Shown here in pieces: positions 1 to 64,000 of a stretch of DNA of 64,000 nt. The notes below the pieces were generated by a model that had not been told where the DNA came from, did not search any database, and was given only the letters and a program-made list of their open reading frames with translations. A program made the translations under genes and the position numbers. This stretch comes from Puniceicoccaceae bacterium K14. Lineage in GTDB: Bacteria; Verrucomicrobiota; Verrucomicrobiia; Opitutales; Opitutaceae. The stretch spans positions 1 to 64,000 of the forward strand of contig JAKYXN010000003.1 of the NCBI GenBank assembly GCA_022538095.1, in the 5' to 3' direction. How positions within the stretch are numbered: the stretch's first letter is position 1; each line of letters begins with the position of its first letter.

Positions 1-625
1 GTATTCGTTTTTTAACATCGCGACGTCGTCGCTGGATCGCCTTTGGCGATACAGGTGTCGCGTTGCGACGGCAGGTTTATCTTCTTCTGCATATCTATTA
101 GTATACATGATTTTTATCATGAGTAACACTGGCTCTTTCTTTTTGAATTAAATTTTAAAGATTGAGAGTTTAAGATTAAAATATTAGATTGCATAGGGTA
201 TTCAAGTAAAAATTAGTTGATTTTTGAAAAGCTGTCTTTGCGGGTTGGATGAATCGGGAGTCACTGATTAACGGGTCGAAAGTTAGTTTAAAATCATGTG
301 ATACTTATACGACATGTATGAGTGGGTGAAAGACTGGAGCATATTTCTTAAGAATAGACGCTCAGTTAATAATGGGCTTTGCGGCGTACGCATCTTTAAG
401 GGATGTATCAGATCTGAACAGGCCCGTCGCGCCTGACCTTTAATGTCTCATGAAATGGACAATGCTCTAGGCTGAGGGATTGCCGAAAAACCGGGAGAGA
501 TTCTCGGTTCGTTGGAATTCTGCGGAACTGAGAGTAAGGCTAATTTTAGAAAATGGATCTTCAATCGATCCTTTAAAAATTCGTCTATTGTTGGAGGTTG
601 ATCTCTGTTCAAAGTATGCGTCTAA
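1..625. other. Non-coding region with small hairpins
   Basis: No coding region with a recognisable product was found here. Three small inverted repeats can be read directly: atcgcc/ggcgat at 36-50, gtcgc/gcgac at 57-69, and catgat/atcatg at 106-121. A GGAGG at 593-597 lies upstream of the exporter gene but is badly spaced for it. It sits about 18 bases before an out-of-frame ATG at 616 that opens only a 21-codon frame ending at 681, overlapping the exporter start. No promoter could be assigned with confidence. Confidence 0.5.
36..69. repeat. Paired short hairpins at window start
   Basis: Two adjacent perfect inverted repeats are visible: a 6-bp stem with a TTT loop at 36-50 and a 5-bp stem with a GTT loop at 57-69. 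The triloop style resembles hairpins at 26763-26775 and 26873-26883, so they may belong to one family of palindromic intergenic elements. The element may continue to the left of the window. Confidence 0.4.
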
Positions 626-634
626 TTGAGTGCA

Positions 635-2434
635 ATGCTCAAAAAACTGAAGGATGGATTGCGATTGCGGCGGGGACTTAAGCTTGTTTGGGCGGGGAGC
701 CGTAAGTGGGTCTTTTTGAGCCTCATCTTGACGGTTGCAATCGGTGTGTTGCCGGTTGGCAGTTTGTATTTGCAGAAGTTGTTTTTCGATGCGTTTGCCG
801 ACGGTATGGTGGATGGGACTGGGATCGCTGCAAAAACTTTGATTGTCCTTGTTTTGGCGATGGCGGGGATCGAAATTGTGATCGCTGGCTTTCGTTCGCT
901 AGCGGCCTATGTGACCACGGCTCAAGGACAAACGCTGCAGGATTATGTGATGCAGCGATTGCATAAAAAGTCGATCGAGCTGGACCTGTCTTTTTATGAA
1001 ACCCCGTCTTATTTCGATAGCCTGCATATCGCCCAAACGGAGGCTCCGAAACGAACGGCGGCCTTTGTTGATGTTCTAGCGGCGATTGCCCGGGAAGGTC
1101 TTTCCTTGGTTTCTGTTCTTGCGTTATTAATGACTTATCATTGGGGAATTGCCCTTTTGTTGTTGGTCGCGGTTGCGCCCGGTTTTTTGGTACAGGTAAA
1201 ATCTTCCAATAAGTTGTTTCAGTGGCAAAAAGAGGCTTCGGGCAGGGAGCGGGAAGCGAATTATTATCACGACTTGTTGACTCAAGCGGTGGCAGCGAAG
1301 GAATCTCGAGTTTTTGGATTCGGTCCCGTGATATCGGAATGGTACGTTGTATTGCGTACTCGGTTACGGGAAGAGTTATTGCGAATCGCTCATTGGAAAC
1401 AAACTCGATCTTTTTTTGTAACTGTGGGCGCGACGCTGGCGTTGTTTGGCGGTTTCTTCCTGTTTGCGAAGGCAACGTCGCAGGGTGTGTTTACGCTTGG
1501 AGATATGGCTTTGTTTTATGCGGGTTTTAATCGGGCGCAGGGGCATTTGAGAGCTTTGGTGGCGGGTGTATCCGGATTGTACGAGAGCAATTTGTTTTTG
1601 GGAAAATTGTTTGAAGTTCTTGAATCTAAATCGAAAATCGTTTCACCGAAATCCCCGATTGGCTTCGATGAAAACGCGTCGCCGGAAATCGCGTTGAAGA
1701 ATGTTTCTTTTAAGTATCCAGGAACGACGCGACAGGCGTTGAGTGACGTCTCGCTTACGATAACACCTGGAGAGCATGTAGCGATTGTGGGGAAAAATGG
1801 CTCGGGCAAGTCGACGTTCGTGAAATTGCTGTGTCGCCTATACGATCGTACCGAAGGCGAGGTAACAATTAATGGGATAGACGTTCGGGAGGTTGATTTG
1901 GCTAAATACCGGTCTCGATTTAGCGTTTTGTTTCAAGATTACTTACAATTCGGATTGTCTGCTCAAAAGAATATCTGGTTGGGCGATGTATCCCGCGATT
2001 TAGAAGATGGTGAGGCAATTGCTGAGGCGGCTCGTCTCAGTGGAGCTGCAGGAGTAATAGACCGATTGCCCGAAGGGTATGAAACAGTTCTCGGGAAAGT
2101 TATCAAAGAGGGAGAACAGTTGAGTCAGGGGGAGTGGCAAAAACTCGCCTTGGCCCGTGCTTTGTACACGAATGCAAAAGTCACCATTTTGGATGAGCCC
2201 ACAAGTTGGATGGACCCGGAATCGGAGCAGGAGTTTTTTGATCAATTTCATCGTCTGTCTACGGGGCGGACGGCGATTATGATAAGTCATCGATTATCTA
2301 CTGTAAAGATGGTCGATCGAATTGTCGTGATGGAGCGGGGGCAAATTCTTGAAATAGGAAAGCACGACGAGTTGATGGCCAAGAAAGGTCGATACTTTGA
2401 GTTGTACGAGTTGCAGGCCAAAGACTATCGATAA
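635..2434 (+). CDS. ABC exporter, fused permease and ATPase
   Basis: Type I ABC exporter half-transporter of about 600 residues in the inner membrane. Hydrophobic segments of the six-helix ABC_membrane domain fill roughly residues 25-320, followed by the ATPase. The ATPase shows Walker A GKNGSGKST near residue 390, Q-loop FQDY, an atypical signature LSQGE (not LSGGQ) near 500, Walker B ILDEP near 520 and the H-loop in MISHRLS. It probably works as a homodimer. It lies 18 bases before the next gene and runs convergently towards the NRPS operon, so export of the peptide product is a reasonable inference, not shown. I chose the ATG at 635; an in-frame TTG at 626 adds three residues. Neither start has a well-spaced Shine-Dalgarno site. 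The substrate is unknown. Confidence 0.9.
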   Translation: MLKKLKDGLRLRRGLKLVWAGSRKWVFLSLILTVAIGVLPVGSLYLQKLFFDAFADGMVDGTGIAAKTLIVLVLAMAGIEIVIAGFRSLAAYVTTAQGQTLQDYVMQRLHKKSIELDLSFYETPSYFDSLHIAQTEAPKRTAAFVDVLAAIAREGLSLVSVLALLMTYHWGIALLLLVAVAPGFLVQVKSSNKLFQWQKEASGREREANYYHDLLTQAVAAKESRVFGFGPVISEWYVVLRTRLREELLRIAHWKQTRSFFVTVGATLALFGGFFLFAKATSQGVFTLGDMALFYAGFNRAQGHLRALVAGVSGLYESNLFLGKLFEVLESKSKIVSPKSPIGFDENASPEIALKNVSFKYPGTTRQALSDVSLTITPGEHVAIVGKNGSGKSTFVKLLCRLYDRTEGEVTINGIDVREVDLAKYRSRFSVLFQDYLQFGLSAQKNIWLGDVSRDLEDGEAIAEAARLSGAAGVIDRLPEGYETVLGKVIKEGEQLSQGEWQKLALARALYTNAKVTILDEPTSWMDPESEQEFFDQFHRLSTGRTAIMISHRLSTVKMVDRIVVMERGQILEIGKHDELMAKKGRYFELYELQAKDYR

Positions 2435-2452
2435 AACCTAAAGGGGGCAGCT

Positions 2453-4078
2453 ATGAAGGATAATAGGGAACGAAGTAGTAAGGGATGGCGGGGGTTTCGT
2501 GACATAATTGTTCGCTTATTCCAAAGTGAATCCGAGAGCTTGGCTGTGGGGCCCATCGTTGGAGTGGTTGTCGCATTTTTGGTGGTTCGTTGGTGTTCAG
2601 TTGTATTCGGTTTTTTGGATCAGGCGACGATAGAGGATAAGAACGTTACCTGGGGAATCTTGAATGGATTGATTGAACCAGGATTGGGGACGATTGCCCT
2701 CATTTTTGGCGGTATTTGGATTTTTGTATTTCGCAGACGCATATTTTTAAGGTGGTCCGAGTTACCTGATGGGAAACTGCTTAGAATGATCGTGGGAGTG
2801 ATTGCGACGGTAGTCGGTTGGATGTATACGACATACGATTACAATTTCTACTTAAATTCGTTTCAATTAATTGATCGCTTTACATTGCTGATTCTAGTGG
2901 TTGCGGTGTGGTTTCGGCCGGTATTCGTTTTTCCGGTGGTGGTGCAAGCAATTGGTATCGCATCCCAATTTATGTATCCAATTGGAGGGTATTCGTGGGC
3001 GGTGCAGGACCAGGGCTTGCATTTGTTGATTGGTTTTTTTGGGTTTTATTTGGTTTGGTGTGTTTTTCCCAAGATCGATGGACGCGTGTTTCTCTTTTTC
3101 TCACTTTGCCTTATCGCGATTCATTATTTCCCGTCTGGAATGTCCAAAGTTCAGAAAGGGTGGATTCTGAACGATTCGATCGAGTATTTGATTCCAAACG
3201 CGTTTGCGAACGGGTGGTTCAATGGGTGGTCAGTGGATTCAATAAACGCGCTTACTGATTGGCTTTCGAAATTCGCGTTGCCGCTAAAAATAGCCACCGT
3301 TGTTTTGGAATGTGGTGGCGTCGCTCTGTTGCTGAATCGGAAGCTTGGATCGTTAATTCTTGTTGGATGGATTCTATTTCATGCTTCGATTTATCTTCTA
3401 ACGGGGATTTTGTTTTGGCAGTGGATGATTATCGAAACGCTTTTCCTCGTTGTTTTTTGGCGGGGGCCGAGACTATGGATAAGGCAGTTCTTTGGGGTGC
3501 GTACTTTTATTTATGGTGTGTTGTTTGTCGCGAGTTCCGTGGTGTGGCTAAAGCCGGTGGCTTTAACCTGGTTTGATGCTCGAGCAACCTATCAGTATCG
3601 AATTATGGCGGAAACGGAATCTGGGCGTGTTTTTCAATTGCCGCCGGAGTTTTTTGCCCCGTACGACTACGTCTTCACAGCGGGAGGTTTCCATTATCTA
3701 AGTGAAGAAAAGGCGTTGCCTATTGGTTGGGGTGCGACAAATCGCGCAACGTCCGATGCGTTTTATAATGTGGATACACCGGATAGTTTGTTGGAGTTCG
3801 AGACGACAACTGGCGCATTTGCGTACAATGAGGGAAGAGCAGAAACGTTTGCCTCGTTTATGAGTCGGTATATTGGGAACGTGAATAGAAATGTTGAACG
3901 CAGGAATTTTCTTTGGTTTCTATCCGCTCCCCGTTTGGCGCACAATTCAAGCAAAGAGATGGGATACGACTACACCGAAGCGATCAAATCTATAAGGGTC
4001 GTTCGGGTTCTGAGCTTCTATGGCGAGAATGGCTTCGAAGAGATCACGCGTCGCGATGTTCTGAGCTTGGAGTTATAG
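2453..4078 (+). CDS. Polytopic membrane protein, HTTM-like
   Basis: A 541-residue integral membrane protein, not recognised with certainty. About ten hydrophobic segments lie between residues 30 and 370, followed by a soluble tail of about 160 residues (380-541). The layout, multiple helices then an extracytoplasmic domain, recalls HTTM/vitamin K-dependent carboxylase-like or DoxX/MauE-type membrane proteins, but I saw no decisive motif. It follows the ABC exporter by 18 bases, preceded by AAAGGGGGC as a ribosome binding site, so the two are probably co-transcribed. Its TAG stop at 4076-4078 directly abuts the convergent stop codon of the terminal NRPS gene with no spacer and no visible terminator. 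A role in export, processing or self-protection for the peptide cluster is inference from position only. Confidence 0.7.
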   Translation: MKDNRERSSKGWRGFRDIIVRLFQSESESLAVGPIVGVVVAFLVVRWCSVVFGFLDQATIEDKNVTWGILNGLIEPGLGTIALIFGGIWIFVFRRRIFLRWSELPDGKLLRMIVGVIATVVGWMYTTYDYNFYLNSFQLIDRFTLLILVVAVWFRPVFVFPVVVQAIGIASQFMYPIGGYSWAVQDQGLHLLIGFFGFYLVWCVFPKIDGRVFLFFSLCLIAIHYFPSGMSKVQKGWILNDSIEYLIPNAFANGWFNGWSVDSINALTDWLSKFALPLKIATVVLECGGVALLLNRKLGSLILVGWILFHASIYLLTGILFWQWMIIETLFLVVFWRGPRLWIRQFFGVRTFIYGVLFVASSVVWLKPVALTWFDARATYQYRIMAETESGRVFQLPPEFFAPYDYVFTAGGFHYLSEEKALPIGWGATNRATSDAFYNVDTPDSLLEFETTTGAFAYNEGRAETFASFMSRYIGNVNRNVERRNFLWFLSAPRLAHNSSKEMGYDYTEAIKSIRVVRVLSFYGENGFEEITRRDVLSLEL

Positions 4079-7000
4079 TTACGAGCTTCGCTTGGAGGTA
4101 AGCGCTCCGTGAAAGTAACACTGATTCAACTCATCCGTTACAATCGCGGCAACATGTTCTGCATTTGCGCCTTCTAGGATGTCAGCGTGCGAGTAATCCA
4201 CGTCTATAATTTTAGAATTTGGAACGCTGTTTTTCCACGCAAGATCGGAGTGATTTGGGAATTCTTCTGAGTCGTAGCATTTTATTTGTACAACGCTCGA
4301 CGGATACGGATCAGTCGAGTATTTTCGAACAGCTTTTATGTAGCATTCATTGAGGCGCTTCTCTAGTATGTCGCGTTGAGATTTGGGGTCTCCAAACTTA
4401 TAGCGTAACTCGAGTTTTAGTTCTTTAAGGGTGCGATCAATTTTCGAAAGAACTCTCGAAATCAATTGGCCTTTTTTCAGTATTCGAATGAATCGATTCG
4501 ATGAGAGTTTAGATGTTGGGCTCGAAGGGTTTTGAACATTGAAAGTTCGTATCTGTGGCGCCGGGCCATCAAGAGATATCACTAACGGTACGTCGAAGTT
4601 TCGAGAAGCTAGTTGTTTTGCAATTTCGATAGCTATAAGGCCGCCAAAGCAGTGCCCCAGTATAAAGTAAGGCCCATTCGGATACTTTTTCTGTATTTCT
4701 TCGATATACCGGCTAGCTATGACTCGAATATCAGCGATAGGCTTTTCTTTGCCGTCAAGCCCAATGGGTTGAAGGCCATAAACGGGGAGTTCTGGATCTA
4801 GGGAGCTCGCGAAATCTCTATAGAATAATATTTCCAACCCTGCAGCGTGTATTAGAAATAGAGGGGGTCTTTCAGCTCCTTGGTTGATTTCTACAAGGTT
4901 TTGGAAGTTAGATTTTTGGTCGTCTGGGTTTTCTAAAAGAGGAGCAATTTCTCGAATCGATGGATGTTTGAATAAAGTCGATACTGGTAGTTTTGTATGA
5001 AACTTCTTCTCAATCGCGCTAAAGAAACGAACCGCTTGAAGGGATGTGCCCCCGATTTCGAAAAAATTATCGTCAACTTGGCAGTCTCTCGCTGGCAAAA
5101 TTTCGTTTAATAGTTCGATGAGAATTTGCTCTGTAGTGTCAGATGTATCACAAGGGGCGTTGGGCCTAGCTTTGAGATCGTTAACTTCTTTTCCCTGGAG
5201 CGCTTCGACTGGTTTTAGCGTAGATCTAGCGAGAAGATCATTTATTGGTATTTGCTTTTGCGAGCATATATTTTTGAGTGTTTTTTCAAAAAGAGAAAGC
5301 ACTGCATTCGCATAGGCTGGCGTAACCAGATGTGTGTCGAAATCGATAGAAATGCTCAGCGTACGTTCAATAATCAGAGATACGGAAAGAGCGTTGGTGG
5401 CAGTGCTATCTCCTTTGAAATTCCGAATTATTACCTTTTTATCTTCCGGATTCCATGGGAAATTTGCGATAGCAAGTGAGGTATCAAACGATAGCGGGGG
5501 CCTGCTCTTGTCTACCCAGTCGAGGATTTGAGCGCTGGAAGTGTATCCGTATTTTGAAACAAAATTTTGATTTAATGTAAGTGATTGTATCCAAGCGCTT
5601 AGGTTGGAGACCGGGAAACTTGTTTGGAAAGGAACAACATTGGCGAAGTTGCCAACCATTGTATCGAGATTGTCCACGGGGTGGTCCCTTCCGGATAGCG
5701 CTATTCCAAAAGTGACGGATGTTTGTTGCGTTATTTGTCCCAGGACCAACGCCCAACTTGCGATGGCTAGGCTGCTGGGTGTCGTCTGCAATCTCAATGC
5801 GGATGACTTTAACTCGATCAATACATCCTCTGGGAAATCAAACGATACCTTTTCTCTTTTCTTCGAGATGGCTCTGATATCTAGAGGAGTATTGTTAACA
5901 AGTGTGTTGCGAGCATCCTGCAAATATTCGATCCAGAATTTTGCTGCTTCCGTTGGTGACTTAGACTGAATCCAAGAGTCGTAACCACGCAGTGAATATT
6001 GGCGGTCCTCCCTTAGATTGTTCGAAGGGGTGTCGAGCTCTTCAAGCAAATCACGAATGACTATGGAGCTAGACCACCCATCTATGAAAATATGGTGACA
6101 CTTCCATGTCAAAAGGAAGGAGTCGCTATCGGTTTGAGCGATGGCTAGATTTGCTATCGATGGCTCATGTATTGATAGTGGAGCGTCTCGTTGGGTATCG
6201 ATAAACTCTTTGACTCGAGTTTCCTGTTCCTTTTTCCCCAGTTGGGAAAAATCAGAGTATACTATTTTTTGGTGCGGGGATTTGTGGACCTTTAGAACGG
6301 GGAAAGATTTTTCTAAATCTATACTAGAGCGTAATGCGGGGTGTCTATCGACGATCTTTTGCCATGCTTCCTGTATCTGGTTTATCGATATATTTCCTTC
6401 TATTTCTCCTGTTTGAAATATTTCGCCTTGGTCATTTTGGGGACTGCTTTGTTTATGAAGAAGCAGGCCCTGCTGAATGCTGGTTAGAGGATGAACAGAT
6501 TCAACGTTCTCTGGTGTGGCATGAGGAGACGCTGAGGTTGCAAACGATACGAGCTTTGTAGAAATCGTAGCTACTATTTTTTGAACAGTGCTCTTGTGGT
6601 GAAGTTGGTTGCTAAACCCGAAATCGAAGTGAAGTTGCTCATCGATAATAATTGCGTTTATCTCAAAGATTGCCGTTCGCTTGTTGCGTGGGTCTCTGTC
6701 ATTTCCGATTCGTTGACCAATTTGGGTTAAGGGTTTCTCGGCGTTGCTTCGCGCTACACGTCTACCCAAGTAATTGAGAGTGATTTCTGGTTGAGGTGCG
6801 TGAGAAAGAAGGGCGGGGTCCGAATACATTCCGTTTCGGATCAACCCATAGTCTATCCCATTGTTAGGGATTTTTGAAAACTGATATCGGATATCATTCA
6901 ATGCCTGTTGGTCAGTTTGGGAATAGCTCAAATCTGATACAAAAGGGTAGTAATCGGTCAGCCAACCTACGATAGTGTTTGCCTCAATATTTGGATCTAT

Positions 7001-8692
7001 TTCTTCGCGTCCATGGCTTTCGATTCCAATTAAGAACGTTGATGATCTTAGCCATTCTTTAAGACCGAGGTTCAGGGCAGTGAGAAGGTAACTTCGGATA
7101 GAGTTTTCTTTAGAAGTCGCTTTCTTCAGTAATGCTTGGGTATGCTCGATGCTTAACTCGAAACAAATGCTTTGAGCTGAGCTTTCCTGATTGTGGATTA
7201 AGCTACCTTTATCAAAGGGAATTTTGGAACAGTGGACGTAATCTTGATTCTTCCAAAACGCGTAGTCATTTTGCTTAGCCAGCTCAACTGCGCGCTGCTG
7301 CAGAGCGGAACCCCATTCCGTGTATTGGGAGCGAATTGCATTTGTGGCGAGCGGCCTCGCGCAAAGAAGAGCGTTTAACTCTTCACATAGAATATTAAGC
7401 GAAATGGCATCGACCGCGAGGTGGTGGGCTACGAGTAAGAGCCTGTTGCTTTTCCCAGATTCTCGCGCGAAGAACGTCGCTTTAAGGAGTCTGCCTTCAC
7501 GTATTCTTATCGTATGTTGTAGCGAGTTCGCGACCGTTTCAATGATTGTATCCAATCGAAAATCTTCTTCTTCTAGAATCGTTTGTTTCTGAATGGGTAA
7601 GAGTTTTCGCTCAAAGGAGTTGATTGATTGTATGTAGCGTGTTGGCGATTTTCTAAAACTGAGACGTAAGGAATCGTGTCTTTCGTAAATTGTTGAATAG
7701 GCTTCCTCAATTTGTTGATACGTTATCGATGGGTCAACTTCGAGTAATATAGATTGGTTCCAGTGATCTGGATTGATGAAATCGTTTTCGAAAAACCAGT
7801 TTTGAATTGGGGTGAAAGGAAGTTCCTTAGCCGGTTGGATTTTTGGGGAACGTGCGGATACTTTATCTTGAATTTTTTGTGTATCGCTTTCGATAGGCTT
7901 GGATAATCCTTCTGGGGTGGGATTTTTGAATAGTTGAGAAACCGATACATCAAACCCCTTCGATTTCATGCGAGAAATGAGGGTGATTGCTAGAATTGAA
8001 TCGCCACCGAGTTCAAAGAAATTGCTTTGGGGACTGATTTCTTCTTTCCCCAAGACATCGCTCCAAATGTGGCGTATTTCCTGTGTGGCCTGCTGCGGTA
8101 GGTTCGCTCCTTTAGGCTTCTCGACTTCGTTTGGCGATAGGAGTTCGCTTAGTTGGCCAATGGTCGGATGGTTGAATAAATCGGAAACTGTGATTGAAAA
8201 CCCAATTTTTCGAATTTCTGAAACAACTTGGATTGCCAAAATCGAATCACCCCCAAGCTCAAAGAAATTGTCTGAAGCGAGTACATTGGCGGCGCCTAGG
8301 ACATCCTTCCAAACCTGTATCAATAATTCTTGGGTTTTACTGGTTCCAGGCGTTTTGAATGTGGTCGAAGATGTTTTGGAATTTATTAGAGAGGATTTGA
8401 TGAGCGCTTCTTTATCAACCTTTCCGTTGGCTGTGGTCGGCAATTCCGAATGATACACGAAGCTTTTTGGAATCATGTAATTCGGAAGGCTCTTTTCTAA
8501 TTCTAGAGCTATTTGATCAGATGATTTTCCCGTTTCACCTGGGGCTAAAACGATATGGGCAGCTAGGTATTTATCTTGGCTGATATTATTCGCTACGCGG
8601 CCGGCAATTAAGGTCTCGCGCAGCTTTTCCTGTTTTTCTGGGGACAGTGACAGAGCCTTTTTTATCAATATGTCTTTCGCGTCTGGATTCAT
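4079..8692 (-). CDS. NRPS-3: A C-terminal subdomain-T-T-E-C-T-TE
   Basis: Terminal assembly-line protein, 1537 residues from the ATG at 8692, which overlaps the NRPS-2 stop as ATGA. Order: residues about 35-100 are only the C-terminal subdomain of an adenylation domain (A10 motif TTANGKVDKEAL, Lys91), completing the A domain of NRPS-2. Two carrier domains in tandem follow (LGGDSI, Ser150 and Ser232). Next is an epimerisation domain (about 290-720; HHLAVDA at 423-429; SHGREE and VGWLTDYYP motifs). Then come a condensation domain (about 733-1157; HHIFIDG at 866-872), a third carrier (IGGTSL, Ser1217) and a thioesterase (about 1267-1537). The thioesterase nucleophile motif is GHCFGG, so Cys1348 replaces the usual Ser; Asp1375 and His1502 are likely triad partners. 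A condensation domain after an epimerase is expected to be D-to-L selective. There is no A domain between the last C and T, so that carrier must be charged in trans or only receive the chain. The frame opens upstream to 8731, but the 13 extra residues look unlike any domain. Confidence 0.92.
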   Translation of the reverse strand: MNPDAKDILIKKALSLSPEKQEKLRETLIAGRVANNISQDKYLAAHIVLAPGETGKSSDQIALELEKSLPNYMIPKSFVYHSELPTTANGKVDKEALIKSSLINSKTSSTTFKTPGTSKTQELLIQVWKDVLGAANVLASDNFFELGGDSILAIQVVSEIRKIGFSITVSDLFNHPTIGQLSELLSPNEVEKPKGANLPQQATQEIRHIWSDVLGKEEISPQSNFFELGGDSILAITLISRMKSKGFDVSVSQLFKNPTPEGLSKPIESDTQKIQDKVSARSPKIQPAKELPFTPIQNWFFENDFINPDHWNQSILLEVDPSITYQQIEEAYSTIYERHDSLRLSFRKSPTRYIQSINSFERKLLPIQKQTILEEEDFRLDTIIETVANSLQHTIRIREGRLLKATFFARESGKSNRLLLVAHHLAVDAISLNILCEELNALLCARPLATNAIRSQYTEWGSALQQRAVELAKQNDYAFWKNQDYVHCSKIPFDKGSLIHNQESSAQSICFELSIEHTQALLKKATSKENSIRSYLLTALNLGLKEWLRSSTFLIGIESHGREEIDPNIEANTIVGWLTDYYPFVSDLSYSQTDQQALNDIRYQFSKIPNNGIDYGLIRNGMYSDPALLSHAPQPEITLNYLGRRVARSNAEKPLTQIGQRIGNDRDPRNKRTAIFEINAIIIDEQLHFDFGFSNQLHHKSTVQKIVATISTKLVSFATSASPHATPENVESVHPLTSIQQGLLLHKQSSPQNDQGEIFQTGEIEGNISINQIQEAWQKIVDRHPALRSSIDLEKSFPVLKVHKSPHQKIVYSDFSQLGKKEQETRVKEFIDTQRDAPLSIHEPSIANLAIAQTDSDSFLLTWKCHHIFIDGWSSSIVIRDLLEELDTPSNNLREDRQYSLRGYDSWIQSKSPTEAAKFWIEYLQDARNTLVNNTPLDIRAISKKREKVSFDFPEDVLIELKSSALRLQTTPSSLAIASWALVLGQITQQTSVTFGIALSGRDHPVDNLDTMVGNFANVVPFQTSFPVSNLSAWIQSLTLNQNFVSKYGYTSSAQILDWVDKSRPPLSFDTSLAIANFPWNPEDKKVIIRNFKGDSTATNALSVSLIIERTLSISIDFDTHLVTPAYANAVLSLFEKTLKNICSQKQIPINDLLARSTLKPVEALQGKEVNDLKARPNAPCDTSDTTEQILIELLNEILPARDCQVDDNFFEIGGTSLQAVRFFSAIEKKFHTKLPVSTLFKHPSIREIAPLLENPDDQKSNFQNLVEINQGAERPPLFLIHAAGLEILFYRDFASSLDPELPVYGLQPIGLDGKEKPIADIRVIASRYIEEIQKKYPNGPYFILGHCFGGLIAIEIAKQLASRNFDVPLVISLDGPAPQIRTFNVQNPSSPTSKLSSNRFIRILKKGQLISRVLSKIDRTLKELKLELRYKFGDPKSQRDILEKRLNECYIKAVRKYSTDPYPSSVVQIKCYDSEEFPNHSDLAWKNSVPNSKIIDVDYSHADILEGANAEHVAAIVTDELNQCYFHGALTSKRSS

Positions 8693-11600
8693 TTGATCGC
8701 CTTGATTGCTACCATAGAATTTGCCCACCAAGTATCGATGGTATCCTGAGGAACATTGATCGGTATTACTTTAAAGCTGACTTCTGAAAAATGCTTGAAA
8801 AGCGCCCGTTGGTGACGTCGGCTCAAAGAATCTATCTCAGTCGTTAAATAGGTGAACACGCCACCCGGCTTCAAATGATTCGCCATGTCTTCAAAGGCAT
8901 GTTCGGCAAACGTGATACTGTTGAGCACGTAATCCATGAATTCTTGTTCATTCATGGGGAATGCGTGAAAAAGGATTCCATCGAAATTTCCTAGTTTGGG
9001 CAGGGTATCCTGCCAACGCCCTTCAACCATTTCTATCTTTTTATCGGGTCTGTCCGCACGCCAGGGGATGAAATGATTCTCGATGCACGGACGGTTCATT
9101 TCAATGATCGTGTGCGATCGAACGATGGCGTCCTGTACAAAGCTTGCGGATACACCTCTTCCAAAGCCAATTTCCAGTACATCGCCGTGATTTTCGGTTA
9201 CATAGTTTGCCATGGCTTGCATGATAGGAGTCTGCCAATCCTCCATAATCTCGTCATGCTCGAGTTTTGTTTGCGTGATATCGATCAAGTCTGAATCTAT
9301 TTTATGATCTTTGCCTGGAACCATCGAGGGAGCGATTTCATGGAGCCTTTCAAGATCAGCCGCTAGTTCGTTGAGCGCTTGCCCGACCAACCAGTCTCTT
9401 TGAGCTTTTCGAGGTGGGTTGATGAAGTCCGCTGTTTTCGCTTGCAGTTCCAATTGGAAATCCGGGCGATTGATGATTCTCGATTTAAGTTCCGAAGTCG
9501 TTGTTAGCTCATTGAGAGCCTTCTCGATTGTTTCGGGCGGCAACGTGTCAATAAGCTCGCTCAAAGACATCTGAACTGCCTGAGGGGCGCCAACGACTAC
9601 GGCGTCCTCGACTTCTGGAATCGATTGGAGCGCTGATCTTATTTCGTCTGTTTCGATACGAAATCCGCGGATCTTGATTTGGTCGTCATTTCGTCCGTGG
9701 TAATGGAGTTTTCCGTTTTTGTCCCAACTCGCTAGATCTCCTGTAGCGTAGAACTTACCGTGGTCGCCTAAAGGAAAAAAGGATCTTTCGGTCAATTCAG
9801 GCTGGTTCAGGTATCCATCGGTTACTGTTGGACCTCCTATGTGCAGCTCGCCAATCTGACCAATCCCAATCCGATTTTTTTGGTTGTCCAGTATCCTGAC
9901 TTCTACGCCGGGTATAGGGGCTCCGATCGAAACGGTTTCGTCATGGCCTTTATGATTGTCTAAGTTTTCGACTGTTGCCCAGACTGTTGCTTCTGTGGGA
10001 CCGTATTCATTGAACAAAGTACAATCGGGCAGTTCTTTTTGGTGCTTGCGCAATAGAGCTTGTGTGCAGGCTTCACCGGCGACAATCGCTGTTCGCAAAC
10101 TAGCCATGCTAGCGGGGTCCCAGGAGAGAAGCTGTGTGTAAAGAGTGGGGACACAGAGGGTTGCCTGGACGTTATTTGCTCGCGCGAGTAGGCATAGTTT
10201 ATCTGGGTCTCGTATTTCTTCCGCAGTCGGAAAAACCAGAGTTCCCCCTGTCGAAAGCGTCCAGAACAGTCCCGCGACGGAACTATCGAACGAGAGGTTC
10301 GGTATCAATAAAAACGTTTGTGGAATTGAACCGTAAAAGTCTAGTCGCGCTTCAGTGGACGCCAGTAGATTCGCATGACTGACGGCTACTCCCTTTGGTT
10401 TTCCAGATGAACCAGAGGTGTAGATTAGGTAGGCGAGGCCATCGGATTCTGGCTTCGTGTCAATGGAAGCCGTGGATGCATTTAAGCAGTCTTTGACATT
10501 GAGGACGTTGCAGTTTTTGAGCGCAGAGCATTCGGACCGCTCTGGAGAAGCGATTACGAATTGAACCTTGGCGTCTTCTAAAATCGTTGAAACACGTTCG
10601 TCTGGATAGTCCGTTTCTAGAATCAAGTAGGGAGCGCCGGATTTCAGAATACCGATGATAGAAACAATCATATCGATAGATCTATCCTGGTACACGGCAA
10701 CCACTTGATTCTTTTTCGCTCCTGCTTGACTAAGAGAATTTGCTATGGAATTTGATTTGGCATCGAGTTCGGGGTAATCGAGTTGACCTGAACTTGTTAT
10801 AATGGCCTGGGTAGCGGATGTCGCGTTTTGATCGATACGTTCGAGTATCGAGGTTAATTGCGAGGAGCGAAGCGGTTTGCCTTTTTCAAACGAACGGATC
10901 TTTTTGGCCTCATCCGTGGGAAGGAGTTCTATTTCGCTAATCCTTTTATTCGGAGCCTGGACAACTTCCCATAGTACAGACGTGTAGAGCTCCAGTAGGC
11001 GGATAATCGTTTTTTCTTCAAAAAGATCGGTTCTGTATTCGACAATGGTTTCAAAGGTATCGTTCGACTCTGCAACGAAAAGGCTCAGTTCGAATTTCGA
11101 TGTTTTCGTCTCCACGAAAATCGGAGAAACGGATACGTCTTCCAATTCAAGTTTGGGAGTTCCTTCGTCTTCTCGTTGGAAGACAAACATTGTTTGGAAT
11201 AGTGGCTGCCTTCCAGGAAATCGCGGTGGTTTCACCGCTTTGGTTATGACGTCTGTTGGGAGGTCTTGGTGTTCGAGAGCTTCGAAAACAGAGTCTTTCG
11301 TGTCATTGAGAGCTTCGGCAATTGTTGTTTGGGAGTCGAATTTGGATCGAAGGACGAGCGTGTTCAGAAAAAAACCTATGAGATTTGCGGTTTCAGGCTT
11401 TCGACGGTTGGCTACTGGGCTAGAGACTAAAAGGTCGTCAATGTTTGCGAATTTACTGAGGAGTATATTGTATCCAAGAAGGAATGTTGTGAAAAGCGAG
11501 GCGTTGTTTTTCGCAGAGAAATCTCTCAGCGTTTCGGCAAGGTCCTGCGGAAGTTTTGCGCGAACGAGGTTACCTTGGTCGGGAATGACATCTGAATACG

Positions 11601-12363
11601 TTCCATCTACGGGCAGGGAAATAGGAGGCGGGGGGCTGGAGAGTTTCTTTTTCCAGTAGTTTGTTTGACGGGTTTGTTCCCCTGCTTTGAGCCAATCGCG
11701 TTGCCACTGAGAAAAATCGGAATAAGCGATTTCAAGCGTGGGGAATGTTGCCTGAATATTGCTGACGGATTGGCGATAAAATTGGCTGAACTCGGACCAG
11801 AATAGTTTGAGCGACCATTTGTCGAAAATGATATCGTGTATTGATAGGATAAGAACGTGGCTTGTTTGCGAGGAAGAGAATAGCCCTAGTCTGAGCAGTG
11901 GACCCTTGTTCAGATCAAAAGGAATTCTACCGAAGGCTTGGGCATCGTCGAACATCGCTTCAGTAGAAGCACAAGTTGCGTGTTCGAGGGTCAGTGTCAG
12001 CGTTGGTTTTGTGTGTTGGGTAATCTCTCCATCTTCGAGATCGTAGGTGCTTCGCAGGGGTTCATGACGGGCAACGACTTGATTCAGCGCGTAGGTGAGC
12101 GCGTCGCTATTCACCGAACTGTCGAGCTTAAAACTGCTGGTTATGTTGTTGCCGGGAGAATTTCCGCTCAGGTCATCTTGTACCCAAATCCGAGCTTGGC
12201 CGAGCGAGGCTAAGGCCGGCTGGTCTAACGGGCGCTTGGGAATTCCGTTAGGTTTGGATTTCGTCGACTTGGCGGTTCGGTTGAGGCGTTGTAGTAAAAG
12301 TCTCTTTTTGTCAGCAGATAGCTGAGACGCGGATTTGGCGTCGTTTGATGAATCGTCAGCCAT
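8689..12363 (-). CDS. NRPS-2: C-A core interrupted by methyltransferase
   Basis: NRPS protein of 1224 residues. A condensation domain spans about 45-480, but its HHxxxDG motif reads HDIIFDK at 176-182: the catalytic second His is Asp177 and the Gly is Lys182. The large A-domain subdomain spans about 500-905 (YTSGSSGKPKG at 648-658; NEYGPTE at 785-791; YATGD; motif A8 near 896-905). The specificity residues read D-S-A-L-I-A-E-V-W, which I cannot assign to an amino acid. After A8 the chain enters a SAM methyltransferase region (about 1035-1224) resembling guanidinoacetate methyltransferase: EDWQTPIM, LEIGFGRG (1063-1070), IIEMN, GRWQD and FDGILFHAFP. The protein ends there without A9/A10 or a carrier; these lie on NRPS-3, reached through a 4-base ATGA overlap. 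Its ATG overlaps the NRPS-1 stop by one base (TAATG), so translation is coupled throughout. Confidence 0.92.
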   Translation of the reverse strand: MADDSSNDAKSASQLSADKKRLLLQRLNRTAKSTKSKPNGIPKRPLDQPALASLGQARIWVQDDLSGNSPGNNITSSFKLDSSVNSDALTYALNQVVARHEPLRSTYDLEDGEITQHTKPTLTLTLEHATCASTEAMFDDAQAFGRIPFDLNKGPLLRLGLFSSSQTSHVLILSIHDIIFDKWSLKLFWSEFSQFYRQSVSNIQATFPTLEIAYSDFSQWQRDWLKAGEQTRQTNYWKKKLSSPPPPISLPVDGTYSDVIPDQGNLVRAKLPQDLAETLRDFSAKNNASLFTTFLLGYNILLSKFANIDDLLVSSPVANRRKPETANLIGFFLNTLVLRSKFDSQTTIAEALNDTKDSVFEALEHQDLPTDVITKAVKPPRFPGRQPLFQTMFVFQREDEGTPKLELEDVSVSPIFVETKTSKFELSLFVAESNDTFETIVEYRTDLFEEKTIIRLLELYTSVLWEVVQAPNKRISEIELLPTDEAKKIRSFEKGKPLRSSQLTSILERIDQNATSATQAIITSSGQLDYPELDAKSNSIANSLSQAGAKKNQVVAVYQDRSIDMIVSIIGILKSGAPYLILETDYPDERVSTILEDAKVQFVIASPERSECSALKNCNVLNVKDCLNASTASIDTKPESDGLAYLIYTSGSSGKPKGVAVSHANLLASTEARLDFYGSIPQTFLLIPNLSFDSSVAGLFWTLSTGGTLVFPTAEEIRDPDKLCLLARANNVQATLCVPTLYTQLLSWDPASMASLRTAIVAGEACTQALLRKHQKELPDCTLFNEYGPTEATVWATVENLDNHKGHDETVSIGAPIPGVEVRILDNQKNRIGIGQIGELHIGGPTVTDGYLNQPELTERSFFPLGDHGKFYATGDLASWDKNGKLHYHGRNDDQIKIRGFRIETDEIRSALQSIPEVEDAVVVGAPQAVQMSLSELIDTLPPETIEKALNELTTTSELKSRIINRPDFQLELQAKTADFINPPRKAQRDWLVGQALNELAADLERLHEIAPSMVPGKDHKIDSDLIDITQTKLEHDEIMEDWQTPIMQAMANYVTENHGDVLEIGFGRGVSASFVQDAIVRSHTIIEMNRPCIENHFIPWRADRPDKKIEMVEGRWQDTLPKLGNFDGILFHAFPMNEQEFMDYVLNSITFAEHAFEDMANHLKPGGVFTYLTTEIDSLSRRHQRALFKHFSEVSFKVIPINVPQDTIDTWWANSMVAIKAIK

Positions 12364-15300
12364 TATTCGTCGGGTGAGTCTGCAAGGAGGCTTCCCGCCT
12401 CCTCATCGCTGAGGCTTTCTATGTCTGCCAGAATCGCTTGTTCGATTGTAGCGCTTAATTCTGTAACAGTTGGCGTTTGGAAAATCGTCTGCAGAGGAAT
12501 ATCAATTTCGAAATCACGACAAAGTTGTAGCGTTATTTCCATTGCAGAAAGAGACGTTCCGCCTAGTTGAAAAAAGCTTGTTGTAACTGAGAAACTTGGG
12601 AGGCCGAGAGTCTTGGACCATAACTCATAGACTCTCTCTTCAACGGGTCCTTCGGGCGGAATGATGTTTTCCGAGTCCGGGGAGGGCGATTGTGTCGTCT
12701 GTGGCAGAGCTGTTGTATCAATTTTGCCGTTGATGGTGAGGGGCATTTTTTTGACCCAAATGAAATGCCTTGGCCGCATTGAACTTGGAAGTTCTGTGTT
12801 CAGACGATTTTGAAGTTCGCTTAGATCCAACTGTTTTTCCGCTTCGTAGTAGGCTACGAGCTCTTTTCGAGAAGAATCATTTGCTAATCGGTTTTCATCG
12901 TATCCAATTTCTGAAAGCATCTTTCTCACATCTTCCAACTCATAATTGTCATCGAGCTCTTCCAATGCTTCCTCTTTTTGTTTGTGACCAAGGCGAACGT
13001 CCCAACTGTAGGGAAGGGCATAACTGTGAAAACCGCGTTCCTTTTTATGGATGTATATGCCTACGTCGTTGACGAGGCAATTTGTCGAGCGGCCTGTATC
13101 CGATGGACGAATCCAAGGAAGACGATTTTCAAGATAGGTGTAGAGTTCTTCGAGGCTAGCGTCAATGTATCGATAAAAGTCCACAAATTGGATTTCATCA
13201 AAAATGGCATTGTTTTCGAAAACCGTGGTATCCAGGCAGCGAGTGGTTGCATCTTCAGTTTGGTGGTAGCGTTTGCGAGCTTCAAGTACCGCAACGTCAA
13301 CTTGATCTGCGTCAAATTTCCCGGTGGAAAAAAGATTTTCCGTGAGGCGAGTTTCGAAGAATTGTCCGCGGGAAAGGCCTGTTACGATGATAGGGATACC
13401 CAGCTCGTGGGCTCGATTCATGCCAAGGGTGTAAATCGTTTTGAAGCATCCGTTACATACGTTGCTGAAGCGGGTTAGCGAATCGCGAAAGATTTCATTC
13501 ATCGCTGGGGTTGTGGCAAATTCGTGATCAATCCCAAGCGTTTCGACGACGCGGCTAATGTTCGACATCGCTTGCTCTGAAAGGAATCCGTTGTCCAAAG
13601 TGAATGCGTAGACATTTAATCCCATGTCGACGAGTTTCGCCAAGGCATAGGAACTGTCTTTGCCACCGCTGTAGAAAACCATGCAGTCGTACTTGGGGTT
13701 CTTTTCTAGTCGTGATTTTTCGAAAAGATTACGCAGCTTTTCAGGCGTCCGAAAATAAGCGTTAGCCTCCTCTTGTATTGATTCGAAGGATTCGCAAACG
13801 CCACATACGCCTTGTTCGTTGAAAAGCACGTTGGGATAATTGGATGCGAGTCCGCAGCGTTTGCAGTGGGCGGTGTCGTTCGAATAACGCTCCACATTTT
13901 TCGGAGAGACAACATTCACATGGGCCGCTCGTACCGACGAGTGGGAAAGCAAGGCATTTTCGATTTCGCCGAGTTCTATTCGATGTCCAGAAATCTTTAC
14001 CTGGTTGTCGATACGTCCAAGAAATGCGAGACAGCCATTTTGGGAAAATCTGACGAGGTCTCCCGTTTTGTAGCTTTTAATGGATTCATTCGGCAAGGCG
14101 ATAAAGGAAGAATTCGTTTTTTCCGGGTCGCCTCGATAGCCGCGGGCGAGTCCATTACGAGTGATGTAGAGTTCGCCTGGAACCCCTTCGGGGACCGGTA
14201 TTTGTTTTTCGTTTAGCACTCGTAAACGGACGTGATCTGCCGGACGACCAATAGGTACACTGTTATTCTCTTCCGTCGAGTTATTTGGATCGAACGTGTG
14301 TATCATACAACCAACGACGGCTTCGGTTGGTCCGTATTCATTGTACAGTTCGACTGTTTGACTGAATTGAGAAATTATCGAACGTGCCAGCGACGCTTTA
14401 AGGTCTTCGCCTCCTAAAACGAAACGAGTGAGCCGAGAGTTCGAGAGATCGATTTGCTTTAGAAGTGAAAGGTGGGAAGGGGTTAGTTTTATGAAGTCGA
14501 CTTGATTGTCGTTGATAACGTCGATTACCGCTGAATCGACTTCAGAGTTTTCCTGCGGGTAAACGATCAACTCGCCTCCTGTGGTTAACGGAAGAAAGAG
14601 GCTCGTAACGGTTAGGTCGAAGGCGAGCGAGGTGAAGAGTGGGAAGCGTAGTGTGTCGCCTCGGACATAGGATCGTTCTGCCCAATCTATATAATCGATT
14701 AGCCCACGGTGTTCAATTTCCACTCCCTTAGGAATTCCAGTCGAGCCTGATGTATAAATGACGTAAGCGAGGTCGTCGCTCGCTGGTGATTGGAGAGTGG
14801 TACTTTGGGTCTTTTGCGTGAGAGAATCGAAGGAATAAAAAGGAGTACCTTTCGCTCGTTTCGAAAAAGATTGATGTCCGATTACGCTATGAGGCTGCGC
14901 GTTCGTAAGTATTTTATGAATTCGTTGCTCAGGCGAATTTAGATCGAGAGGAAGGTAAGCGGAGCCGGATCGAAGGACAGCGATGATTGCGACCACGGCT
15001 TCGATCGATCGAGGAAGCGCGACCGCTACAAGTGAATCTGAAGTGACTCCAGCTATTCGAAGGTTTTGGGAAATGACTTCGGATTGGTCCCAGAGTTCTC
15101 GATAGCTTAGCGTTTTCGAGCGTTCGCGAATCGCAATTTTGGTAGGCGTTTGAGTGACTTGCTTTGACAGTCTTTCAATGATGCTGTCATTCGGAATTGA
15201 GTTTTCCTCTGTCTGGTTGAAATCGATAAGGGTACGCTGTGTTTCTTCCTCAGTTAGAATCGAAATCTCCGATATATTTGTATCCAAATTATCAAGGAAT

Positions 15301-16577
15301 CCTCTGAGAATATTTCGAAAGTGTTGCGGAATGCGGTCTTGATCATAGGAATCGAACTGAGAGGTGCTCAGGTCGAATTGGAGTGTGAATTGTCCAGTAG
15401 CATTGTAGTCGTGGACTTGTAGCTTAAGGTCGTAAATGCTATCGATATGTCCAGATCCTAGCCAGTCAGCGTGAACGCCAAAGTTGGCGAACGTTCCAAA
15501 TGATTGCGGAAAGTAGTTGAGGACAATATTGCTTGTGTTTGTTGCGTTGGGCGAACTGGCGGCTGGAGCGACATTGGCCAAAAACTCTTTGAGTTCAGCC
15601 ATGCATTGTTCGCCCAAGCTGCGGAAGCTATCTTGGGGGGAGCACTCCACGTTGAAAGGAAACATCTCGATGAAACAGCCAAGCGACTGTTTTGATTGGG
15701 GGGTCGGTCTATTGCCAGCAGGGGAGTCAAACGTAGCCGTCGTTTGATCAGTTATCCGAGATACGAGGGCAGACAGGAGTGTTGAAAACACTGCAAAAAC
15801 TGAGACATCGGGGAAAAAACTAGCGAAGGCTTCCTCTTGAGCGATCGCTCGAATTCTTTCCGACTCTTCCCAAGTAAGCGTTTGTTCGATACGGGTGCTT
15901 TCTGTGTTGTCGGCCGATTTGGAGTTTCCATAGATCGGATTTGCTCGCGGGTGATTGGATTCCTTGGCTTTCCAATAGTCGATAGCTCTTTGTCGGTGCG
16001 ACTCCGTTTTTTGAAAAACGGATTTAGAGGTATCGTAATACGAACAAAGGGAATTAGATTCCGACGAGTCTTGTTTTTCCAGTTCAAGATATTTTTTGGA
16101 TACAGCTTGAAAGAGAAGAATGGTTGAGGAAGCGTCGGTGATTAAGTGATGTTGATTGAGATACCAACCAAATTTTTTCTCGTTGAGTTTAACCAGACAT
16201 GAATCGACGAGTTCTCCGTTTAAGGGAAGCGCAATAGAACAACGTTTCTTAGACCAAGATTCAAAATACTCTTCTGGGTTTTCTTCTGTAGAGAAATCGA
16301 TAATCTTGCATGCGCAGTTTCCTTTTGGATGGAGCTTGCGAAGGGGAGCGCTGTTTTCGGTATCGACGTATGTTCGGATAGCATCGCTTAAGTCTACCAC
16401 GTGCTGCCAAGCTTCTGCAAAACGTTCTCCATCGACTGGGCCATCAATGATGATAGAGAAAGCCATGTTGCAAAATGGGCTTTCGGGGTATACTTGTTGT
16501 CCAGTCCAAATCTGAACCTGACTGTGGGTCAGACCAGAATGAGAGAAAAAATCTGTAGAAGGAGTTGTATCCATCAT
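12363..16577 (-). CDS. NRPS-1: C-A(PP-loop amidotransferase insert)-T, Asn-like
   Basis: NRPS protein of 1404 residues. A condensation domain (about 15-445) has HHLITDA at 143-149, with Ala for the final Gly. The A domain begins near 470 (YTSGSTGIPKG 608-618, NEYGPTE 746-752, YKTGD 836-840, A8 near 862-871). It is interrupted at about 896-1235 and resumes with A9/A10 (LTINGKIDTTAL, Lys1285). A carrier follows (LGGTSL, Ser1342). Specificity residues read from Asp654, Leu655, Thr658, Lys697, Val720, Gly722, Glu747, Val755 and Gly756 spell DLTKVGEVG, one change from the textbook Asn code DLTKLGEVGK. The insert starts with a CxxC...CxxC zinc-ribbon-like part (Cys905, 908, 925, 928), then a PP-loop SGGKDS (970-975) and a further CNGC (1041-1044). 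This arrangement is typical of WbpG/WbuX-type N-acetyl sugar amidotransferases, which activate an amide carbonyl with ATP and exchange it for nitrogen. I infer that it modifies the Asn-derived residue. Its start overlaps the previous stop by four bases. Confidence 0.93.
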   Translation of the reverse strand: MMDTTPSTDFFSHSGLTHSQVQIWTGQQVYPESPFCNMAFSIIIDGPVDGERFAEAWQHVVDLSDAIRTYVDTENSAPLRKLHPKGNCACKIIDFSTEENPEEYFESWSKKRCSIALPLNGELVDSCLVKLNEKKFGWYLNQHHLITDASSTILLFQAVSKKYLELEKQDSSESNSLCSYYDTSKSVFQKTESHRQRAIDYWKAKESNHPRANPIYGNSKSADNTESTRIEQTLTWEESERIRAIAQEEAFASFFPDVSVFAVFSTLLSALVSRITDQTTATFDSPAGNRPTPQSKQSLGCFIEMFPFNVECSPQDSFRSLGEQCMAELKEFLANVAPAASSPNATNTSNIVLNYFPQSFGTFANFGVHADWLGSGHIDSIYDLKLQVHDYNATGQFTLQFDLSTSQFDSYDQDRIPQHFRNILRGFLDNLDTNISEISILTEEETQRTLIDFNQTEENSIPNDSIIERLSKQVTQTPTKIAIRERSKTLSYRELWDQSEVISQNLRIAGVTSDSLVAVALPRSIEAVVAIIAVLRSGSAYLPLDLNSPEQRIHKILTNAQPHSVIGHQSFSKRAKGTPFYSFDSLTQKTQSTTLQSPASDDLAYVIYTSGSTGIPKGVEIEHRGLIDYIDWAERSYVRGDTLRFPLFTSLAFDLTVTSLFLPLTTGGELIVYPQENSEVDSAVIDVINDNQVDFIKLTPSHLSLLKQIDLSNSRLTRFVLGGEDLKASLARSIISQFSQTVELYNEYGPTEAVVGCMIHTFDPNNSTEENNSVPIGRPADHVRLRVLNEKQIPVPEGVPGELYITRNGLARGYRGDPEKTNSSFIALPNESIKSYKTGDLVRFSQNGCLAFLGRIDNQVKISGHRIELGEIENALLSHSSVRAAHVNVVSPKNVERYSNDTAHCKRCGLASNYPNVLFNEQGVCGVCESFESIQEEANAYFRTPEKLRNLFEKSRLEKNPKYDCMVFYSGGKDSSYALAKLVDMGLNVYAFTLDNGFLSEQAMSNISRVVETLGIDHEFATTPAMNEIFRDSLTRFSNVCNGCFKTIYTLGMNRAHELGIPIIVTGLSRGQFFETRLTENLFSTGKFDADQVDVAVLEARKRYHQTEDATTRCLDTTVFENNAIFDEIQFVDFYRYIDASLEELYTYLENRLPWIRPSDTGRSTNCLVNDVGIYIHKKERGFHSYALPYSWDVRLGHKQKEEALEELDDNYELEDVRKMLSEIGYDENRLANDSSRKELVAYYEAEKQLDLSELQNRLNTELPSSMRPRHFIWVKKMPLTINGKIDTTALPQTTQSPSPDSENIIPPEGPVEERVYELWSKTLGLPSFSVTTSFFQLGGTSLSAMEITLQLCRDFEIDIPLQTIFQTPTVTELSATIEQAILADIESLSDEEAGSLLADSPDE

Positions 16578-18166
16578 GCTGAAGCGGTGGACGATTTTTC
16601 CTGGAGTTTAGAAGCGATCGCTATTCTGTCGGGCTTGCCGGTTGGCGTTCTAGGGAAATCTTGGAGAACCTCTATGCGGCTGGGGAGGCCATAGTGAGGG
16701 AGAGACGATCGGGCGATTTCGAGAGATTTTCGGGTTTCGAAGGTTTGCGATTCCTGTAATATTATAGCCAATACAATTTCTTTTTCGCCTTCTTGATCGG
16801 TCAGAATCGTTGCGACTGCCTCTTCGATTTCAAGTTGAGCAGTGAAGGCTGCTTCAACTTCATCCAGCTCAAGTCGGTATCCCCGGATTTTAACTTGGCG
16901 ATCTTTGCGTCCATAAAAATGGAGTATGCCGTGTTCATCGATTTTGAGTAAATCACCTGTTCGGTAGTAGCGTTGTTTGAATTCTGGGAGCGCTTCTTCG
17001 AAGAAGAATGCTTTTTTATTAAGATCGGGTCTAGCCCAGTAGCCATGCATCATGGTTGCGGATGAAATGAGCAATTCGCCAACGTGGTTGGTTGGGACTG
17101 GGGTGTCATTTTCGTCAACGATAAGCGCAGTTGCTCCGCTCCAAATATGTCCGATTGGTATTGGTTTTCCGGTGTCCTCGAAATTTTGTGGCAAATGGTA
17201 GTAGGTACATTGGTTGACTTCGGCTGGACCATACACGTTGCAAAACCGAGCCTGCGGTATCTTCTTCATGAGTTCCGAAAGGAACTTGGGAGGAAAGGGT
17301 TCGCCGCCGAATAGGATCCAGCGAAGAGAAGAAAGGTCGACTTCGCCCAGGTCGCTCCGCGTTAGTAATTGGACCAGAGCAAGGGGAACAGAGTACCAAA
17401 ATGTCAGGCGTTCACGCTCAATAAAATGAGCGAGTGTTGTGGGAAACATCAGTTCTTCTTCGGGGATCAGTACTGATTTGGCCCCGACGAATGGCCCTGT
17501 CAAAAATTCGAAAGTGGAAATGTCGAAATGCAAGGGAGCGTGGTTTCCTAGGACATCGTCTGGCGTTACCTCGTATAACTCAGCGGAGTGCTTTGCGTAT
17601 GCCAGTCCGCTGCGGTGAGTGTGCATCAGCCCTTTGGGCTGTCCAGTGGAGCCGGACGTATACATCACGTACGCAAGGTCGTCTTCGCGTGTGTTGGTTT
17701 GTGGAGGTTCCACGCTGTGCGATTCGATGGATTGCCACGAAATTGAATCGAGATTTTCCAATGAATCATCCGGTATTCCGATAATTGTTGTGAGCGGTGT
17801 TTTTTGAGATTCGGCTACCTTTTTGACAATGCCAAGTTTTGTTTTAGAAGTAATCAGTATCTCGATACCACAATTTTCGAGAATGAATTCAACTCGATCT
17901 GCTTTAGAGTTTGGGTCGATTGGAACGTAGGCGCCGCCAGCCATCATAATGCCATAAGTCGAAACGGGCATTTGAATGTCCTTGGGCATGAAGATGCCAA
18001 TTCTGTCTAGGTTTTGGACGCCGATAGAGCGGAGGCAATTTGCGAGTTGCGACGATTTTTGATGGAGTTGACTGTAGTTGATTATTTGATCGCGGCACGA
18101 AAATGCAATCGCAGACGGGCGTTCCGTGGCGTGTTTGGCAATAGATTGGTGGAGGAGCGAGATCAC
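16574..18166 (-). CDS. Stand-alone adenylation protein, L-prolyl-AMP ligase-like
   Basis: Free adenylation enzyme of 530 residues without a carrier domain. Motifs: YTSGSTGQPKG (169-179), the phrase NVYGPAEVNQC (310-320), YRTGD, and A10 PTGKPDR near the C terminus. Specificity positions read D215, I216, F219, Y258, L285, G287, V311, Q319, C320, resembling the prolyl ligases PltF/RedM (DLLYLALVCK as I remember it). With the free carrier protein and the dehydrogenase of this operon it completes the known trio that makes pyrrole-2-carboxyl-carrier from L-proline. The likely reaction is ATP-dependent loading of proline onto the 87-residue carrier in the cytoplasm. It may also charge the A-less last module of NRPS-3, but that is speculation. 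It lies 2 bases after the dehydrogenase gene and overlaps NRPS-1 by 4. Confidence 0.88.
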   Translation of the reverse strand: MISLLHQSIAKHATERPSAIAFSCRDQIINYSQLHQKSSQLANCLRSIGVQNLDRIGIFMPKDIQMPVSTYGIMMAGGAYVPIDPNSKADRVEFILENCGIEILITSKTKLGIVKKVAESQKTPLTTIIGIPDDSLENLDSISWQSIESHSVEPPQTNTREDDLAYVMYTSGSTGQPKGLMHTHRSGLAYAKHSAELYEVTPDDVLGNHAPLHFDISTFEFLTGPFVGAKSVLIPEEELMFPTTLAHFIERERLTFWYSVPLALVQLLTRSDLGEVDLSSLRWILFGGEPFPPKFLSELMKKIPQARFCNVYGPAEVNQCTYYHLPQNFEDTGKPIPIGHIWSGATALIVDENDTPVPTNHVGELLISSATMMHGYWARPDLNKKAFFFEEALPEFKQRYYRTGDLLKIDEHGILHFYGRKDRQVKIRGYRLELDEVEAAFTAQLEIEEAVATILTDQEGEKEIVLAIILQESQTFETRKSLEIARSSLPHYGLPSRIEVLQDFPRTPTGKPDRIAIASKLQEKSSTASA

Positions 18167-18168
18167 GT

Positions 18169-19311
18169 TCAGAGTCCGGCAAGACGAGCGATTAGGTTTC
18201 GTTGAATATCGGATGTGCCAGCATATATGAGGCCACCGGTTGCGTCGCGGAGATCGCGTTCAATCTCAAACTCGCTTAAATAGCCGCGGGCTCCGTGGAT
18301 GCGAACAGCATCAAGGCTTGAGCTTACGAAGGCTTCGGAAATTGTTAGTTTTGTCATGGACGCCTCGAGAGCGGCCGTTTTTCCTTGGTCTTTGAGCCAG
18401 GCTGTTTTGTAGAGCAGTAGACGGCATGTTTCGAGCCGAGTCCGCATATCTGCGATGCGGTTTGAAATGCTTTGGTTGGCTCCTATGGCGCTGCCAAACT
18501 GTTTGCGGGACTTCGCGTAAGCGACGCATTGCTTTAGCTGCCGTGCCATGGTTCCTACCTGAGTGGCTAGAATAAAACTGCGTTCCCACTCCATGGATTC
18601 ATTGAACAGGCTCATTCCGACTCCTTCCTCGCCCAAGCGAGCGGACTCGGGGACGAGGCAATTATCGAATTTGATACTTCCCATCGGTAAGGTCCGGAGC
18701 CCCATTTTTTCGTTGTTATGGGAAAGGGTTATGCCGTCGATGTCGGTCTCTACCAAAAATGTGGATACACCCCATGCTCCCATGTTTGGATCTGTCTTGG
18801 CGAAAAGGATGACAAGGTCTGCAATTGGGGCGAAACCGATGTAGCTTTTTTTGCCATTTAATCGATAGCCGTCTTTGGTTAGGCTTGCGGATGCTTTCAT
18901 TGCGATTGCATCTGAGCCTGCGGATTCTTCCGTAATTCCATCTGCTGCGAAGAAGTCGCCTGCGAGGAGTTTTGGAATGTATTTGTTTTTTTGTTCGTCT
19001 GTTCCGACACTGAGAATCGGAGGAAATATGGTCCAGACTAGAGAACTGAGGGCGAGGCAAAGTCCATTGTCCGAACATCCTTCGCCGAAGGCTTCCAAGG
19101 CGGCAACGCGCGTGGTTGCGTCCCAGTCGAAGCCATCGAGATTTTTAGGGACGAATCCTTTGAGCAAACCATTCTTCGCGATTTCTTTCCAAGCGTCGCT
19201 GTCGAAGACGCTTTCCTTGTCGCGTTTTAAGAGGTCTTTGGAAAGTGACTTAGCGAATGCGTAGGTTTTCGATTTTAGCTCTTGTTGCTCTTTGCTGAGA
19301 TTAAAGTCCAT
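18169..19311 (-). CDS. Acyl-CoA dehydrogenase-like, prolyl-carrier oxidase candidate
   Basis: Flavoprotein of the acyl-CoA dehydrogenase superfamily, 380 residues, full length. Seen: TEESAGSDA near 127-135, the FAD-binding QFG at 271-273, and the C-terminal RDATGGLIYAGTSDIQRN. The Glu used as catalytic base by medium-chain enzymes in the YEGT position is Ala364 here. A Glu in SMEWER (241 or 243) lies where isovaleryl-CoA dehydrogenase and the PltE/RedW/CloN3 group carry their base. That pattern and the neighbouring prolyl ligase and free carrier point to four-electron oxidation of prolyl-S-carrier to pyrrole-2-carboxyl-S-carrier, not fatty acid oxidation. The start overlaps the cyclodeaminase end by 11 bases, indicating a polycistronic unit. 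Confidence 0.85.
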   Translation of the reverse strand: MDFNLSKEQQELKSKTYAFAKSLSKDLLKRDKESVFDSDAWKEIAKNGLLKGFVPKNLDGFDWDATTRVAALEAFGEGCSDNGLCLALSSLVWTIFPPILSVGTDEQKNKYIPKLLAGDFFAADGITEESAGSDAIAMKASASLTKDGYRLNGKKSYIGFAPIADLVILFAKTDPNMGAWGVSTFLVETDIDGITLSHNNEKMGLRTLPMGSIKFDNCLVPESARLGEEGVGMSLFNESMEWERSFILATQVGTMARQLKQCVAYAKSRKQFGSAIGANQSISNRIADMRTRLETCRLLLYKTAWLKDQGKTAALEASMTKLTISEAFVSSSLDAVRIHGARGYLSEFEIERDLRDATGGLIYAGTSDIQRNLIARLAGL

Positions 19312-20410
19312 TTTCGCGGGCGGATACTGGTAGAGGGGGTGAAAAATGGGTTTTGAAGTTTGAGGAACTGAGAAAGGAGTAAGGGTTTAGAGGGTCATCG
19401 GGAACGCTTTCAAGTTCGATTTGAGATCCTAGGCCGAGGTCTTCGGCGTACTGGAGAAAGAACTCCGTTGCGATAAAGTCGGCGTAGGCGTGTCCTGTGG
19501 AATCGAATACGGTTAATCCGTTTCTGAATTCTTCTTGTTGTTTCTTTGTCGCAGTCAGAAGAGCAGCGAGATCGAAAGAGACATCCGAACGTTTGAGTTG
19601 CTGGCATTCGCCTTCAATAAATGCTTGTTCGAGAAAGTCGGGACAAACAAAGGCGCGTTTTAGGAGAGCGTGAGGTAATTCGAATTTTTCCGGGAAATCG
19701 GAACCAACCGCGTTGATATGTAAGTCTGATTTGTTTAGGAAATCTTCGAAAAGGGCCCCAGTTCCTGGCACTTCGGAAGTGCAGGTGCAGAGTAGATCGA
19801 AGTCGGGCAGTTGCTCGATGAAGGCTTCTCGGCTTAGAACGTGAACGGGGATTTGTAGAAATTCGATGCGATTCTTCAGTGATTGGGCGGCGCCATCGAT
19901 TTTGTCGTGAACAAAGATTTTTTCAATGTTTAGGACACGGCTAAGGGCGTGAGCTTGAGTAACTGCTTGGGCTCCACCGCCGATAAATGCGAGGGAGAGC
20001 GGTCGATTGCTTGGAGTCAATATTGAGCTCGCCACTGCTGACATGGCTCCGGTTCTGAGCGCTGTGGGAAAGGTTCCGTCGAGGATGCCTCTCATGTGAC
20101 CGGTGTCGGTATCGAAAGCGCAAAGGGTCGAAAGAATAGTAGGGAGTTTGCGTTTGCCCGGGTTTGTTGGGTGATAGCCAACAATTTTAAGAGTCGCTTG
20201 ATTATCGGTCGCAGCTGGCATCCATTCGAGCAATCCAAGATCGGGCTCTGTGTAGTAGAGTCCTGATCGGGTTGGAATTTGGGCGTTGGCGAGTTCTTTA
20301 CTAGCGAATCCGGTTCGTAGCTTTTCGATCAAATTGTCCAACAAGTGATCTACACCAACATCAATTATGATGGTTTCAATATCTTTGGAACTGAGGAAGG
20401 TGGTTTTCAT
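19301..20410 (-). CDS. Ornithine cyclodeaminase/mu-crystallin family enzyme
   Basis: NAD(P)-binding protein of 369 residues. It shows the family phrase RTGAMSAVASSIL followed by the Rossmann glycine-rich turn AFIGGGAQA, and later CTSEVPGTGALF. Family members convert L-ornithine to L-proline with ammonia release, or act as lysine cyclodeaminases, imine reductases or alanine dehydrogenases; sequence reading alone cannot separate these. In this operon the simplest role is supply of L-proline for the prolyl ligase and carrier, linking primary metabolism to the pyrrole starter. A role in making a different non-protein amino acid for the modules of NRPS-2 or NRPS-3 remains possible. The start codon overlaps the carrier-protein stop (ATGA), and the end overlaps the dehydrogenase start. 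Confidence 0.85.
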   Translation of the reverse strand: MKTTFLSSKDIETIIIDVGVDHLLDNLIEKLRTGFASKELANAQIPTRSGLYYTEPDLGLLEWMPAATDNQATLKIVGYHPTNPGKRKLPTILSTLCAFDTDTGHMRGILDGTFPTALRTGAMSAVASSILTPSNRPLSLAFIGGGAQAVTQAHALSRVLNIEKIFVHDKIDGAAQSLKNRIEFLQIPVHVLSREAFIEQLPDFDLLCTCTSEVPGTGALFEDFLNKSDLHINAVGSDFPEKFELPHALLKRAFVCPDFLEQAFIEGECQQLKRSDVSFDLAALLTATKKQQEEFRNGLTVFDSTGHAYADFIATEFFLQYAEDLGLGSQIELESVPDDPLNPYSFLSSSNFKTHFSPPLPVSARENGL

Positions 20411-20670
20411 GGAGCTGGGCTTCGTTGGGTCGCTAGGTAGGCGACCATAGCCTTGATTGTCATAAAATTCTTAGGAACAAGGTCTTTTGGAGGGATCTTA
20501 GTGTCGAGTTCTGACTCTAGGTGGGCGATGAGGCGCATGATTCCGATGGAGTCGATGTAGCCCTCGGCGAATAGGTTGCTCTCTGGGGTTAAGCTAGAGT
20601 CGTCTTCGACTAAAAGATCGTCAGTCAGGAAAGCGCTGATTAGCGCTTCTAGTTCGTGTGCGTTCTTCAT
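20407..20670 (-). CDS. Free acyl/peptidyl carrier protein
   Basis: Small carrier protein of 87 residues. The phosphopantetheine site is GYIDSIG, with Ser41 as the attachment residue, flanked by the helix-rich pattern of PP-binding domains. The GxIDS form is typical of discrete carriers such as PltL, RedO and CloN5 that hold prolyl and pyrrolyl groups, and of D-alanyl carriers. In context it most likely carries proline during oxidation to pyrrole-2-carboxylate and then donates it to the condensation domain of NRPS-1. It should be activated by the phosphopantetheinyl transferase two genes upstream. The gene is 28 bases after the HupE-like gene and overlaps the cyclodeaminase gene by four bases. 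Confidence 0.88.
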   Translation of the reverse strand: MKNAHELEALISAFLTDDLLVEDDSSLTPESNLFAEGYIDSIGIMRLIAHLESELDTKIPPKDLVPKNFMTIKAMVAYLATQRSPAP

Positions 20671-20698
20671 CTAAGGAGGTGTATCGGGTCGAACTCGT

Positions 20699-21934
20699 TT
20701 AAAGGGCAAATGCTCTTTCAATGAACCAGTAGCCAGCGATCACTACGAGGAGGATGGAACCGCCTTTTAGTATTATCGGTTGGTAGAAGGATGTCTTGCG
20801 TAGGGCGAAGAGGAGAGGAAATACGATGAGAAGAATGGCCAATTGTCCAATTTCCACACCTAGGTTGAAGCCCAGAATCATTAGAATAAAGGGTTTTAAC
20901 TCGGAAATTCTGAAAGGGAGTTCACCCATCACGCTTGCAAAGCCGAGTCCGTGGAATAGTCCCAAGACAAGTATGATGAGGAGTGAGGTGTTGTGGTTTC
21001 GCCCGATAACGTTGTTTACACCGACGAGAATGATGGAAAGAGCGATCACGGATTCCACGAGTCGTGACGATAGGGTCACGATGTCGAGGCTCGCTAAAAG
21101 AAGGGTGATCGAGTGCGCGATGGTGAAGACAGTGACAACTTTCAAAAGCGATTTGAGGGAAGCTCCTAGTTTTGGAGTTCCGACCCACTTTGAGTTTTCT
21201 TTTATCAGTACGATCGGAAGCGCGAGGGCGAGGAGGAAGAGTATGTGGTCAATGCCGATCCAAATATGGAGCATGCCTTGCCAGATCATAGTCAATGGAG
21301 TCATCGCCTCAGGAGGGTTTTTCACATCGAGGACTTGGCTCGTATTGCTCCCACTAAAGACCATCGAAATCTGCATTTTGTAGCCTTCTGATGGCCACAC
21401 GCCTTCCTCGATGACGAGGACGCCTCGGTGCAGACGGTCGTTTTCGTAGCACATCTCGTGAGTGATGTGAAGAAAGTCCGGCGTTGGGCCAGTTTTGATT
21501 TCGAAGTGGTACTGAGCCCAGCCCCCTTCGGGGTTGAAAAGGGTGCTTTGGGTGAAATCTATTTTGTAGGCTGAAGCGTCATCGGGCCCTATTTCGAAGT
21601 TCTCAGAAATATACTGATGAACTTGAGGAGCCGTTTTGTTGAGGGCTTCTAAAGAAGGCTGACCGTCAACGAATATGTCTACGCCAAGCTTTTCTTTGAT
21701 CTCGTCGTAGCGAATTTCGAAACGGCCATCGATCGTTTCTGGATGAAACTCGAGGAAGACGTAGTTCTCGCCTTGCGTATGCCCGTATGCTTTTTGCACT
21801 ACAGCTTGTAGTAAAAAAGTAAGGCAAAGCAAAGCTGTTCGTGTGAAAACAGCTGTGGATTTATTCATTTGGAGGATTTGTTTGGAGATAAACGAATTCG
21901 CAAGAAGTTGGAGCTTGGATCTAAAATTCGTCAA
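20699..21934 (-). CDS. HupE/UreJ-like membrane protein
   Basis: Membrane protein of 411 residues. An N-terminal signal-like helix (about 30-48) is followed by an extracytoplasmic domain of about 170 residues. Then come about six hydrophobic helices with IWIGIDHILFLLALALP, FTIAHSITL and LGLFHGLGFA. The IGxDHxLF and HGxGFA patterns are those of the HupE/UreJ_2 family, whose simpler members are linked to nickel or cobalt handling in hydrogenase and urease loci. No hydrogenase or urease is nearby. Its position inside the NRPS operon (14-base overlap with the transferase gene) suggests a service role such as metal uptake, export or self-protection, but nothing in the sequence decides this. An internal Met at residue 23 (about 21868) is a possible alternative start that would place the signal helix closer to the N terminus. 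Confidence 0.75.
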   Translation of the reverse strand: MTNFRSKLQLLANSFISKQILQMNKSTAVFTRTALLCLTFLLQAVVQKAYGHTQGENYVFLEFHPETIDGRFEIRYDEIKEKLGVDIFVDGQPSLEALNKTAPQVHQYISENFEIGPDDASAYKIDFTQSTLFNPEGGWAQYHFEIKTGPTPDFLHITHEMCYENDRLHRGVLVIEEGVWPSEGYKMQISMVFSGSNTSQVLDVKNPPEAMTPLTMIWQGMLHIWIGIDHILFLLALALPIVLIKENSKWVGTPKLGASLKSLLKVVTVFTIAHSITLLLASLDIVTLSSRLVESVIALSIILVGVNNVIGRNHNTSLLIILVLGLFHGLGFASVMGELPFRISELKPFILMILGFNLGVEIGQLAILLIVFPLLFALRKTSFYQPIILKGGSILLVVIAGYWFIERAFAL

Positions 21935-22652
21935 AAAAATGTGCGGTAGTGATTATTCTTTCATGTTTGGCGGCTAAGGCAGCTGTGTATTCCTGGGACG
22001 ATTGGCTAATATCGACCAGGCTCCAGCTGCTTGATTTTTCGATAAAGGCAGGTGCTTTTGAAAGGATTTGGCAGGGGGTTCGAGGGTCTAGGCTGACTTG
22101 AAAGGAATCGAGAGGGATCTGGAGTCCATCTCCATGAGCTTTGATAAGCGCTTCTTTTCGAGTCCATCCGTTGTAGAATGCCTGCGTTTTTAGTTCCGGG
22201 GGAAGGGAGCTATATTCGACCCTCTCTTTTTCATGGAAAAACCGGTTAACGAGTTGAGCTTCGTCTCTAGGGGGGCGGCGACCCTCAATGTCGACTCCTA
22301 TTTCTGAACCGGTAGAAAAAGCGGCGATAAAATGGGAATCGCTATGCGAAATATTGAAATTCAGTCGATTGAAGCCTTCGAGTTGAGGTTTCCCTTTAGC
22401 GGCGTAGGCAAATCGTATTTCGGTAGGATGCTGGCTCAGGTAGCTTCCCAGTAAAAACCTGAGGATGTTGCGACTTTTGGAGAAGCGTTCTCGGTGGATA
22501 TCGAACTTAAAGCGTGACCTTCGCTCTTCTTCATCGGAGGCTAGAAAATCTGATTTGAGGTTCGTCGAATCGAGGTCTGCATACCAGATATGTACTTCAT
22601 CGTCCAGGGGACGAGCAGCTTTGAGGAGGGGTGAACATTTGTCTGAATTCAA
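21921..22652 (-). CDS. Sfp-type 4'-phosphopantetheinyl transferase
   Basis: Enzyme of 243 residues that transfers phosphopantetheine from CoA to the serine of carrier domains. The family signatures are clear: FNISHSD near residue 98, the metal-binding GVDIE near 118, and WTRKEALIKAHGDGL near 167-181 (the WxxKEAxxKxxG motif). Length fits the Sfp group rather than the short AcpS group. It is the first gene of the nine-gene operon and is expected to activate the three carriers of NRPS-3, the carrier of NRPS-1 and the free carrier protein. The noncoding stretch 22653-23116 upstream should hold the operon promoter. Confidence 0.92.
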   Translation of the reverse strand: MNSDKCSPLLKAARPLDDEVHIWYADLDSTNLKSDFLASDEEERRSRFKFDIHRERFSKSRNILRFLLGSYLSQHPTEIRFAYAAKGKPQLEGFNRLNFNISHSDSHFIAAFSTGSEIGVDIEGRRPPRDEAQLVNRFFHEKERVEYSSLPPELKTQAFYNGWTRKEALIKAHGDGLQIPLDSFQVSLDPRTPCQILSKAPAFIEKSSSWSLVDISQSSQEYTAALAAKHERIITTAHFFDEF

Positions 22653-23116
22653 AACGAAATAAGTGTTTATTTGTTAAATGTTCGTTGTGAGAGAACGAGT
22701 TTAGTCAGTAACAGGATGTGCTCTATTACAAAGAAGAAATTCGGATTTGTACGGATGTTGCCTATTTCTTCATCTAATATTCCTTCCTAGACGAGTTTTA
22801 CGTCTTGCGAAAATTGTGTGGGTGTAGATGAGAATTCGAAATTGGGGCGGCACTTATGGAGTGTGCCTCTTGTGGCAATGACACGTCTGCTTAAAGAAGT
22901 GGGACTTTGAAATCTCGGTTTTTTATGGTTTGGCGAACCGAAAAAATAACTCCTTCCCCTGTCAATTGCTGATAAGGTTATTCGATTTGATTTAAAAAAA
23001 TGAGTAACGGTTGAACGTCGAGAGAGCTAGTGCGTCTGCCAGATCAAGATCTCTCTATCTTCCACGATCACATAATACCTTCCACATATTTTTAGGCCGT
23101 AATAACCCTTGGGTGT
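22653..23116. other. Divergent intergenic region upstream of the NRPS operon
   Basis: 464 bases separate the first NRPS operon gene (minus) from the acyltransferase gene (plus). The stretch should contain promoters for both directions. It is AT-rich, but I could not identify a convincing -35/-10 pair, a riboswitch fold or an operator palindrome by eye. No small gene was supported. Confidence 0.4.
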
Positions 23117-24022
23117 GTGCCAGAAATACATGATTTCCTCCTCCACATGATAAAAACGCAACTGCGCTATCGGTTTATTGTATTCATCTTACTAATATCA
23201 AGGGTCAGCGGTCCAAGGGTCGCGAATTTTGTCATTTCTCCTATGACGAGCGTTGCTCGGCGAAATTTTATTCGCCGGAAATACGAGTTCATGATGACAA
23301 ATGCCAGAGAAGCATTGCCGGGCCGGGAGGAAGACGAGTATCATTCGATTATTAAAGGGAGTGTCGATCATATTAAGAGCTTCTTAGTCAGAAATCTGTG
23401 TGGCCTTGGAAATTGTCTAAAATCGACGGAGGTCTTCGATGAGGCTGTTATCGATTCGGTAATTACTGGTGAAGACAATGGAGCCGTCGTTATTACTTCG
23501 CACCAAGGAGATTGGGAGACTTTGATTCAGTATTTTAGGAATCGAGAGGATATAACGGCGTGTAATCTCTATCGAAAGCCGAAGTGTCCTGTTGTGGATC
23601 GTTTACTCCGCGAAAAGCGTGGGATTAATCAATACTGCTCGGGATATGGGATCATGAAACAATTCAAGGGAGCGAGCACGAAAAAGGTATTTGCTTTGAT
23701 TGGGGTCGACCAAAAACCAGTCAACAAGGGGGTTGAGGTCCAGTTTTTAAATCGTCCTACAGTGATTTCACCCGTGAGTGTGCAGATTGCTTTGAAAGCG
23801 AATGTACCGGTGATAATTGCGAAGACATTGATCAAAGAGAATCGCGCCGAAATTTCATTTCGAAAAGTTGATATGCCGAAGTTGGATCAATTGAGCTCGG
23901 ATGAAAAAGTGAGAGTGAGCTTGCAGGCAGTTATGGATGAAATTTCAAACGACATCGGAGAGCATCCAGAGCAATGGGTTATGTGGTCGCATAATTTTTG
24001 GAAACAGAAGCGGGCAGCATAG
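23117..24022 (+). CDS. LpxL/HtrB-like lysophospholipid acyltransferase
   Basis: Membrane-associated acyltransferase of about 300 residues. It has an N-terminal hydrophobic segment (about 18-30), the catalytic HX4E motif in SHQGDWE (near 134-140), a central GVDQKP, and the C-terminal PEQWVMWSHNFWK characteristic of the lipid A biosynthesis acyltransferase family. The expected reaction is transfer of an acyl chain to a lipid A precursor or lysophospholipid at the inner face of the inner membrane, which supports a Gram-negative envelope. The start is uncertain: the GTG at 23117 is the most upstream, and an ATG at 23147 would remove ten residues; neither has a clear ribosome binding site. It is divergent from the NRPS operon. 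It could alternatively acylate another lipid. Confidence 0.82.
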   Translation: MPEIHDFLLHMIKTQLRYRFIVFILLISRVSGPRVANFVISPMTSVARRNFIRRKYEFMMTNAREALPGREEDEYHSIIKGSVDHIKSFLVRNLCGLGNCLKSTEVFDEAVIDSVITGEDNGAVVITSHQGDWETLIQYFRNREDITACNLYRKPKCPVVDRLLREKRGINQYCSGYGIMKQFKGASTKKVFALIGVDQKPVNKGVEVQFLNRPTVISPVSVQIALKANVPVIIAKTLIKENRAEISFRKVDMPKLDQLSSDEKVRVSLQAVMDEISNDIGEHPEQWVMWSHNFWKQKRAA

Positions 24023-24080
24023 GGGCCGGTTCTCGAAAATTCTTGCTACAATCAGGTCTAGATGAGTGATTGAGAGTGGC

Positions 24081-24404
24081 ATGTTTTCTTGTCTCTCTTT
24101 CGGAAAAACGATCCAGCTACGGTTTGCGTTTTTAAGCGTTAATATAGCTTTGGTTGTGCTGTGTTCTAGCTGTAAGCTTAACCCAGATACGGAACAGCGA
24201 TTGCCCGGCCTTCTATATGCGAACGACGAAAATAGGAGAGCAGCGAAATTATTCGTTTTCCTGCTGGGACGAGAAAGTATCCAACATTTTGAACAATTCG
24301 TTCCTGAGGAGAATGTATCTGCGATTCCGGGTGGGCACAGGTGGAAAACATGGAGGTCGCTTTGGCAGGAGATTTTGGCAGCGAGCGATGGCGTTCTTGA
24401 TTGA
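24081..24404 (+). CDS. Small putative lipoprotein
   Basis: A 107-residue protein of unknown function. The N terminus has a hydrophobic stretch ending in a lipobox-like VLCSSC, so it may be exported and lipid-anchored. The remainder is short and charged, with no motif I recognise. Its stop overlaps the next ATG by one base (TGATG), which argues that it is translated and coupled to the S4-domain gene. A GTG at 24066 is an alternative start. Homologues were not recognised, so coding status rests on the signal-like N terminus and the overlap. Confidence 0.55.
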   Translation: MFSCLSFGKTIQLRFAFLSVNIALVVLCSSCKLNPDTEQRLPGLLYANDENRRAAKLFVFLLGRESIQHFEQFVPEENVSAIPGGHRWKTWRSLWQEILAASDGVLD

Positions 24405-24802
24405 TGGAAGAAGTGGAGAAAAAGGTCAGGTTGGATCGTTGGTTGTGGGCGACGCGCATTTACAAGACGCGGGCGTTGGCGATTGAAGCGTGTAGAGGCG
24501 GTAAAGTCCGGATCAATGACGAAAAGGCGAAGCCGTCGCATCGAGTGAAGATTGGAGAAACGATAGTTGCCCAAACGGAGGCGATGAAACGGACAGTCGT
24601 TGTCAAACAGCTTACGGAGAAACGCATGGGAGCTAAGTTAGTTGAAGAATTTCTAGACGATCTTACGCCCCCTGAAGAACGCGTGGCAAAGAAAGAAACC
24701 TTGGCTCAAGTTATCCTCAAGCGCGAGCCGGGAGCGGGACGTCCGACTAAGAAGGAGAGGCGTCAAATGGATGCCTTTTGGGGAGAGGGCGATGAGTATT
24801 AA
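24404..24802 (+). CDS. S4-domain RNA-binding protein, Hsp15-like
   Basis: Protein of 132 residues starting from the ATG at 24404 (a TTG one codon upstream also opens the frame). The N-terminal S4 fold is plain: RLDRWLWATRIYKTRALA, then ACRGGKVRINDEKAKPSHRVKIGETI, followed by a basic tail with GRPTKKERRQMDAF. This is the organisation of Hsp15/HslR, which binds stalled 50S subunits carrying peptidyl-tRNA and helps ribosome recycling. It is translationally coupled to the small lipoprotein gene and followed 57 bases later by the VF530-family gene. Confidence 0.87.
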   Translation: MEEVEKKVRLDRWLWATRIYKTRALAIEACRGGKVRINDEKAKPSHRVKIGETIVAQTEAMKRTVVVKQLTEKRMGAKLVEEFLDDLTPPEERVAKKETLAQVILKREPGAGRPTKKERRQMDAFWGEGDEY

Positions 24803-24859
24803 GGTCGAGCTGTTAAGAACGTTGACGCTTCCATAGAATTGTTCGGAGATCCCTTTCAT

Positions 24860-25201
24860 ATGAGTGACCAGCGACACAACGATCCTTTGCATGGCCTTTC
24901 GTTAAAAGCGATTTTGACTGATTTGGTGGAACGTTATGGCTGGGAGGAACTAGCGCAGAGTATCAAAATAAACTGCTTTGCCACCAATCCTTCGATCAAG
25001 TCGAGCCTGACTTTTTTACGAAAGACTCCTTGGGCACGCGAGAAGGTGGAAAATTTCTATTTGTGGTCCTATGGCAAAAAGATACCAGAGCGACCTCGGT
25101 ATGACGAGCCGCCTCCGAAGACTGCGAAACAGAGCGAGAGAAGCTATGAAAAGCCAAAAGAAGGGGTTAATCCCTGGACGGGCAAGCCCTACGAAAATTG
25201 A
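24860..25201 (+). CDS. VF530 family (DUF2132) protein
   Basis: Small protein of 113 residues whose first 70 match the VF530/DUF2132 family: [24 protein letters not shown], then [30 protein letters not shown] (each seen as a continuous block). Family members are small DNA-binding-like proteins of unknown role. The tail (about 75-113) is proline- and lysine-rich and ends in [11 protein letters not shown] chose the ATG at 24860, preceded by GGAG at 24845-24848, over a TTG at 24839. Confidence 0.82.
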
Positions 25202-25257
25202 GAGTCGAGTGACTCTGTTGTTGTAGAGAGGGCGACGAGAGCTCAGGTTTGATCCTT

Positions 25258-26673
25258 ATGTCATTTGACTCACTCGGACTCTCAGAAAATATTTTACGCT
25301 CCCTTGAGGAATTGAGCTATGGACAAGCGACGCCTATCCAGGCAAAGGCGATTCCGATCGTTCTTAGCGGAAAGGACGTTTTAGCGGCGGCTCAAACGGG
25401 TTCTGGAAAGACAGCCACCTTTGTCTTGCCGATTTTGCAACGTTTGTCGGATGCGGATCTAAGTGAGAATTTTGATCCGCTGGCTTTGGTTCTCGTGCCA
25501 ACGCGGGAATTGGCTGCTCAAGTGGGAGCTTCGGTAGAGCGCTATGGGCAGTATTTGAAAAATAAGCCTAGGACGGTTGAAGTTTTTGGAGGCGTTGCAA
25601 TTCCTCCACAGGTGGAGAGCGCTTCAAAAGGAGTCGATATTGTCGTGGCGACTCCAGGGCGCTTAATTGACTTGATCGAACGCGAAGCAATCTCGCTCTC
25701 GAATATTAAGACTCTTGTGCTGGATGAAGCGGATCGATTGTTGGCTTTAGGCTTTGAGGAAGAGATCAATAAGATTCTGAAACTCTTACCTGCCGAACGC
25801 CAGAATGCCTTGTTCTCGGCGACCTTCCCCAAGAAGGTAATGGAACTCGCTGATGCGTTATTGGTTGAACCGGAAAAAATTGAACTGGAGGCGGAGGTCG
25901 TTCCAGTGGATCGCATCGCTCAGCGGGCGATTGCGGTAGATCGAGATTCACGCACTGCGCTTTTGAAGCATTTGCTTGAAAAAGAGAAATGGGATCGAGT
26001 GCTCGTTTTTGTGGCGTCAAAACGTCGGGCGCACAATGTGGCGGTTAAGTTATCCAAATCTGGGATACAAGCAACTGAATTGCATGGTGACTTGAGTCAG
26101 GAGAAACGCAGCAAGGCCTTGGAACGCTTCAAAGCGAATAAGGTTCGAGTTCTAATGGCGACAGACGTAGCGGCTCGAGGGATCGACATCGCGCAACTCC
26201 CGAGTGTGGTGAATTACGATCTTCCAAGGTCAACAACTGATTATGCTCACCGTATCGGCCGAACGGGTAGAGCGGGTGAGTCTGGGGTCGCGGTGAGTTT
26301 TATAACCTCAGAAGATGAGGAACACTTCAAACTAATTGAGAAGCGGAATAAAGTGACGGTTGCTCGCGAGCTAATAGAAGGGTTTGAACCGGCACCTATT
26401 GAGCAATCGGATAAGCCTGTATCCAAATTACCTGTCAAAGGAAAGCGCCCAAGTAAGAAGGATAAGCTCCGAGCTGCCAAAGCAGCCAAGGAGAAGGCAT
26501 TGGGTTTCCAGGAAAAAATGAGGCCGAAGAAGAAGGAGAGCGAGCCAGCGAGTCTTCCAGTAGAAGAGCCAACCATTGCTCCGGAAAAAGTGGAGGAAAG
26601 GAATGACGTTTCCGAAACAGATTCTCCACCCAGCCCTTGGGCGAATGCCCTTAAGAAGGTCAAGGAGGATTAA
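25258..26673 (+). CDS. DEAD-box RNA helicase, RhlE-like
   Basis: ATP-dependent RNA helicase of 471 residues. The Q motif (ATPIQAKAIP) is followed by motif I AQTGSGKT, Ia PTRELAAQ, Ib TPGR, II DEAD, III SAT, then the second RecA lobe with DVAARGIDI and HRIGRTGRAG. The tail from about residue 385 is lysine-, glutamate- and proline-rich, as in bacterial RhlE-type enzymes linked to ribosome assembly or RNA turnover under cold stress. The ATG at 25258 is chosen; a TTG at 25249 adds three residues. It stands alone, following the VF530-family gene by about 50 bases. Confidence 0.92.
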   Translation: MSFDSLGLSENILRSLEELSYGQATPIQAKAIPIVLSGKDVLAAAQTGSGKTATFVLPILQRLSDADLSENFDPLALVLVPTRELAAQVGASVERYGQYLKNKPRTVEVFGGVAIPPQVESASKGVDIVVATPGRLIDLIEREAISLSNIKTLVLDEADRLLALGFEEEINKILKLLPAERQNALFSATFPKKVMELADALLVEPEKIELEAEVVPVDRIAQRAIAVDRDSRTALLKHLLEKEKWDRVLVFVASKRRAHNVAVKLSKSGIQATELHGDLSQEKRSKALERFKANKVRVLMATDVAARGIDIAQLPSVVNYDLPRSTTDYAHRIGRTGRAGESGVAVSFITSEDEEHFKLIEKRNKVTVARELIEGFEPAPIEQSDKPVSKLPVKGKRPSKKDKLRAAKAAKEKALGFQEKMRPKKKESEPASLPVEEPTIAPEKVEERNDVSETDSPPSPWANALKKVKED

Positions 26674-27045
26674 GAGCGTATTTGGTCTATCGTAACCTTA
26701 AGCGAATGTTTCATTAACAGTGCCTCCTGTCGTCGGCAGATGCTCAAGGTGCGAGCAGCAGGTGGGCTTTGCCCAACAGGGTTTTCTGGAGAGTAATTAA
26801 AAACTAGTTTTTGTCAGGGTCTCGTTACACGAGACACATCCGCCTTCATGCTATTATGGCGTGACTAGGGTGTGGCTTCGCCAAATAGATTTTATGCTGT
26901 TTTGATATGTGTGCAAGTGATGTGTAGTGATTTTATGGATTTTTAATTCCATTGCCTTGTGGACTTGTCGCTTGATGCGGGTGCGATTGTTTTTCCGTCC
27001 GGGGTGGCTGGGCGTGCATTCGCCGAGCCTGAATGTGCAGTCGGA
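26674..27045. other. Intergenic region rich in hairpins
   Basis: No gene is supported in these 372 bases between two convergent genes. The middle part (26763-26883) is packed with short perfect inverted repeats, described as a separate entry. The right part, 26890-27045, shows nothing recognisable. Confidence 0.5.
26763..26883. repeat. Cluster of five short inverted repeats
   Basis: Five inverted repeats can be read directly: tgggc/gccca with a TTT loop (26763-26775), the 14-base palindrome AAAAACTAGTTTTT (26799-26812), gtctcg/cgagac with a 5-base loop (26819-26835), cgcc/ggcg (26841-26861) and tggc/gcca with a TTC loop (26873-26883). Together they suggest a folded RNA or DNA element in the convergent gap after the helicase gene. 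The AT palindrome may act as a bidirectional transcription stop. No mobile-element gene is nearby. Confidence 0.45.
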
Positions 27046-28137
27046 TCACAGTATTTTTCGTTCCCCGGTGGCGGCGGATTCGAAGGCTTTTTGGACGATA
27101 TGGATGTCGCGTAATCCTTCTTCTCCGCGGACGAGGAGGGGGCCTTGGTTCATTATGGCGAGGGCGTCGTTGTCCATTTGTATGGTTTGTTGCATGCCTT
27201 TGATGGCGGGAAAGTTTTTGCCGTCGCTGGTTGTTCCGCGAACGCCTCCATAGGATTGCATGGGTTTGAGCTGGTACCAGCCGTCTTGGCAGGTGACTCG
27301 CAGTTGATTGACGCCTTTTACTACACTGGTGGCGCATTCGGCGATGAGACCTTCGGGAAATTCGAGAGTGAGGTGGGTTGTTTCGTCGACTTCTTTGAAA
27401 ATGTCGGGGTGGGACTTCTCGTGTCGAGCGGTGACCGCAATAGGTTCTCTGCCTGTAATGAATCGTGTTCCATTTATTGGGTACACGCCCATGTCGTAGA
27501 GGGCTCCGCCGCCCATGGCCTTTTTCATTCTCCAGTGGTCTGGGGCGTTTCCGTTACCTGCGTAACCGGCTTGGGCGATGATGCGTTCGAATTTTCCATA
27601 GGGCATGCTGTTGCGATATCCCATGAATGTCCGCGTGTTGGGCTCGTGCTGCATGCGGTAGCCGATGGACAGCTTTACTTTGTTGTTGCGACAGACATCG
27701 ATGATTTTCTGGCACTGTTTGGTAGTCATGGCCATTGGCTTTTCGCACCAGACGTGCTTGCCGGCATTGGCAGCGATTTCGCAATATTTTAGATGTAACG
27801 CGGTGGGGACTACGACGTAGACGATGTCTATGTCTGGGTTATTGGCGATTTCGTGGAGGGTCTCGTAGGAATAGATGTTGCGGTCTTTGATGCCGTAGCG
27901 GCGTTGCCAAGATGGAATTTTCGAAGGAATGCCGGTGACGATGCCGCGAAGCTCGCAATGGCGTGTGTCTTGTAGGGCGGGGGCGAGTAACCCTTGGCTG
28001 TAGTTGCCTAGGCCAACGAGCGCTACTCCGAGCTTTCGGGTGTTTGCTGACGTGTTGTTCGCGTAGGATTTTAGGGTGGGCAGGGTAAGGGCTCCTGCTG
28101 TTGCGAGGCTAATAAAGTTTCTGCGTGTTAGGCTCAT
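27046..28137 (-). CDS. Gfo/Idh/MocA oxidoreductase with Tat signal
   Basis: Protein of 363 residues. The N terminus SLTRRNFISLATAGALTLP is a twin-arginine signal, so the folded, cofactor-loaded enzyme is probably exported to the periplasm. The Rossmann part begins with GVALVGLGNY (about 38-47), and the catalytic-domain phrase WCEKPMAM (near 134-141) is typical of the family. The C-terminal half carries the GGGALYDMGVYP motif. Relatives such as glucose-fructose oxidoreductase use tightly bound NAD(P) to oxidise or epimerise sugars; the substrate here is unknown. It lies about 110 bases downstream of the large secreted dikinase-like gene on the same strand. Confidence 0.88.
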   Translation of the reverse strand: MSLTRRNFISLATAGALTLPTLKSYANNTSANTRKLGVALVGLGNYSQGLLAPALQDTRHCELRGIVTGIPSKIPSWQRRYGIKDRNIYSYETLHEIANNPDIDIVYVVVPTALHLKYCEIAANAGKHVWCEKPMAMTTKQCQKIIDVCRNNKVKLSIGYRMQHEPNTRTFMGYRNSMPYGKFERIIAQAGYAGNGNAPDHWRMKKAMGGGALYDMGVYPINGTRFITGREPIAVTARHEKSHPDIFKEVDETTHLTLEFPEGLIAECATSVVKGVNQLRVTCQDGWYQLKPMQSYGGVRGTTSDGKNFPAIKGMQQTIQMDNDALAIMNQGPLLVRGEEGLRDIHIVQKAFESAATGERKIL

Positions 28138-28250
28138 TTTCCCTGTGTTTTGAGGTTCGAAGGGAATTTATGCGCGTTATTTGAGTTTGTCTAGGATGTT
28201 AGTGAACTCGTTTTTTCAGCGTGCCTTGCCTTTGGGATTGCGAAGTGGTA

Positions 28251-31200
28251 TTAGTTTTCGGTTGCGTTTCCGGCTGAGTCGATCGTCCAGATGCGGTTTA
28301 CATCATCGGTAAATACTAGGATTTGTTTGATGTTGGCGTTGGCGAGTTCTGTTTTCTGCTGTTCGCTGATTCCTTCTTCCAATGCGGGTTCGAAGAGGAA
28401 CCATTCACCAAAATTGTGGTGTTCGGGTTTGTAGGTCTGGCTAAAGTATCCCGATAGGGTGATCGGGGTTGTGGTAAGTCCAGTGATGATTGTGCGATCC
28501 CATTGGAGAAGGGGAGCTGTGTATCCATTTACTGGGCCAGGGCCGTCAGGCCACCAGTATTTTATGTCAACCGAGATTTGTTTGTCGGAAGAGGTGAAGG
28601 CGTATTCTTTGGGAATTGCGTTGAAGGGGATTTCATCACTGGGGGTTAACTCTAAGTTAGCGTAGTCCTGTTGAGTGGTTCCGAAGGTTGCATTGCTCAG
28701 TTGATCAATCGCCAAAATATCGGTGTCGTATTGAGCGGTTAAGCGCCAGTCGAAGCCTTGGGCGGTCTTGATTGGGTTTTCGTTTGATGCAGGTAAATCG
28801 TTGAATTGACCTGAAAGTGATAGGGTCGCTTCTATATCATCGATTGGCTCGAACGACCACGAATTTACAGATATCGATGAGTTGGGAGAGTAGCCGTCCT
28901 TCAGTTCGTAGGCAGCTCCTTCCCACTGGCTTGGGTCTCCTTCGACCGTTACGACTTCTTGGTCGCTATTAGCGTGCTGCCAAGTAATAGTTTTCAACAG
29001 AGAAGTTGAAAGACCAGACTCGTTTAGTAGTTTGTTTTTGGCGGAAAATTTCCAGACGCTTTTGAGTCGGTGTAAGGCGAATACGTCGCCACCACCTTCA
29101 CCTTGGTGAATCCGGTAAGCGTTGGAGGGGGTGCTATCTAAAATCCAGGGGAGTCCTTCTCCGCCAGAGTATTGTGGGATTTCTCGAATTTGCTTTACGA
29201 TAAGAGTATCGTCGGGGGCTAGTTTTTTGTATTCGAAATCGAGTACGACTTCTTCTCTGTCGGGATAGAGTGATAAGAATTCATCGATTGCTTCGACTAA
29301 TAAGTCGGAAAGTTGACTGTATTCCGATTCCCATTTCATGACATGGGTGTCGCCCAAGAGAAGAAGGTTGGAACGCTGGTTGACATAAAAATAGGTGCGA
29401 TTTGTGAAAACTTGGGCGAGGACTATTTCGGGTATCATGCCTTCTTCAGGATTGGTGACCGAGTTGGCCCCAACTTGTGTAGTAAGGTAGATCTTGAGTT
29501 GTCGGTAGTTGTTGAAATTTGAATACTCGGCTCGCACGACTCCATTGGCGAGTTCGATCTCGTCTGGGAAACTGTGGTGAACGAGAAGTGCCATGCCCAC
29601 CTTACTTTCGTCGACCCCGTAGCGGAGTCGCTCGAGGAAGGCATTGTCGTTGTAGAAGCTAGCGTAGACTTTGCGAATAGCTCGGAAAACGCCGCGTTCG
29701 TTGTCTTTGCTGGAGTCGCAGATAGATGGGCCAATGTCGTCGTCATCAAGATCGTCTAAAAGGCAACCGCTGTGGCTTTCGTATAGACCAGCTCCGACAA
29801 AGTACTGGCTGTCTTCTACGTTGGTTGAGCTGCGGAATCGGATTTTTTTCTCACTGTAAAATACTTCGAGGGCTTCAAGTACCATTGCTTCTTGGGTAAC
29901 AGTGAATTGTGAATCGTCTTCGATCATATCCCGAATGGTATCGAGGTCATCGTAGAGTTGGGCGATATTGGTTACGGGCCAGGTGTATTTTTTTAAGAGG
30001 GTGTCGATTTGCGATTTAAGTGAAGTATCTCCGATGTTTTGTTCGAGGAACTCAAGCCATAGGTCGAAGGAGAAGGCGATCGCTTCGGGAGAGTTTTCAG
30101 GAATAGAACGGCGAAGATACCCAAAGTTGGCTGCCTTGCCTCCGAAGTATTTTATATCTGCTGGTACGAGTAAATCGACGGATTGAATGTATTCTCCTAA
30201 TGTTTCGATGGCTTGGATCTCGAGTTCCGGGAGTGCTTTGCGGGCTAGGACTTCGTCACGTAGTTCGTTTGGTAAAGTGCTAGGGAACTCGCGTACCGAA
30301 ATTGTTCCAGTGAGTGAACTGTATTGAGCTGAAATGGATAGGATGACTTCTTTGCCGACGAGAGCTAGGAATTGGTCTTGAAGGTCCTCCTCGCTGGCAA
30401 ATCCGAAGGGGATGCCAGAGGCTTCGGCGAGAATGGCAACGTGACTGTTGGCTCCAGCTGCGGTGAGTGTGACGATGCCTTGAACGTAGGGAACCTCCGC
30501 GGGAAGATGGTCTGTTAAAAGAATATCGTTCGCGGTCAATGTGCCGTTTTCGTAGGCGTCCTCGATTTCATCCCCTGGAATGAATACGAGTTTTCCAACA
30601 GCCCAGCCGCTGTTGTATCCGGAGTTTCCGGTTTCCCATTTGCTAAAGGATGAAACGTTTATGCCGTTTAAAGCGAGCAATTGCTCTTGGTTTAAGGCTG
30701 ATTCTGTTTGTTCGTAAGTGGGGGTGTAGAAACCTTGAGCGTTGCTTGTTTGGTTGATTGCTTGGTCTACCAAATTGTAAAGGAATAGAATGGTTTCTTG
30801 AGGTAGTGGGTCTTTAACGACGAACTGTATGCCGTACTCATTGAATTCTGGGGCGAAGATGACATTGCCTAATATGGCTTTGAGACCTTTGCCGTAGAGC
30901 GTTTGTAAGTTGAACTCCGAAGCGCTCAGACCGGAAAAAGGTTCTAGCCGATCAGCGGCGAAGTTGTAGTGGAATTCGTAGTCATTACTATTTTGAAAGT
31001 AGACTGTGTCCAGGTCGTCGAGGAGGATAATAAACTTGATGAGCGAGAGTGGCTCGTCGTCGAAAGAGAAATAGAAGTCAGTGCTCAGAGTTTTTCGAAA
31101 TGGATCATCTGGGTAATCGATGGAGTTTTTCCAAGACGAGTGAGGTGTGACTTCTAACGGATCGGATTCGGTGACTTTGAAAAAATGTTGAGACTCGGAA

Positions 31201-31466
31201 GGACCGATATCAACCGCCTGATTCCAATCAGGCCCGAACTCGGCGAATATGGGCCACCATTCGTAGAGATTGTCCGATGAATCGATGCGGTAAATGTATT
31301 GGTTCTGGCCGTTGTCGACTTTGATTTCGGACGAATCATCTTCGATGGGCGACATTGATATATTGGCTGCCCACAGGGTGGGGGCGATTAGGAAGAGGAG
31401 AAGTGCCTTTTGGAAAACTCTGATCATCGACACGAGTGGGTTTAGCATTGTTTCTTCGATTGCCAT
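28251..31466 (-). CDS. Secreted PEP-synthase/glucan dikinase-like protein
   Basis: Protein of 1071 residues with an N-terminal signal peptide (hydrophobic 19-33, ending TLWAA). Residues about 35-275 are a domain I do not recognise. A swivelling phosphohistidine domain follows (about 285-395, with GANSHVAILAEASGIP and His342 in the position of the phosphorylated His). Then comes a PPDK_N-type ATP-grasp domain (about 435-780, with YFGGKAANFGYL and IRFRSSTNVEDS). A C-terminal region without a clear match runs to 1071, and the PEP-binding barrel of PEP synthase is missing. Phosphohistidine before nucleotide-binding domain is the order of alpha-glucan, water dikinases, the reverse of PPDK and PEP synthase. 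A signal peptide on such an enzyme is odd because ATP is cytoplasmic. The function may be polysaccharide phosphorylation or a non-catalytic role. An internal Met at residue 14 would give a tighter signal peptide. Confidence 0.75.
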   Translation of the reverse strand: MAIEETMLNPLVSMIRVFQKALLLFLIAPTLWAANISMSPIEDDSSEIKVDNGQNQYIYRIDSSDNLYEWWPIFAEFGPDWNQAVDIGPSESQHFFKVTESDPLEVTPHSSWKNSIDYPDDPFRKTLSTDFYFSFDDEPLSLIKFIILLDDLDTVYFQNSNDYEFHYNFAADRLEPFSGLSASEFNLQTLYGKGLKAILGNVIFAPEFNEYGIQFVVKDPLPQETILFLYNLVDQAINQTSNAQGFYTPTYEQTESALNQEQLLALNGINVSSFSKWETGNSGYNSGWAVGKLVFIPGDEIEDAYENGTLTANDILLTDHLPAEVPYVQGIVTLTAAGANSHVAILAEASGIPFGFASEEDLQDQFLALVGKEVILSISAQYSSLTGTISVREFPSTLPNELRDEVLARKALPELEIQAIETLGEYIQSVDLLVPADIKYFGGKAANFGYLRRSIPENSPEAIAFSFDLWLEFLEQNIGDTSLKSQIDTLLKKYTWPVTNIAQLYDDLDTIRDMIEDDSQFTVTQEAMVLEALEVFYSEKKIRFRSSTNVEDSQYFVGAGLYESHSGCLLDDLDDDDIGPSICDSSKDNERGVFRAIRKVYASFYNDNAFLERLRYGVDESKVGMALLVHHSFPDEIELANGVVRAEYSNFNNYRQLKIYLTTQVGANSVTNPEEGMIPEIVLAQVFTNRTYFYVNQRSNLLLLGDTHVMKWESEYSQLSDLLVEAIDEFLSLYPDREEVVLDFEYKKLAPDDTLIVKQIREIPQYSGGEGLPWILDSTPSNAYRIHQGEGGGDVFALHRLKSVWKFSAKNKLLNESGLSTSLLKTITWQHANSDQEVVTVEGDPSQWEGAAYELKDGYSPNSSISVNSWSFEPIDDIEATLSLSGQFNDLPASNENPIKTAQGFDWRLTAQYDTDILAIDQLSNATFGTTQQDYANLELTPSDEIPFNAIPKEYAFTSSDKQISVDIKYWWPDGPGPVNGYTAPLLQWDRTIITGLTTTPITLSGYFSQTYKPEHHNFGEWFLFEPALEEGISEQQKTELANANIKQILVFTDDVNRIWTIDSAGNATEN

Positions 31467-31801
31467 GCTATGATACGTATAAATAGATTAGAAGTGTTTC
31501 AATCGATTCAAAAAGATCAAAATTTGTAACTGCTGTTGGTTATAGCTGGATTTGACAATCGAACAGCTGAGTAAGAGAGAACTTTCTTTGTGCTATACAG
31601 TATTTAAATGGATCATAGGATGCCTATTCTTAGGCCTCTTCGAAATGTAGATTTTCTGACTTTCCACATTCATTTTGGTCGAGAAAAGCCCTAAATTTCT
31701 TGACTGACTGCAATTGTATAATAATTATACGGGAATGGTGTTACCTTCTCACCCATTGAAAAACCCTTGTCTTGAAACCTTTTTAAAAGGATTTGCTGGC
31801 T
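31467..31801. other. Divergent promoter region
   Basis: 335 AT-rich bases between the secreted dikinase-like gene (minus) and the flotillin operon (plus). Promoters for both are expected here. An AAGGAT just before 31793, about nine bases upstream of the ATG at 31802, is a plausible ribosome binding site and decides that start. No other feature was recognised. Confidence 0.4.
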
Positions 31802-32308
31802 ATGAATGAAAATAAAGCGACCGTTCCTATTAGCGGTAGAGTTGCCGAGGAGGAATATCAATTTTTGATGAGTTATCCGATTTCTGGAAAAGTGACAGCG
31901 AGCGAAAAGTTACGTTATGTCGTCTCGTTTTTCCGTAGTTACCATGAAAGCTTGGATACGTATGAAAATTGTCTCGCTGAGTTGAATCGATTGTTAGAGC
32001 CCAGTCGTAAGCAGATAAAGAAGGCAGAAGTCGAGGTAGAGGTTTCATCGGAGATGGTTGATCGACTAATGCAGGTTCTTCCCGAAATAATGGCCTCTAT
32101 TGTCACAGCCAAGATACCGAACGAAGGTGAAAAGCAATTGCCATCTCTTTTGGCCTTAGAGGAAAGAATGCTTAAAAGTTTAATCGGTATTGTGGAAAGC
32201 CTTCTTCGGTTTGGCCTTACGAGCCAATCACCTACTTATAACCCAACTTTATTAAAGGACCGTATGAATGGAGTTCGTGAACTCGTTGAATTAGGTTTTA
32301 AAAAATAG
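31802..32308 (+). CDS. Hypothetical protein leading the PspA-flotillin operon
   Basis: Soluble, mainly helical protein of 168 residues with no recognised family. It has charged and heptad-like stretches (about 40-75 and 85-150) and no signal peptide or membrane segment. The ATG at 31802 is chosen over a TTG at 31793 because AAGGAT sits at suitable distance. It is 26 bases upstream of the pspA-like gene, followed by the NfeD-like and flotillin genes, so it is probably the first gene of a membrane-maintenance operon. It may be a regulator or partner of the PspA-like protein; that is inference from position. Confidence 0.65.
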   Translation: MNENKATVPISGRVAEEEYQFLMSYPISGKVTASEKLRYVVSFFRSYHESLDTYENCLAELNRLLEPSRKQIKKAEVEVEVSSEMVDRLMQVLPEIMASIVTAKIPNEGEKQLPSLLALEERMLKSLIGIVESLLRFGLTSQSPTYNPTLLKDRMNGVRELVELGFKK

Positions 32309-32334
32309 AATCTTATTAATTAGAAGGAATCAAA

Positions 32335-33030
32335 ATGAAAGATAATATTGCTAGTCGTATTAGTAGAATAATCACAGGGACCGCGAATTCAATTGTATCG
32401 AAAATTGAAGGTTTGGCTCCTGAAGCCGTACTTGAGCAAGCGATAACAGAAGTTGATGATGCTCTAGATGAAGTTAAAGCTGAATTGGGCTCAATTACAG
32501 CTCAAAAACACCATGTGTCTAAAACGATGGCTAGGCTGAATAATGAACATTCTGAATTGGAAGAGCAAGTTATGACGGCGTACAGCCAAGGCCGTAAGGA
32601 TTTGGTCGAGTCTGCTTTTGCGAGGCAAACTGATATTGAAGACCAGCTTCCCGCACTTGAGGATCAACTTTCTAGATACATAGTTCTTGAAAAAAATCAC
32701 AACCAAGCGGTCACTGGTTTGATCGCGAAGCGAAACGAAATGGAGGATGAGCTTCAGGAATTCAGAGTTGATCGAATGGGCACATTGACTGATCAGGAGG
32801 CTACGAGTCAGCCTGGAGGAGTAGACGTGCATCTGCGAAAAGCCGAAAAGGCAGACAATGCATTTTCTCGTATTATACAAAGGACTACTGGAATCAATCG
32901 AAGCGCTTTGACGTCTAATAGTCGAGAGAGTGCGAAGCTCATAGAGTTAGCGAATTTGAGTCGCAGTGCAAAAATCGAGGCGAAATTGAAGGCACTCGAA
33001 GAACGTGTAGCTTCGGAGAATAGCGAATGA
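32335..33030 (+). CDS. PspA/IM30-family protein
   Basis: Protein of 231 residues, almost entirely coiled coil. The layout fits PspA/Vipp1: an N-terminal amphipathic helix (KDNIASRISRIITGTANSIVSKIE) followed by the long helical hairpin with the phrase APEAVLEQAITEVDDALDEV. Family members polymerise on damaged or stressed inner membranes and, as ESCRT-III relatives, remodel bilayers. It is followed by an NfeD/YqiJ-like gene with a 4-base overlap (ATGA), and then a flotillin gene, so a shared role in membrane domain upkeep is likely. AGAAGGA lies just upstream as the ribosome binding site. Confidence 0.85.
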   Translation: MKDNIASRISRIITGTANSIVSKIEGLAPEAVLEQAITEVDDALDEVKAELGSITAQKHHVSKTMARLNNEHSELEEQVMTAYSQGRKDLVESAFARQTDIEDQLPALEDQLSRYIVLEKNHNQAVTGLIAKRNEMEDELQEFRVDRMGTLTDQEATSQPGGVDVHLRKAEKADNAFSRIIQRTTGINRSALTSNSRESAKLIELANLSRSAKIEAKLKALEERVASENSE

Positions 33031-33698
33031 TTGAAAATTTGTTAGCTCCAGAGAATTTTCTCTTTCTGATTTCCTTGGGGATGTTCTTGCTGATATTTTT
33101 AGTTCAGCTCGTTAGTTTGGTTTGTGGAATGGAACTCTTCGGTTTTATGGACAGTTTACTTCCCGATGTTAGCTTCGATATAGACTCTGACTTAAATATT
33201 GGTGATAGCACTGCTGGTTTCTTGGACAGCGTTATGTCCATGCTAAAGCTTGGGAGGGTTCCGTTTGTGTTCACGTTTATCCTTTTCTTGTTTTTATTCT
33301 CCTTAATCGGATTATACGGGCAGATGGCTTTGGTGGAATCTGGAGTTGGCCGCTTGCATTGGTTTGTCGCGTCTGGCACTTCATTTGTTATAACTTTGCC
33401 GTTTCTTCGGTTCGGTAATAGTGTATTGGAAAAAGTGCTACCTAAGGATGAGACGGCTGCAGTGTCGTCAGAAACATTTATCGGCCGGATGGCAACGATC
33501 GTTATTGGTGTCGTGACCAGTGAGCGGTCAGCTGAGGCAAAACTGGTTGGGCCAGAAGGAAAAACTCACTACATACAAGTTGTTGCTGATAATGAAGGGA
33601 AAACCTTTAAGCAAGGTGACAGCGTTTTGGTCGTCGGTCGTAGAGGCGACAGCTTATTTACTGTAATTGAAAATAAAAATCCACTCTTAGAAGAATAA
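33027..33698 (+). CDS. YqiJ/NfeD-like membrane protein with OB-fold
   Basis: Protein of 223 residues. Three hydrophobic segments (about 10-35, 75-97 and 108-130) are followed by a soluble C-terminal part (about 145-223) with the small beta-rich pattern FIGRMATIVIGVV...GKTHYIQVVA...GDSVLVVGRRGD...FTVIE. This fits the OB-fold of the NfeD/YqiJ (DUF1449) group that is regularly paired with flotillins. It overlaps the PspA-like gene by four bases and precedes the flotillin gene by four. The likely role is partner or anchor of the flotillin in the inner membrane. Confidence 0.82.
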   Translation: MIENLLAPENFLFLISLGMFLLIFLVQLVSLVCGMELFGFMDSLLPDVSFDIDSDLNIGDSTAGFLDSVMSMLKLGRVPFVFTFILFLFLFSLIGLYGQMALVESGVGRLHWFVASGTSFVITLPFLRFGNSVLEKVLPKDETAAVSSETFIGRMATIVIGVVTSERSAEAKLVGPEGKTHYIQVVADNEGKTFKQGDSVLVVGRRGDSLFTVIENKNPLLEE

Positions 33699-33702
33699 TA
33701 AT

Positions 33703-35421
33703 ATGACAGAACTTAGTACCTACTTAATGCCAGCAGTGCTTGCTGTATTTCTAATCTTAACGTTTCTCTTTATTCTTTCTCGCTTTTACCGAAGAGCGAG
33801 TAAGGAAGTTGCGTTTGTCCGAACGGGGATGGGTGGAGAGAAAGTTATTTTGGATGGAGGCGGGCTTAAGTGGCCGGTGTTTCACGAGATAATACTGGTC
33901 AATATGCGAACTCTACGTTTGCAGGTTGATAGAAAAAACGAAGAAGGACTTATTACCGCAGACCGTATGCGGGTAGACGTTACAGCGGAATTTTATCTGC
34001 GGGTTAAACCAGAGAAGGAGTCAATCGCAAAAGCAGCCCAAACTCTGGGTGAAAGAACTTTGGAACCAGAACGGCTGAAGGAACTGTTACAGGGTAAATT
34101 TGTTGATGCTCTACGCTCTGTTGCGGCTGGTTTGTCTATGGAGCAATTGCACGAACAGCGTGCGGAGTTTATCCAATCTGTCCAAATATCTTTGAGCGAA
34201 GATCTTTTGAAGAATGGTTTGGAGCTTGAGTCTGTTTCATTGACAGCACTTGACCAAACAGGAAGAGAGTATTTCAAGGAAGATAATGCGTTTGATGCTC
34301 AGGGTCTTGCTAAGCTAACGCTGATTACAGAATCAAAACGTGAAGAGAGAAATAGAATCGAGCAAGAAACTCGCATTAAAATTGAAAACCAGAATTTGGA
34401 TGCAGAGAAGCAGAGCTTAGAAATTAGGCAATCTGAAGAGCTCGCTAAATTGGACCAGCAACGTGATGTTGAAATGGCTCGGGCTCAACAAGAAGCTCGG
34501 ATTGCTACAGAAGATGCAATAAGAAAGCGCGAGGCGGAAGAATCTCGAATTACAGCGGACCAAGCAGTTAAGGAAGCGGATATTTTGTCAAAACAAGCGG
34601 TCGAAGAAAGAGATATTGAAGCGAAGAGACGTATTGAAGAAGCTGATATATCTCGAAAACGATCAGTAGATGTTAGTTCGCAAGAAGCAGCTATTATTGT
34701 CGCTAAAAAGTCGGAAGAGCAATCCCAAGCGGAGGCTGAAGCCGCGATAGCGCGAGCTAATTTTGTTCGTGAAGAGGAGCAAGTAGTAACAGTTCGAAAA
34801 ACAGCGGTCGCTAATCGGGAAAAGGAAATCGAACTGATCAAGGCTCGCGAGGATGCGGAGAAGCAAGCGATTGATATCACGGTTGCTGCCGAGGCGGAAA
34901 AGCAAGCTGCTGAAGATAAAGCTGAAGCGGTCTTAACCGATGCAAAGGCGGGAGCGGAGAAAATACGTCTCATTGCTGAAGCGGATAGAGCTCGCCTTGA
35001 GGTTGAAGCGTTTGGTGAGCAGGCGATCAATGAGGCCAAGAACCTATTGAGCCAAGAGCTTGTTGATTTCGAGCTTCGTAAGATTATTGCTCAAGTCGCT
35101 CCTCAGATTATGGAGGCGAGTGTTAAGCCAATGGAAAAGATCGATAGCATCAAAATTCTTCAGGCAAATGGTTTCGGCGGAACTACTGGCGGTGGAGCTT
35201 CAAATTCGGTAAATGGATCGAGTTCAGCAGCGGGATTGCCGAATCAATTGGTGGACGCGGCCTTGGGCTATCGGATGAATCTCCCATTGGTTGACAAGAT
35301 GTTAGAGGAGCTTGGGCTTGATCCGAAATCAGCAGAAGGACTAAGCGAGTTGTTAAAAGGAAAAACTGAAGTGATAACGGAGGCTTCGGAAGCTCTAGCG
35401 GATGAAGTTTCTGAAGATTAG
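33703..35421 (+). CDS. Flotillin-like SPFH-domain protein (YqiK-like)
   Basis: Protein of 572 residues with one N-terminal membrane helix (about 8-28). An SPFH/Band 7 domain follows (about 33-205, FVRTGMGGEKVILDGG and LITADRMRVDVTAEFYLRV). A very long Ala/Glu/Arg-rich coiled coil spans about 215-445, and the C terminus (about 480-572) has a flotillin-like region. This is the architecture of YqiK/FloT scaffold proteins that organise membrane microdomains. The upstream PspA- and NfeD-like genes make a complete, coherent operon, ending at a strong terminator at 35458. Confidence 0.92.
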   Translation: MTELSTYLMPAVLAVFLILTFLFILSRFYRRASKEVAFVRTGMGGEKVILDGGGLKWPVFHEIILVNMRTLRLQVDRKNEEGLITADRMRVDVTAEFYLRVKPEKESIAKAAQTLGERTLEPERLKELLQGKFVDALRSVAAGLSMEQLHEQRAEFIQSVQISLSEDLLKNGLELESVSLTALDQTGREYFKEDNAFDAQGLAKLTLITESKREERNRIEQETRIKIENQNLDAEKQSLEIRQSEELAKLDQQRDVEMARAQQEARIATEDAIRKREAEESRITADQAVKEADILSKQAVEERDIEAKRRIEEADISRKRSVDVSSQEAAIIVAKKSEEQSQAEAEAAIARANFVREEEQVVTVRKTAVANREKEIELIKAREDAEKQAIDITVAAEAEKQAAEDKAEAVLTDAKAGAEKIRLIAEADRARLEVEAFGEQAINEAKNLLSQELVDFELRKIIAQVAPQIMEASVKPMEKIDSIKILQANGFGGTTGGGASNSVNGSSSAAGLPNQLVDAALGYRMNLPLVDKMLEELGLDPKSAEGLSELLKGKTEVITEASEALADEVSED

Positions 35422-35457
35422 TCCTATTTAAAAACCTGTTTATAGTGAATTTGCAAA

Positions 35458-35486
35458 GCCGGATGGAAACGTCCGGCTTTTGTTTT
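35458..35486 (+). terminator. Rho-independent terminator of flotillin operon
   Basis: A 7-bp stem, gccggat/gtccggc (35458-35464 and 35471-35477, one G-T pair), encloses a short loop and is followed by a T-rich run. It lies 36 bases past the flotillin stop codon. Confidence 0.85.
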
Positions 35487-35712
35487 TGGTGTTTATGAAC
35501 TGGCTTCAAGCAGCCCTAATAACCAGTGTAAACAGATGGTTCTTTGAGCGGATCTGGCATCAAGAGTTACTAATTTTACCTTTGTGAATCGCACGCTTAG
35601 TTCAAAGCTAGGTAGCGTTCCAAAATTCCTGCATTTATGGCCCTACCTCTATCGAAATATGTTTTTGCTGACTGCTTTTGTAGCGGCTTCGTTGTTTTAG
35701 AGTCGGTAATTC

Positions 35713-36045
35713 GTGGAATGGCAGGTGAGAGCGATGAATAGATCAAAAGATAGATACTGCCACGTAATCGCTGTCGGTGGACGTATCCCTGGGGCAATCG
35801 ATGAGATTGAGGCTGCTCGAGCGGGGACCAAGGCTTTGATGATCGAGCATTATGGTTTCTTGAGCGGTAGGCTGAAGGCTCCCGAAGCTGGCCGGGTGAT
35901 GATTTTTCGCACGGGCGAGCTAATCGAGCGCTTGAAGAGAACGGCGCAACTACCGGGTCATTTGTTTGACTCCACTGGCTTCACTTACGCGGTGGCTCCG
36001 TTTGATGTCGATGTTAGGCAATTACAGACGACTTTGAGAAATTAA
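35713..36045 (+). pseudogene. N-terminal remnant of FAD-dependent oxidoreductase
   Basis: A 110-codon frame resembling only the beginning of the FAD_oxidored family. It has HVIAVGGRIPGAIDEIEAARAGTKALMIEHYGFL as a degraded dinucleotide-binding region (canonical GGGxxG altered to GGRIPG), then GELIERLKRTAQLPGHL and a final AVAPFDVD. Intact members have more than 400 residues, so at least three quarters are missing. The altered glycine motif also suggests loss of FAD binding. It starts at a GTG without a clear ribosome binding site. Most likely a decayed gene next to the sugar isomerase gene; a short functional protein cannot be excluded. Confidence 0.6.
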
Positions 36046-36105
36046 GGTGGCTATTTGTATATTTTAAAATCGAAACTTTATAAATTGAATACGAAAGAAT
36101 AAGTT

Positions 36106-36894
36106 ATGTTAAAAACAGGAATTTGCTCCATATCGTTCGGGTCCTTGAGTCCCGAGGAACTTGTAAAACTAGTAAGCCAATCGGGATTAGATTCCATTGA
36201 ATGGGCGAGCAATGTCCATGTCCCTTTTGGGGATGCAAAGTTTGCTGAGAGTATACGTAAGCTAACGGAAGATGCAGGGTTGAGTGTCTCGTCTTATGGA
36301 TCGTACTACAAGGTGGTTGACGAAGAAGGAAAGCCTTTGCCATTTGAGCCGGTGATTGAGAGTGCATTGGCATTGGGGACGGATACTGTCCGAATCTGGG
36401 CAGGCCACCAACCATCGGACGGCTTGAGCGAAGCCGAGCGTGCTGTAATCGTGGAAAACTTGCGTATTGCATGTGAAGCGGCTCAGTCTAATGGGCTCAA
36501 GTTAGGTTTGGAGTTTCATGCAAACACGCTTTCGGACAGCAATGGAGCAACTATGGAGCTTTTGAAGGCGGTTGATCATCCTAGTTTGTATACCTATTGG
36601 CAGCCGATTTACTGGCTTACGGATCCTGCGTATCGCATGGATGGATTGCGTCAATTGGCTAGTAAGATATTGAACCTTCATGTGTTCCAGTGGGTTTTCC
36701 GCCCGGGTGCTGGGTCGTGGGGAGAGTCTACCGATCGTCGGCCATTGAAAGATGGAGAGAAAGAATGGCTTGAGTATCTTAAGGTGGACCTTGACGAGTC
36801 TTTTCAGCATTACGCCCTTATGGAATTCGTTAGAAATGATACTCAGGAACAGTTCTTGGAAGACGCCAAGACGCTGAAAAGCTGGGTTTCTTAA
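36106..36894 (+). CDS. Sugar phosphate isomerase/epimerase (TIM barrel)
   Basis: Protein of 262 residues of the xylose isomerase-like TIM-barrel family (AP endonuclease 2-type fold). Seen: GICSISFGSLSPEELVKL at the start, SGLDSIEWASNVHVP, LGTDTVRIWAGHQ, LGLEFHANT with metal-ligand-like Glu and His, YWQPIYW and LHVFQW. These phrases fit enzymes that isomerise or epimerise sugars with a divalent metal in the cytoplasm. The exact substrate is unknown. It lies 12 bases upstream of the ankyrin-repeat gene and may share its transcript. Confidence 0.83.
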   Translation: MLKTGICSISFGSLSPEELVKLVSQSGLDSIEWASNVHVPFGDAKFAESIRKLTEDAGLSVSSYGSYYKVVDEEGKPLPFEPVIESALALGTDTVRIWAGHQPSDGLSEAERAVIVENLRIACEAAQSNGLKLGLEFHANTLSDSNGATMELLKAVDHPSLYTYWQPIYWLTDPAYRMDGLRQLASKILNLHVFQWVFRPGAGSWGESTDRRPLKDGEKEWLEYLKVDLDESFQHYALMEFVRNDTQEQFLEDAKTLKSWVS

Positions 36895-36906
36895 ACCTTG
36901 GATTTT

Positions 36907-38022
36907 ATGCAATCACGATCTATTATTGCTTTCTTTTCGCTCCTGTTTGTAGCCCTTTTTTCCGGTTATGCTGATGAGCCGTTGAATCAGAAATTATGGG
37001 AAGCGATTAAGCAAGGAGACGTGGAATCGGTTGCTCGCTTCGTCGAATCGGGCGCGGATGCGACAGCTGTTATCGAAAAAGGTAAAACGTCTACGACTTT
37101 GGCTGCAGAAGAAGGTAATTTGGAAGTTTTGAAGCTTCTTCTTGAGGACGAGGAGTCCTTGTCGCGTACGGATGCTTATGGGTTTGGTTTGTTGTCCTTG
37201 GCTTCAAAGAGGGGACACCTTGATTTAGTCAAATATCTGCTTGATCGGGGAATGGATATTGATGCCCCGAGTGGGTATCGATTCCAGACTCCTTTGATGG
37301 CTGCAGCTGAAGGCGGAAATTTGGAAGTGGTGAAATTTCTCGTCGAAAAAGGGGCTGATGTCGGATATGCGAATCAAACCGGACAGTCGGTCATCATGGG
37401 TGCGAAGGGTGGCGATTTGGTTCGTTATCTTGTGGAGCAGGGTGCAGAAATCAGTCGAAAGAACGAGCTCGGGTTTACAGCGACGACCTTTGCCGTGTTT
37501 AACGGTAACCAAGAGTCTCTTAAGGCTTTGCTAGAACTTGGGGCGGATCCGTACAGCGAGGCGAGACATGGAGAGCCAATTTTGTACGAAGCAATTCGTC
37601 AGGGATGGAATGATTTGAGTAAGATAATAATCGAGGCCGGCTTTTCACTCGAAAAAGAGACTTATGGGACGACTCCGTTTCAAGCTGCAGCGAAAGCGGG
37701 CCAGCTTGAACTCTTACGATACATGGTTAGCAAAGGTGTAAATCCTAAGGATCAGCCGCAAGCCATAATTCTTGCGGCGGTACAAGGTAGAACTGATACA
37801 GTGGAGTGGCTTTTGAATGAAGGAATTCCGGTTGATTATCAAGACGCGCGTTTTGGACAATCACCGCTGTATATTGCTGTTTCCAATCAGAAAATCGAGA
37901 CTGTGAAACTTCTCTTGGAAAATGGAGCCAACGTTGAGCTTCAGGACAAGCGTGGTACGAGCCCATTGAGCAAAGCAGTTCAGATTAAAAATGCTGAGTT
38001 GGTTGCTTTGCTTGAAGAGTAA
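36907..38022 (+). CDS. Secreted ankyrin-repeat protein
   Basis: Protein of 371 residues with an N-terminal signal peptide (hydrophobic about 5-20, ending FSGYADE). About ten ankyrin repeats follow to the end, recognisable from repeats of the type TPLMAAAEGGNLEVVKFLVEKGADV and SPLYIAVSNQKIETVKLLLENGANVELQD. Ankyrin repeats mediate protein binding; as an exported protein it probably acts in the periplasm. The ATG at 36907 is chosen over a TTG at 36898. It closely follows the sugar isomerase gene and ends before a bidirectional terminator at 38070. Confidence 0.87.
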   Translation: MQSRSIIAFFSLLFVALFSGYADEPLNQKLWEAIKQGDVESVARFVESGADATAVIEKGKTSTTLAAEEGNLEVLKLLLEDEESLSRTDAYGFGLLSLASKRGHLDLVKYLLDRGMDIDAPSGYRFQTPLMAAAEGGNLEVVKFLVEKGADVGYANQTGQSVIMGAKGGDLVRYLVEQGAEISRKNELGFTATTFAVFNGNQESLKALLELGADPYSEARHGEPILYEAIRQGWNDLSKIIIEAGFSLEKETYGTTPFQAAAKAGQLELLRYMVSKGVNPKDQPQAIILAAVQGRTDTVEWLLNEGIPVDYQDARFGQSPLYIAVSNQKIETVKLLLENGANVELQDKRGTSPLSKAVQIKNAELVALLEE

Positions 38023-38069
38023 AAAGAAGGCCCTGATTTGGGCTGCATTTAACTTTTTGAAAAACAATT

Positions 38070-38100
38070 GAGCCCATCTCTAACTGAAATGGGCTCATTG
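38070..38100. terminator. Bidirectional terminator between convergent genes
   Basis: An 8-bp perfect stem, gagcccat/atgggctc (38070-38077 and 38089-38096), lies between the ankyrin gene and the convergent sugar porter gene. The minus-strand side is followed by a T-rich run (complement of 38050-38066), and the plus side by a weaker one, so it can serve both genes. Confidence 0.8.
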
Positions 38101-38130
38101 TTTATAGTGTTATTTTAGGGAAAACGGTTT

Positions 38131-39456
38131 TTATATGCCTAGCTTCTTTTGAATGTCTTCAAGTGAGATGCCTTTGGTTTCTGGCATCATGACCAAGGCG
38201 AATAATAATTGAAGCACCATCATGCCGGCGAATATGACAAAAATCGGCCAGGGGTTCGCTTGGAATATGGCTATCACAACGGGACCTAGCAATGATATGA
38301 TAGCGGCGAATACCCAGTGAGTGCCTGTTCCCCACGAGGTGCCTTTTGCTCGAACGTGGTTGGGGAAAATCTCAGCAATAAAAACCCAGATTATGGCTCC
38401 TTGGCCAACCGCGTGAGAAGCGATGAAGATCATTATTGATGCCAGCAATATTCCGGAGCTCAAGTCGGCGTAGAAAGAGAGTGCTATCATTAGTAGGCTC
38501 ACAATGTATCCAATTGATCCTATTATAAGAAGCTGTCGGCGACCGGCTCGGTCGATTAAGTAGATACCAACGAAGGTGAAAACAAGATTGATGGCGCCGA
38601 TGGCGATTGAGTTGAATAGAGAATCGCGTGATGCGAGTCCTGCTATTTCTAAGATTTCTGGAACGTAGTAGAGAACAAAGGTGATGCCTGACAGTTGGTT
38701 AAAGAATGCGACCAAAAAGGCTAGAATTGCAGGCTTCTTGTATTTGGAGAAGAAGCTTTCCGATTGTTGCGTGTTGGCTTCTGCAGCTTCAATCTCAGCT
38801 AGTTCTTTATCGACATCTTCGATACCCATTTTTTCGAGAACTTCTCTCGCTCCCTTTTCGTCCTGTTTGACGGTTATCAACCAACGTGGGCTTTTCGGTA
38901 TGAAAAATACGGCAACAAAATATATAATTGCTGGAAGTCCTTCGATTCCGAGCATCCAGCGCCAATCGTTGTTTCCATCAAAGCCTTTCAGGAGATAGTT
39001 GGATATAAAGGCAATTAGGATACCGAATACGATATTGAATTGGTAAAGGGCTACCAGTTTACCGCGATTTTTGGGAATTGAGATTTCTGAAATGTACATC
39101 GGGCCAGCTACTGTTGAGGCTCCAACTCCAAACCCGCCGATGAAGCGGAAAAAGGAGAATGTGTAGGGATCTGGCGCCAGTCCGGAACCGACTGCTGATA
39201 CAAAATATAGAATACCGATCCATATGAGTGTATTTTTCCTGCCAAGACGTTGGCTTGGGATGCTTCCGAGAAGAGAGCCAATCACGGTACCCCATAGAGC
39301 CATCGACATAATAAAGGTTCCGTGGAATAGGGGACTCGTCTGCCAGAGTTCTTTGATTGGCAGGTTGGCTCCTGATATGACTACTGTGTCGAATCCAAAT
39401 AGGAAACCTGCTAAGGACGCGGTAAGAGCCCAGAGGAATTGATTGCTATTTTTCAA
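38131..39456 (-). CDS. MFS sugar porter
   Basis: Inner-membrane transporter of 441 residues with twelve predicted helices. Sugar porter signatures are clear: GFDTVVISGANLPIK in helix 1, LGRKNTLIWIG between helices 2 and 3, GGFGVGASTVAGPMYISEIS, PKSPRWL after helix 6, NQLSGITFVLYY, DRAGRRQLL, and PETKGISLEDIQ at the C terminus. Members such as XylE and GlcP take up hexoses or pentoses with protons. The carbohydrate-related neighbours support import of a sugar, but its identity is not readable. Terminators flank both ends. Confidence 0.93.
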   Translation of the reverse strand: MKNSNQFLWALTASLAGFLFGFDTVVISGANLPIKELWQTSPLFHGTFIMSMALWGTVIGSLLGSIPSQRLGRKNTLIWIGILYFVSAVGSGLAPDPYTFSFFRFIGGFGVGASTVAGPMYISEISIPKNRGKLVALYQFNIVFGILIAFISNYLLKGFDGNNDWRWMLGIEGLPAIIYFVAVFFIPKSPRWLITVKQDEKGAREVLEKMGIEDVDKELAEIEAAEANTQQSESFFSKYKKPAILAFLVAFFNQLSGITFVLYYVPEILEIAGLASRDSLFNSIAIGAINLVFTFVGIYLIDRAGRRQLLIIGSIGYIVSLLMIALSFYADLSSGILLASIMIFIASHAVGQGAIIWVFIAEIFPNHVRAKGTSWGTGTHWVFAAIISLLGPVVIAIFQANPWPIFVIFAGMMVLQLLFALVMMPETKGISLEDIQKKLGI

Positions 39457-39475
39457 AATAGTTGGGGGTTGGGGT

Positions 39476-39512
39476 TTTAAAAAAAATGGCCCGTAGAGTA
39501 GTTCTACGGGCC
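39476..39512 (-). terminator. Rho-independent terminator (minus strand)
   Basis: A 10-bp perfect stem, ggcccgtaga/tctacgggcc (39488-39497 and 39503-39512), is followed on the minus strand by a long T run (complement of the A-rich 39479-39486). It would end transcription of the TonB receptor remnant and insulate the sugar porter gene. Confidence 0.87.
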
Positions 39513-39557
39513 AAGTTTATCTACGGTGATCTAAGATATTGGAATGAGAATGATTTG

Positions 39558-40170
39558 TTAAGGAAATAATTCGTTGTGGAGCAAATCTTGTGCGAGCGGC
39601 TTCACTGCTGTTGCAATTACATCGTCTTCGCTTGCGAATACGTTTTGCACGTTCAACTGGATTTTCCAATCGACCTTGTTGTCCATAACCTTTGTTTGAT
39701 AGCTTACCCCAAAGTCGAAGTTTGTTTGAGCGTTGTCATAGAATGGATTGCTGATATCGCCAACGTATATCGGAGTGTCGCTGCCTTCGGCAAGGACTTC
39801 GATTGTTGGATAACTAATCGCCGCTTTGTCTTGCCAACGAGCCGCTCCACCCAGACCGTTTCCTGCGAAACGACCTTCTGTGAAGTTGTAGTAGGTAACA
39901 AAGTTAGCACGCCATTCGCGCAACTCTGGTTGTAGAACGAGTCAGAGCGAGGCGCTACGTTTGCTCGGGAAGCCTTTTACTTTGTGATGTTGGCTGTCAT
40001 TGTCCAATTTTTGGTTGGGTTGAACACGATATTGAATATGCAACCACGCACGCAGCACAGCTTCGTGTGGTTGGAAGTTTTCGGCGAACCATCGCCCTTT
40101 GTCTGTAAATTCTGGAGGCATGTAATTTGAGGTAGTTTGAAAGAATTCCAGTGCTCCGACAACTTCAGGT
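39558..40170 (-). pseudogene. Decayed TonB-dependent receptor, C-terminal remnant
   Basis: The minus-strand frame at 39558-39923 encodes the end of an outer-membrane beta barrel: FVTYYNFTEGRFAGNGLGGAARW, then QTNFDFGVSYQTKVMDNKVDWKIQLNVQNVF, typical of the last strands of TonB-dependent receptors in this group. Upstream, pieces of the same kind appear in different frames: NYMPPEFTDKGRWFAENF in one and FNPTKNWTMTANITK in another, within 39977-40162. The receptor is therefore broken by several frameshifts and lacks its plug domain and most of the barrel. It still has a strong terminator. It is probably the relic of a substrate-uptake gene from this carbohydrate region. Confidence 0.65.
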
Positions 40171-40339
40171 GGTAAAGTGACTAAAGGAATTTTTAGAAAA
40201 ATGAATTTCCCCCAAAATGGCTACTTAAATTGTTAAGTAAATTGGGCGCACAGGGTTCTTGTCTTAAGGTTGGATAGTGGAATTTTAAGGGGGGTGCCTT
40301 CATTGGAAGGACGAGCCCGTTACCCTCACTTTATTCAAT

Positions 40340-43300
40340 ATGAAAAATGTCTCTTTACCCCATGCCTGGGGTGCGACTCGTGCCAAGTGTGTCGCCTTGA
40401 CGACTCTATTCGCTTTGTTTGCAACGGTATGCTCAGGCCTAGAGTTTTATGTGCCTCCAGATGGATACGACACTAACAGTGGGACCGAGGGGTCGCCGTT
40501 TTTAACGATGTCCAAGGCGCGGGATGCGGTGAGGGAAGCCTTGCCCGATGCGAGTGAAGGGATTGATGTTTGGTTCTCGGAAGGAACCTACTATTTTCCG
40601 GAGGCTGTCGAATTTGGGCCTGATGACTCTGGTTCGGAATCGGTACCTGTAAGGTACATGGGGATGAACGGCGAGACGGTTGATTTCAGTGGAGCTAGAT
40701 CGTTTGAAAATCTTGTCTGGAGCGTCCACTCAGGCGAGATAATGAAGGCAAGCATCGGCACAGGCATAACCTGCGATGTAATGTTTGCGAACGGTACGCA
40801 GCAGGTCATGGCACGGTATCCAAATTTCGATCCTGATGCGGTCGTTTTAAATGGGACTGCCTCAGATGCTGCGAGTCGAGACAAAGCTGAGGGTTGGGCG
40901 GATCCTTCGACAGGATTTGTACGTGGCCTACATAGTAAGCGATGGGGAGGGAACTCTTACCGAATTACCGGAAAAAACGCATTCAATAATTTATCAATGG
41001 AATGGGTTGGCGATAACAATCGAGGAAGTGGTTTGCATGCTGAGTTTAAGATGGTGGAAAACATTTTCGAGGAACTCGATGCTCCCGGTGAGTGGTTTTA
41101 CGATGAAGGTGAAGGAGCTCTTTATTTTTATCCACCAGAGGGGGTGGACCTAGCTTCTGTCGAAATCGAATTGGCAACTACAGAAGAGCTTATCCGAATT
41201 GTGGGTACTTCTGATGAGAAGGTTGGGAACCTGACTTTTGACAATCTCACGTTTTCTAAAACGCACCGTACTCTTTTTACGAGTACATATGAAGGTCTGA
41301 ATCGTAGCGACTGGAAGGTCGCAAGGAAAGGGACAGTTTACATCCAGGATGCGGATAGCCTTACAATCTCAAATTCTATATTCGATCATGTGTGTGTGGG
41401 GGGGCAATGCGATCTTTCTTAGTGGCTACAATCGCGATCATTTAATAACCCAGAATGAGTTTCTTGAGAATGGAGCGACTTGTGTGAATGTTTGTGGAAG
41501 TAAAGAGGCGTTACACAACGTAAACGAGTGGGAAGACTATGTTACAGAGATTAGCCAGATCGTAGACATTGAAGGGCCGAAGACTGAGGATTATGCCAAG
41601 GACATTACGATCAGTTACAACCATATGCAAAATATGGGTCGTTACGAAAAGCAAACTGAGGGAGTGAATCTGTTTTTGACTGAGAGCATCTTAGTTGCTC
41701 ACAATACGATTCATGGGAGTCCTCGCTCGGGGCTTAATGTTTGTGATGGAGCATGGGGAGGCCATGTCTTCGAATTCAATGATGTGTTCGATTGCGTGAA
41801 GGAGACAGAAGATCATGGTCCGTGGAATGCTTGGGGACGCGATCGTTTTTATTCGATCGGCGGTTACAATCACAGTGGAAGCGATGGAGCGATTAAGCGT
41901 CCTTATGCTTTTCATGAAGCGTGGAAGACCACTAATATTCGCAACAATCGTTTCCATTATAGCGAGGAAAGAGAATTTGGAATCGATCTCGATGATGGGG
42001 CAAGTAACTACGAAATCTACAATAACTTAATATTGAATACATCTGTAAAGCTTCGCGAAGGCTTTAATCGTAAGGTTTATAATAATATTATGGTGAATCG
42101 CGGGCCTGATTTTCATGTGTGGTATTCGGATTATCGTGACGAAGTGACTAGTGATATTATCGTGGGAAATACGGCTTATAGCCCGATAGGAGTGGGTAGC
42201 GGAGCTGCTAGTACTAACAGTGCAGTCATTGACAATAATCTGTTTTTCAATTCTGGAAACGATGTAAATGTGGTGACGGATAATTGGCCGAATGTTGACC
42301 TTAACTCAGTGACGGCGAATCCGCGTTTTGTTGATCCAGAAAACTTGGACTACACGGTCGCCGAAGGTTCTCCAGCTCTTGCACTGGGGTTTGTGGATTT
42401 CCCGATGGATCAGTTTGGCAAGCCAGGAGCTCCTGAGCCGGAAGCTGTTGAGTTTATTGATGAGCCCCCTGCAGGATCTGATGGGGATCCTTTCCTTGGT
42501 GGAAGCATTGCGAGTATTTATAGTGTCGCGGTTCAATCATCGCTAGGTGCCGCCGATATGAACGGAGTCCATTTTGAATTGCTCCCAGAGGCTAGCGTGG
42601 CAGCGACTCAAGGGTTTCATGTGAGAGATGCTATTCTTGAGGTTAATGGAGTTCGTTTAACAACGAAAGATAGCTTCTATGAAAGCTACAACAAGATAAT
42701 GCCGGGCGATGAAATCGATGCAATTATTTTGCGGGATCAAGAAGAGCACCCATTTTCGTTTTTCAAGCCGATTGAGCAGGGTGACTTGAACGACACCGCA
42801 GGAGTTGTTTACACAGGCGCTTGGACTAAGGAAATCGCGGAAACTTCTATTGGGGGCGATCTCCATGTTACGAATACGCTAGGGGATTCGTTTGAGGTAG
42901 AATTCTATGGAACAGGAATTACGCTTAAGGCATTTACAAGTAGTGAGAGTGGGCAAGTTGACATTTATATCGATGACGTATTTGGATCTACTGTGAGCCT
43001 CTTCAGTAATACGGAGGAGATTCGACAAGTGGTTTATTCCATAGATGAATTGGCTCCCCCAGGATTCCATACTCTTCGCTTAGTTAACAAAGAGGCGAAG
43101 TCGGTTGCGTTTGATGCCTATAGTGTAGAGTATTTACCATTGTATGACGGAGAACTCAACGTTGAAACCAGCGGTTCTTCTACCGCGCCTGTCGTGAGTA
43201 GCACAGACCTCGCTCAATTGTATTATTTAAGCAGTTCCGCAACAGGAGATGATGAGGTTGCCGAACAACATGCCGAGTTGTTTAATGGGCAGGTTGGGAC

Positions 43301-44096
43301 TTCAGGAGACAATGCCGGAGAGCTGGGAGTCGTCCGTATCGATTCTGATAATACATTTACGATCAATTTCGATATTTCAGAGAACTACCGTGGTTATGAT
43401 ATTATGGGTATAAATTCCTACTTCGGGTGGAATACTGGGGCGGGCGGGCGTTCCAATCAAGGCTATGCTATTCGGTTTCAACTAGTTGACAATACAATCT
43501 TTACTATTCCCGGAGAGCATTGGAACCCTAATTCTCCTACATTCTATTGGACAATAGTTTCATTTACGGCGACTACAGAAGGTGAGCCGATTATTGGCGG
43601 AGTGAAATCAATTACATTCGATATCACCCATAATGCGATTCCTGGGAGTATTGTTATTGGACGAGAGTTTGATATTATTGGTACTCCAACGGATCTCCCA
43701 AAAGGGTTTGAAGGATGGATAGAGGGATACGACTTGGACGATAAGAGCGAAATGGGTGATCCTGATAACGACGGGATGAGTCGTCTGCTTGAATACGTTC
43801 TTGGCGGAGATCCGGTAGTATCGGACCCTGGAATATCTCCTTACGTAGAAGTCGATGAATCTGAGGGAGAGTATGTATTTCGGTTCGCTCGTAGAATAGG
43901 CACAGAAAATTACACGACTCAAATATTTGAATACGGATCCGATCTAATCGGATGGACACAGGTAAATATTACTGCGCCGAGTGGTCCTGAAGTGACTCTG
44001 GGCGATGAGACAGCTGGTTTGCAATCAGTATGGGTGACGGTAGAGAAAACGTCAGAGTTGGACTCAAATGTATACGGTCGCTTACGAGTAGAGTAG
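40340..44096 (+). pseudogene. Secreted beta-helix protein, frameshifted at a G7 run
   Basis: Two overlapping frames (40340-41422 and 41349-44096) read as one secreted protein of about 1250 residues if one G is removed from the seven-G run at 41398-41404. With six Gs the sequence runs FDHVCVGGNAIFLSG without a break. Domains: signal peptide (about 10-35), right-handed parallel beta-helix (about 40-640; FYVPPDGYDTNSGTEGSPF at the start), a PDZ-like segment (GFHVRDAILEVNGVRLTT), a beta-sandwich-like region, and a final module with DPDNDGMSRLLEYVLGGDP. Beta-helix proteins of this form are usually polysaccharide lyases or glycoside hydrolases. The neighbouring Gfo/Idh gene fits sugar degradation. 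Whether the frameshift is a sequencing error, a true mutation or a phase-variable switch cannot be decided here. Confidence 0.75.
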
Positions 44097-44191
44097 TCGA
44101 AATCGTTATGAATCAATGCTTGTACTTTGTAAGTAGTTCGCAAAGCATTTTTGAAGCGTAACAGATACTCTAAGATAATTATTTAAATAGT

Positions 44192-45187
44192 ATGACATCA
44201 AAGCAGACGATTAGATGGGGCGTCCTCGGTTGTGGGGGAATTGCCAAAAAATTTATTGCTAGTTCGAAAGTCGTTGAGACCGCCGAAGTAGTAGCCGTGG
44301 CATCCGCCAGTGGAAATAAGGCTCAAGCCTTTGCTGATGAGCAAGGTGTTGGAATAGGGTATAGCGGCTATGATGCTTTGCTAGAAGACCCTTCCGTCGA
44401 TGCGGTTTATGTAGCAAATACGCATAATTTTCACCACGATACAGTGCTTAAAGCGTTGAAAGCAGATAAAGCGGTTCTTTGTGAAAAGCCTATGGCGATC
44501 AATGCCAAGCAGACGAAGGAGATGATCGACCTAGCGCGGGAGCGTAACCTCTTTTTGATGGAGGCTATGTGGACGCGTTATCTCCCCTCGGTAGTCCAAA
44601 TGAGGAAATGGATCGAGGAAGGACGAATCGGGAAGCCACGACGCGTGTACGCAAACTTTGGATTACGCATGAGCTTTCCGCCAGAGAGTCGAATGGTGAA
44701 TCCAGATCTTGCTGGTGGGGCATTGCTGGATTTGGGGATTTACCCCCTTTCTCTTGCAAGTATGATAGCGAGTGGTGCGGTTCCGAAGAAAGTCTTCTCA
44801 ATTGTTGGTAAGGGCGAGACAGGAGTCGATGTGGACGATTTGATAATGTTGTCCTACGAGGATGGACTTGGAGCGCAGCTTTCCTGCGGGCTCGAGGTTC
44901 CTGTGCGATGCTACGCAGAAGTCGTAGGTGAGAAGGGTACAATTACTCTGCCACATTTATTCATAGGAGCAAATTCTGTGACTTTGAAGACGGATGAGGA
45001 AGAGCAGACATTTAATTACGATTTCCCAGAAATTGAAGGTTTTCGATTTGAAGTAGAAGAAGCCTGTAAGTGTCTTTTGAATGGAGAGAAAGAGAGTTCG
45101 ATTATGCCACTTGATGAGACGCTAGTACTCGCTCAGACGATGGATTTGATTCGAGCGGATTGTGGATTGAAATATCCAGGGGAATAG
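44192..45187 (+). CDS. Gfo/Idh/MocA family oxidoreductase
   Basis: Cytoplasmic NAD(P)-dependent oxidoreductase of 331 residues without a signal peptide. The Rossmann start is RWGVLGCGGIAKKF (about 8-21), and the family phrase LCEKPMAINAKQ (about 95-106) is followed by MEAMWTRYLP, which recalls the dihydrodiol/xylose dehydrogenase branch. The C-terminal domain has GGALLDLGIYPLSLA. Enzymes of this branch oxidise sugars such as xylose or glucose at C1; the true substrate is unknown. It lies 95 bases downstream of the beta-helix gene, consistent with a sugar-degradation unit, and ends at a terminator. Confidence 0.88.
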   Translation: MTSKQTIRWGVLGCGGIAKKFIASSKVVETAEVVAVASASGNKAQAFADEQGVGIGYSGYDALLEDPSVDAVYVANTHNFHHDTVLKALKADKAVLCEKPMAINAKQTKEMIDLARERNLFLMEAMWTRYLPSVVQMRKWIEEGRIGKPRRVYANFGLRMSFPPESRMVNPDLAGGALLDLGIYPLSLASMIASGAVPKKVFSIVGKGETGVDVDDLIMLSYEDGLGAQLSCGLEVPVRCYAEVVGEKGTITLPHLFIGANSVTLKTDEEEQTFNYDFPEIEGFRFEVEEACKCLLNGEKESSIMPLDETLVLAQTMDLIRADCGLKYPGE

Positions 45188-45219
45188 ATCCGTAATTAAG
45201 CTTAAGAAATTCTTTTTAA

Positions 45220-45254
45220 GGGTACGCTATTCTGATGCAGCGTACCCCGTTTTT
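45220..45254 (+). terminator. Rho-independent terminator
   Basis: A 9-bp perfect stem, gggtacgct/agcgtaccc (45220-45228 and 45239-45247), is followed by cgttttt. It ends the Gfo/Idh transcript. The next 270 bases before 45523 hold no recognisable gene and probably the promoter of the giant secreted protein. Confidence 0.87.
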
Positions 45255-45522
45255 GCGGACTCGGCGAGATCAACTCACCAGGTAAAGTAAAATGCTGTTT
45301 GTTCGATACCACACGTAATGCAGTTTGCAGGGAGTGTAAGAAAATTAGCTGTGATTATACAGCAGTTGAGCTTACATTCTTGGGAGACCTTCCGTGCGAA
45401 GATTGATCAAGTTTTCTTATTATCATACCTTGCACCCTGATTCGAGAGCCTACCGATTTACTTAATGTGATCTTTTGTGTGTCTGAATAATGGGTACGTA
45501 ATACTCTAAACTTATACCTTAT

Positions 45523-48500
45523 ATGAAACATAATGAATATTGTCGTTCGCTCAAGCGGGCATTGGCAATTTCAGCATCGCTTCTTGTTCCAAGCATAGTT
45601 GGAGCAGCTACCTTAAATTGGGATAGCGGCGGCGGAGCTGATAACAAGTGGGAGACCTCTTTAAACTGGGATACAGATACTGTTCCTGTGGCTGGCGACA
45701 CGGCTATCGTCAATGACGGTGGGACTATCGTGTTTGATTCGACAAGTGGAACTCACTCAATAAATCGCCTCTTTTTAGCGAATTCCAATGGCAGTTCTGC
45801 TCAATTAGATATTTCTGGAGGAGCGTTAACGATGTCTCAGTCCGGTAGCAACATTGTTACAGATATTGGCCCTCAAGGATCCGCCGTGGTAAACCTGACT
45901 GATGGAACGCTAAACGTAGGGCATCGTGTTCGAATTGGTGGTGGATCCAGCGGCAGCGGGACTGTTAATATCGAAGGGGGTCTTTTCAGTATTAACCGTG
46001 CAGGCAATTCATCTATCGATACAAGCGCGGGCACGGTTTCTCTTGATCTTGGAGCTGGGGGCACAGGTTTGTTTAATCTCAAAGGGGGTGCATTTAGAAC
46101 CCGTGTTGGAGTTGCAATTGGTAGTACCGGAATTTTCAATGTTCAGGGTACCGGAGCGACCTCGATAGGGATCGGATCTCAAAACAGTGGCGATGGCTTT
46201 TGGCTTCAATCCGCTGGGGGTGTGCTCAAGGCCTCGATCGATACGACTGCTACTGGTGTAACGCCGGTTTTTATCGATGACGTTGGAGATGATGGAGCAG
46301 GGACTCAGGGTAATGTGGTTTTTGCAGATGGAGCTCTGCTCAGCGTAGACTTCATAACTACGGAAAACCCAGGGACTTTTGTGGTCATGGAATGGGAAGG
46401 TACTGTTACCAACAACGGCTTGGCATTTGCTCCTGAAGTTGATACGAGTATTTGGAGTTTTAGTATCGACGAAATCAATAGACAGTTGACGGTTACTGCG
46501 GTTGAAGGTTCTGGTGAAATTACAGAATTATTCTGGACAAATACTTTAAGCGATAACGATTTTTCTAATACGGGTAATTGGAGTCCAAGTGAGGCACTTG
46601 CTGACTTGAGTTTGATCGTAGATCTCTCAGGAGCGGATAAGGCTGTTTTGAGCAGTGGAACTGTTGGCAATTTGAATGCTCTTCGTGTTGGCTTCAAGAA
46701 CAGCGATGGCGAGTTCGAGCAAACTGGAGGCGACCTAACTGCGACGAAGGATTCTTCTGTTCCGAGTCGTATCGGGCAGGCTGGTTTCACTGGTACATGG
46801 ACTATGAGCGGCGGTAATGCGACGATCAATTCGGTCCAACTCGGTCTTGGCGCGGGTACGGGGAATCTAAATCTAGCAGGAGGTTCAATGGTTGTTTCTC
46901 GTGGCGTGGACGATTATAGTATCCTGGTTGACAATGGCGGATCGGGTAACCTCGAAATGTCCGGTGGCAGCTTGTTGACGCGAGTTGGCGTTAAAGTCGG
47001 CGATCAAGGAACATTTGTTCTTTCAGGAAGCGGTTCGACTATTGGCATTGGAAGCCAAGGATCCGGTGATGGTCGTTGGTACCAAGAATCGGGAGGAACG
47101 CTAAGCATTCTTATAGACGATACTGCGAACGGTGTATCCACAATTCTTGTAGATGAAACTGATGGTACGCCTGATAGTTCTTGGGATGGAGATGTTGTTT
47201 TCGAGGACGATGCATTACTCGACGTCGGCTTCTTAGGGACAGAAAACTATGGCACCTTCATTGTCATGGAATGGGAAGGATCATTGACAGACAACGGACT
47301 GAAATTTGCTCCTGGTGTAGACCTTAGTACTTGGACGTTTGAAGTCGATGAGGTGAACAAGCGTTTGAGTGTTACGGCTATCGATAAGGACGCCAACCGT
47401 ACCGCTGTTACTGTCACAAGTATGGAAGAACTTCAACAATACGTGAACGTCAATAACCATGACATCACGATGGCCCCAGGGACTTATTGGCTGACGGGTC
47501 CGGAGCTTCGTCCAGCGCCTTTCAATGGATATGCGAAATTCTTGAACATTGTAGGTATCAATAATACCTATAATTTTGCAGGCGTTACTTTAAAAGTGGA
47601 TACAAGAGAGCTTGCAGGATATGGAAATGGCGCGGGATCAGTTAATTCTCTCTTTATTGGCGGGTTCGGAAATGTTATTGATGGACTCACTTTGACCATG
47701 GAGCATGTTGAGTACAACGGCGTTGATGAGTGGGGTTACCAAAGAGAATATGCTTCGGCAGCTGGAGGACAAGTTGTTCGCTGTGAAGGCTCGAACTCGA
47801 TAATCAGAAATTGTGTTATCACTACTGGTGGGTCTTATCCTTATGGATTTGGCGATGCCTTTGGAAAGGGAGCTCGCCCAAGTAATGGGAGTGGAGAAAC
47901 CAATGCTGCTTGGATTCCTCACGATAAGCAAAGTGGTTTCCTAATCACAGGTGGAGCATCTAACGTGACAGTTGAAAATGTAGAGTTGAACATGCGTAGT
48001 TTTGGGCATGCGTTCTTTATGCAACAAGGAGCAAGCAATGTAGTGTTCCGCAATTGTCAGGTTTTGGGCGATACGCTTGCGGATAGTGACGATGTGATTG
48101 CTCATCCAGTCTACCAAGAGTGGGGCTTTGCTACTTATAAGGAGCCGCTTCCTGCTGACATTCGTATTTCCAAGCACGAGGGTGGGTTCCGTATATACGG
48201 CAATTCCGGTTTCGCGTCGAACGGTTTTCCAGAATTCGTAGAGAATGTGACAATTGAGAATTGTGTTGTTGAGCGTATGCGCGTTGCCGTTGCCGCTTCA
48301 GTAGGAACAGGAACTCTTACAGTTACAGATACGGAAGCATATGGTTGTGAGCTTGGCTTCTCTCCCTTCTCGGATGGATCTCCAAGCATTTTCACAAATT
48401 GTAAGGGCGATGCGTTGAATGGTCCTTTGGTCTATTTCCAATACTCGGGCGATAACGTGGTAATGGATGTAGAGCTAACGGGAGACGCTCCTGGTCATGG

Positions 48501-51294
48501 CGTTTGGCCAGTCGCTCTTATCGGCGGTGACAATAACCATATTACCATTACAGACTCTTCAGCTCCTGGAGTGTACTCAAAAGAAGCTTATATCAATACG
48601 TCTCAAAAATGGCGCGAGTGGCGCCATAGACCGTCTGCTGCGATTGATGAATTGAGTACTGGAAACTATGGTGATTATACGACGAATTCGACTATACTCA
48701 ATTACACGAATCAAATTCTTGTATTTGGAGAAAATGCTTCGGATAACATAAATTGCGTTTCTAACGGAGGTGTCATCAATAAGGGGAGTAACAACCAATA
48801 CGTTGGTACGACTCTTGTTCCAGAGGAGATTATCGTTCAAGACACTTGGAGTTCTCCAGGAAATCCACTTGATGTGCCTTGGGCTCAATTCGATTCCAGT
48901 GGAAATCAAATCCTCCCAACTGTTCCTTACACCGTGTTCTCTGGGACACTCTTAGCTGACGAGGCAAATGCCATGGGTGGAGCCTCTTCTGAGGATGGAG
49001 GAACAATCGTTAGTAGTGGCGCTACTTTGGAAATTGCATCTGGTGTTGCTTTCCAAGGCGAGAATGTAACGATCGCTGGTTCTGGTACATCTGGACAGGG
49101 AGCTGTCTATACAGAAGGAGCCTCAGGTACTGGCACACGTTTGGGCTCAAGCTCAGGTGTGATTACACTGGATGGAGACGCAACTATCGGTGTTGGCGTT
49201 GCTGGTAACCAATTCCTTATTGGTCGTATCGACGGAGTCGGTTCATTAACGAAGACGGGCCCTGGCTTGCTTTCGATGCAAGGTAGCAGTAATCTTTTTG
49301 ATGGCTCGCTTACCGTAGCGGAAGGTACTGTCAAAGCTCGACCCTCTAAGGCAGTTAACGATCTTACCGTAGAAGTAGGAGCTGTTTTCGAGCAGATCGG
49401 CTCAGGAGCAATTAATCAGGATGAAACGAAAACATCCGTAATTGATGGGCGCCTTGACTTGAATGCTCGTGGCGTTGGAGATGGTAATGACCTCAGTGCA
49501 AACATTGGCGTTCTTCTAGGAAACGGCTTGATCGCTTCTACGAGTACAGGATCTATGCAAACACTCAATGTTGGCGGAACCGTTGCGGATAGTAGCTTTG
49601 ATGGCGTTATCGAAGGAAGTGTAGGACTTGTTAAGAATGGCGTTGGTACGACGCTTAGTCTTGGTGGAGTTAATACATATTCAGGTCCGACTACTGTAAA
49701 TGCGGGTAAACTCGCTATTAACGGTAGCACCGATTCTAGCAGTATCGTGACCGTCAATACAGGAGCTGCTCTTGGCGGTTCAGGAACTGTAGGCGGTGCT
49801 GTGGTAGCCAACGAAGGAGCCATCCTCTCCGCTGGAAACAGCGTGGGTGAGTTGATCTTGGCTAGCCTTAGCTTGTCGGGCGGAACTTCCATCGAAGTCG
49901 AAATTGACGATGCTACCGGAACAGCTGGAACGACTGGCTGGGACTTGATCACAGTGGCTGGAGCGGTTAGCTTTGGCGGTGGAACATCCCCGATCCAAAT
50001 CAATGTAAGCGGTCTAGCAGCGAACTTTGATGGGACCTCCGATGTTTCTTGGGTTATCTTGCAAGCTGGTAGTGGCATCTCCTCGTTGTCTACTGCAGGG
50101 GTTGCGGTGAACGCTTCCAGCATTCCTGCGACAGGGAATGGTATTATGAGTATTGAATACTCGGATACTGCGATAACGCTTGTTTACGAAGTAGATTCGG
50201 ATAGTGATGGTATTGTCGATAATGCCGATGCGTTCCCGAACGACCCGACTGAGTCAGTCGATAGTGACAGCGATGGCGTGGGAGACAATAGTGATGCGTT
50301 CCCGAATGATCCAAGCGAAAGCGCTGACAGCGATAATGACGGTGTAGGTGACAACGCTGACGAATTCCCGAATGACCCAACAGAGTCGACAGACGCAGAT
50401 GGAGACGGTACGGGTGACAACGCCGATCTAGACGATGACAACGATGGTACTCCAGATGAAAGCGACGCCTTCCCATTGGACCCATCTGAAGACAGTGATA
50501 ATGATGGCGACGGTGTGGGCGACAATGCTGATACTGATGATGACAATGACGGAATTGAAGATACTGCGGACAATTGTCCGACAGCAGAAAATGCGGATCA
50601 AGCGGACGTTAACTTAGATGGCTACGGCGACGTTTGTGTGGATACTGGATCCAGTATCTCGCACCTCGCGACAATCGGATACAACCCGTACATTGGCGCT
50701 GGTTCGGTGATTGAAAAGTATGTCTTGATTCGCGATAACGCCGTTATTGGTGAAAACGTAATGATCAGAAACAATGCGACCTTGGGTCACAACTTTACTG
50801 CTGGAAACGGTAGCGAAGTTGGTAAGTTCAGCTGGATTGGTGACGACGTTTATCTAGGTGAAGCTGTTGACATCAACTACTTTGTTATCATCAAGGCTGG
50901 CTCCGTTTTCGAAGATGGATCTGAGCTTGGTAAGTTTAGTAAGTTGGGTGAACGTGCATCTATCGGAGCATTATCTACAGTTGAGTACTTCACGAATGCT
51001 GGAGATGACTTTTCTGTTGGTGAGGAGTCCCTGTTGGCGAAGTTCGGCAATTACGGAAATAGCGTCTCGATTGGGGACCGCGTCGATGCGAATTATTTCC
51101 TTAAGGTTGGAAACGACGTTAGCATAGGAGACGACGTGGTGATCGATAAGTTCGTTAAGATTGGAAATGGAACGACTATCGGAAACAATGTGACTATAGG
51201 TAAGTTTGTCCGTATCGGAAACAACGTTACAATAGTCGATGGAGCTGTTGTTGGTTCCTGGGCGAATATTCCAGATGGTTCGGTAGTCGAATAG
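45523..51294 (+). CDS. Giant secreted mosaic: beta-helix, TSP3-like and hexapeptide repeats
   Basis: Protein of 1923 residues. A signal peptide (about 10-28, SLLVPSIVGAA) is followed by two similar beta-rich blocks of about 300 residues (about 30-330 and 335-640), each with GIGSQxSGDG and a VVMEWEGxxxxNGLxFAP phrase, so probably an internal duplication. A parallel beta-helix comes next (about 645-1130). Autotransporter-associated beta-strand repeats follow (about 1215-1480; GSLTKTGPGLLSMQG, GLVKNGVGTTLSLGG). An Asp-rich stretch of TSP3-like repeats (about 1555-1705; DSDSDGVGDNSDAFPNDP units) should bind calcium. The last 215 residues are hexapeptide repeats of a left-handed beta-helix (IGENVMIRNNATLG, IGNGTTIGNNVTIGKFVRIG). 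No autotransporter barrel, PEP-CTERM or LPXTG anchor is present. It is probably a surface or extracellular structural protein; its substrate or partner is unknown. Confidence 0.85.
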   Translation: MKHNEYCRSLKRALAISASLLVPSIVGAATLNWDSGGGADNKWETSLNWDTDTVPVAGDTAIVNDGGTIVFDSTSGTHSINRLFLANSNGSSAQLDISGGALTMSQSGSNIVTDIGPQGSAVVNLTDGTLNVGHRVRIGGGSSGSGTVNIEGGLFSINRAGNSSIDTSAGTVSLDLGAGGTGLFNLKGGAFRTRVGVAIGSTGIFNVQGTGATSIGIGSQNSGDGFWLQSAGGVLKASIDTTATGVTPVFIDDVGDDGAGTQGNVVFADGALLSVDFITTENPGTFVVMEWEGTVTNNGLAFAPEVDTSIWSFSIDEINRQLTVTAVEGSGEITELFWTNTLSDNDFSNTGNWSPSEALADLSLIVDLSGADKAVLSSGTVGNLNALRVGFKNSDGEFEQTGGDLTATKDSSVPSRIGQAGFTGTWTMSGGNATINSVQLGLGAGTGNLNLAGGSMVVSRGVDDYSILVDNGGSGNLEMSGGSLLTRVGVKVGDQGTFVLSGSGSTIGIGSQGSGDGRWYQESGGTLSILIDDTANGVSTILVDETDGTPDSSWDGDVVFEDDALLDVGFLGTENYGTFIVMEWEGSLTDNGLKFAPGVDLSTWTFEVDEVNKRLSVTAIDKDANRTAVTVTSMEELQQYVNVNNHDITMAPGTYWLTGPELRPAPFNGYAKFLNIVGINNTYNFAGVTLKVDTRELAGYGNGAGSVNSLFIGGFGNVIDGLTLTMEHVEYNGVDEWGYQREYASAAGGQVVRCEGSNSIIRNCVITTGGSYPYGFGDAFGKGARPSNGSGETNAAWIPHDKQSGFLITGGASNVTVENVELNMRSFGHAFFMQQGASNVVFRNCQVLGDTLADSDDVIAHPVYQEWGFATYKEPLPADIRISKHEGGFRIYGNSGFASNGFPEFVENVTIENCVVERMRVAVAASVGTGTLTVTDTEAYGCELGFSPFSDGSPSIFTNCKGDALNGPLVYFQYSGDNVVMDVELTGDAPGHGVWPVALIGGDNNHITITDSSAPGVYSKEAYINTSQKWREWRHRPSAAIDELSTGNYGDYTTNSTILNYTNQILVFGENASDNINCVSNGGVINKGSNNQYVGTTLVPEEIIVQDTWSSPGNPLDVPWAQFDSSGNQILPTVPYTVFSGTLLADEANAMGGASSEDGGTIVSSGATLEIASGVAFQGENVTIAGSGTSGQGAVYTEGASGTGTRLGSSSGVITLDGDATIGVGVAGNQFLIGRIDGVGSLTKTGPGLLSMQGSSNLFDGSLTVAEGTVKARPSKAVNDLTVEVGAVFEQIGSGAINQDETKTSVIDGRLDLNARGVGDGNDLSANIGVLLGNGLIASTSTGSMQTLNVGGTVADSSFDGVIEGSVGLVKNGVGTTLSLGGVNTYSGPTTVNAGKLAINGSTDSSSIVTVNTGAALGGSGTVGGAVVANEGAILSAGNSVGELILASLSLSGGTSIEVEIDDATGTAGTTGWDLITVAGAVSFGGGTSPIQINVSGLAANFDGTSDVSWVILQAGSGISSLSTAGVAVNASSIPATGNGIMSIEYSDTAITLVYEVDSDSDGIVDNADAFPNDPTESVDSDSDGVGDNSDAFPNDPSESADSDNDGVGDNADEFPNDPTESTDADGDGTGDNADLDDDNDGTPDESDAFPLDPSEDSDNDGDGVGDNADTDDDNDGIEDTADNCPTAENADQADVNLDGYGDVCVDTGSSISHLATIGYNPYIGAGSVIEKYVLIRDNAVIGENVMIRNNATLGHNFTAGNGSEVGKFSWIGDDVYLGEAVDINYFVIIKAGSVFEDGSELGKFSKLGERASIGALSTVEYFTNAGDDFSVGEESLLAKFGNYGNSVSIGDRVDANYFLKVGNDVSIGDDVVIDKFVKIGNGTTIGNNVTIGKFVRIGNNVTIVDGAVVGSWANIPDGSVVE

Positions 51295-51321
51295 ATTGTC
51301 GCTAAATAATTATAAACAAGG

Positions 51322-51350
51322 GCTCCTCCATTTCGGAGGAGCTCTTTTTT
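51322..51350 (+). terminator. Rho-independent terminator
   Basis: An 8-bp perfect stem, gctcctcc/ggaggagc (51322-51329 and 51335-51342), with a 5-base loop is followed by tctttttt. It is placed 28 bases after the stop codon of the giant secreted protein. Confidence 0.92.
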
Positions 51351-51360
51351 GTAAATGGAT

Positions 51361-52333
51361 GATCTATTTAGAGGCTGCTTACCATTGTAAGCGGTCTAGG
51401 CTTTTGCAGGAACCGTATTATTGGGTCTAGATTGAAAGGGTCACTTATTCTTAGTCGGATAACCTTCTTATTCCTTTGCCCCTGTTGTTTTAGAGGCCTC
51501 AGACAGTCTTATTTGGAGATTGTTATGGGGGTTCTTTTTCACCGAGAGGAACCGGAAAATTTGACGATTCGATTGTGCTTTTGACATCGAATCAGTTTGT
51601 ATATTGGGACGGGAGTTCATGGACACAGTTCATGAACTCCTACGACTCGAGCTGCGATAAGGATAACCGAAGACGTTCTCTAGGTTTTGTTTATGCCGAT
51701 TTTGTAGAAGCAGTTGTCAATTGCTCTGTTATGATAGGGCTCGAATGAAAGTGAAGTTGTTCTATTGGTCATAAGAAAACTTCAATGTGCAATGATGATT
51801 TATCCATAATATGGATACTGATTTTTATTTCGAATTCTTCGAAAAGCCTATTGGAGAGTTCCTCCAATGTTGTCTTTGAGCGCTGCGGGACCCGTTCAGG
51901 TATCTTGTTCTCGCTTCCAACTAGTTTGGTAGTAGTTATCCTTTTTCGTTTGAAATTGCTTCCAGGTCAGCTTGGCGCATTAGTAAGTGCGTGGCAATTT
52001 CGGCAGAACTGAGCCTCTTTCCACGCAGCTCTTTAGATTCATGCTCACTGTCTTTCATGGATCCGGTACCGTAAGAGCCTTCTAGGAAATAATGCATAAC
52101 AAAATGCGACTCATTTAAAGCAAAGTGCTCCAGTGCCGACCATTCGCAAAAAACTCCTCGATGCTGACTCCTATTTGTCAGATATAGAAGTTATATCGGC
52201 TGAGGGGCGTACTGGAATGTGGCCTAGTGCTGCATTGCGATATTGGGATTGCTGGTAGAACTTAGCTTTATCAGTGAGTTCACTTTACTAATTTTTGTTG
52301 CGAGATTGGTGGAAGGCGGTTTTGAGAAGTTAG
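51361..52333. other. Gene-poor interval
   Basis: About 970 bases without a supported gene. The only open frame of note (51785-52012, 75 codons) has no recognisable features and no ribosome binding site that I can defend. One perfect inverted repeat, described separately, lies at 51612-51640. The right end should contain the promoter of the FAD dehydrogenase gene. The interval may hold decayed sequence or an unrecognised small RNA. Confidence 0.4.
51612..51640. repeat. Perfect 10-bp inverted repeat
   Basis: ggagttcatg (51612-51621) and catgaactcc (51631-51640) pair perfectly around a 9-base loop. There is no T run after it on either strand, so it is not a typical terminator. It could be a protein-binding operator or the hairpin of a small RNA. 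Confidence 0.45.
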
Positions 52334-53926
52334 ATGAGCGAGTTCGAGGTACAGGTGGTCGATGTGGTTTTGCCTTTGGAGTATTCCGATGACAAGGCAC
52401 GTTGGAAGGCTAAGGCCGCAAAGCAGCTAAGAGTGCCGGTGGCTCGGATTGGCGAGGTGCGTTTGGTGAAGCATTCCATTGATGCTCGTCGCAAGGACAT
52501 TTTGGTTCAGCTTCGCTTGCAAGTGGCCTTGGATGGATTCTTGCCTCCGGAAAAGGAATATAAGCCAGACTATTCCGTGGTGCCAGCGGAAGGTAAGCGG
52601 GTGATTATTGTGGGTTCCGGGCCTGCTGGAATGTTTGCCGCGTTGCGATGCATTGAACTGGGGCATAAGCCGATTGTATTGGAGCGGGGGAAGGATGCGA
52701 GTGCTCGGCGCTTCGATTTGGCTCCGATTTTGCGTAAGGGGCAGGTGATCGAGGATTCAAATTATTGCTTTGGCGAAGGGGGAGCGGGAACGTTTTCCGA
52801 TGGGAAATTGTATACTCGGGCGACGAAACGTGGACCTGTGCGCGATGTCTATGAGACCTTTGTGTGTCATGGGGCTCCGAGGGAGATTTTGACGGATGCA
52901 CACCCGCATATCGGATCGAATCTCTTGCCAAATGTGGTGAAAGCGATGCGGGCATCAGTTATTGAAGCAGGCGGCGAAGTGCATTTTGAAACGAAGGTGA
53001 ATCGTTTATTGCGGAGTTCAGATGGAGATACGCTTTTGGGAGTTGGCACGGTATCGGGCGAGGAGTTTTTGGGAGATTCAGTTATTTTGGCCACAGGTCA
53101 CAGTGCTCGGGATATTTATCGAATGCTGAATGAAGAAGGGGTTCTTTTGGAGCAAAAGCCGTTTGCCGTGGGGGTACGGATCGAGCATCCGCAGCCCTTA
53201 ATTGATAGCATTCAGTACAGCTATGAGCGTGGGTCAGAACGTCATGCTATGTTGCCAGCCGCCAGTTACCGCTTGGCGACAAAAATCGAGGATCGAGGGG
53301 TTCACTCGTTTTGCATGTGTCCGGGTGGGTTTATTGTACCTGCGGCTACTGAGAATGACGAAGTCGTAGTCAATGGAATGTCTCTTGCTCGAAGAGACTC
53401 TCCTTTTGCGAATAGCGGCTTAGTTGTTACCGTGGAGCCGGAGGATACCGTCGATTTTCATGCGGAGCATGGGGTGCTTGCGGGAATTGCGTTTCAAAAA
53501 AACTTAGAGGTTTTGGCATCCGAGCAAGGCGGTGGATTGCAAAAAGCTCCTGGGCAGAGAGTTGAAGATTTTCTAAAGAATACGGTTTCGAACTCCTTGC
53601 CTGATACCAGTTACTTCCCAGGAATTACCAGTGCCCCTTTACATGAGTTGCTTCCTGGCTTTATTGTATCCAGAATGCAAAGAGGCTTGAAGAAATTTGG
53701 CAAATCGATGCGCGGCTATGTTACGAATGAAGCCAACTTGATTGGCTTTGAAACACGAACGAGTTCTCCGGTGCGCGTTCCGCGAGACGAAGATTCTTTA
53801 CAGCATCCAGAATTGAGTCGGTTGTTCCCATGTGGCGAAGGGGCTGGGTACGCGGGGGGCATTGTTTCTGCCGCGATTGATGGCAGAAGGTGCGCGGAGA
53901 AAGCCTGCGAGTCAGTACGGGAGTGA
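52334..53926 (+). CDS. FAD-dependent dehydrogenase (COG2509-like)
   Basis: Flavoprotein of 530 residues. An N-terminal domain of about 90 residues (VVLPLEYSDDKARWKAKAAKQL, then RRKDILVQLRLQV) precedes the FAD-binding Rossmann turn VIIVGSGPAGMFAALR (about 90-105). Later phrases include CFGEGGAGTFSDGKLYTR and, near the end, PCGEGAGYAGGIVSAAIDG. This arrangement is that of the widespread but poorly characterised COG2509 FAD-utilising dehydrogenases. The substrate is unknown. It is followed 64 bases later by the PAS/SpoIIE phosphatase gene on the same strand. Confidence 0.87.
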   Translation: MSEFEVQVVDVVLPLEYSDDKARWKAKAAKQLRVPVARIGEVRLVKHSIDARRKDILVQLRLQVALDGFLPPEKEYKPDYSVVPAEGKRVIIVGSGPAGMFAALRCIELGHKPIVLERGKDASARRFDLAPILRKGQVIEDSNYCFGEGGAGTFSDGKLYTRATKRGPVRDVYETFVCHGAPREILTDAHPHIGSNLLPNVVKAMRASVIEAGGEVHFETKVNRLLRSSDGDTLLGVGTVSGEEFLGDSVILATGHSARDIYRMLNEEGVLLEQKPFAVGVRIEHPQPLIDSIQYSYERGSERHAMLPAASYRLATKIEDRGVHSFCMCPGGFIVPAATENDEVVVNGMSLARRDSPFANSGLVVTVEPEDTVDFHAEHGVLAGIAFQKNLEVLASEQGGGLQKAPGQRVEDFLKNTVSNSLPDTSYFPGITSAPLHELLPGFIVSRMQRGLKKFGKSMRGYVTNEANLIGFETRTSSPVRVPRDEDSLQHPELSRLFPCGEGAGYAGGIVSAAIDGRRCAEKACESVRE

Positions 53927-53990
53927 TCCTTCTCGATTATGGTTGTCTAAACGGCGCGAATTGAAAAAACTTTCTACACACGATTCGAGC

Positions 53991-55763
53991 ATGGGATTGA
54001 AACAACGTAGCATCAATGAGTTGGAAAATATTGTCCGTAATTTATTAGGAGGCGATGGATCCGATGGTGGAGACGAAACAATCACAGTCACGAAGACTAG
54101 CTTAAAAGCGGCTTTATCGGCAGCTTACGAAGCGGGGCAAACGCGCAAGCATTTAGCAGTCTTGGACCCAAAGCTCGATTCTTCTTTGCTATTTTGGCAG
54201 TTGATGGAGTGGCTACCTGATTATGTGTATTTCAAGGATCTTCAGGGGCGGTTTATTTGTATCAACTCGGCCATGGCCCGTTTTTTTAATATTAATTCTC
54301 CAGAGGAGGCGGTAGGGAAGTCTGATTTTGATTTCTTTACTAAAGAGTCAGCCACTGAGAAATTCGAAGCGGAACAGGAGATAATTCGATCAGGAGCGGG
54401 TTGGAGTTTTCGAGAAGAGAGTGATCTAAAGGTGAGTGGGGCTGAAAAGTGGGTATTGTCTACGAAATTGCCTCTTCATGATGCGGATGGGAATGTGTGT
54501 GGCGTATTTGGTATTTCTCATGACATTACTGCGAAAAAATTTGCAGAAGAAAATCTGGAAAGACAGCGTCATCTTTTGGATACGATTGTACAAATATTGC
54601 CTTGCCGTATTTTTGTTCGGGATACGGAAGGAAAATTTTTGCTAATAAACGAAGAATACCGCCGCACATTCGGTTTAATATCTCGAGAGCACGCTGTAGG
54701 GCATCGGTTAGATGAATTTAGCCAGAACGATCGTGTACGGCGTATTCGAAATGAGGATCTTCAAGTGATTCATTCTGGCAAGGCGATTAGTAATCATATT
54801 GATTTTGACCAAAGTGTATTGGGTGAAAAAAGTTGGGTTATGACAAGCAAGGTTCCTCTGATTTCGCCTGATGGTGAGGTGGAAGGAGTCGTTGGTATGA
54901 CTCTGGATGTTACTGAACAAAAGGAGGCTGAGAATGAGGCCCGTGCAGCTCAAGCGGCTTTAAAAGTAGAGAATGAACGCTTTGAGAAAGAGCTTTTGGT
55001 TGCAAGGCAACTACAAGAGCGTCTCATGGCGATGGGATTTGGAGATGATTTATTGCTGAGCCGTAAAGGTGAAAATTGGGATTTTGAAGCAAGTTATTTG
55101 TATAAACCCAGTCATCACTTAGCGGGTGATTTTTTCTATCTAGTACCGATATCGAAAGAACGTATTGGAATATTGGTGTGTGATGTGATGGGCCATGGAG
55201 TTAAAGCGGCTCTTGTAACGATGTTATTGCGTGGCCTGATGCTAGAAGATCCTGAATTGTTGACGCGTCCTGAGCATTTGTTGAAGCACCTCAACGATAA
55301 TTTAGTTCAGTTAGCGGAGAATGACGAGTTTCCTCGATTTGTAACTGCTGTGTATTCGGTGATAAATCTAGAAAAGGGACGTATTCGAATGGCGAATGCA
55401 GGGCATCCAATGCCTATCTGGCGCGTGGCGGATGAAAATGGAGCGCGTTACGAGGAATTTCCAGTTGAGGAATCGGGACCCGCACTGGGGTTGTTGGAAG
55501 GTGAAGAATACGTTGGTGGGGAGTTTTATATCACGCAAGAAAGCGAGCTGATTTTCTATACCGATGGAATCATCGAGCAGAAAATGGCTGATGGAAGCGA
55601 ATTTGGCGTCGAGCGATTTGAGGAATTGGTTTTGAACCATGAATCCAACCACCTTCCTGACCAATTGGCAGCAGTATTGGAAAGCTTGAAGGACTCAGCC
55701 CATTCGAATGCTCTTTCTGACGATGTGTGTGTGATTGCGGTAAGAGTTAAACCGAGTCTTTAG
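53991..55763 (+). CDS. PAS-PAS-SpoIIE (PP2C-type) phosphatase
   Basis: Signalling protein of 590 residues from the ATG at 53991. The frame opens further upstream to 53832 but would overlap the preceding gene by 95 bases, and those residues look non-coding. Two PAS domains lie at about 70-185 (DYVYFKDLQGRFICINSAMARFF) and about 195-310 (CRIFVRDTEGKFLLINEEYRRTFG). A coiled coil (about 310-340) links them to a SpoIIE/PP2C phosphatase (about 350-590) with GDFFYLVPI, VCDVMGHGVKAAL, ANAGHPMP, FYTDGIIE and SDDVCVIAVR. Such proteins dephosphorylate anti-sigma-factor antagonists in partner-switching systems, with input through the PAS domains; no anti-sigma factor is encoded nearby. Confidence 0.92.
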   Translation: MGLKQRSINELENIVRNLLGGDGSDGGDETITVTKTSLKAALSAAYEAGQTRKHLAVLDPKLDSSLLFWQLMEWLPDYVYFKDLQGRFICINSAMARFFNINSPEEAVGKSDFDFFTKESATEKFEAEQEIIRSGAGWSFREESDLKVSGAEKWVLSTKLPLHDADGNVCGVFGISHDITAKKFAEENLERQRHLLDTIVQILPCRIFVRDTEGKFLLINEEYRRTFGLISREHAVGHRLDEFSQNDRVRRIRNEDLQVIHSGKAISNHIDFDQSVLGEKSWVMTSKVPLISPDGEVEGVVGMTLDVTEQKEAENEARAAQAALKVENERFEKELLVARQLQERLMAMGFGDDLLLSRKGENWDFEASYLYKPSHHLAGDFFYLVPISKERIGILVCDVMGHGVKAALVTMLLRGLMLEDPELLTRPEHLLKHLNDNLVQLAENDEFPRFVTAVYSVINLEKGRIRMANAGHPMPIWRVADENGARYEEFPVEESGPALGLLEGEEYVGGEFYITQESELIFYTDGIIEQKMADGSEFGVERFEELVLNHESNHLPDQLAAVLESLKDSAHSNALSDDVCVIAVRVKPSL

Positions 55764-55841
55764 ATGGCGTGAAAGCGAGCGTGTTTGCATTCGCTTGGCT
55801 TTGACATTGAAATTGCATTCGGGATTTGTAGCGTCTGCCGT

Positions 55842-56498
55842 ATGAATCCAAAGTCTTTGTGTGCATTCGTTGGTTTAATCGTATTGTCCGTCCTTTCAGG
55901 CGGTTGTCAGAGTGCGTATTATGGTGCAATGGAGAAGATGGGTGTCCATAAACGTGACATCTTGGTGGACCGTGTTGAGAGCGCAAAGAATGCTCAGGAA
56001 GATGCCAAGGAGCAATTTGTTTCTACCTTTGACCAATTTGTTAGTGTCTCGGGCGTTGAGGTTTCTGAACTGAAGAAGAGCTACGATTCTTTGCAAAAGA
56101 AGTACGATGCAAGCGAGGCGGCAGCGACGGATGTGATTGATCGAATCAGCGGAATCCGAAGTGTAGCGGAAGCATTGTTCAAAGAGTGGGGCAACGAGTT
56201 AGACATTTATTCCAACGAAGATTTACGAAAAGCCAGTGAGGCTCAGTTGGATGCGACGAAGGAACTCTACGCCAAACTAATGGTATCGATGGAGGAAGTC
56301 TCCAATAGGATGACTCCGGTTTTAGAAGCATTTCGCGATCAGACTCTCTTTTTGAAGCATAACCTAAATGCTCAGGCGATTTCTGCTCTGAATCAAACTT
56401 CGATGTCATTGGAAGCGGAGGTCGAGGAACTCATCGCTCAAATGGAAACATCTATCAATGAAGCAAACGACTTCATTGAGCAGATGCGCGAAGGATAG
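55842..56498 (+). CDS. DUF2959-family lipoprotein
   Basis: Protein of 218 residues from the ATG at 55842. The signal sequence ends in the lipobox LSGGC (about residue 22), so it is likely lipid-anchored in the periplasm. The mature part is helical: SAYYGAMEKMGVHKRDILVDRVESA, then KEQFVSTFDQF and ATKELYAKLMVSMEEVSNRM, as in the DUF2959 family of unknown function. The frame opens upstream to 55785, but only the ATG at 55842 gives a proper signal peptide. No operon partner is apparent. Confidence 0.82.
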   Translation: MNPKSLCAFVGLIVLSVLSGGCQSAYYGAMEKMGVHKRDILVDRVESAKNAQEDAKEQFVSTFDQFVSVSGVEVSELKKSYDSLQKKYDASEAAATDVIDRISGIRSVAEALFKEWGNELDIYSNEDLRKASEAQLDATKELYAKLMVSMEEVSNRMTPVLEAFRDQTLFLKHNLNAQAISALNQTSMSLEAEVEELIAQMETSINEANDFIEQMREG

Positions 56499-56605
56499 CC
56501 ATCTGCGGAGCTAAATAATCGCAAAAGGTACGGTACAAGCTGTAGCCTATTTGCTTCGTATAGTGTAGATTCAAAAATTATTTATTACGATATGAATAAA
56601 AGTTT

Positions 56606-56632
56606 TTGACAACATACCAACTGGTCGGTCAG
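56606..56632. promoter_or_regulatory. Candidate TetR-type operator with -35 element
   Basis: TTGACA at 56606-56611 is followed by an imperfect palindrome at 56612-56632 whose halves read ACATACCAACT and, on the other strand, CTGACCGACCAGT. This ACC(G/A)ACCAGT-like half-site style is common for TetR-family repressors of efflux pumps. It lies about 50 bases upstream of the RND operon. No clear -10 box was found and no repressor gene is in the window. Confidence 0.4.
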
Positions 56633-56681
56633 AAGACTTTGAACGAGAATCCTGAACTTAGTGTAGGGGAAATATCCAAAG

Positions 56682-57800
56682 ATGAAAAAGGTAATAGTCA
56701 GTATTTGTGTTCTGCTAGGTCTTGGCTTGGTGGTTGTTTTATTAGCCTTTGTTAAAGGCGAGCAGTTTGCTGCGATGGGGGAAGCGGGTGAAAATTTTCA
56801 GCTACCACCGTCATCGGTATCGTCAGCTGTTACAGAGGCATCCACTTGGCCGAAGTTTTATACTGCTGTTGGTAGTGTTTCGGCGGCTCAAGGAATTACA
56901 GTCTCTGCGGAGTTCAGCGGTGTTGTAGTGCAAATAGCATTTGAGTCAGGTCAAGATGTTGAAGAGGGGGATCTGCTTATTTCTTTGGATACAAGCACTG
57001 AAGTTGCTCAGCTGAAGGCGGCTCAAGCTCAAGCGGAACTCGCTCAGATTGGCCTGGATCGCGCTAAGCGTTTGCGAGCGGACAAGACTGTTGCTCAGTC
57101 GGAATTGGACGCTGCAGAGGCTCAATACTTTGAAGCAGCTGCCCAAGTTGAAAACATTCAAGCAGTGATCGGCAAAAAGGAAATTCGAGCTCCTTTCTCG
57201 GGTAGACTTGGAATTCGCCAAGTGAATGAAGGGCAGTTTGTGAATGTGGGGACTCCTATTGTTTCGCTCCAATCGCTTGATACGATGTATGTCGACTTTT
57301 CGCTTCCTCAACGACGCCTCTCAGAGCTCAGTACTGGAATGGTCGTGGAAATTACCAGCGATTCCTTTTCGGGAAAAAAGGTTCAAGGAGAATTGAGCGC
57401 GATCAACCCGGAGATTGATGTTGCGACGCGATCTGTGAGGCTTCGTGGTACCTTCAATAATGCCGAGGACCTGTTATTATCTGGTATGTTCGTCAACATA
57501 TCTGTTTTTCTAAATGAAGAGAGTGATGTTGTGATTATACCAGCAACCGCAATCTTGTACGCTCCCTATGGGGAAAGCGTATTCATTATAAATGAAGGAG
57601 AGAGTGGTAAGACGGTAACGCGTTCGTTTGTGCGGATTGGCGACTCTCGAGGAGACTTTGTATCCGTTTTAGAAGGATTGGATGTTGGAGATGAGATTGT
57701 CGCGTCTGGAGTATTCAAGCTTAGAAATGGTTCGAGCGTTGTCATTAACAATGGCTTGGTTCCGGATGCTCAGTTAAACCCAAATCCTGAAGACGCTTAG
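56682..57800 (+). CDS. RND efflux periplasmic adaptor (membrane fusion protein)
   Basis: Protein of 372 residues with an N-terminal signal or membrane anchor (about 4-24). The halves of the lipoyl-like domain are TVSAEFSGVVVQIAFESGQDVEEGDLLISLD and IRAPFSGRLGIRQVNEGQFVNVGTPIV, around a helical hairpin (about 105-165). Beta-barrel and membrane-proximal parts follow (PQRRLSEL, VIIPATAILYAPYGESVFII). It links the inner-membrane pump to the outer-membrane channel. The pump and channel genes follow at 24- and 20-base spacings, making a complete AcrA-AcrB-TolC style operon. Confidence 0.93.
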   Translation: MKKVIVSICVLLGLGLVVVLLAFVKGEQFAAMGEAGENFQLPPSSVSSAVTEASTWPKFYTAVGSVSAAQGITVSAEFSGVVVQIAFESGQDVEEGDLLISLDTSTEVAQLKAAQAQAELAQIGLDRAKRLRADKTVAQSELDAAEAQYFEAAAQVENIQAVIGKKEIRAPFSGRLGIRQVNEGQFVNVGTPIVSLQSLDTMYVDFSLPQRRLSELSTGMVVEITSDSFSGKKVQGELSAINPEIDVATRSVRLRGTFNNAEDLLLSGMFVNISVFLNEESDVVIIPATAILYAPYGESVFIINEGESGKTVTRSFVRIGDSRGDFVSVLEGLDVGDEIVASGVFKLRNGSSVVINNGLVPDAQLNPNPEDA

Positions 57801-57824
57801 GCGATTTCTAAGGAGAATTTTAAG

Positions 57825-60800
57825 ATGAAATCTAAATCTTTTACCGAGATCTTTATTCGCCGCCCGGTTTTGGCCTTAGTGGTGAATGTTGTGATTGTTA
57901 TCGCTGGTTTGCAGGCGATGAAAAACCTCAATGTTCGCCAGTATCCAGAAAATGAAAACGCTGCAGTAAAGATTACTACAGCGTATATAGGAGCCGATGC
58001 TGACTTGGTGCGCGGTTTTATTACTACACCTTTGGAGCGTGCGGTGGCATCTGCAGATGGAGTTGACTATGTGGAGTCTCAGAGCACCCAAGGCTTGTCT
58101 ACTATTACAGTTCGCTTGAAATTAAATTTTGATGGAACGAAAGCCTTGTCGGAGATTAGCTCAAAAGTGGATCAGGTGCGTGGCGATTTGCCGCCATCGG
58201 CCGAGGTTCCAATTATCAACTTAGAATCGGCTGATAGTGAGTTTGCTTCTGCGTATTTAAGTTTTACTTCTGATATACTAAAGCAAAACGAAATCACTGA
58301 TTATTTGCTTCGTGTTGTACAACCTCGCCTTTCTACGCTTGAAGGCGTTCAGCGTGCCGATATTTTGGGAGCTCGTACATTTGCTGCTCGTATTTGGTTA
58401 AAGCCTGAGAAGATGGCTGCCTTAAACATTAGCCCGTCTCAAGCTCGAGCGGCTATAGGGGCAAACAATTTTCTTTCGGCTCCGGGGACGACTAAAGGGG
58501 CGCTTGTCCAGGTGAACTTGACTACCAATACGGATCTTAAGTCGATCGAAGAGTTTCGTAAGCTTGTAGTTAAAGAAGTAGATGGAGATGTTGTACGATT
58601 GGAAGATATCGCAGACGTCGTGCTCGGTTCGGAAGACTACAGTACCGAGGTTCGTTACTCTGGACAAACGGCTACATTTATGGGGATTTGGCCTCAGCCG
58701 AATGCGAATGCGATTGATGTGATTAGTCTCGTCAAAGAAGAGATGGTCAAGGTAAACGAAGAAATGCCTGAAGGTTTGAAGGGTATGGTTTCGTATGATG
58801 CGACTGAGTACATCAATAGCGCTATTGGTGAAGTAACATCTACGCTCCTGGAAACGCTACTAATTGTTGTTGTCGTAATCTTTCTTTTTCTTGGTTCTCT
58901 GAGATCGGTGTTGGTTCCTGTCGTGGCAATACCCATATCATTGATCGGGGGAGTGTTTTTGATTCAAGCATTTGGGTTTTCCATCAATTTGCTTACTTTG
59001 TTGGCTATTGTACTTGCTGTTGGTTTGGTCGTAGATGACGCAATTGTTATTGTTGAAAACGTGGACCGAAATTTAAGCCTAGGAAAGTCTCCTATGGATG
59101 CAGCTATCCTGGGAGTGAAGGAGCTTGTTGGGCCAGTTATTGCGACTACTATCACTCTCGCGGCAGTGTATGCTCCAATTGGATTTCAAGGGGGATTGAC
59201 TGGATCTTTATTCCGAGAGTTTGCATTTACTCTAACCGGAGCGGTTGTTATATCGACCGTTGTTGCCTTGACCCTTTCTCCTGTAATGTCAGCCAAACTT
59301 TTAAAACCTGGCGCTAATAAAAGGGGGCTTTCAGGACTGATAAATCGAGGCTTCGAAAAGCTAAAAGGTATGTATAATACTGCGCTTTCAGGAACGTTGG
59401 CCTACCGTCCGTTAGTATACATTTGTTGGATCATTCTATCCCTCCTAACAATTCCTATGTTTTTGACCTCTCCCCGCGAACTTGCTCCCGCGGAGGATCA
59501 GGGCGTTATATTTGGCATTGTGGATACGGCGGCCAATGCTTCCTTGGAGCAGACAAGCGTATCCGCTTCAGCGATAAATGAGGCATTTCATAGTGCACCA
59601 GAAACGGAGTTCACTTTTCAGATTACAAGCTCAAACTTCGGGTTTGGAGGGATGGTGTTGAGTGAATGGGGTAGCCGCGATCGTACGGTATTCGATATTC
59701 TCCCAGAGATGCAGCAGAAAGTGAGTGCCATTCCTGGAGTGGATAGTTTTTTGATTACACCTCCTGCTTTGCCTGGTGGAAGCAATTTTCCAGTGGAAAT
59801 TATAATCGCATCAACTGCAGATACAGAGGAGATACTCCCGCTGGCTCAACAGTTGTTGGGTAAAGCTATGCAAAATCCATTATTTTACTTTGGCGCAATT
59901 GATGTTAAGATCGATCAACCTCAGGCGGAAATTGTTGTCGACAGAGAGAAAGCATCATCTATGGGCCTAGACATGCAGACAGTAGGCAATGACTTGTCGG
60001 CGATGTTGGGTGGCGGGTATGTTAATCGTTTCAATATTGATGGACGTAGTTATAAAGTAATTCCCCAGATTAAGCGAATGGATCGCTTAAACGCTGAACA
60101 ACTTACGAGTATTTACGTTACGGGTCCCGACGGAAAATTGATTCCCTTGAGTTCCATTGCTGAGATTGAGAGATCGACTGTTCCACGTTCATTGAATCGT
60201 TTCCAGCAACTCAATGCAGTGAAAATTAGCGCTATGGCTGGACCAGGTACGATTGATGCGGCGCTTACATTTTTAGAGGAGGAAGCTGCCAAGATATTGC
60301 CAGATGGTTTTGTAATCGATTATACTGGTGAGTCTCGCCAATTGCGGCGCGAGGGGAATACATTTTTGCCAGCGCTTGGGTTGGCGAGTGTATTGATATT
60401 TTTGGTGCTCGCGGCTCAGTTTAATAGTTTCCGGGATCCATTTGTTATCATTTTGGGATCGGTGCCATTGGCGATTTTCGGAGCACTCATTTTTACTTTC
60501 TTGAAAATGCTCGATCCAAATGTGCCGTTCTTTACCGATGGATGGACGACGACGTTGAATATATATTCGCAAGTGGGATTAGTGACTCTTGTGGGGCTTG
60601 TCTCTAAGAATGGGATACTAATAGTTGAGTTTGCTAATGAGCTTCAGCGAGAAGGAATGTCTAAACTGGATGCGGTTAAAGAAGCGGCGGCGACTCGTTT
60701 GCGACCTATTTTGATGACTAGCTTTGCCACGGTTTTAGGTCACTTCCCGCTTACCTTGGTTGCTGGGGCCGGGGCGGAAGCTCGAAATAGCATTGGTTTA

Positions 60801-60941
60801 GTGTTAGTCGGAGGAATGGCAATAGGGACCTTATTCACTTTGTTTGTTGTACCACCTATCTACATGCTAATTGCTAAAGACCATTCGAAGGATGGTTCTA
60901 CACAGAGTGAGGCGGAAATGCCTGTGAAAGCATTGAGTTAA
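57825..60941 (+). CDS. RND multidrug efflux pump, inner-membrane subunit
   Basis: Proton-driven transporter of 1038 residues of the HAE-1 group. The N terminus FTEIFIRRPVLALVVNVVIV is characteristic. Twelve helices in two blocks surround two large periplasmic loops. The helix 4 proton-relay Asp pair is in LVVDDAIVIVENV, and GPVIATTITLAAVYAPI, SPVMSAKLL, LVGLVSKNGILIVEFAN and RLRPILMTSFATVLG are all present. It should export hydrophobic compounds or antibiotics through the TolC-like channel encoded next. It is not linked to the NRPS cluster, which lies about 35 kb away. Confidence 0.95.
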   Translation: MKSKSFTEIFIRRPVLALVVNVVIVIAGLQAMKNLNVRQYPENENAAVKITTAYIGADADLVRGFITTPLERAVASADGVDYVESQSTQGLSTITVRLKLNFDGTKALSEISSKVDQVRGDLPPSAEVPIINLESADSEFASAYLSFTSDILKQNEITDYLLRVVQPRLSTLEGVQRADILGARTFAARIWLKPEKMAALNISPSQARAAIGANNFLSAPGTTKGALVQVNLTTNTDLKSIEEFRKLVVKEVDGDVVRLEDIADVVLGSEDYSTEVRYSGQTATFMGIWPQPNANAIDVISLVKEEMVKVNEEMPEGLKGMVSYDATEYINSAIGEVTSTLLETLLIVVVVIFLFLGSLRSVLVPVVAIPISLIGGVFLIQAFGFSINLLTLLAIVLAVGLVVDDAIVIVENVDRNLSLGKSPMDAAILGVKELVGPVIATTITLAAVYAPIGFQGGLTGSLFREFAFTLTGAVVISTVVALTLSPVMSAKLLKPGANKRGLSGLINRGFEKLKGMYNTALSGTLAYRPLVYICWIILSLLTIPMFLTSPRELAPAEDQGVIFGIVDTAANASLEQTSVSASAINEAFHSAPETEFTFQITSSNFGFGGMVLSEWGSRDRTVFDILPEMQQKVSAIPGVDSFLITPPALPGGSNFPVEIIIASTADTEEILPLAQQLLGKAMQNPLFYFGAIDVKIDQPQAEIVVDREKASSMGLDMQTVGNDLSAMLGGGYVNRFNIDGRSYKVIPQIKRMDRLNAEQLTSIYVTGPDGKLIPLSSIAEIERSTVPRSLNRFQQLNAVKISAMAGPGTIDAALTFLEEEAAKILPDGFVIDYTGESRQLRREGNTFLPALGLASVLIFLVLAAQFNSFRDPFVIILGSVPLAIFGALIFTFLKMLDPNVPFFTDGWTTTLNIYSQVGLVTLVGLVSKNGILIVEFANELQREGMSKLDAVKEAAATRLRPILMTSFATVLGHFPLTLVAGAGAEARNSIGLVLVGGMAIGTLFTLFVVPPIYMLIAKDHSKDGSTQSEAEMPVKALS

Positions 60942-60961
60942 TTGACGGGAAATTTATTGTC

Positions 60962-62278
60962 ATGAAAAATTACTTATTAGTAGCAAAGCTTTTGTTGTCT
61001 GTCGTGTGTTGGTCGCAAGCTAAAGCTTCTGTTGAAATTCCAGATCGTCTGGATCTTGCGAGTTCAATTCAATACGCTCTCGAAAACAATTTCCAGATTC
61101 AAAAAGCGAGGCAGCAAATTGAAGAACAAACTGGATTGATTATTGAAGTAAGGGCGCAGGCTCTCCCGACGGCTTCGCTGGATGCCTACTATACTGAGAT
61201 CGATCCTGGTTTGAGCGAATTGAGCCCGGCCCATGATAACGATTGGGAAATCGCTTTGAATGTAACCCAGAGTTTGTACAAAGGAGGAAGCGTTCGAGCG
61301 GCACTGGATGTTCAGCAACTTGTTGAAGAGTCTGCCCTCTTACAGCTGGAGTCTGTGGTTAACGATGCCTTGTTGGACGTAAGAACAGGATACTATGATG
61401 TATTGCTTGCTCGCGACCAAATCGAAGTGCAGGAGCAGAATGTAGGATTATTAGAGGCTCAGGTTCGCGATGCGAAGAATCGTTTTGAAGCTGGTTCGGT
61501 ATCCAATTTTGAGGTACTTAGAGCAGAGGTGGAGCTGGCTAATGCTCAGACTCCGCTTATTCGAGCTCGAAATACCTTTCGCACAGCGATTGAGGAATTG
61601 CGTCAAACTCTTGGTTTCAAGGCGTCCGACCATCAACTGGAGAAAGTGCCAGATTTCGTGGGAGATCTTGGGTTCAACAAAGTCGTGTATGAATTGGAGT
61701 CTGCGTTATCAGTAGCTAGAGAGAGTCGTCCGGAATTAAAGCGCTTGGAGAAGTTGCTCGAAGCTAGGGAGAAAGGGATTGATGTCGCTCGTGCGGGATT
61801 TAGGCCAACGGTGAGCTTGTATGGATCGTATGAAGCGGGTCGGTCTTCAAGTTCTCGGAGATTTGATGATCGCTTGGATGGATGGACTGTTGGAGTTCAA
61901 TCGTCCTGGAATATTTTCGACGGTCGAAAAGTCAAAGGGCAGGTTGTTCAAGCAAAGTCTCAATACGAACAAGCACGCCTTGATTTTGAGGAAGCGGTTC
62001 TGGATGTCGAGGTTGAGGTACGTCGTGCTTTGTCGAACCTTCAAGAAGCGGCAGAGTTGGCAATCTCTTCGGGTAAGGTGACATCGCGAGCTGAGGAATC
62101 ATTGCGTTTGGCCCAATCAAGGTATGACGCAGGAGGAGCTACTCAGTTGGACGTTTTGCAGGCTCGGGTTTCTCTGACCTTGGCGCGGACGAATCAGCTG
62201 GAAGCCTATCATAGCTACGAAGTGGCGGCGGCCGCAGCTCGCCGGGCTATGGGCGTAGCGGATCCGTTTGCTAAGTAA
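60962..62278 (+). CDS. TolC-family outer-membrane channel protein
   Basis: Protein of 438 residues with a signal peptide (about 4-22, ending SQAKA). It carries two repeats of the outer-membrane efflux domain, with long alpha-helical hairpins (about 60-250 and 260-438) and the family phrases SIQYALENNFQIQKARQQI, RFEAGSVSNFEVLRAEVELA and RYDAGGATQLDVLQARVSLT. It forms a trimeric channel across outer membrane and periplasm for the RND pump encoded upstream, and is the last gene of that operon. Confidence 0.93.
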   Translation: MKNYLLVAKLLLSVVCWSQAKASVEIPDRLDLASSIQYALENNFQIQKARQQIEEQTGLIIEVRAQALPTASLDAYYTEIDPGLSELSPAHDNDWEIALNVTQSLYKGGSVRAALDVQQLVEESALLQLESVVNDALLDVRTGYYDVLLARDQIEVQEQNVGLLEAQVRDAKNRFEAGSVSNFEVLRAEVELANAQTPLIRARNTFRTAIEELRQTLGFKASDHQLEKVPDFVGDLGFNKVVYELESALSVARESRPELKRLEKLLEAREKGIDVARAGFRPTVSLYGSYEAGRSSSSRRFDDRLDGWTVGVQSSWNIFDGRKVKGQVVQAKSQYEQARLDFEEAVLDVEVEVRRALSNLQEAAELAISSGKVTSRAEESLRLAQSRYDAGGATQLDVLQARVSLTLARTNQLEAYHSYEVAAAAARRAMGVADPFAK

Positions 62279-62315
62279 GTTAGTGCATGAAAGAGCTAGC
62301 GGATCTATTAGATCG

Positions 62316-62403
62316 GCTCGCATCCAAGTTCGCGGCGTCTGCCAAAGCCATCCGACACTCGTGTCGCAAGGCTTTAGAAGCCTTGCGCTGCTTGGATGTG
62401 AGC
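62316..62403. repeat. Structured 88-base inverted-repeat element
   Basis: An outer 13-bp stem, gctcgcatccaag (62316-62328) with cttggatgtgagc (62391-62403), pairs fully if one G-T pair is allowed. Inside it lie two near-adjacent perfect hairpins: cgacac/gtgtcg (62353-62366) and gcaaggctt/aagccttgc with a TAG loop (62366-62386). Just upstream is gatct/agatc (62302-62314). The cloverleaf-like form is not a tRNA, since no anticodon or T-arm consensus is seen. It sits just after the RND operon and could be a palindromic mobile repeat, a recombination site or a folded RNA. No T run follows it. Confidence 0.55.
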
Positions 62404-62628
62404 TCGAACCAGCAAAGAGATCATTTCAAAACACGCCCTAGAACGACTGAACGCTTAAAAACAAGATAGCGTACAGAGCTAGGATGGTTTTGATTTTCGA
62501 ATGAGTGTAATGCGTTGTTATCGCTAAAGGTATTAAATTAGCGATTCGCATTAGACTGTGTGAATGCTGGAGACAGCATTGAATATGAAGTGTGCCTTCG
62601 TACGTTCTTTTACGATTCAAAAAACCTC
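62404..62628. other. Intergenic, nothing recognised
   Basis: No gene, terminator or regulatory motif could be supported between the structured repeat and the convergent DoxX-like gene, apart from weak AT-rich stretches. Confidence 0.3.
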
Positions 62629-62997
62629 TTAGTTGAAGAGGCTCAAAAAGTCTTTGCGACGGCTGTACATTACCACGAGATGGAGACCGGCGAAAACAAG
62701 AGAGGTTTGCATATTCGACGGATCCAAGGACATCTGAAAGGCAACTGTATTAAAAGCGATCGGAAATGTCATGACCGTTGCCAGTGCAACCATTCTGTTT
62801 GTTAGCAAAAGACAGGCGGTGACAATATAAATGCTGCTGATTGTGGGCAAGATGTACGAGTCTTCTATAACCTCCATGTAGCGAGCTGCGAAGCCGTCCA
62901 GTTCGGGCTCTGGCAGAAATTTGAGGAAGGTGTCCAGACCAAACGTTGCTAACATAACAGCTAGCGAGATTCGGGCTATGGCGAACACGATTTTCAT
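62629..62997 (-). CDS. Small DoxX-like membrane protein
   Basis: Membrane protein of 122 residues with four predicted helices (about 5-22, 50-68, 70-88 and 100-115), the typical size and layout of DoxX/DUF4149-like proteins. The residues FLPEPELDGFAARYMEVIEDS between helices 1 and 2 match the periplasmic loop style of that group. The function is unknown; some relatives support redox chemistry of sulfur compounds or quinones. It is transcribed divergently from the metal ABC transporter gene, sharing 200 bases of upstream sequence. Confidence 0.65.
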   Translation of the reverse strand: MKIVFAIARISLAVMLATFGLDTFLKFLPEPELDGFAARYMEVIEDSYILPTISSIYIVTACLLLTNRMVALATVMTFPIAFNTVAFQMSLDPSNMQTSLVFAGLHLVVMYSRRKDFLSLFN

Positions 62998-63115
62998 GGG
63001 TGGGATGTATGGAGTGAGTCGTCTTAATACAATTCTTAAGACATATTTTCGTTACGGTTGCCTTTAATTCATCGACTGAGACCCAATTATCTGGAATTTG
63101 AGTGCCTATTAGCGG

Positions 63116-63131
63116 TTTTGATTAATCAAAA
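63116..63131. promoter_or_regulatory. Perfect 16-bp palindrome, candidate metalloregulator operator
   Basis: TTTTGATTAATCAAAA is perfectly self-complementary and lies 70-85 bases upstream of the metal ABC transporter gene, in the divergent region shared with the DoxX-like gene. AT-rich palindromes of this size are bound by MntR/DtxR- or Fur-type repressors. The assignment is by position and symmetry; no regulator gene is in the window. Confidence 0.5.
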
Positions 63132-63200
63132 TCATAATTGCTAGCTTTCAAACTAAGCTTGCTTCGTGGAGGATAATCATCCAATTCAAAGGATGTTATT

Positions 63201-63956
63201 ATGGAAACGATTCCTCTAGAAACACATGACCTCACAGTAGCGTATGGCAAAAAACCTGTGCTCTATGGTGTTGATGTACAGGTGCCGAAGGGAAAACTGA
63301 TTGGAATTATCGGACCCAATGGGGCAGGTAAGTCGACCTTGATTAAGGCGATTATGGGAGTGATTCCCTTAACGAGCGGCTGGGTGAAAATCTTTGATAA
63401 ACCCTTTAAGGCGAACGCGAAGCGAGTCGGTTACGTGCCTCAACGGGAAACCGTCGACTGGGATTTTCCTGTAAGCGTGATGGATGTGGTTCTCATGGGG
63501 AGGTATGGCCGCTTGGGTTGGTTTTCCCGGCCAGGCAAGAAAGATAGAGAGATTGCGAGGCAGTCCTTGGATAAAGTGGGAATGCTTCCCTTTGCCGATC
63601 GTCAAATATCCAACCTTTCAGGGGGACAGCAACAAAGAGTGTTTTTGGCCCGAGCTTTGGCTCAGCAAAGCGATTTGTACTTGATGGATGAACCGTTTGT
63701 TGGAGTAGATGCGGCAACGGAAGCGGCGATAATAGCCATAATGAAGGAGCTCAAGGAGCAGGGAAAAACCATTTTAGTGGTGCATCACGATTTGCCGACC
63801 GCAAAGAAGTACTTTGATATGCTTTTGCTTTTGAACATGCGGGTAGTCGCATTTGGGCCTACGTCGGAAGTTTTCACGAATGAATTGCTACAAAAGACTT
63901 ACGGAGGCCGACTCACGATTCTCTCCGAGGTTGCGGACGCGATCAGAACTCAGTGA
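63201..63956 (+). CDS. Metal ABC importer ATP-binding protein (Mn/Zn/Fe type)
   Basis: ATPase of 251 residues of the manganese/zinc/iron chelate importer family (MntB/SitB/ZnuC-like). Walker A GPNGAGKSTL (about 36-45), the family phrase VGYVPQRETVDWDFPVSVMDVVLMGRYG, signature LSGGQQQR, Walker B YLMDEPFVGVD and the H-loop in VVHHDLP are all present. It should power import of a divalent metal with a membrane permease and binding protein, whose genes are expected just past the right edge of the window. A palindrome at 63116 may mediate metal-dependent repression. Confidence 0.92.
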   Translation: METIPLETHDLTVAYGKKPVLYGVDVQVPKGKLIGIIGPNGAGKSTLIKAIMGVIPLTSGWVKIFDKPFKANAKRVGYVPQRETVDWDFPVSVMDVVLMGRYGRLGWFSRPGKKDREIARQSLDKVGMLPFADRQISNLSGGQQQRVFLARALAQQSDLYLMDEPFVGVDAATEAAIIAIMKELKEQGKTILVVHHDLPTAKKYFDMLLLLNMRVVAFGPTSEVFTNELLQKTYGGRLTILSEVADAIRTQ

Positions 63957-64000
63957 GTCATGATGAGTGTCAGCTGCAAAACTGGATACATGAATGGTTA

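What the first reader, a model, noticed from the sequence alone, without database searches (positions are those of the whole stretch)
12560..13900. Adenylation domain interrupted by a zinc-ribbon/PP-loop amidotransferase-like domain
In NRPS-1, residues about 896-1235, between A8 and A9/A10, are replaced by a complete ATP pyrophosphatase-like enzyme: four Cys as two CxxC pairs (905, 908, 925, 928), SGGKDS at 970-975 and CNGC at 1041-1044, like WbpG/WbuX N-acetyl sugar amidotransferases. Known A-domain inserts at this site are mainly methyltransferases, with oxygenases or ketoreductases in others; I do not recall a described PP-loop insert. WbpG-type enzymes turn an acetamide into an acetamidine, QueC turns an amide into a nitrile, and related PP-loop enzymes insert sulfur. 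This one is therefore positioned to modify an amide on the tethered amino acid. No glutaminase partner (HisH-like) is in the window, so the nitrogen or sulfur source is open.
Basis: partly seen in the sequence, partly recalled or inferred. Interest (0 to 1): 0.95.

Follow-up and report, generated by a model that had tools for sequence, protein, structure and literature searches.

The report
Probable nitrile-making insert in peptide synthetase
A bacterial peptide-assembly enzyme carries a second enzyme built into its asparagine-loading domain; it very probably belongs to an already described domain type that turns the asparagine side chain into a nitrile, here within a little-known gene cluster found in many bacterial groups.

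Summary
NRPS-1 (12363-16577, minus strand) is C-A-PCP, and its A domain is interrupted between A8 and A9 by about 344 residues (893-1236; 12870-13901). The insert is a PP-loop enzyme with an N-terminal tetracysteine, SGGKDS, CNGC and a third invariant Cys1167. Its AF2 model best matches N-acetyl sugar amidotransferase 8WEX (Z 20.2 over 306 residues).

Gross et al. 2021 (PMC7966384) described a 38-kDa "AMDH" domain inserted in the Asn A domain of CysH (cystobactamid) and AlbIV (albicidin), with SGGKD and numerous homologues, all in Asn-specific A domains. It dehydrates carrier-bound Asn to beta-cyanoalanine, or isomerises it. I could not compare CysH or AlbIV by sequence; membership rests on these features. 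In the window and 80 related loci, 74 of 74 complete A-domain codes are Asn type.

Two additions. An invariant CxxC...C triad resembles the [4Fe-4S] sites of CtaC, LarE and TtuA, and could explain CysH's brown colour; but a subclade of amidotransferases, mostly beside HisH, has it too. And a widespread cluster family joins pyrrole-starter genes, this module and, often, a HupE/UreJ transporter.

The parts
12363..16577 (-). NRPS-1: C - A (interrupted) - PCP, 1404 aa
15234..16532 (-). condensation domain (residues 16-448)
   Evidence: Pfam PF00668
13908..15167 (-). A domain part 1, A1-A8 (residues 471-890); nine code residues DLTKVGEVG, Asn type
12870..13901 (-). inserted PP-loop domain (residues 893-1236), AMDH-like; boundaries approximate
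   Evidence: TIGR03573/QueC hits, AF2 pLDDT 90.2, Foldseek and VIA-align, homologues
13794..13865 (-). tetracysteine C905/C908/C925/C928, the NASAT-type zinc motif
   Evidence: 81 of 81 rows; zinc reported for 8WEX (PMC10607449)
13653..13670 (-). SGGKDS PP-loop, residues 970-975
   Evidence: 81 of 81 rows
13446..13457 (-). CNGC, residues 1041-1044 (first two Cys of the triad)
   Evidence: both Cys in 81 of 81 rows
13077..13088 (-). STNC, residues 1164-1167 (third Cys of the triad)
   Evidence: 81 of 81 rows
12678..12863 (-). A domain part 2, A9/A10 with the catalytic Lys1285 (NGK)
   Evidence: that Lys invariant in 47 of 47 rows; AF2 strand resumes at residue 1239
12444..12638 (-). PCP of NRPS-1 (residues 1314-1378)
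   Evidence: Pfam PF00550
16574..18166 (-). free-standing A ligase, predicted to load Pro on the free PCP
   Evidence: role inferred from its neighbours
18169..19311 (-). prolyl-PCP dehydrogenase-like, PigA/RedW type (pyrrole starter)
   Evidence: NF053553 399 bits (cut-off 500) and NF045652 337 bits (cut-off 650): best families, but below both cut-offs
19301..20410 (-). ornithine cyclodeaminase family
   Evidence: PF02423
20407..20670 (-). free-standing carrier protein, 87 aa
20699..21934 (-). HupE/UreJ_2 membrane protein; the only match found in this genome
   Evidence: PF13795
21921..22652 (-). phosphopantetheinyl transferase
   Evidence: PF01648
8689..12363 (-). NRPS-2: C - A(1-8) - methyltransferase-like domain
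4079..8692 (-). NRPS-3 from ATG 8692: A9/A10 - PCP - PCP - E - C - PCP - TE

Best explanation
The insert is an AMDH-type domain (amide dehydratase/aminomutase, as named for CysH) in an asparagine-loading module. The A domain adenylates L-Asn and loads it on the PCP. The PP-loop domain, built into the C-terminal sub-domain of the same A domain, then binds a second ATP, activates the side-chain carboxamide oxygen (most likely as the O-adenylyl imidate, releasing pyrophosphate) and eliminates AMP, leaving beta-cyanoalanyl-S-PCP. The C domain joins this to a pyrrole-2-carbonyl starter made from Pro by the free A ligase, PCP and dehydrogenase. Shown here: architecture, fold class, invariant motif residues, Asn code, gene context. 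Inferred from the literature on CysH: dehydration. Inferred only: adenylation rather than phosphorylation, order relative to condensation, the pyrrole starter, and a role for the Cys triad (candidate [4Fe-4S] site).
For: Asn-type code in 74 of 74 complete codes; 79 of the 81 rows were aligned and 5 of those were incomplete. In the same loci, of the A domains that a motif anchor caught, 68 of 68 with the insert but 1 of 53 without it have the Asn pattern. Insert between A core and A9/A10 in 77 of 80 loci; two of the other three (L045, L055) are cut by contig ends, and L119 is cut upstream but also lacks the A9/A10 hit downstream. SGGKDS in 81 of 81 rows. A10 Lys invariant in 47 of 47 aligned modules, so the A domain should be active. 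AF2 of A + insert, pLDDT 87.8, puts the insert between two strands of the A sub-domain; the interrupted A domain 5WMM is the third-best Foldseek hit. Precedent: CysH (38-kDa insert, SGGKD) dehydrates bound Asn (+96 instead of +114), CysH without AMDH does not, and its BLAST homologues were all in Asn A domains (PMC7966384, section 7 read in full). AlbIV: 342-residue AANH insert, Asn to beta-cyanoalanine suggested, DLTKIGEVGK stated to be compatible with that residue (PMC12283262 passages). ATP-dependent amide-to-nitrile dehydration has precedent in ArtA/NitB (PMC13060819 passages); ArtA is among the structural matches, Z 13.0, tied with other PP-loop enzymes.
Against: No CysH or AlbIV sequence was compared. 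By HMM the insert is nearest to amidotransferase WbuX (129 bits), not to QueC. The Cys triad is also that of sulfur-inserting CtaC/LarE/TtuA. The CysH domain can also isomerise Asn. A relative, L178, lies beside an uninterrupted A-PCP whose core does not show the Asn pattern (FDAV, LYGPSE), so the wider clade is not tied to Asn A domains. The metabolite of this cluster is unknown.
Confidence: 0.65

Rival explanations
1. AMDH-type domain whose main output here is aminomutation (L-isoasparagine), not the nitrile.
For: CysH AMDH does both; isomerisation dominates after beta-hydroxylation by CysJ (PMC7966384).
Against: No 2-oxoglutarate hydroxylase among the annotated genes of the window cluster; a TauD-like motif scan of 81 loci found none, but that scan had no positive control.
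Confidence: 0.12
2. CtaC-like thioamide synthetase: a [4Fe-4S] cluster on C1041/C1044/C1167 delivers sulfide to the ATP-activated Asn amide, giving thioasparagine.
For: CtaC acts on carrier-bound substrates, has a three-Cys Fe-S motif (C154, C157, C284; C157 to C284 = 127 residues) and no sulfur-mobilising gene in its cluster; the insert has C1044 to C1167 = 123. Cys triad in 81 of 81 rows. No HisH motif in 81 sources.
Against: Published chemistry of the described homologue is dehydration. The triad also occurs in 6 of 66 free-standing relatives, 4 of which lie beside HisH, which points to amidotransfer; two others and a seventh, L198, showed no HisH motif.
Confidence: 0.1
3. True amidotransferase: Asn amide to amidine with ammonia.
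For: Best HMM is WbuX; best fold is NASAT 8WEX over nearly the whole domain.
Against: Below the WbuX cut-off (129 against 203 bits). No HisH motif in 81 sources, whereas the same pattern found HisH within 1.5 kb of 20 of 66 free-standing relatives (it misses some, e.g. the NY variant in L139). The 18 inserts put in the tree group with carrier-associated relatives and apart from NASATs.
Confidence: 0.08
4. A degenerate or purely structural insert.
For: None found.
Against: SGGKDS and seven Cys invariant in 81 of 81 rows over 13 labelled phyla.
Confidence: 0.02

Closest known systems
AMDH domain of CysH (cystobactamid; Cystobacter velatus) and its homologue in AlbIV (albicidin), PMC7966384
   Same: Insert of about 340 aa in an Asn-specific A domain, SGGKD motif, in cis with a carrier; homologues reported only in Asn A domains.
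   Different: CysH and AlbIV are stand-alone modules feeding pABA-based antibiotics; here the module is C-A-PCP after a probable pyrrole starter, with HupE and, in some relatives, a TonB receptor. Sequence identity not measured.
N-acetyl sugar amidotransferase (NASAT; WbuX/WbpG/LpNASAT 8WEX)
   Same: Tetracysteine + PP-loop fold over nearly the whole domain (Z 20.2, 306 residues).
   Different: Free-standing, often beside HisH; 60 of 66 free-standing relatives aligned here lack the full CxxC...C triad; the insert scores below the family cut-off.
CtaC, closthioamide thioamide synthetase (PMC6772006)
   Same: PP-loop enzyme acting on carrier-bound substrate; three-Cys motif with similar spacing.
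   Different: Free-standing; inserts sulfur into backbone amides; no Asn A domain involved.
ArtA/NitB and QueC nitrile synthetases
   Same: PP-loop ATPases that make a nitrile; ArtA/NitB from an amide.
   Different: Free-standing; weak or no sequence similarity; other substrates.
Interrupted A domains with methyltransferase inserts (TioS 5WMM, KtzH)
   Same: Same A8/A9 insertion site; A domain stays intact.
   Different: The inserted enzyme is a SAM methyltransferase.

Membership tests
AMDH domain (CysH/AlbIV) | inserted within an A domain | tested here: met
   77 of 80 loci flanked by A core and A9/A10; model
AMDH domain (CysH/AlbIV) | host A domain specific for L-Asn | tested here: met
   DLTKVGEVG in the window; 74 of 74 complete codes Asn type. 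That DLTK[VI]GEVGK means Asn is recalled from the Stachelhaus code; PMC12283262 treats DLTKIGEVGK in its Asp/Asn section. Prediction, not assay
AMDH domain (CysH/AlbIV) | size about 38 kDa / 342 residues | tested here: met
   about 344 residues, 39.6 kDa, 893-1236
AMDH domain (CysH/AlbIV) | ATP-binding motif SGGKD | tested here: met
   81 of 81 rows
AMDH domain (CysH/AlbIV) | sequence homology to CysH/AlbIV; the seven published core motifs | not tested
   CysH (KP836244.2) was not found in the collections reached; AlbIV deliberately not fetched; supplement not readable
AMDH domain (CysH/AlbIV) | dehydrates or isomerises carrier-bound Asn | not testable with these tools
   needs protein mass spectrometry
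NASAT / WbuX (TIGR03573) | curated HMM cut-off 203.2 bits | tested here: not met
   129.3 bits
NASAT / WbuX (TIGR03573) | tetracysteine CXXCXn[GN]XCXXC and SGGXDS | tested here: met
   C905/C908...GVC925GVC928, SGGKDS; motif definition PMC10607449
NASAT / WbuX (TIGR03573) | glutaminase partner HisH nearby | tested here: not met
   no HisH motif in the window and 80 loci; motif scan only, which misses some variants
Fe-S PP-loop sulfur transferases (CtaC/TtuA/LarETm) | CxxC...C triad | tested here: met
   C1041, C1044, C1167 in 81 of 81 rows
Fe-S PP-loop sulfur transferases (CtaC/TtuA/LarETm) | bound [4Fe-4S] cluster and sulfur transfer | not testable with these tools
   no spectroscopy; coordinates of the model were not among the files, so Cys-Cys distances were not measured
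QueC | TIGR00364 curated cut-off 150.3 bits | tested here: not met
   26.7 bits; Pfam QueC 24.3 against 22, partial

The most novel reading that the evidence does not exclude
The AMDH-type insert is a [4Fe-4S] PP-loop enzyme: the invariant CxxC...C triad holds a cluster that acts on the ATP-activated Asn amide, which would explain why CysH is brown and how one domain can do two reactions. In this cluster family it builds a pyrrolyl-(modified Asn) metal chelator that is taken up with a HupE/UreJ permease and, mostly in Bacteroidota, a TonB receptor.
Probability: 0.25. Interest if true: 0.72.

Novelty: new member of a known kind. Interest (0 to 1): 0.42.

Why it matters
AMDH chemistry was reported in 2021 as mechanistically unknown and without a structural template (PMC7966384, section 7). 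Placing such an insert in the NASAT PP-loop fold, with an invariant Cys triad like that of Fe-S sulfur transferases, gives concrete residues to mutate. The loci also show a recurrent, to my knowledge uncharacterised gene cluster (pyrrole-starter genes + Asn-modifying module, often with HupE/UreJ) in 13 labelled phyla, a lead to unknown nitrile- or isoasparagine-bearing metabolites and possibly a metallophore class.

Tried and rejected
One search read A-domain codes by regular expression and gave several odd codes (DRRK..., DAPA..., DQRK..., DAAK..., DARK..., DLTDQ..., and unread positions); alignment to the window protein resolved these to the Asn type, five rows (L051, L064, L072, L080, L104) stay incomplete, and two loci (L055, L119) had too little upstream sequence and were dropped. 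Regular expressions for A8/A10 were too strict (A8 in 50 of 80, A10 in 42 of 80); I rely instead on tblastn and the alignment.

I first leaned to thioamide formation because of the Cys triad. A control weakened it: 6 of 66 free-standing relatives have all three Cys (L034, L035, L037, L039, L156, L157) and 4 of the 6 lie beside HisH; L035 lies on a short contig, and L157 and a seventh, L198, show no HisH motif in the stretches held. In the tree (18 of the 81 inserts used) these sit away from the inserts, but the deep split is weakly supported (93/73), the root is arbitrary, and L179 is a long branch.

Amidine formation was rejected as the first choice for lack of HisH and because the described homologue dehydrates. 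The motif scan also gave two GATase-like and two rhodanese-like short matches, taken as chance; its cysteine-desulfurase pattern had no positive control. A search of viral contigs found no relative. PMC13107220 and PMC13185837 were read in passages and are not relevant. Absence of a 2-oxoglutarate hydroxylase outside the window rests on an uncontrolled motif scan.

Full report
WHAT IS THERE. The ORF at 12363-16577 on the minus strand encodes 1404 residues: condensation domain 16-448, AMP-binding 471-814, A9/A10 1240-1285, PCP 1314-1378. Between A8 and A9 lie about 344 residues (893-1236, window 12870-13901; 39.6 kDa) matching TIGR03573/WbuX over 904-1222 with 125 bits, below its cut-off of 203.2, and Pfam QueC over 965-1038 with 24.3 bits, cut-off 22. 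The stated interval 12560-13900 also takes in A9/A10 and part of the PCP.

FOLD. AF2 of the insert with 66 aligned rows (A3) gave pLDDT 90.2. VIA-align against PDB chains: NASAT 8WEX Z 20.2, rmsd 4.7, 306 residues; then LarE, NadE, NcsA and nitrile synthetase ArtA at Z about 13, tied (Foldseek). A second model of A core + insert + A9/A10 (840 residues, 47 rows) had pLDDT 87.8; the insert interrupts between the strand ending at model residue 428 (protein 890) and the strand starting at 777 (protein 1239). Of the 50 Foldseek rows shown for it, the top ones are A domains and A-domain-bearing synthetases, with the methylation-interrupted 5WMM third.

RELATIVES. A scan of genome contigs with an alignment of three inserts found 99 relatives; the best 80 were kept as L043-L122, 79 of them labelled with 13 phyla: Pseudomonadota 19, Actinomycetota 17, Acidobacteriota 13, Bacteroidota 13, Chloroflexota 4, Verrucomicrobiota 3, Rhodothermota 3, Nitrospirota 2, and one each of Myxococcota, Planctomycetota, Calditrichota, Hydrogenedentota and Gemmatimonadota (many are MAGs). 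The closest is Verrucomicrobiae bacterium DG1235, 73% identity. L045 appears to be the contig of G147 (same length), a genome in the window's order whose record is titled Opitutales, and L107 that of G380. In 77 of 80 loci the insert is preceded by an A core and followed by A9/A10; L045 and L055 are cut by contig ends, and L119 is cut upstream but also lacks the A9/A10 hit downstream. The feature is rare within groups: 2 of 273 genomes of the own order, 2 of 387 of the phylum, 2 of 247, 3 of 396 and 4 of 297 in three further phylum samples, each count including the centre genome.

CONSERVATION AND SPECIFICITY. Over 81 rows (window + 80 loci), C905, C908, C925, C928, SGGKDS, C1041, C1044, C1167 and others are identical in all 81; residue 1042 of CNGC is Asn in 65 of 81. 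The A-domain codes are D[LM]TK[IV]GE[VI][GA] in 74 of 74 complete codes; 79 of 81 rows were aligned and 5 of these were incomplete. The A10 Lys is invariant in 47 of 47 rows. As a control, in the same loci, among the A domains caught by a motif anchor, 68 of 68 with the insert but 1 of 53 without it have the Asn pattern. That this code means Asn is recalled from the Stachelhaus code; PMC12283262 discusses DLTKIGEVGK in its Asp/Asn section and says that it also fits beta-cyanoalanine (passages and outline read).

WHAT IS KNOWN. PMC7966384 (abstract, passages and the whole of section 7 read) names a 38-kDa AMDH domain inserted in CysH, 69% identical to the unknown domain of AlbIV. CysH converts bound Asn (+114) to beta-cyanoalanine (+96); CysH lacking the domain does not; deletion in vivo abolishes isoasparagine and cyanoalanine linkers. 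BLAST homologues were numerous, all in Asn A domains, with SGGKD in core region 1 of the 25 closest; CysH is dark brown; no structural template was available; the mechanism was called unknown. PMC12283262 notes AlbIV's insertion of 342 residues, probably of the AANH superfamily. The original albicidin paper (10.1038/nchembio.1734) is not held. The review PMC11355689 (passages) names methylation, Ox and KR inserts in A domains, typically at a8/a9. The window's insert fits the AMDH description in site, size, motif and host specificity. I could not compare sequences, so membership is inferred, strongly.

HOW IT PROBABLY WORKS. AANH/PP-loop enzymes adenylate their substrate with ATP; a nucleophile then attacks and AMP leaves (PMC6772006, parts 1 and 2 of 3 read). 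Applied to Asn-S-PCP, adenylation of the amide oxygen followed by loss of AMP without an outside nucleophile gives the nitrile. ArtA/NitB do amide-to-nitrile dehydration with ATP (PMC13060819 passages). The older albicidin proposal was phosphorylation, as reported in PMC7966384. The insert is in cis with the PCP; for methyltransferase inserts the review states that modification follows loading.

THE CYS TRIAD. C1041-x2-C1044 and C1167 correspond in kind to the three-Cys [4Fe-4S] motifs of CtaC (C154, C157, C284) and LarETm (passages of PMC9283937). Spacing from second to third Cys is 123 here and 127 in CtaC. The tetracysteine matches the zinc motif of NASAT (PMC10607449, abstract and passages). 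Of 66 free-standing relatives, 60 lack the full triad; 6 have it, 4 of these beside HisH, so the triad alone does not prove sulfur chemistry. In a tree of 85 rows, 18 of the 81 inserts group with three carrier-associated relatives (L178, L179, L197) at 100/94, apart from the other three-Cys group, which is partly HisH-linked. L178 (Streptomyces plasmid) is a PP-loop protein fused to a condensation-like part beside an A-PCP gene and asnB; that A domain is uninterrupted and does not show the Asn pattern. L179 lies beside an acyl carrier and a ketosynthase; L197 is followed by a small carrier-like gene, recognised by eye.

CLUSTER. Upstream lie PPTase, HupE/UreJ_2, PCP, ornithine cyclodeaminase family, a PigA/RedW-like dehydrogenase and an A ligase, the set expected for pyrrole-2-carbonyl-PCP; the dehydrogenase is below both curated cut-offs, so the pyrrole is a prediction. 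Downstream, NRPS-2 and NRPS-3 add a second module with an MT-like insert, E, C, PCP and TE. By tblastn hits in the 43 of 80 loci with at least 7 kb on both sides: A ligase 37, dehydrogenase 38, small PCP 32, HupE 33, cyclodeaminase 18, PPTase 16, MT 10, TonB receptor 9; paralogues could inflate the first three. HupE/UreJ_2 occurs once in the window's genome, here, and in 0 of 14 control genomes. HupE plus TonB suggests a metal-related product; this is an inference only. No HisH or cysteine desulfurase motif was found in the window and 80 loci, 1.39 Mb.

VERDICT. Real and well conserved, but the domain type was described in 2021. New here, as far as these calls go: the fold assignment, the Cys triad, the carrier-associated clade and the breadth of the pyrrole-Asn cluster family.

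Noticed in passing
8692-9558 (-), with 8689-8692: The module-2 A domain is also interrupted at A8/A9, by a methyltransferase-like domain without a Pfam hit; the gene then stops and NRPS-3 starts by ATGA overlap with A9/A10, so one A domain is split over two genes. In 10 of 80 other loci the MT is a free gene of about 262 aa.
   Followed up: partly
20699-21934 (-): HupE/UreJ_2 membrane protein, the only match in the genome, present near this NRPS in 33 of 43 well-covered loci.
   Followed up: partly
L081:11491-13707, L043, L070 and others: TonB-dependent receptor gene in 11 of 80 loci, 10 of them Bacteroidota and one Verrucomicrobiae DG1235.
   Followed up: partly
L197:2280-3608, L209:6154-9617, L179:8752-10440: Free-standing STNC-type PP-loop proteins next to a small carrier protein, in L209 with an asnB-like gene (by eye) and in L197 with a further PP-loop (SGGIDS) ORF: possibly a separate carrier-based amide-modifying operon.
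   Followed up: partly
L034, L037, L039, L156: A NASAT subclade with a CxxC...KIEC triad beside HisH: a candidate Fe-S amidotransferase.
   Followed up: partly
4079-8692 (-): NRPS-3 has tandem PCPs, an E-type domain and a final C-PCP-TE module without its own A domain.
   Followed up: no
45523-51294 (+): 1923-aa protein with thrombospondin-3, hexapeptide and autotransporter-type repeat matches.
   Followed up: no
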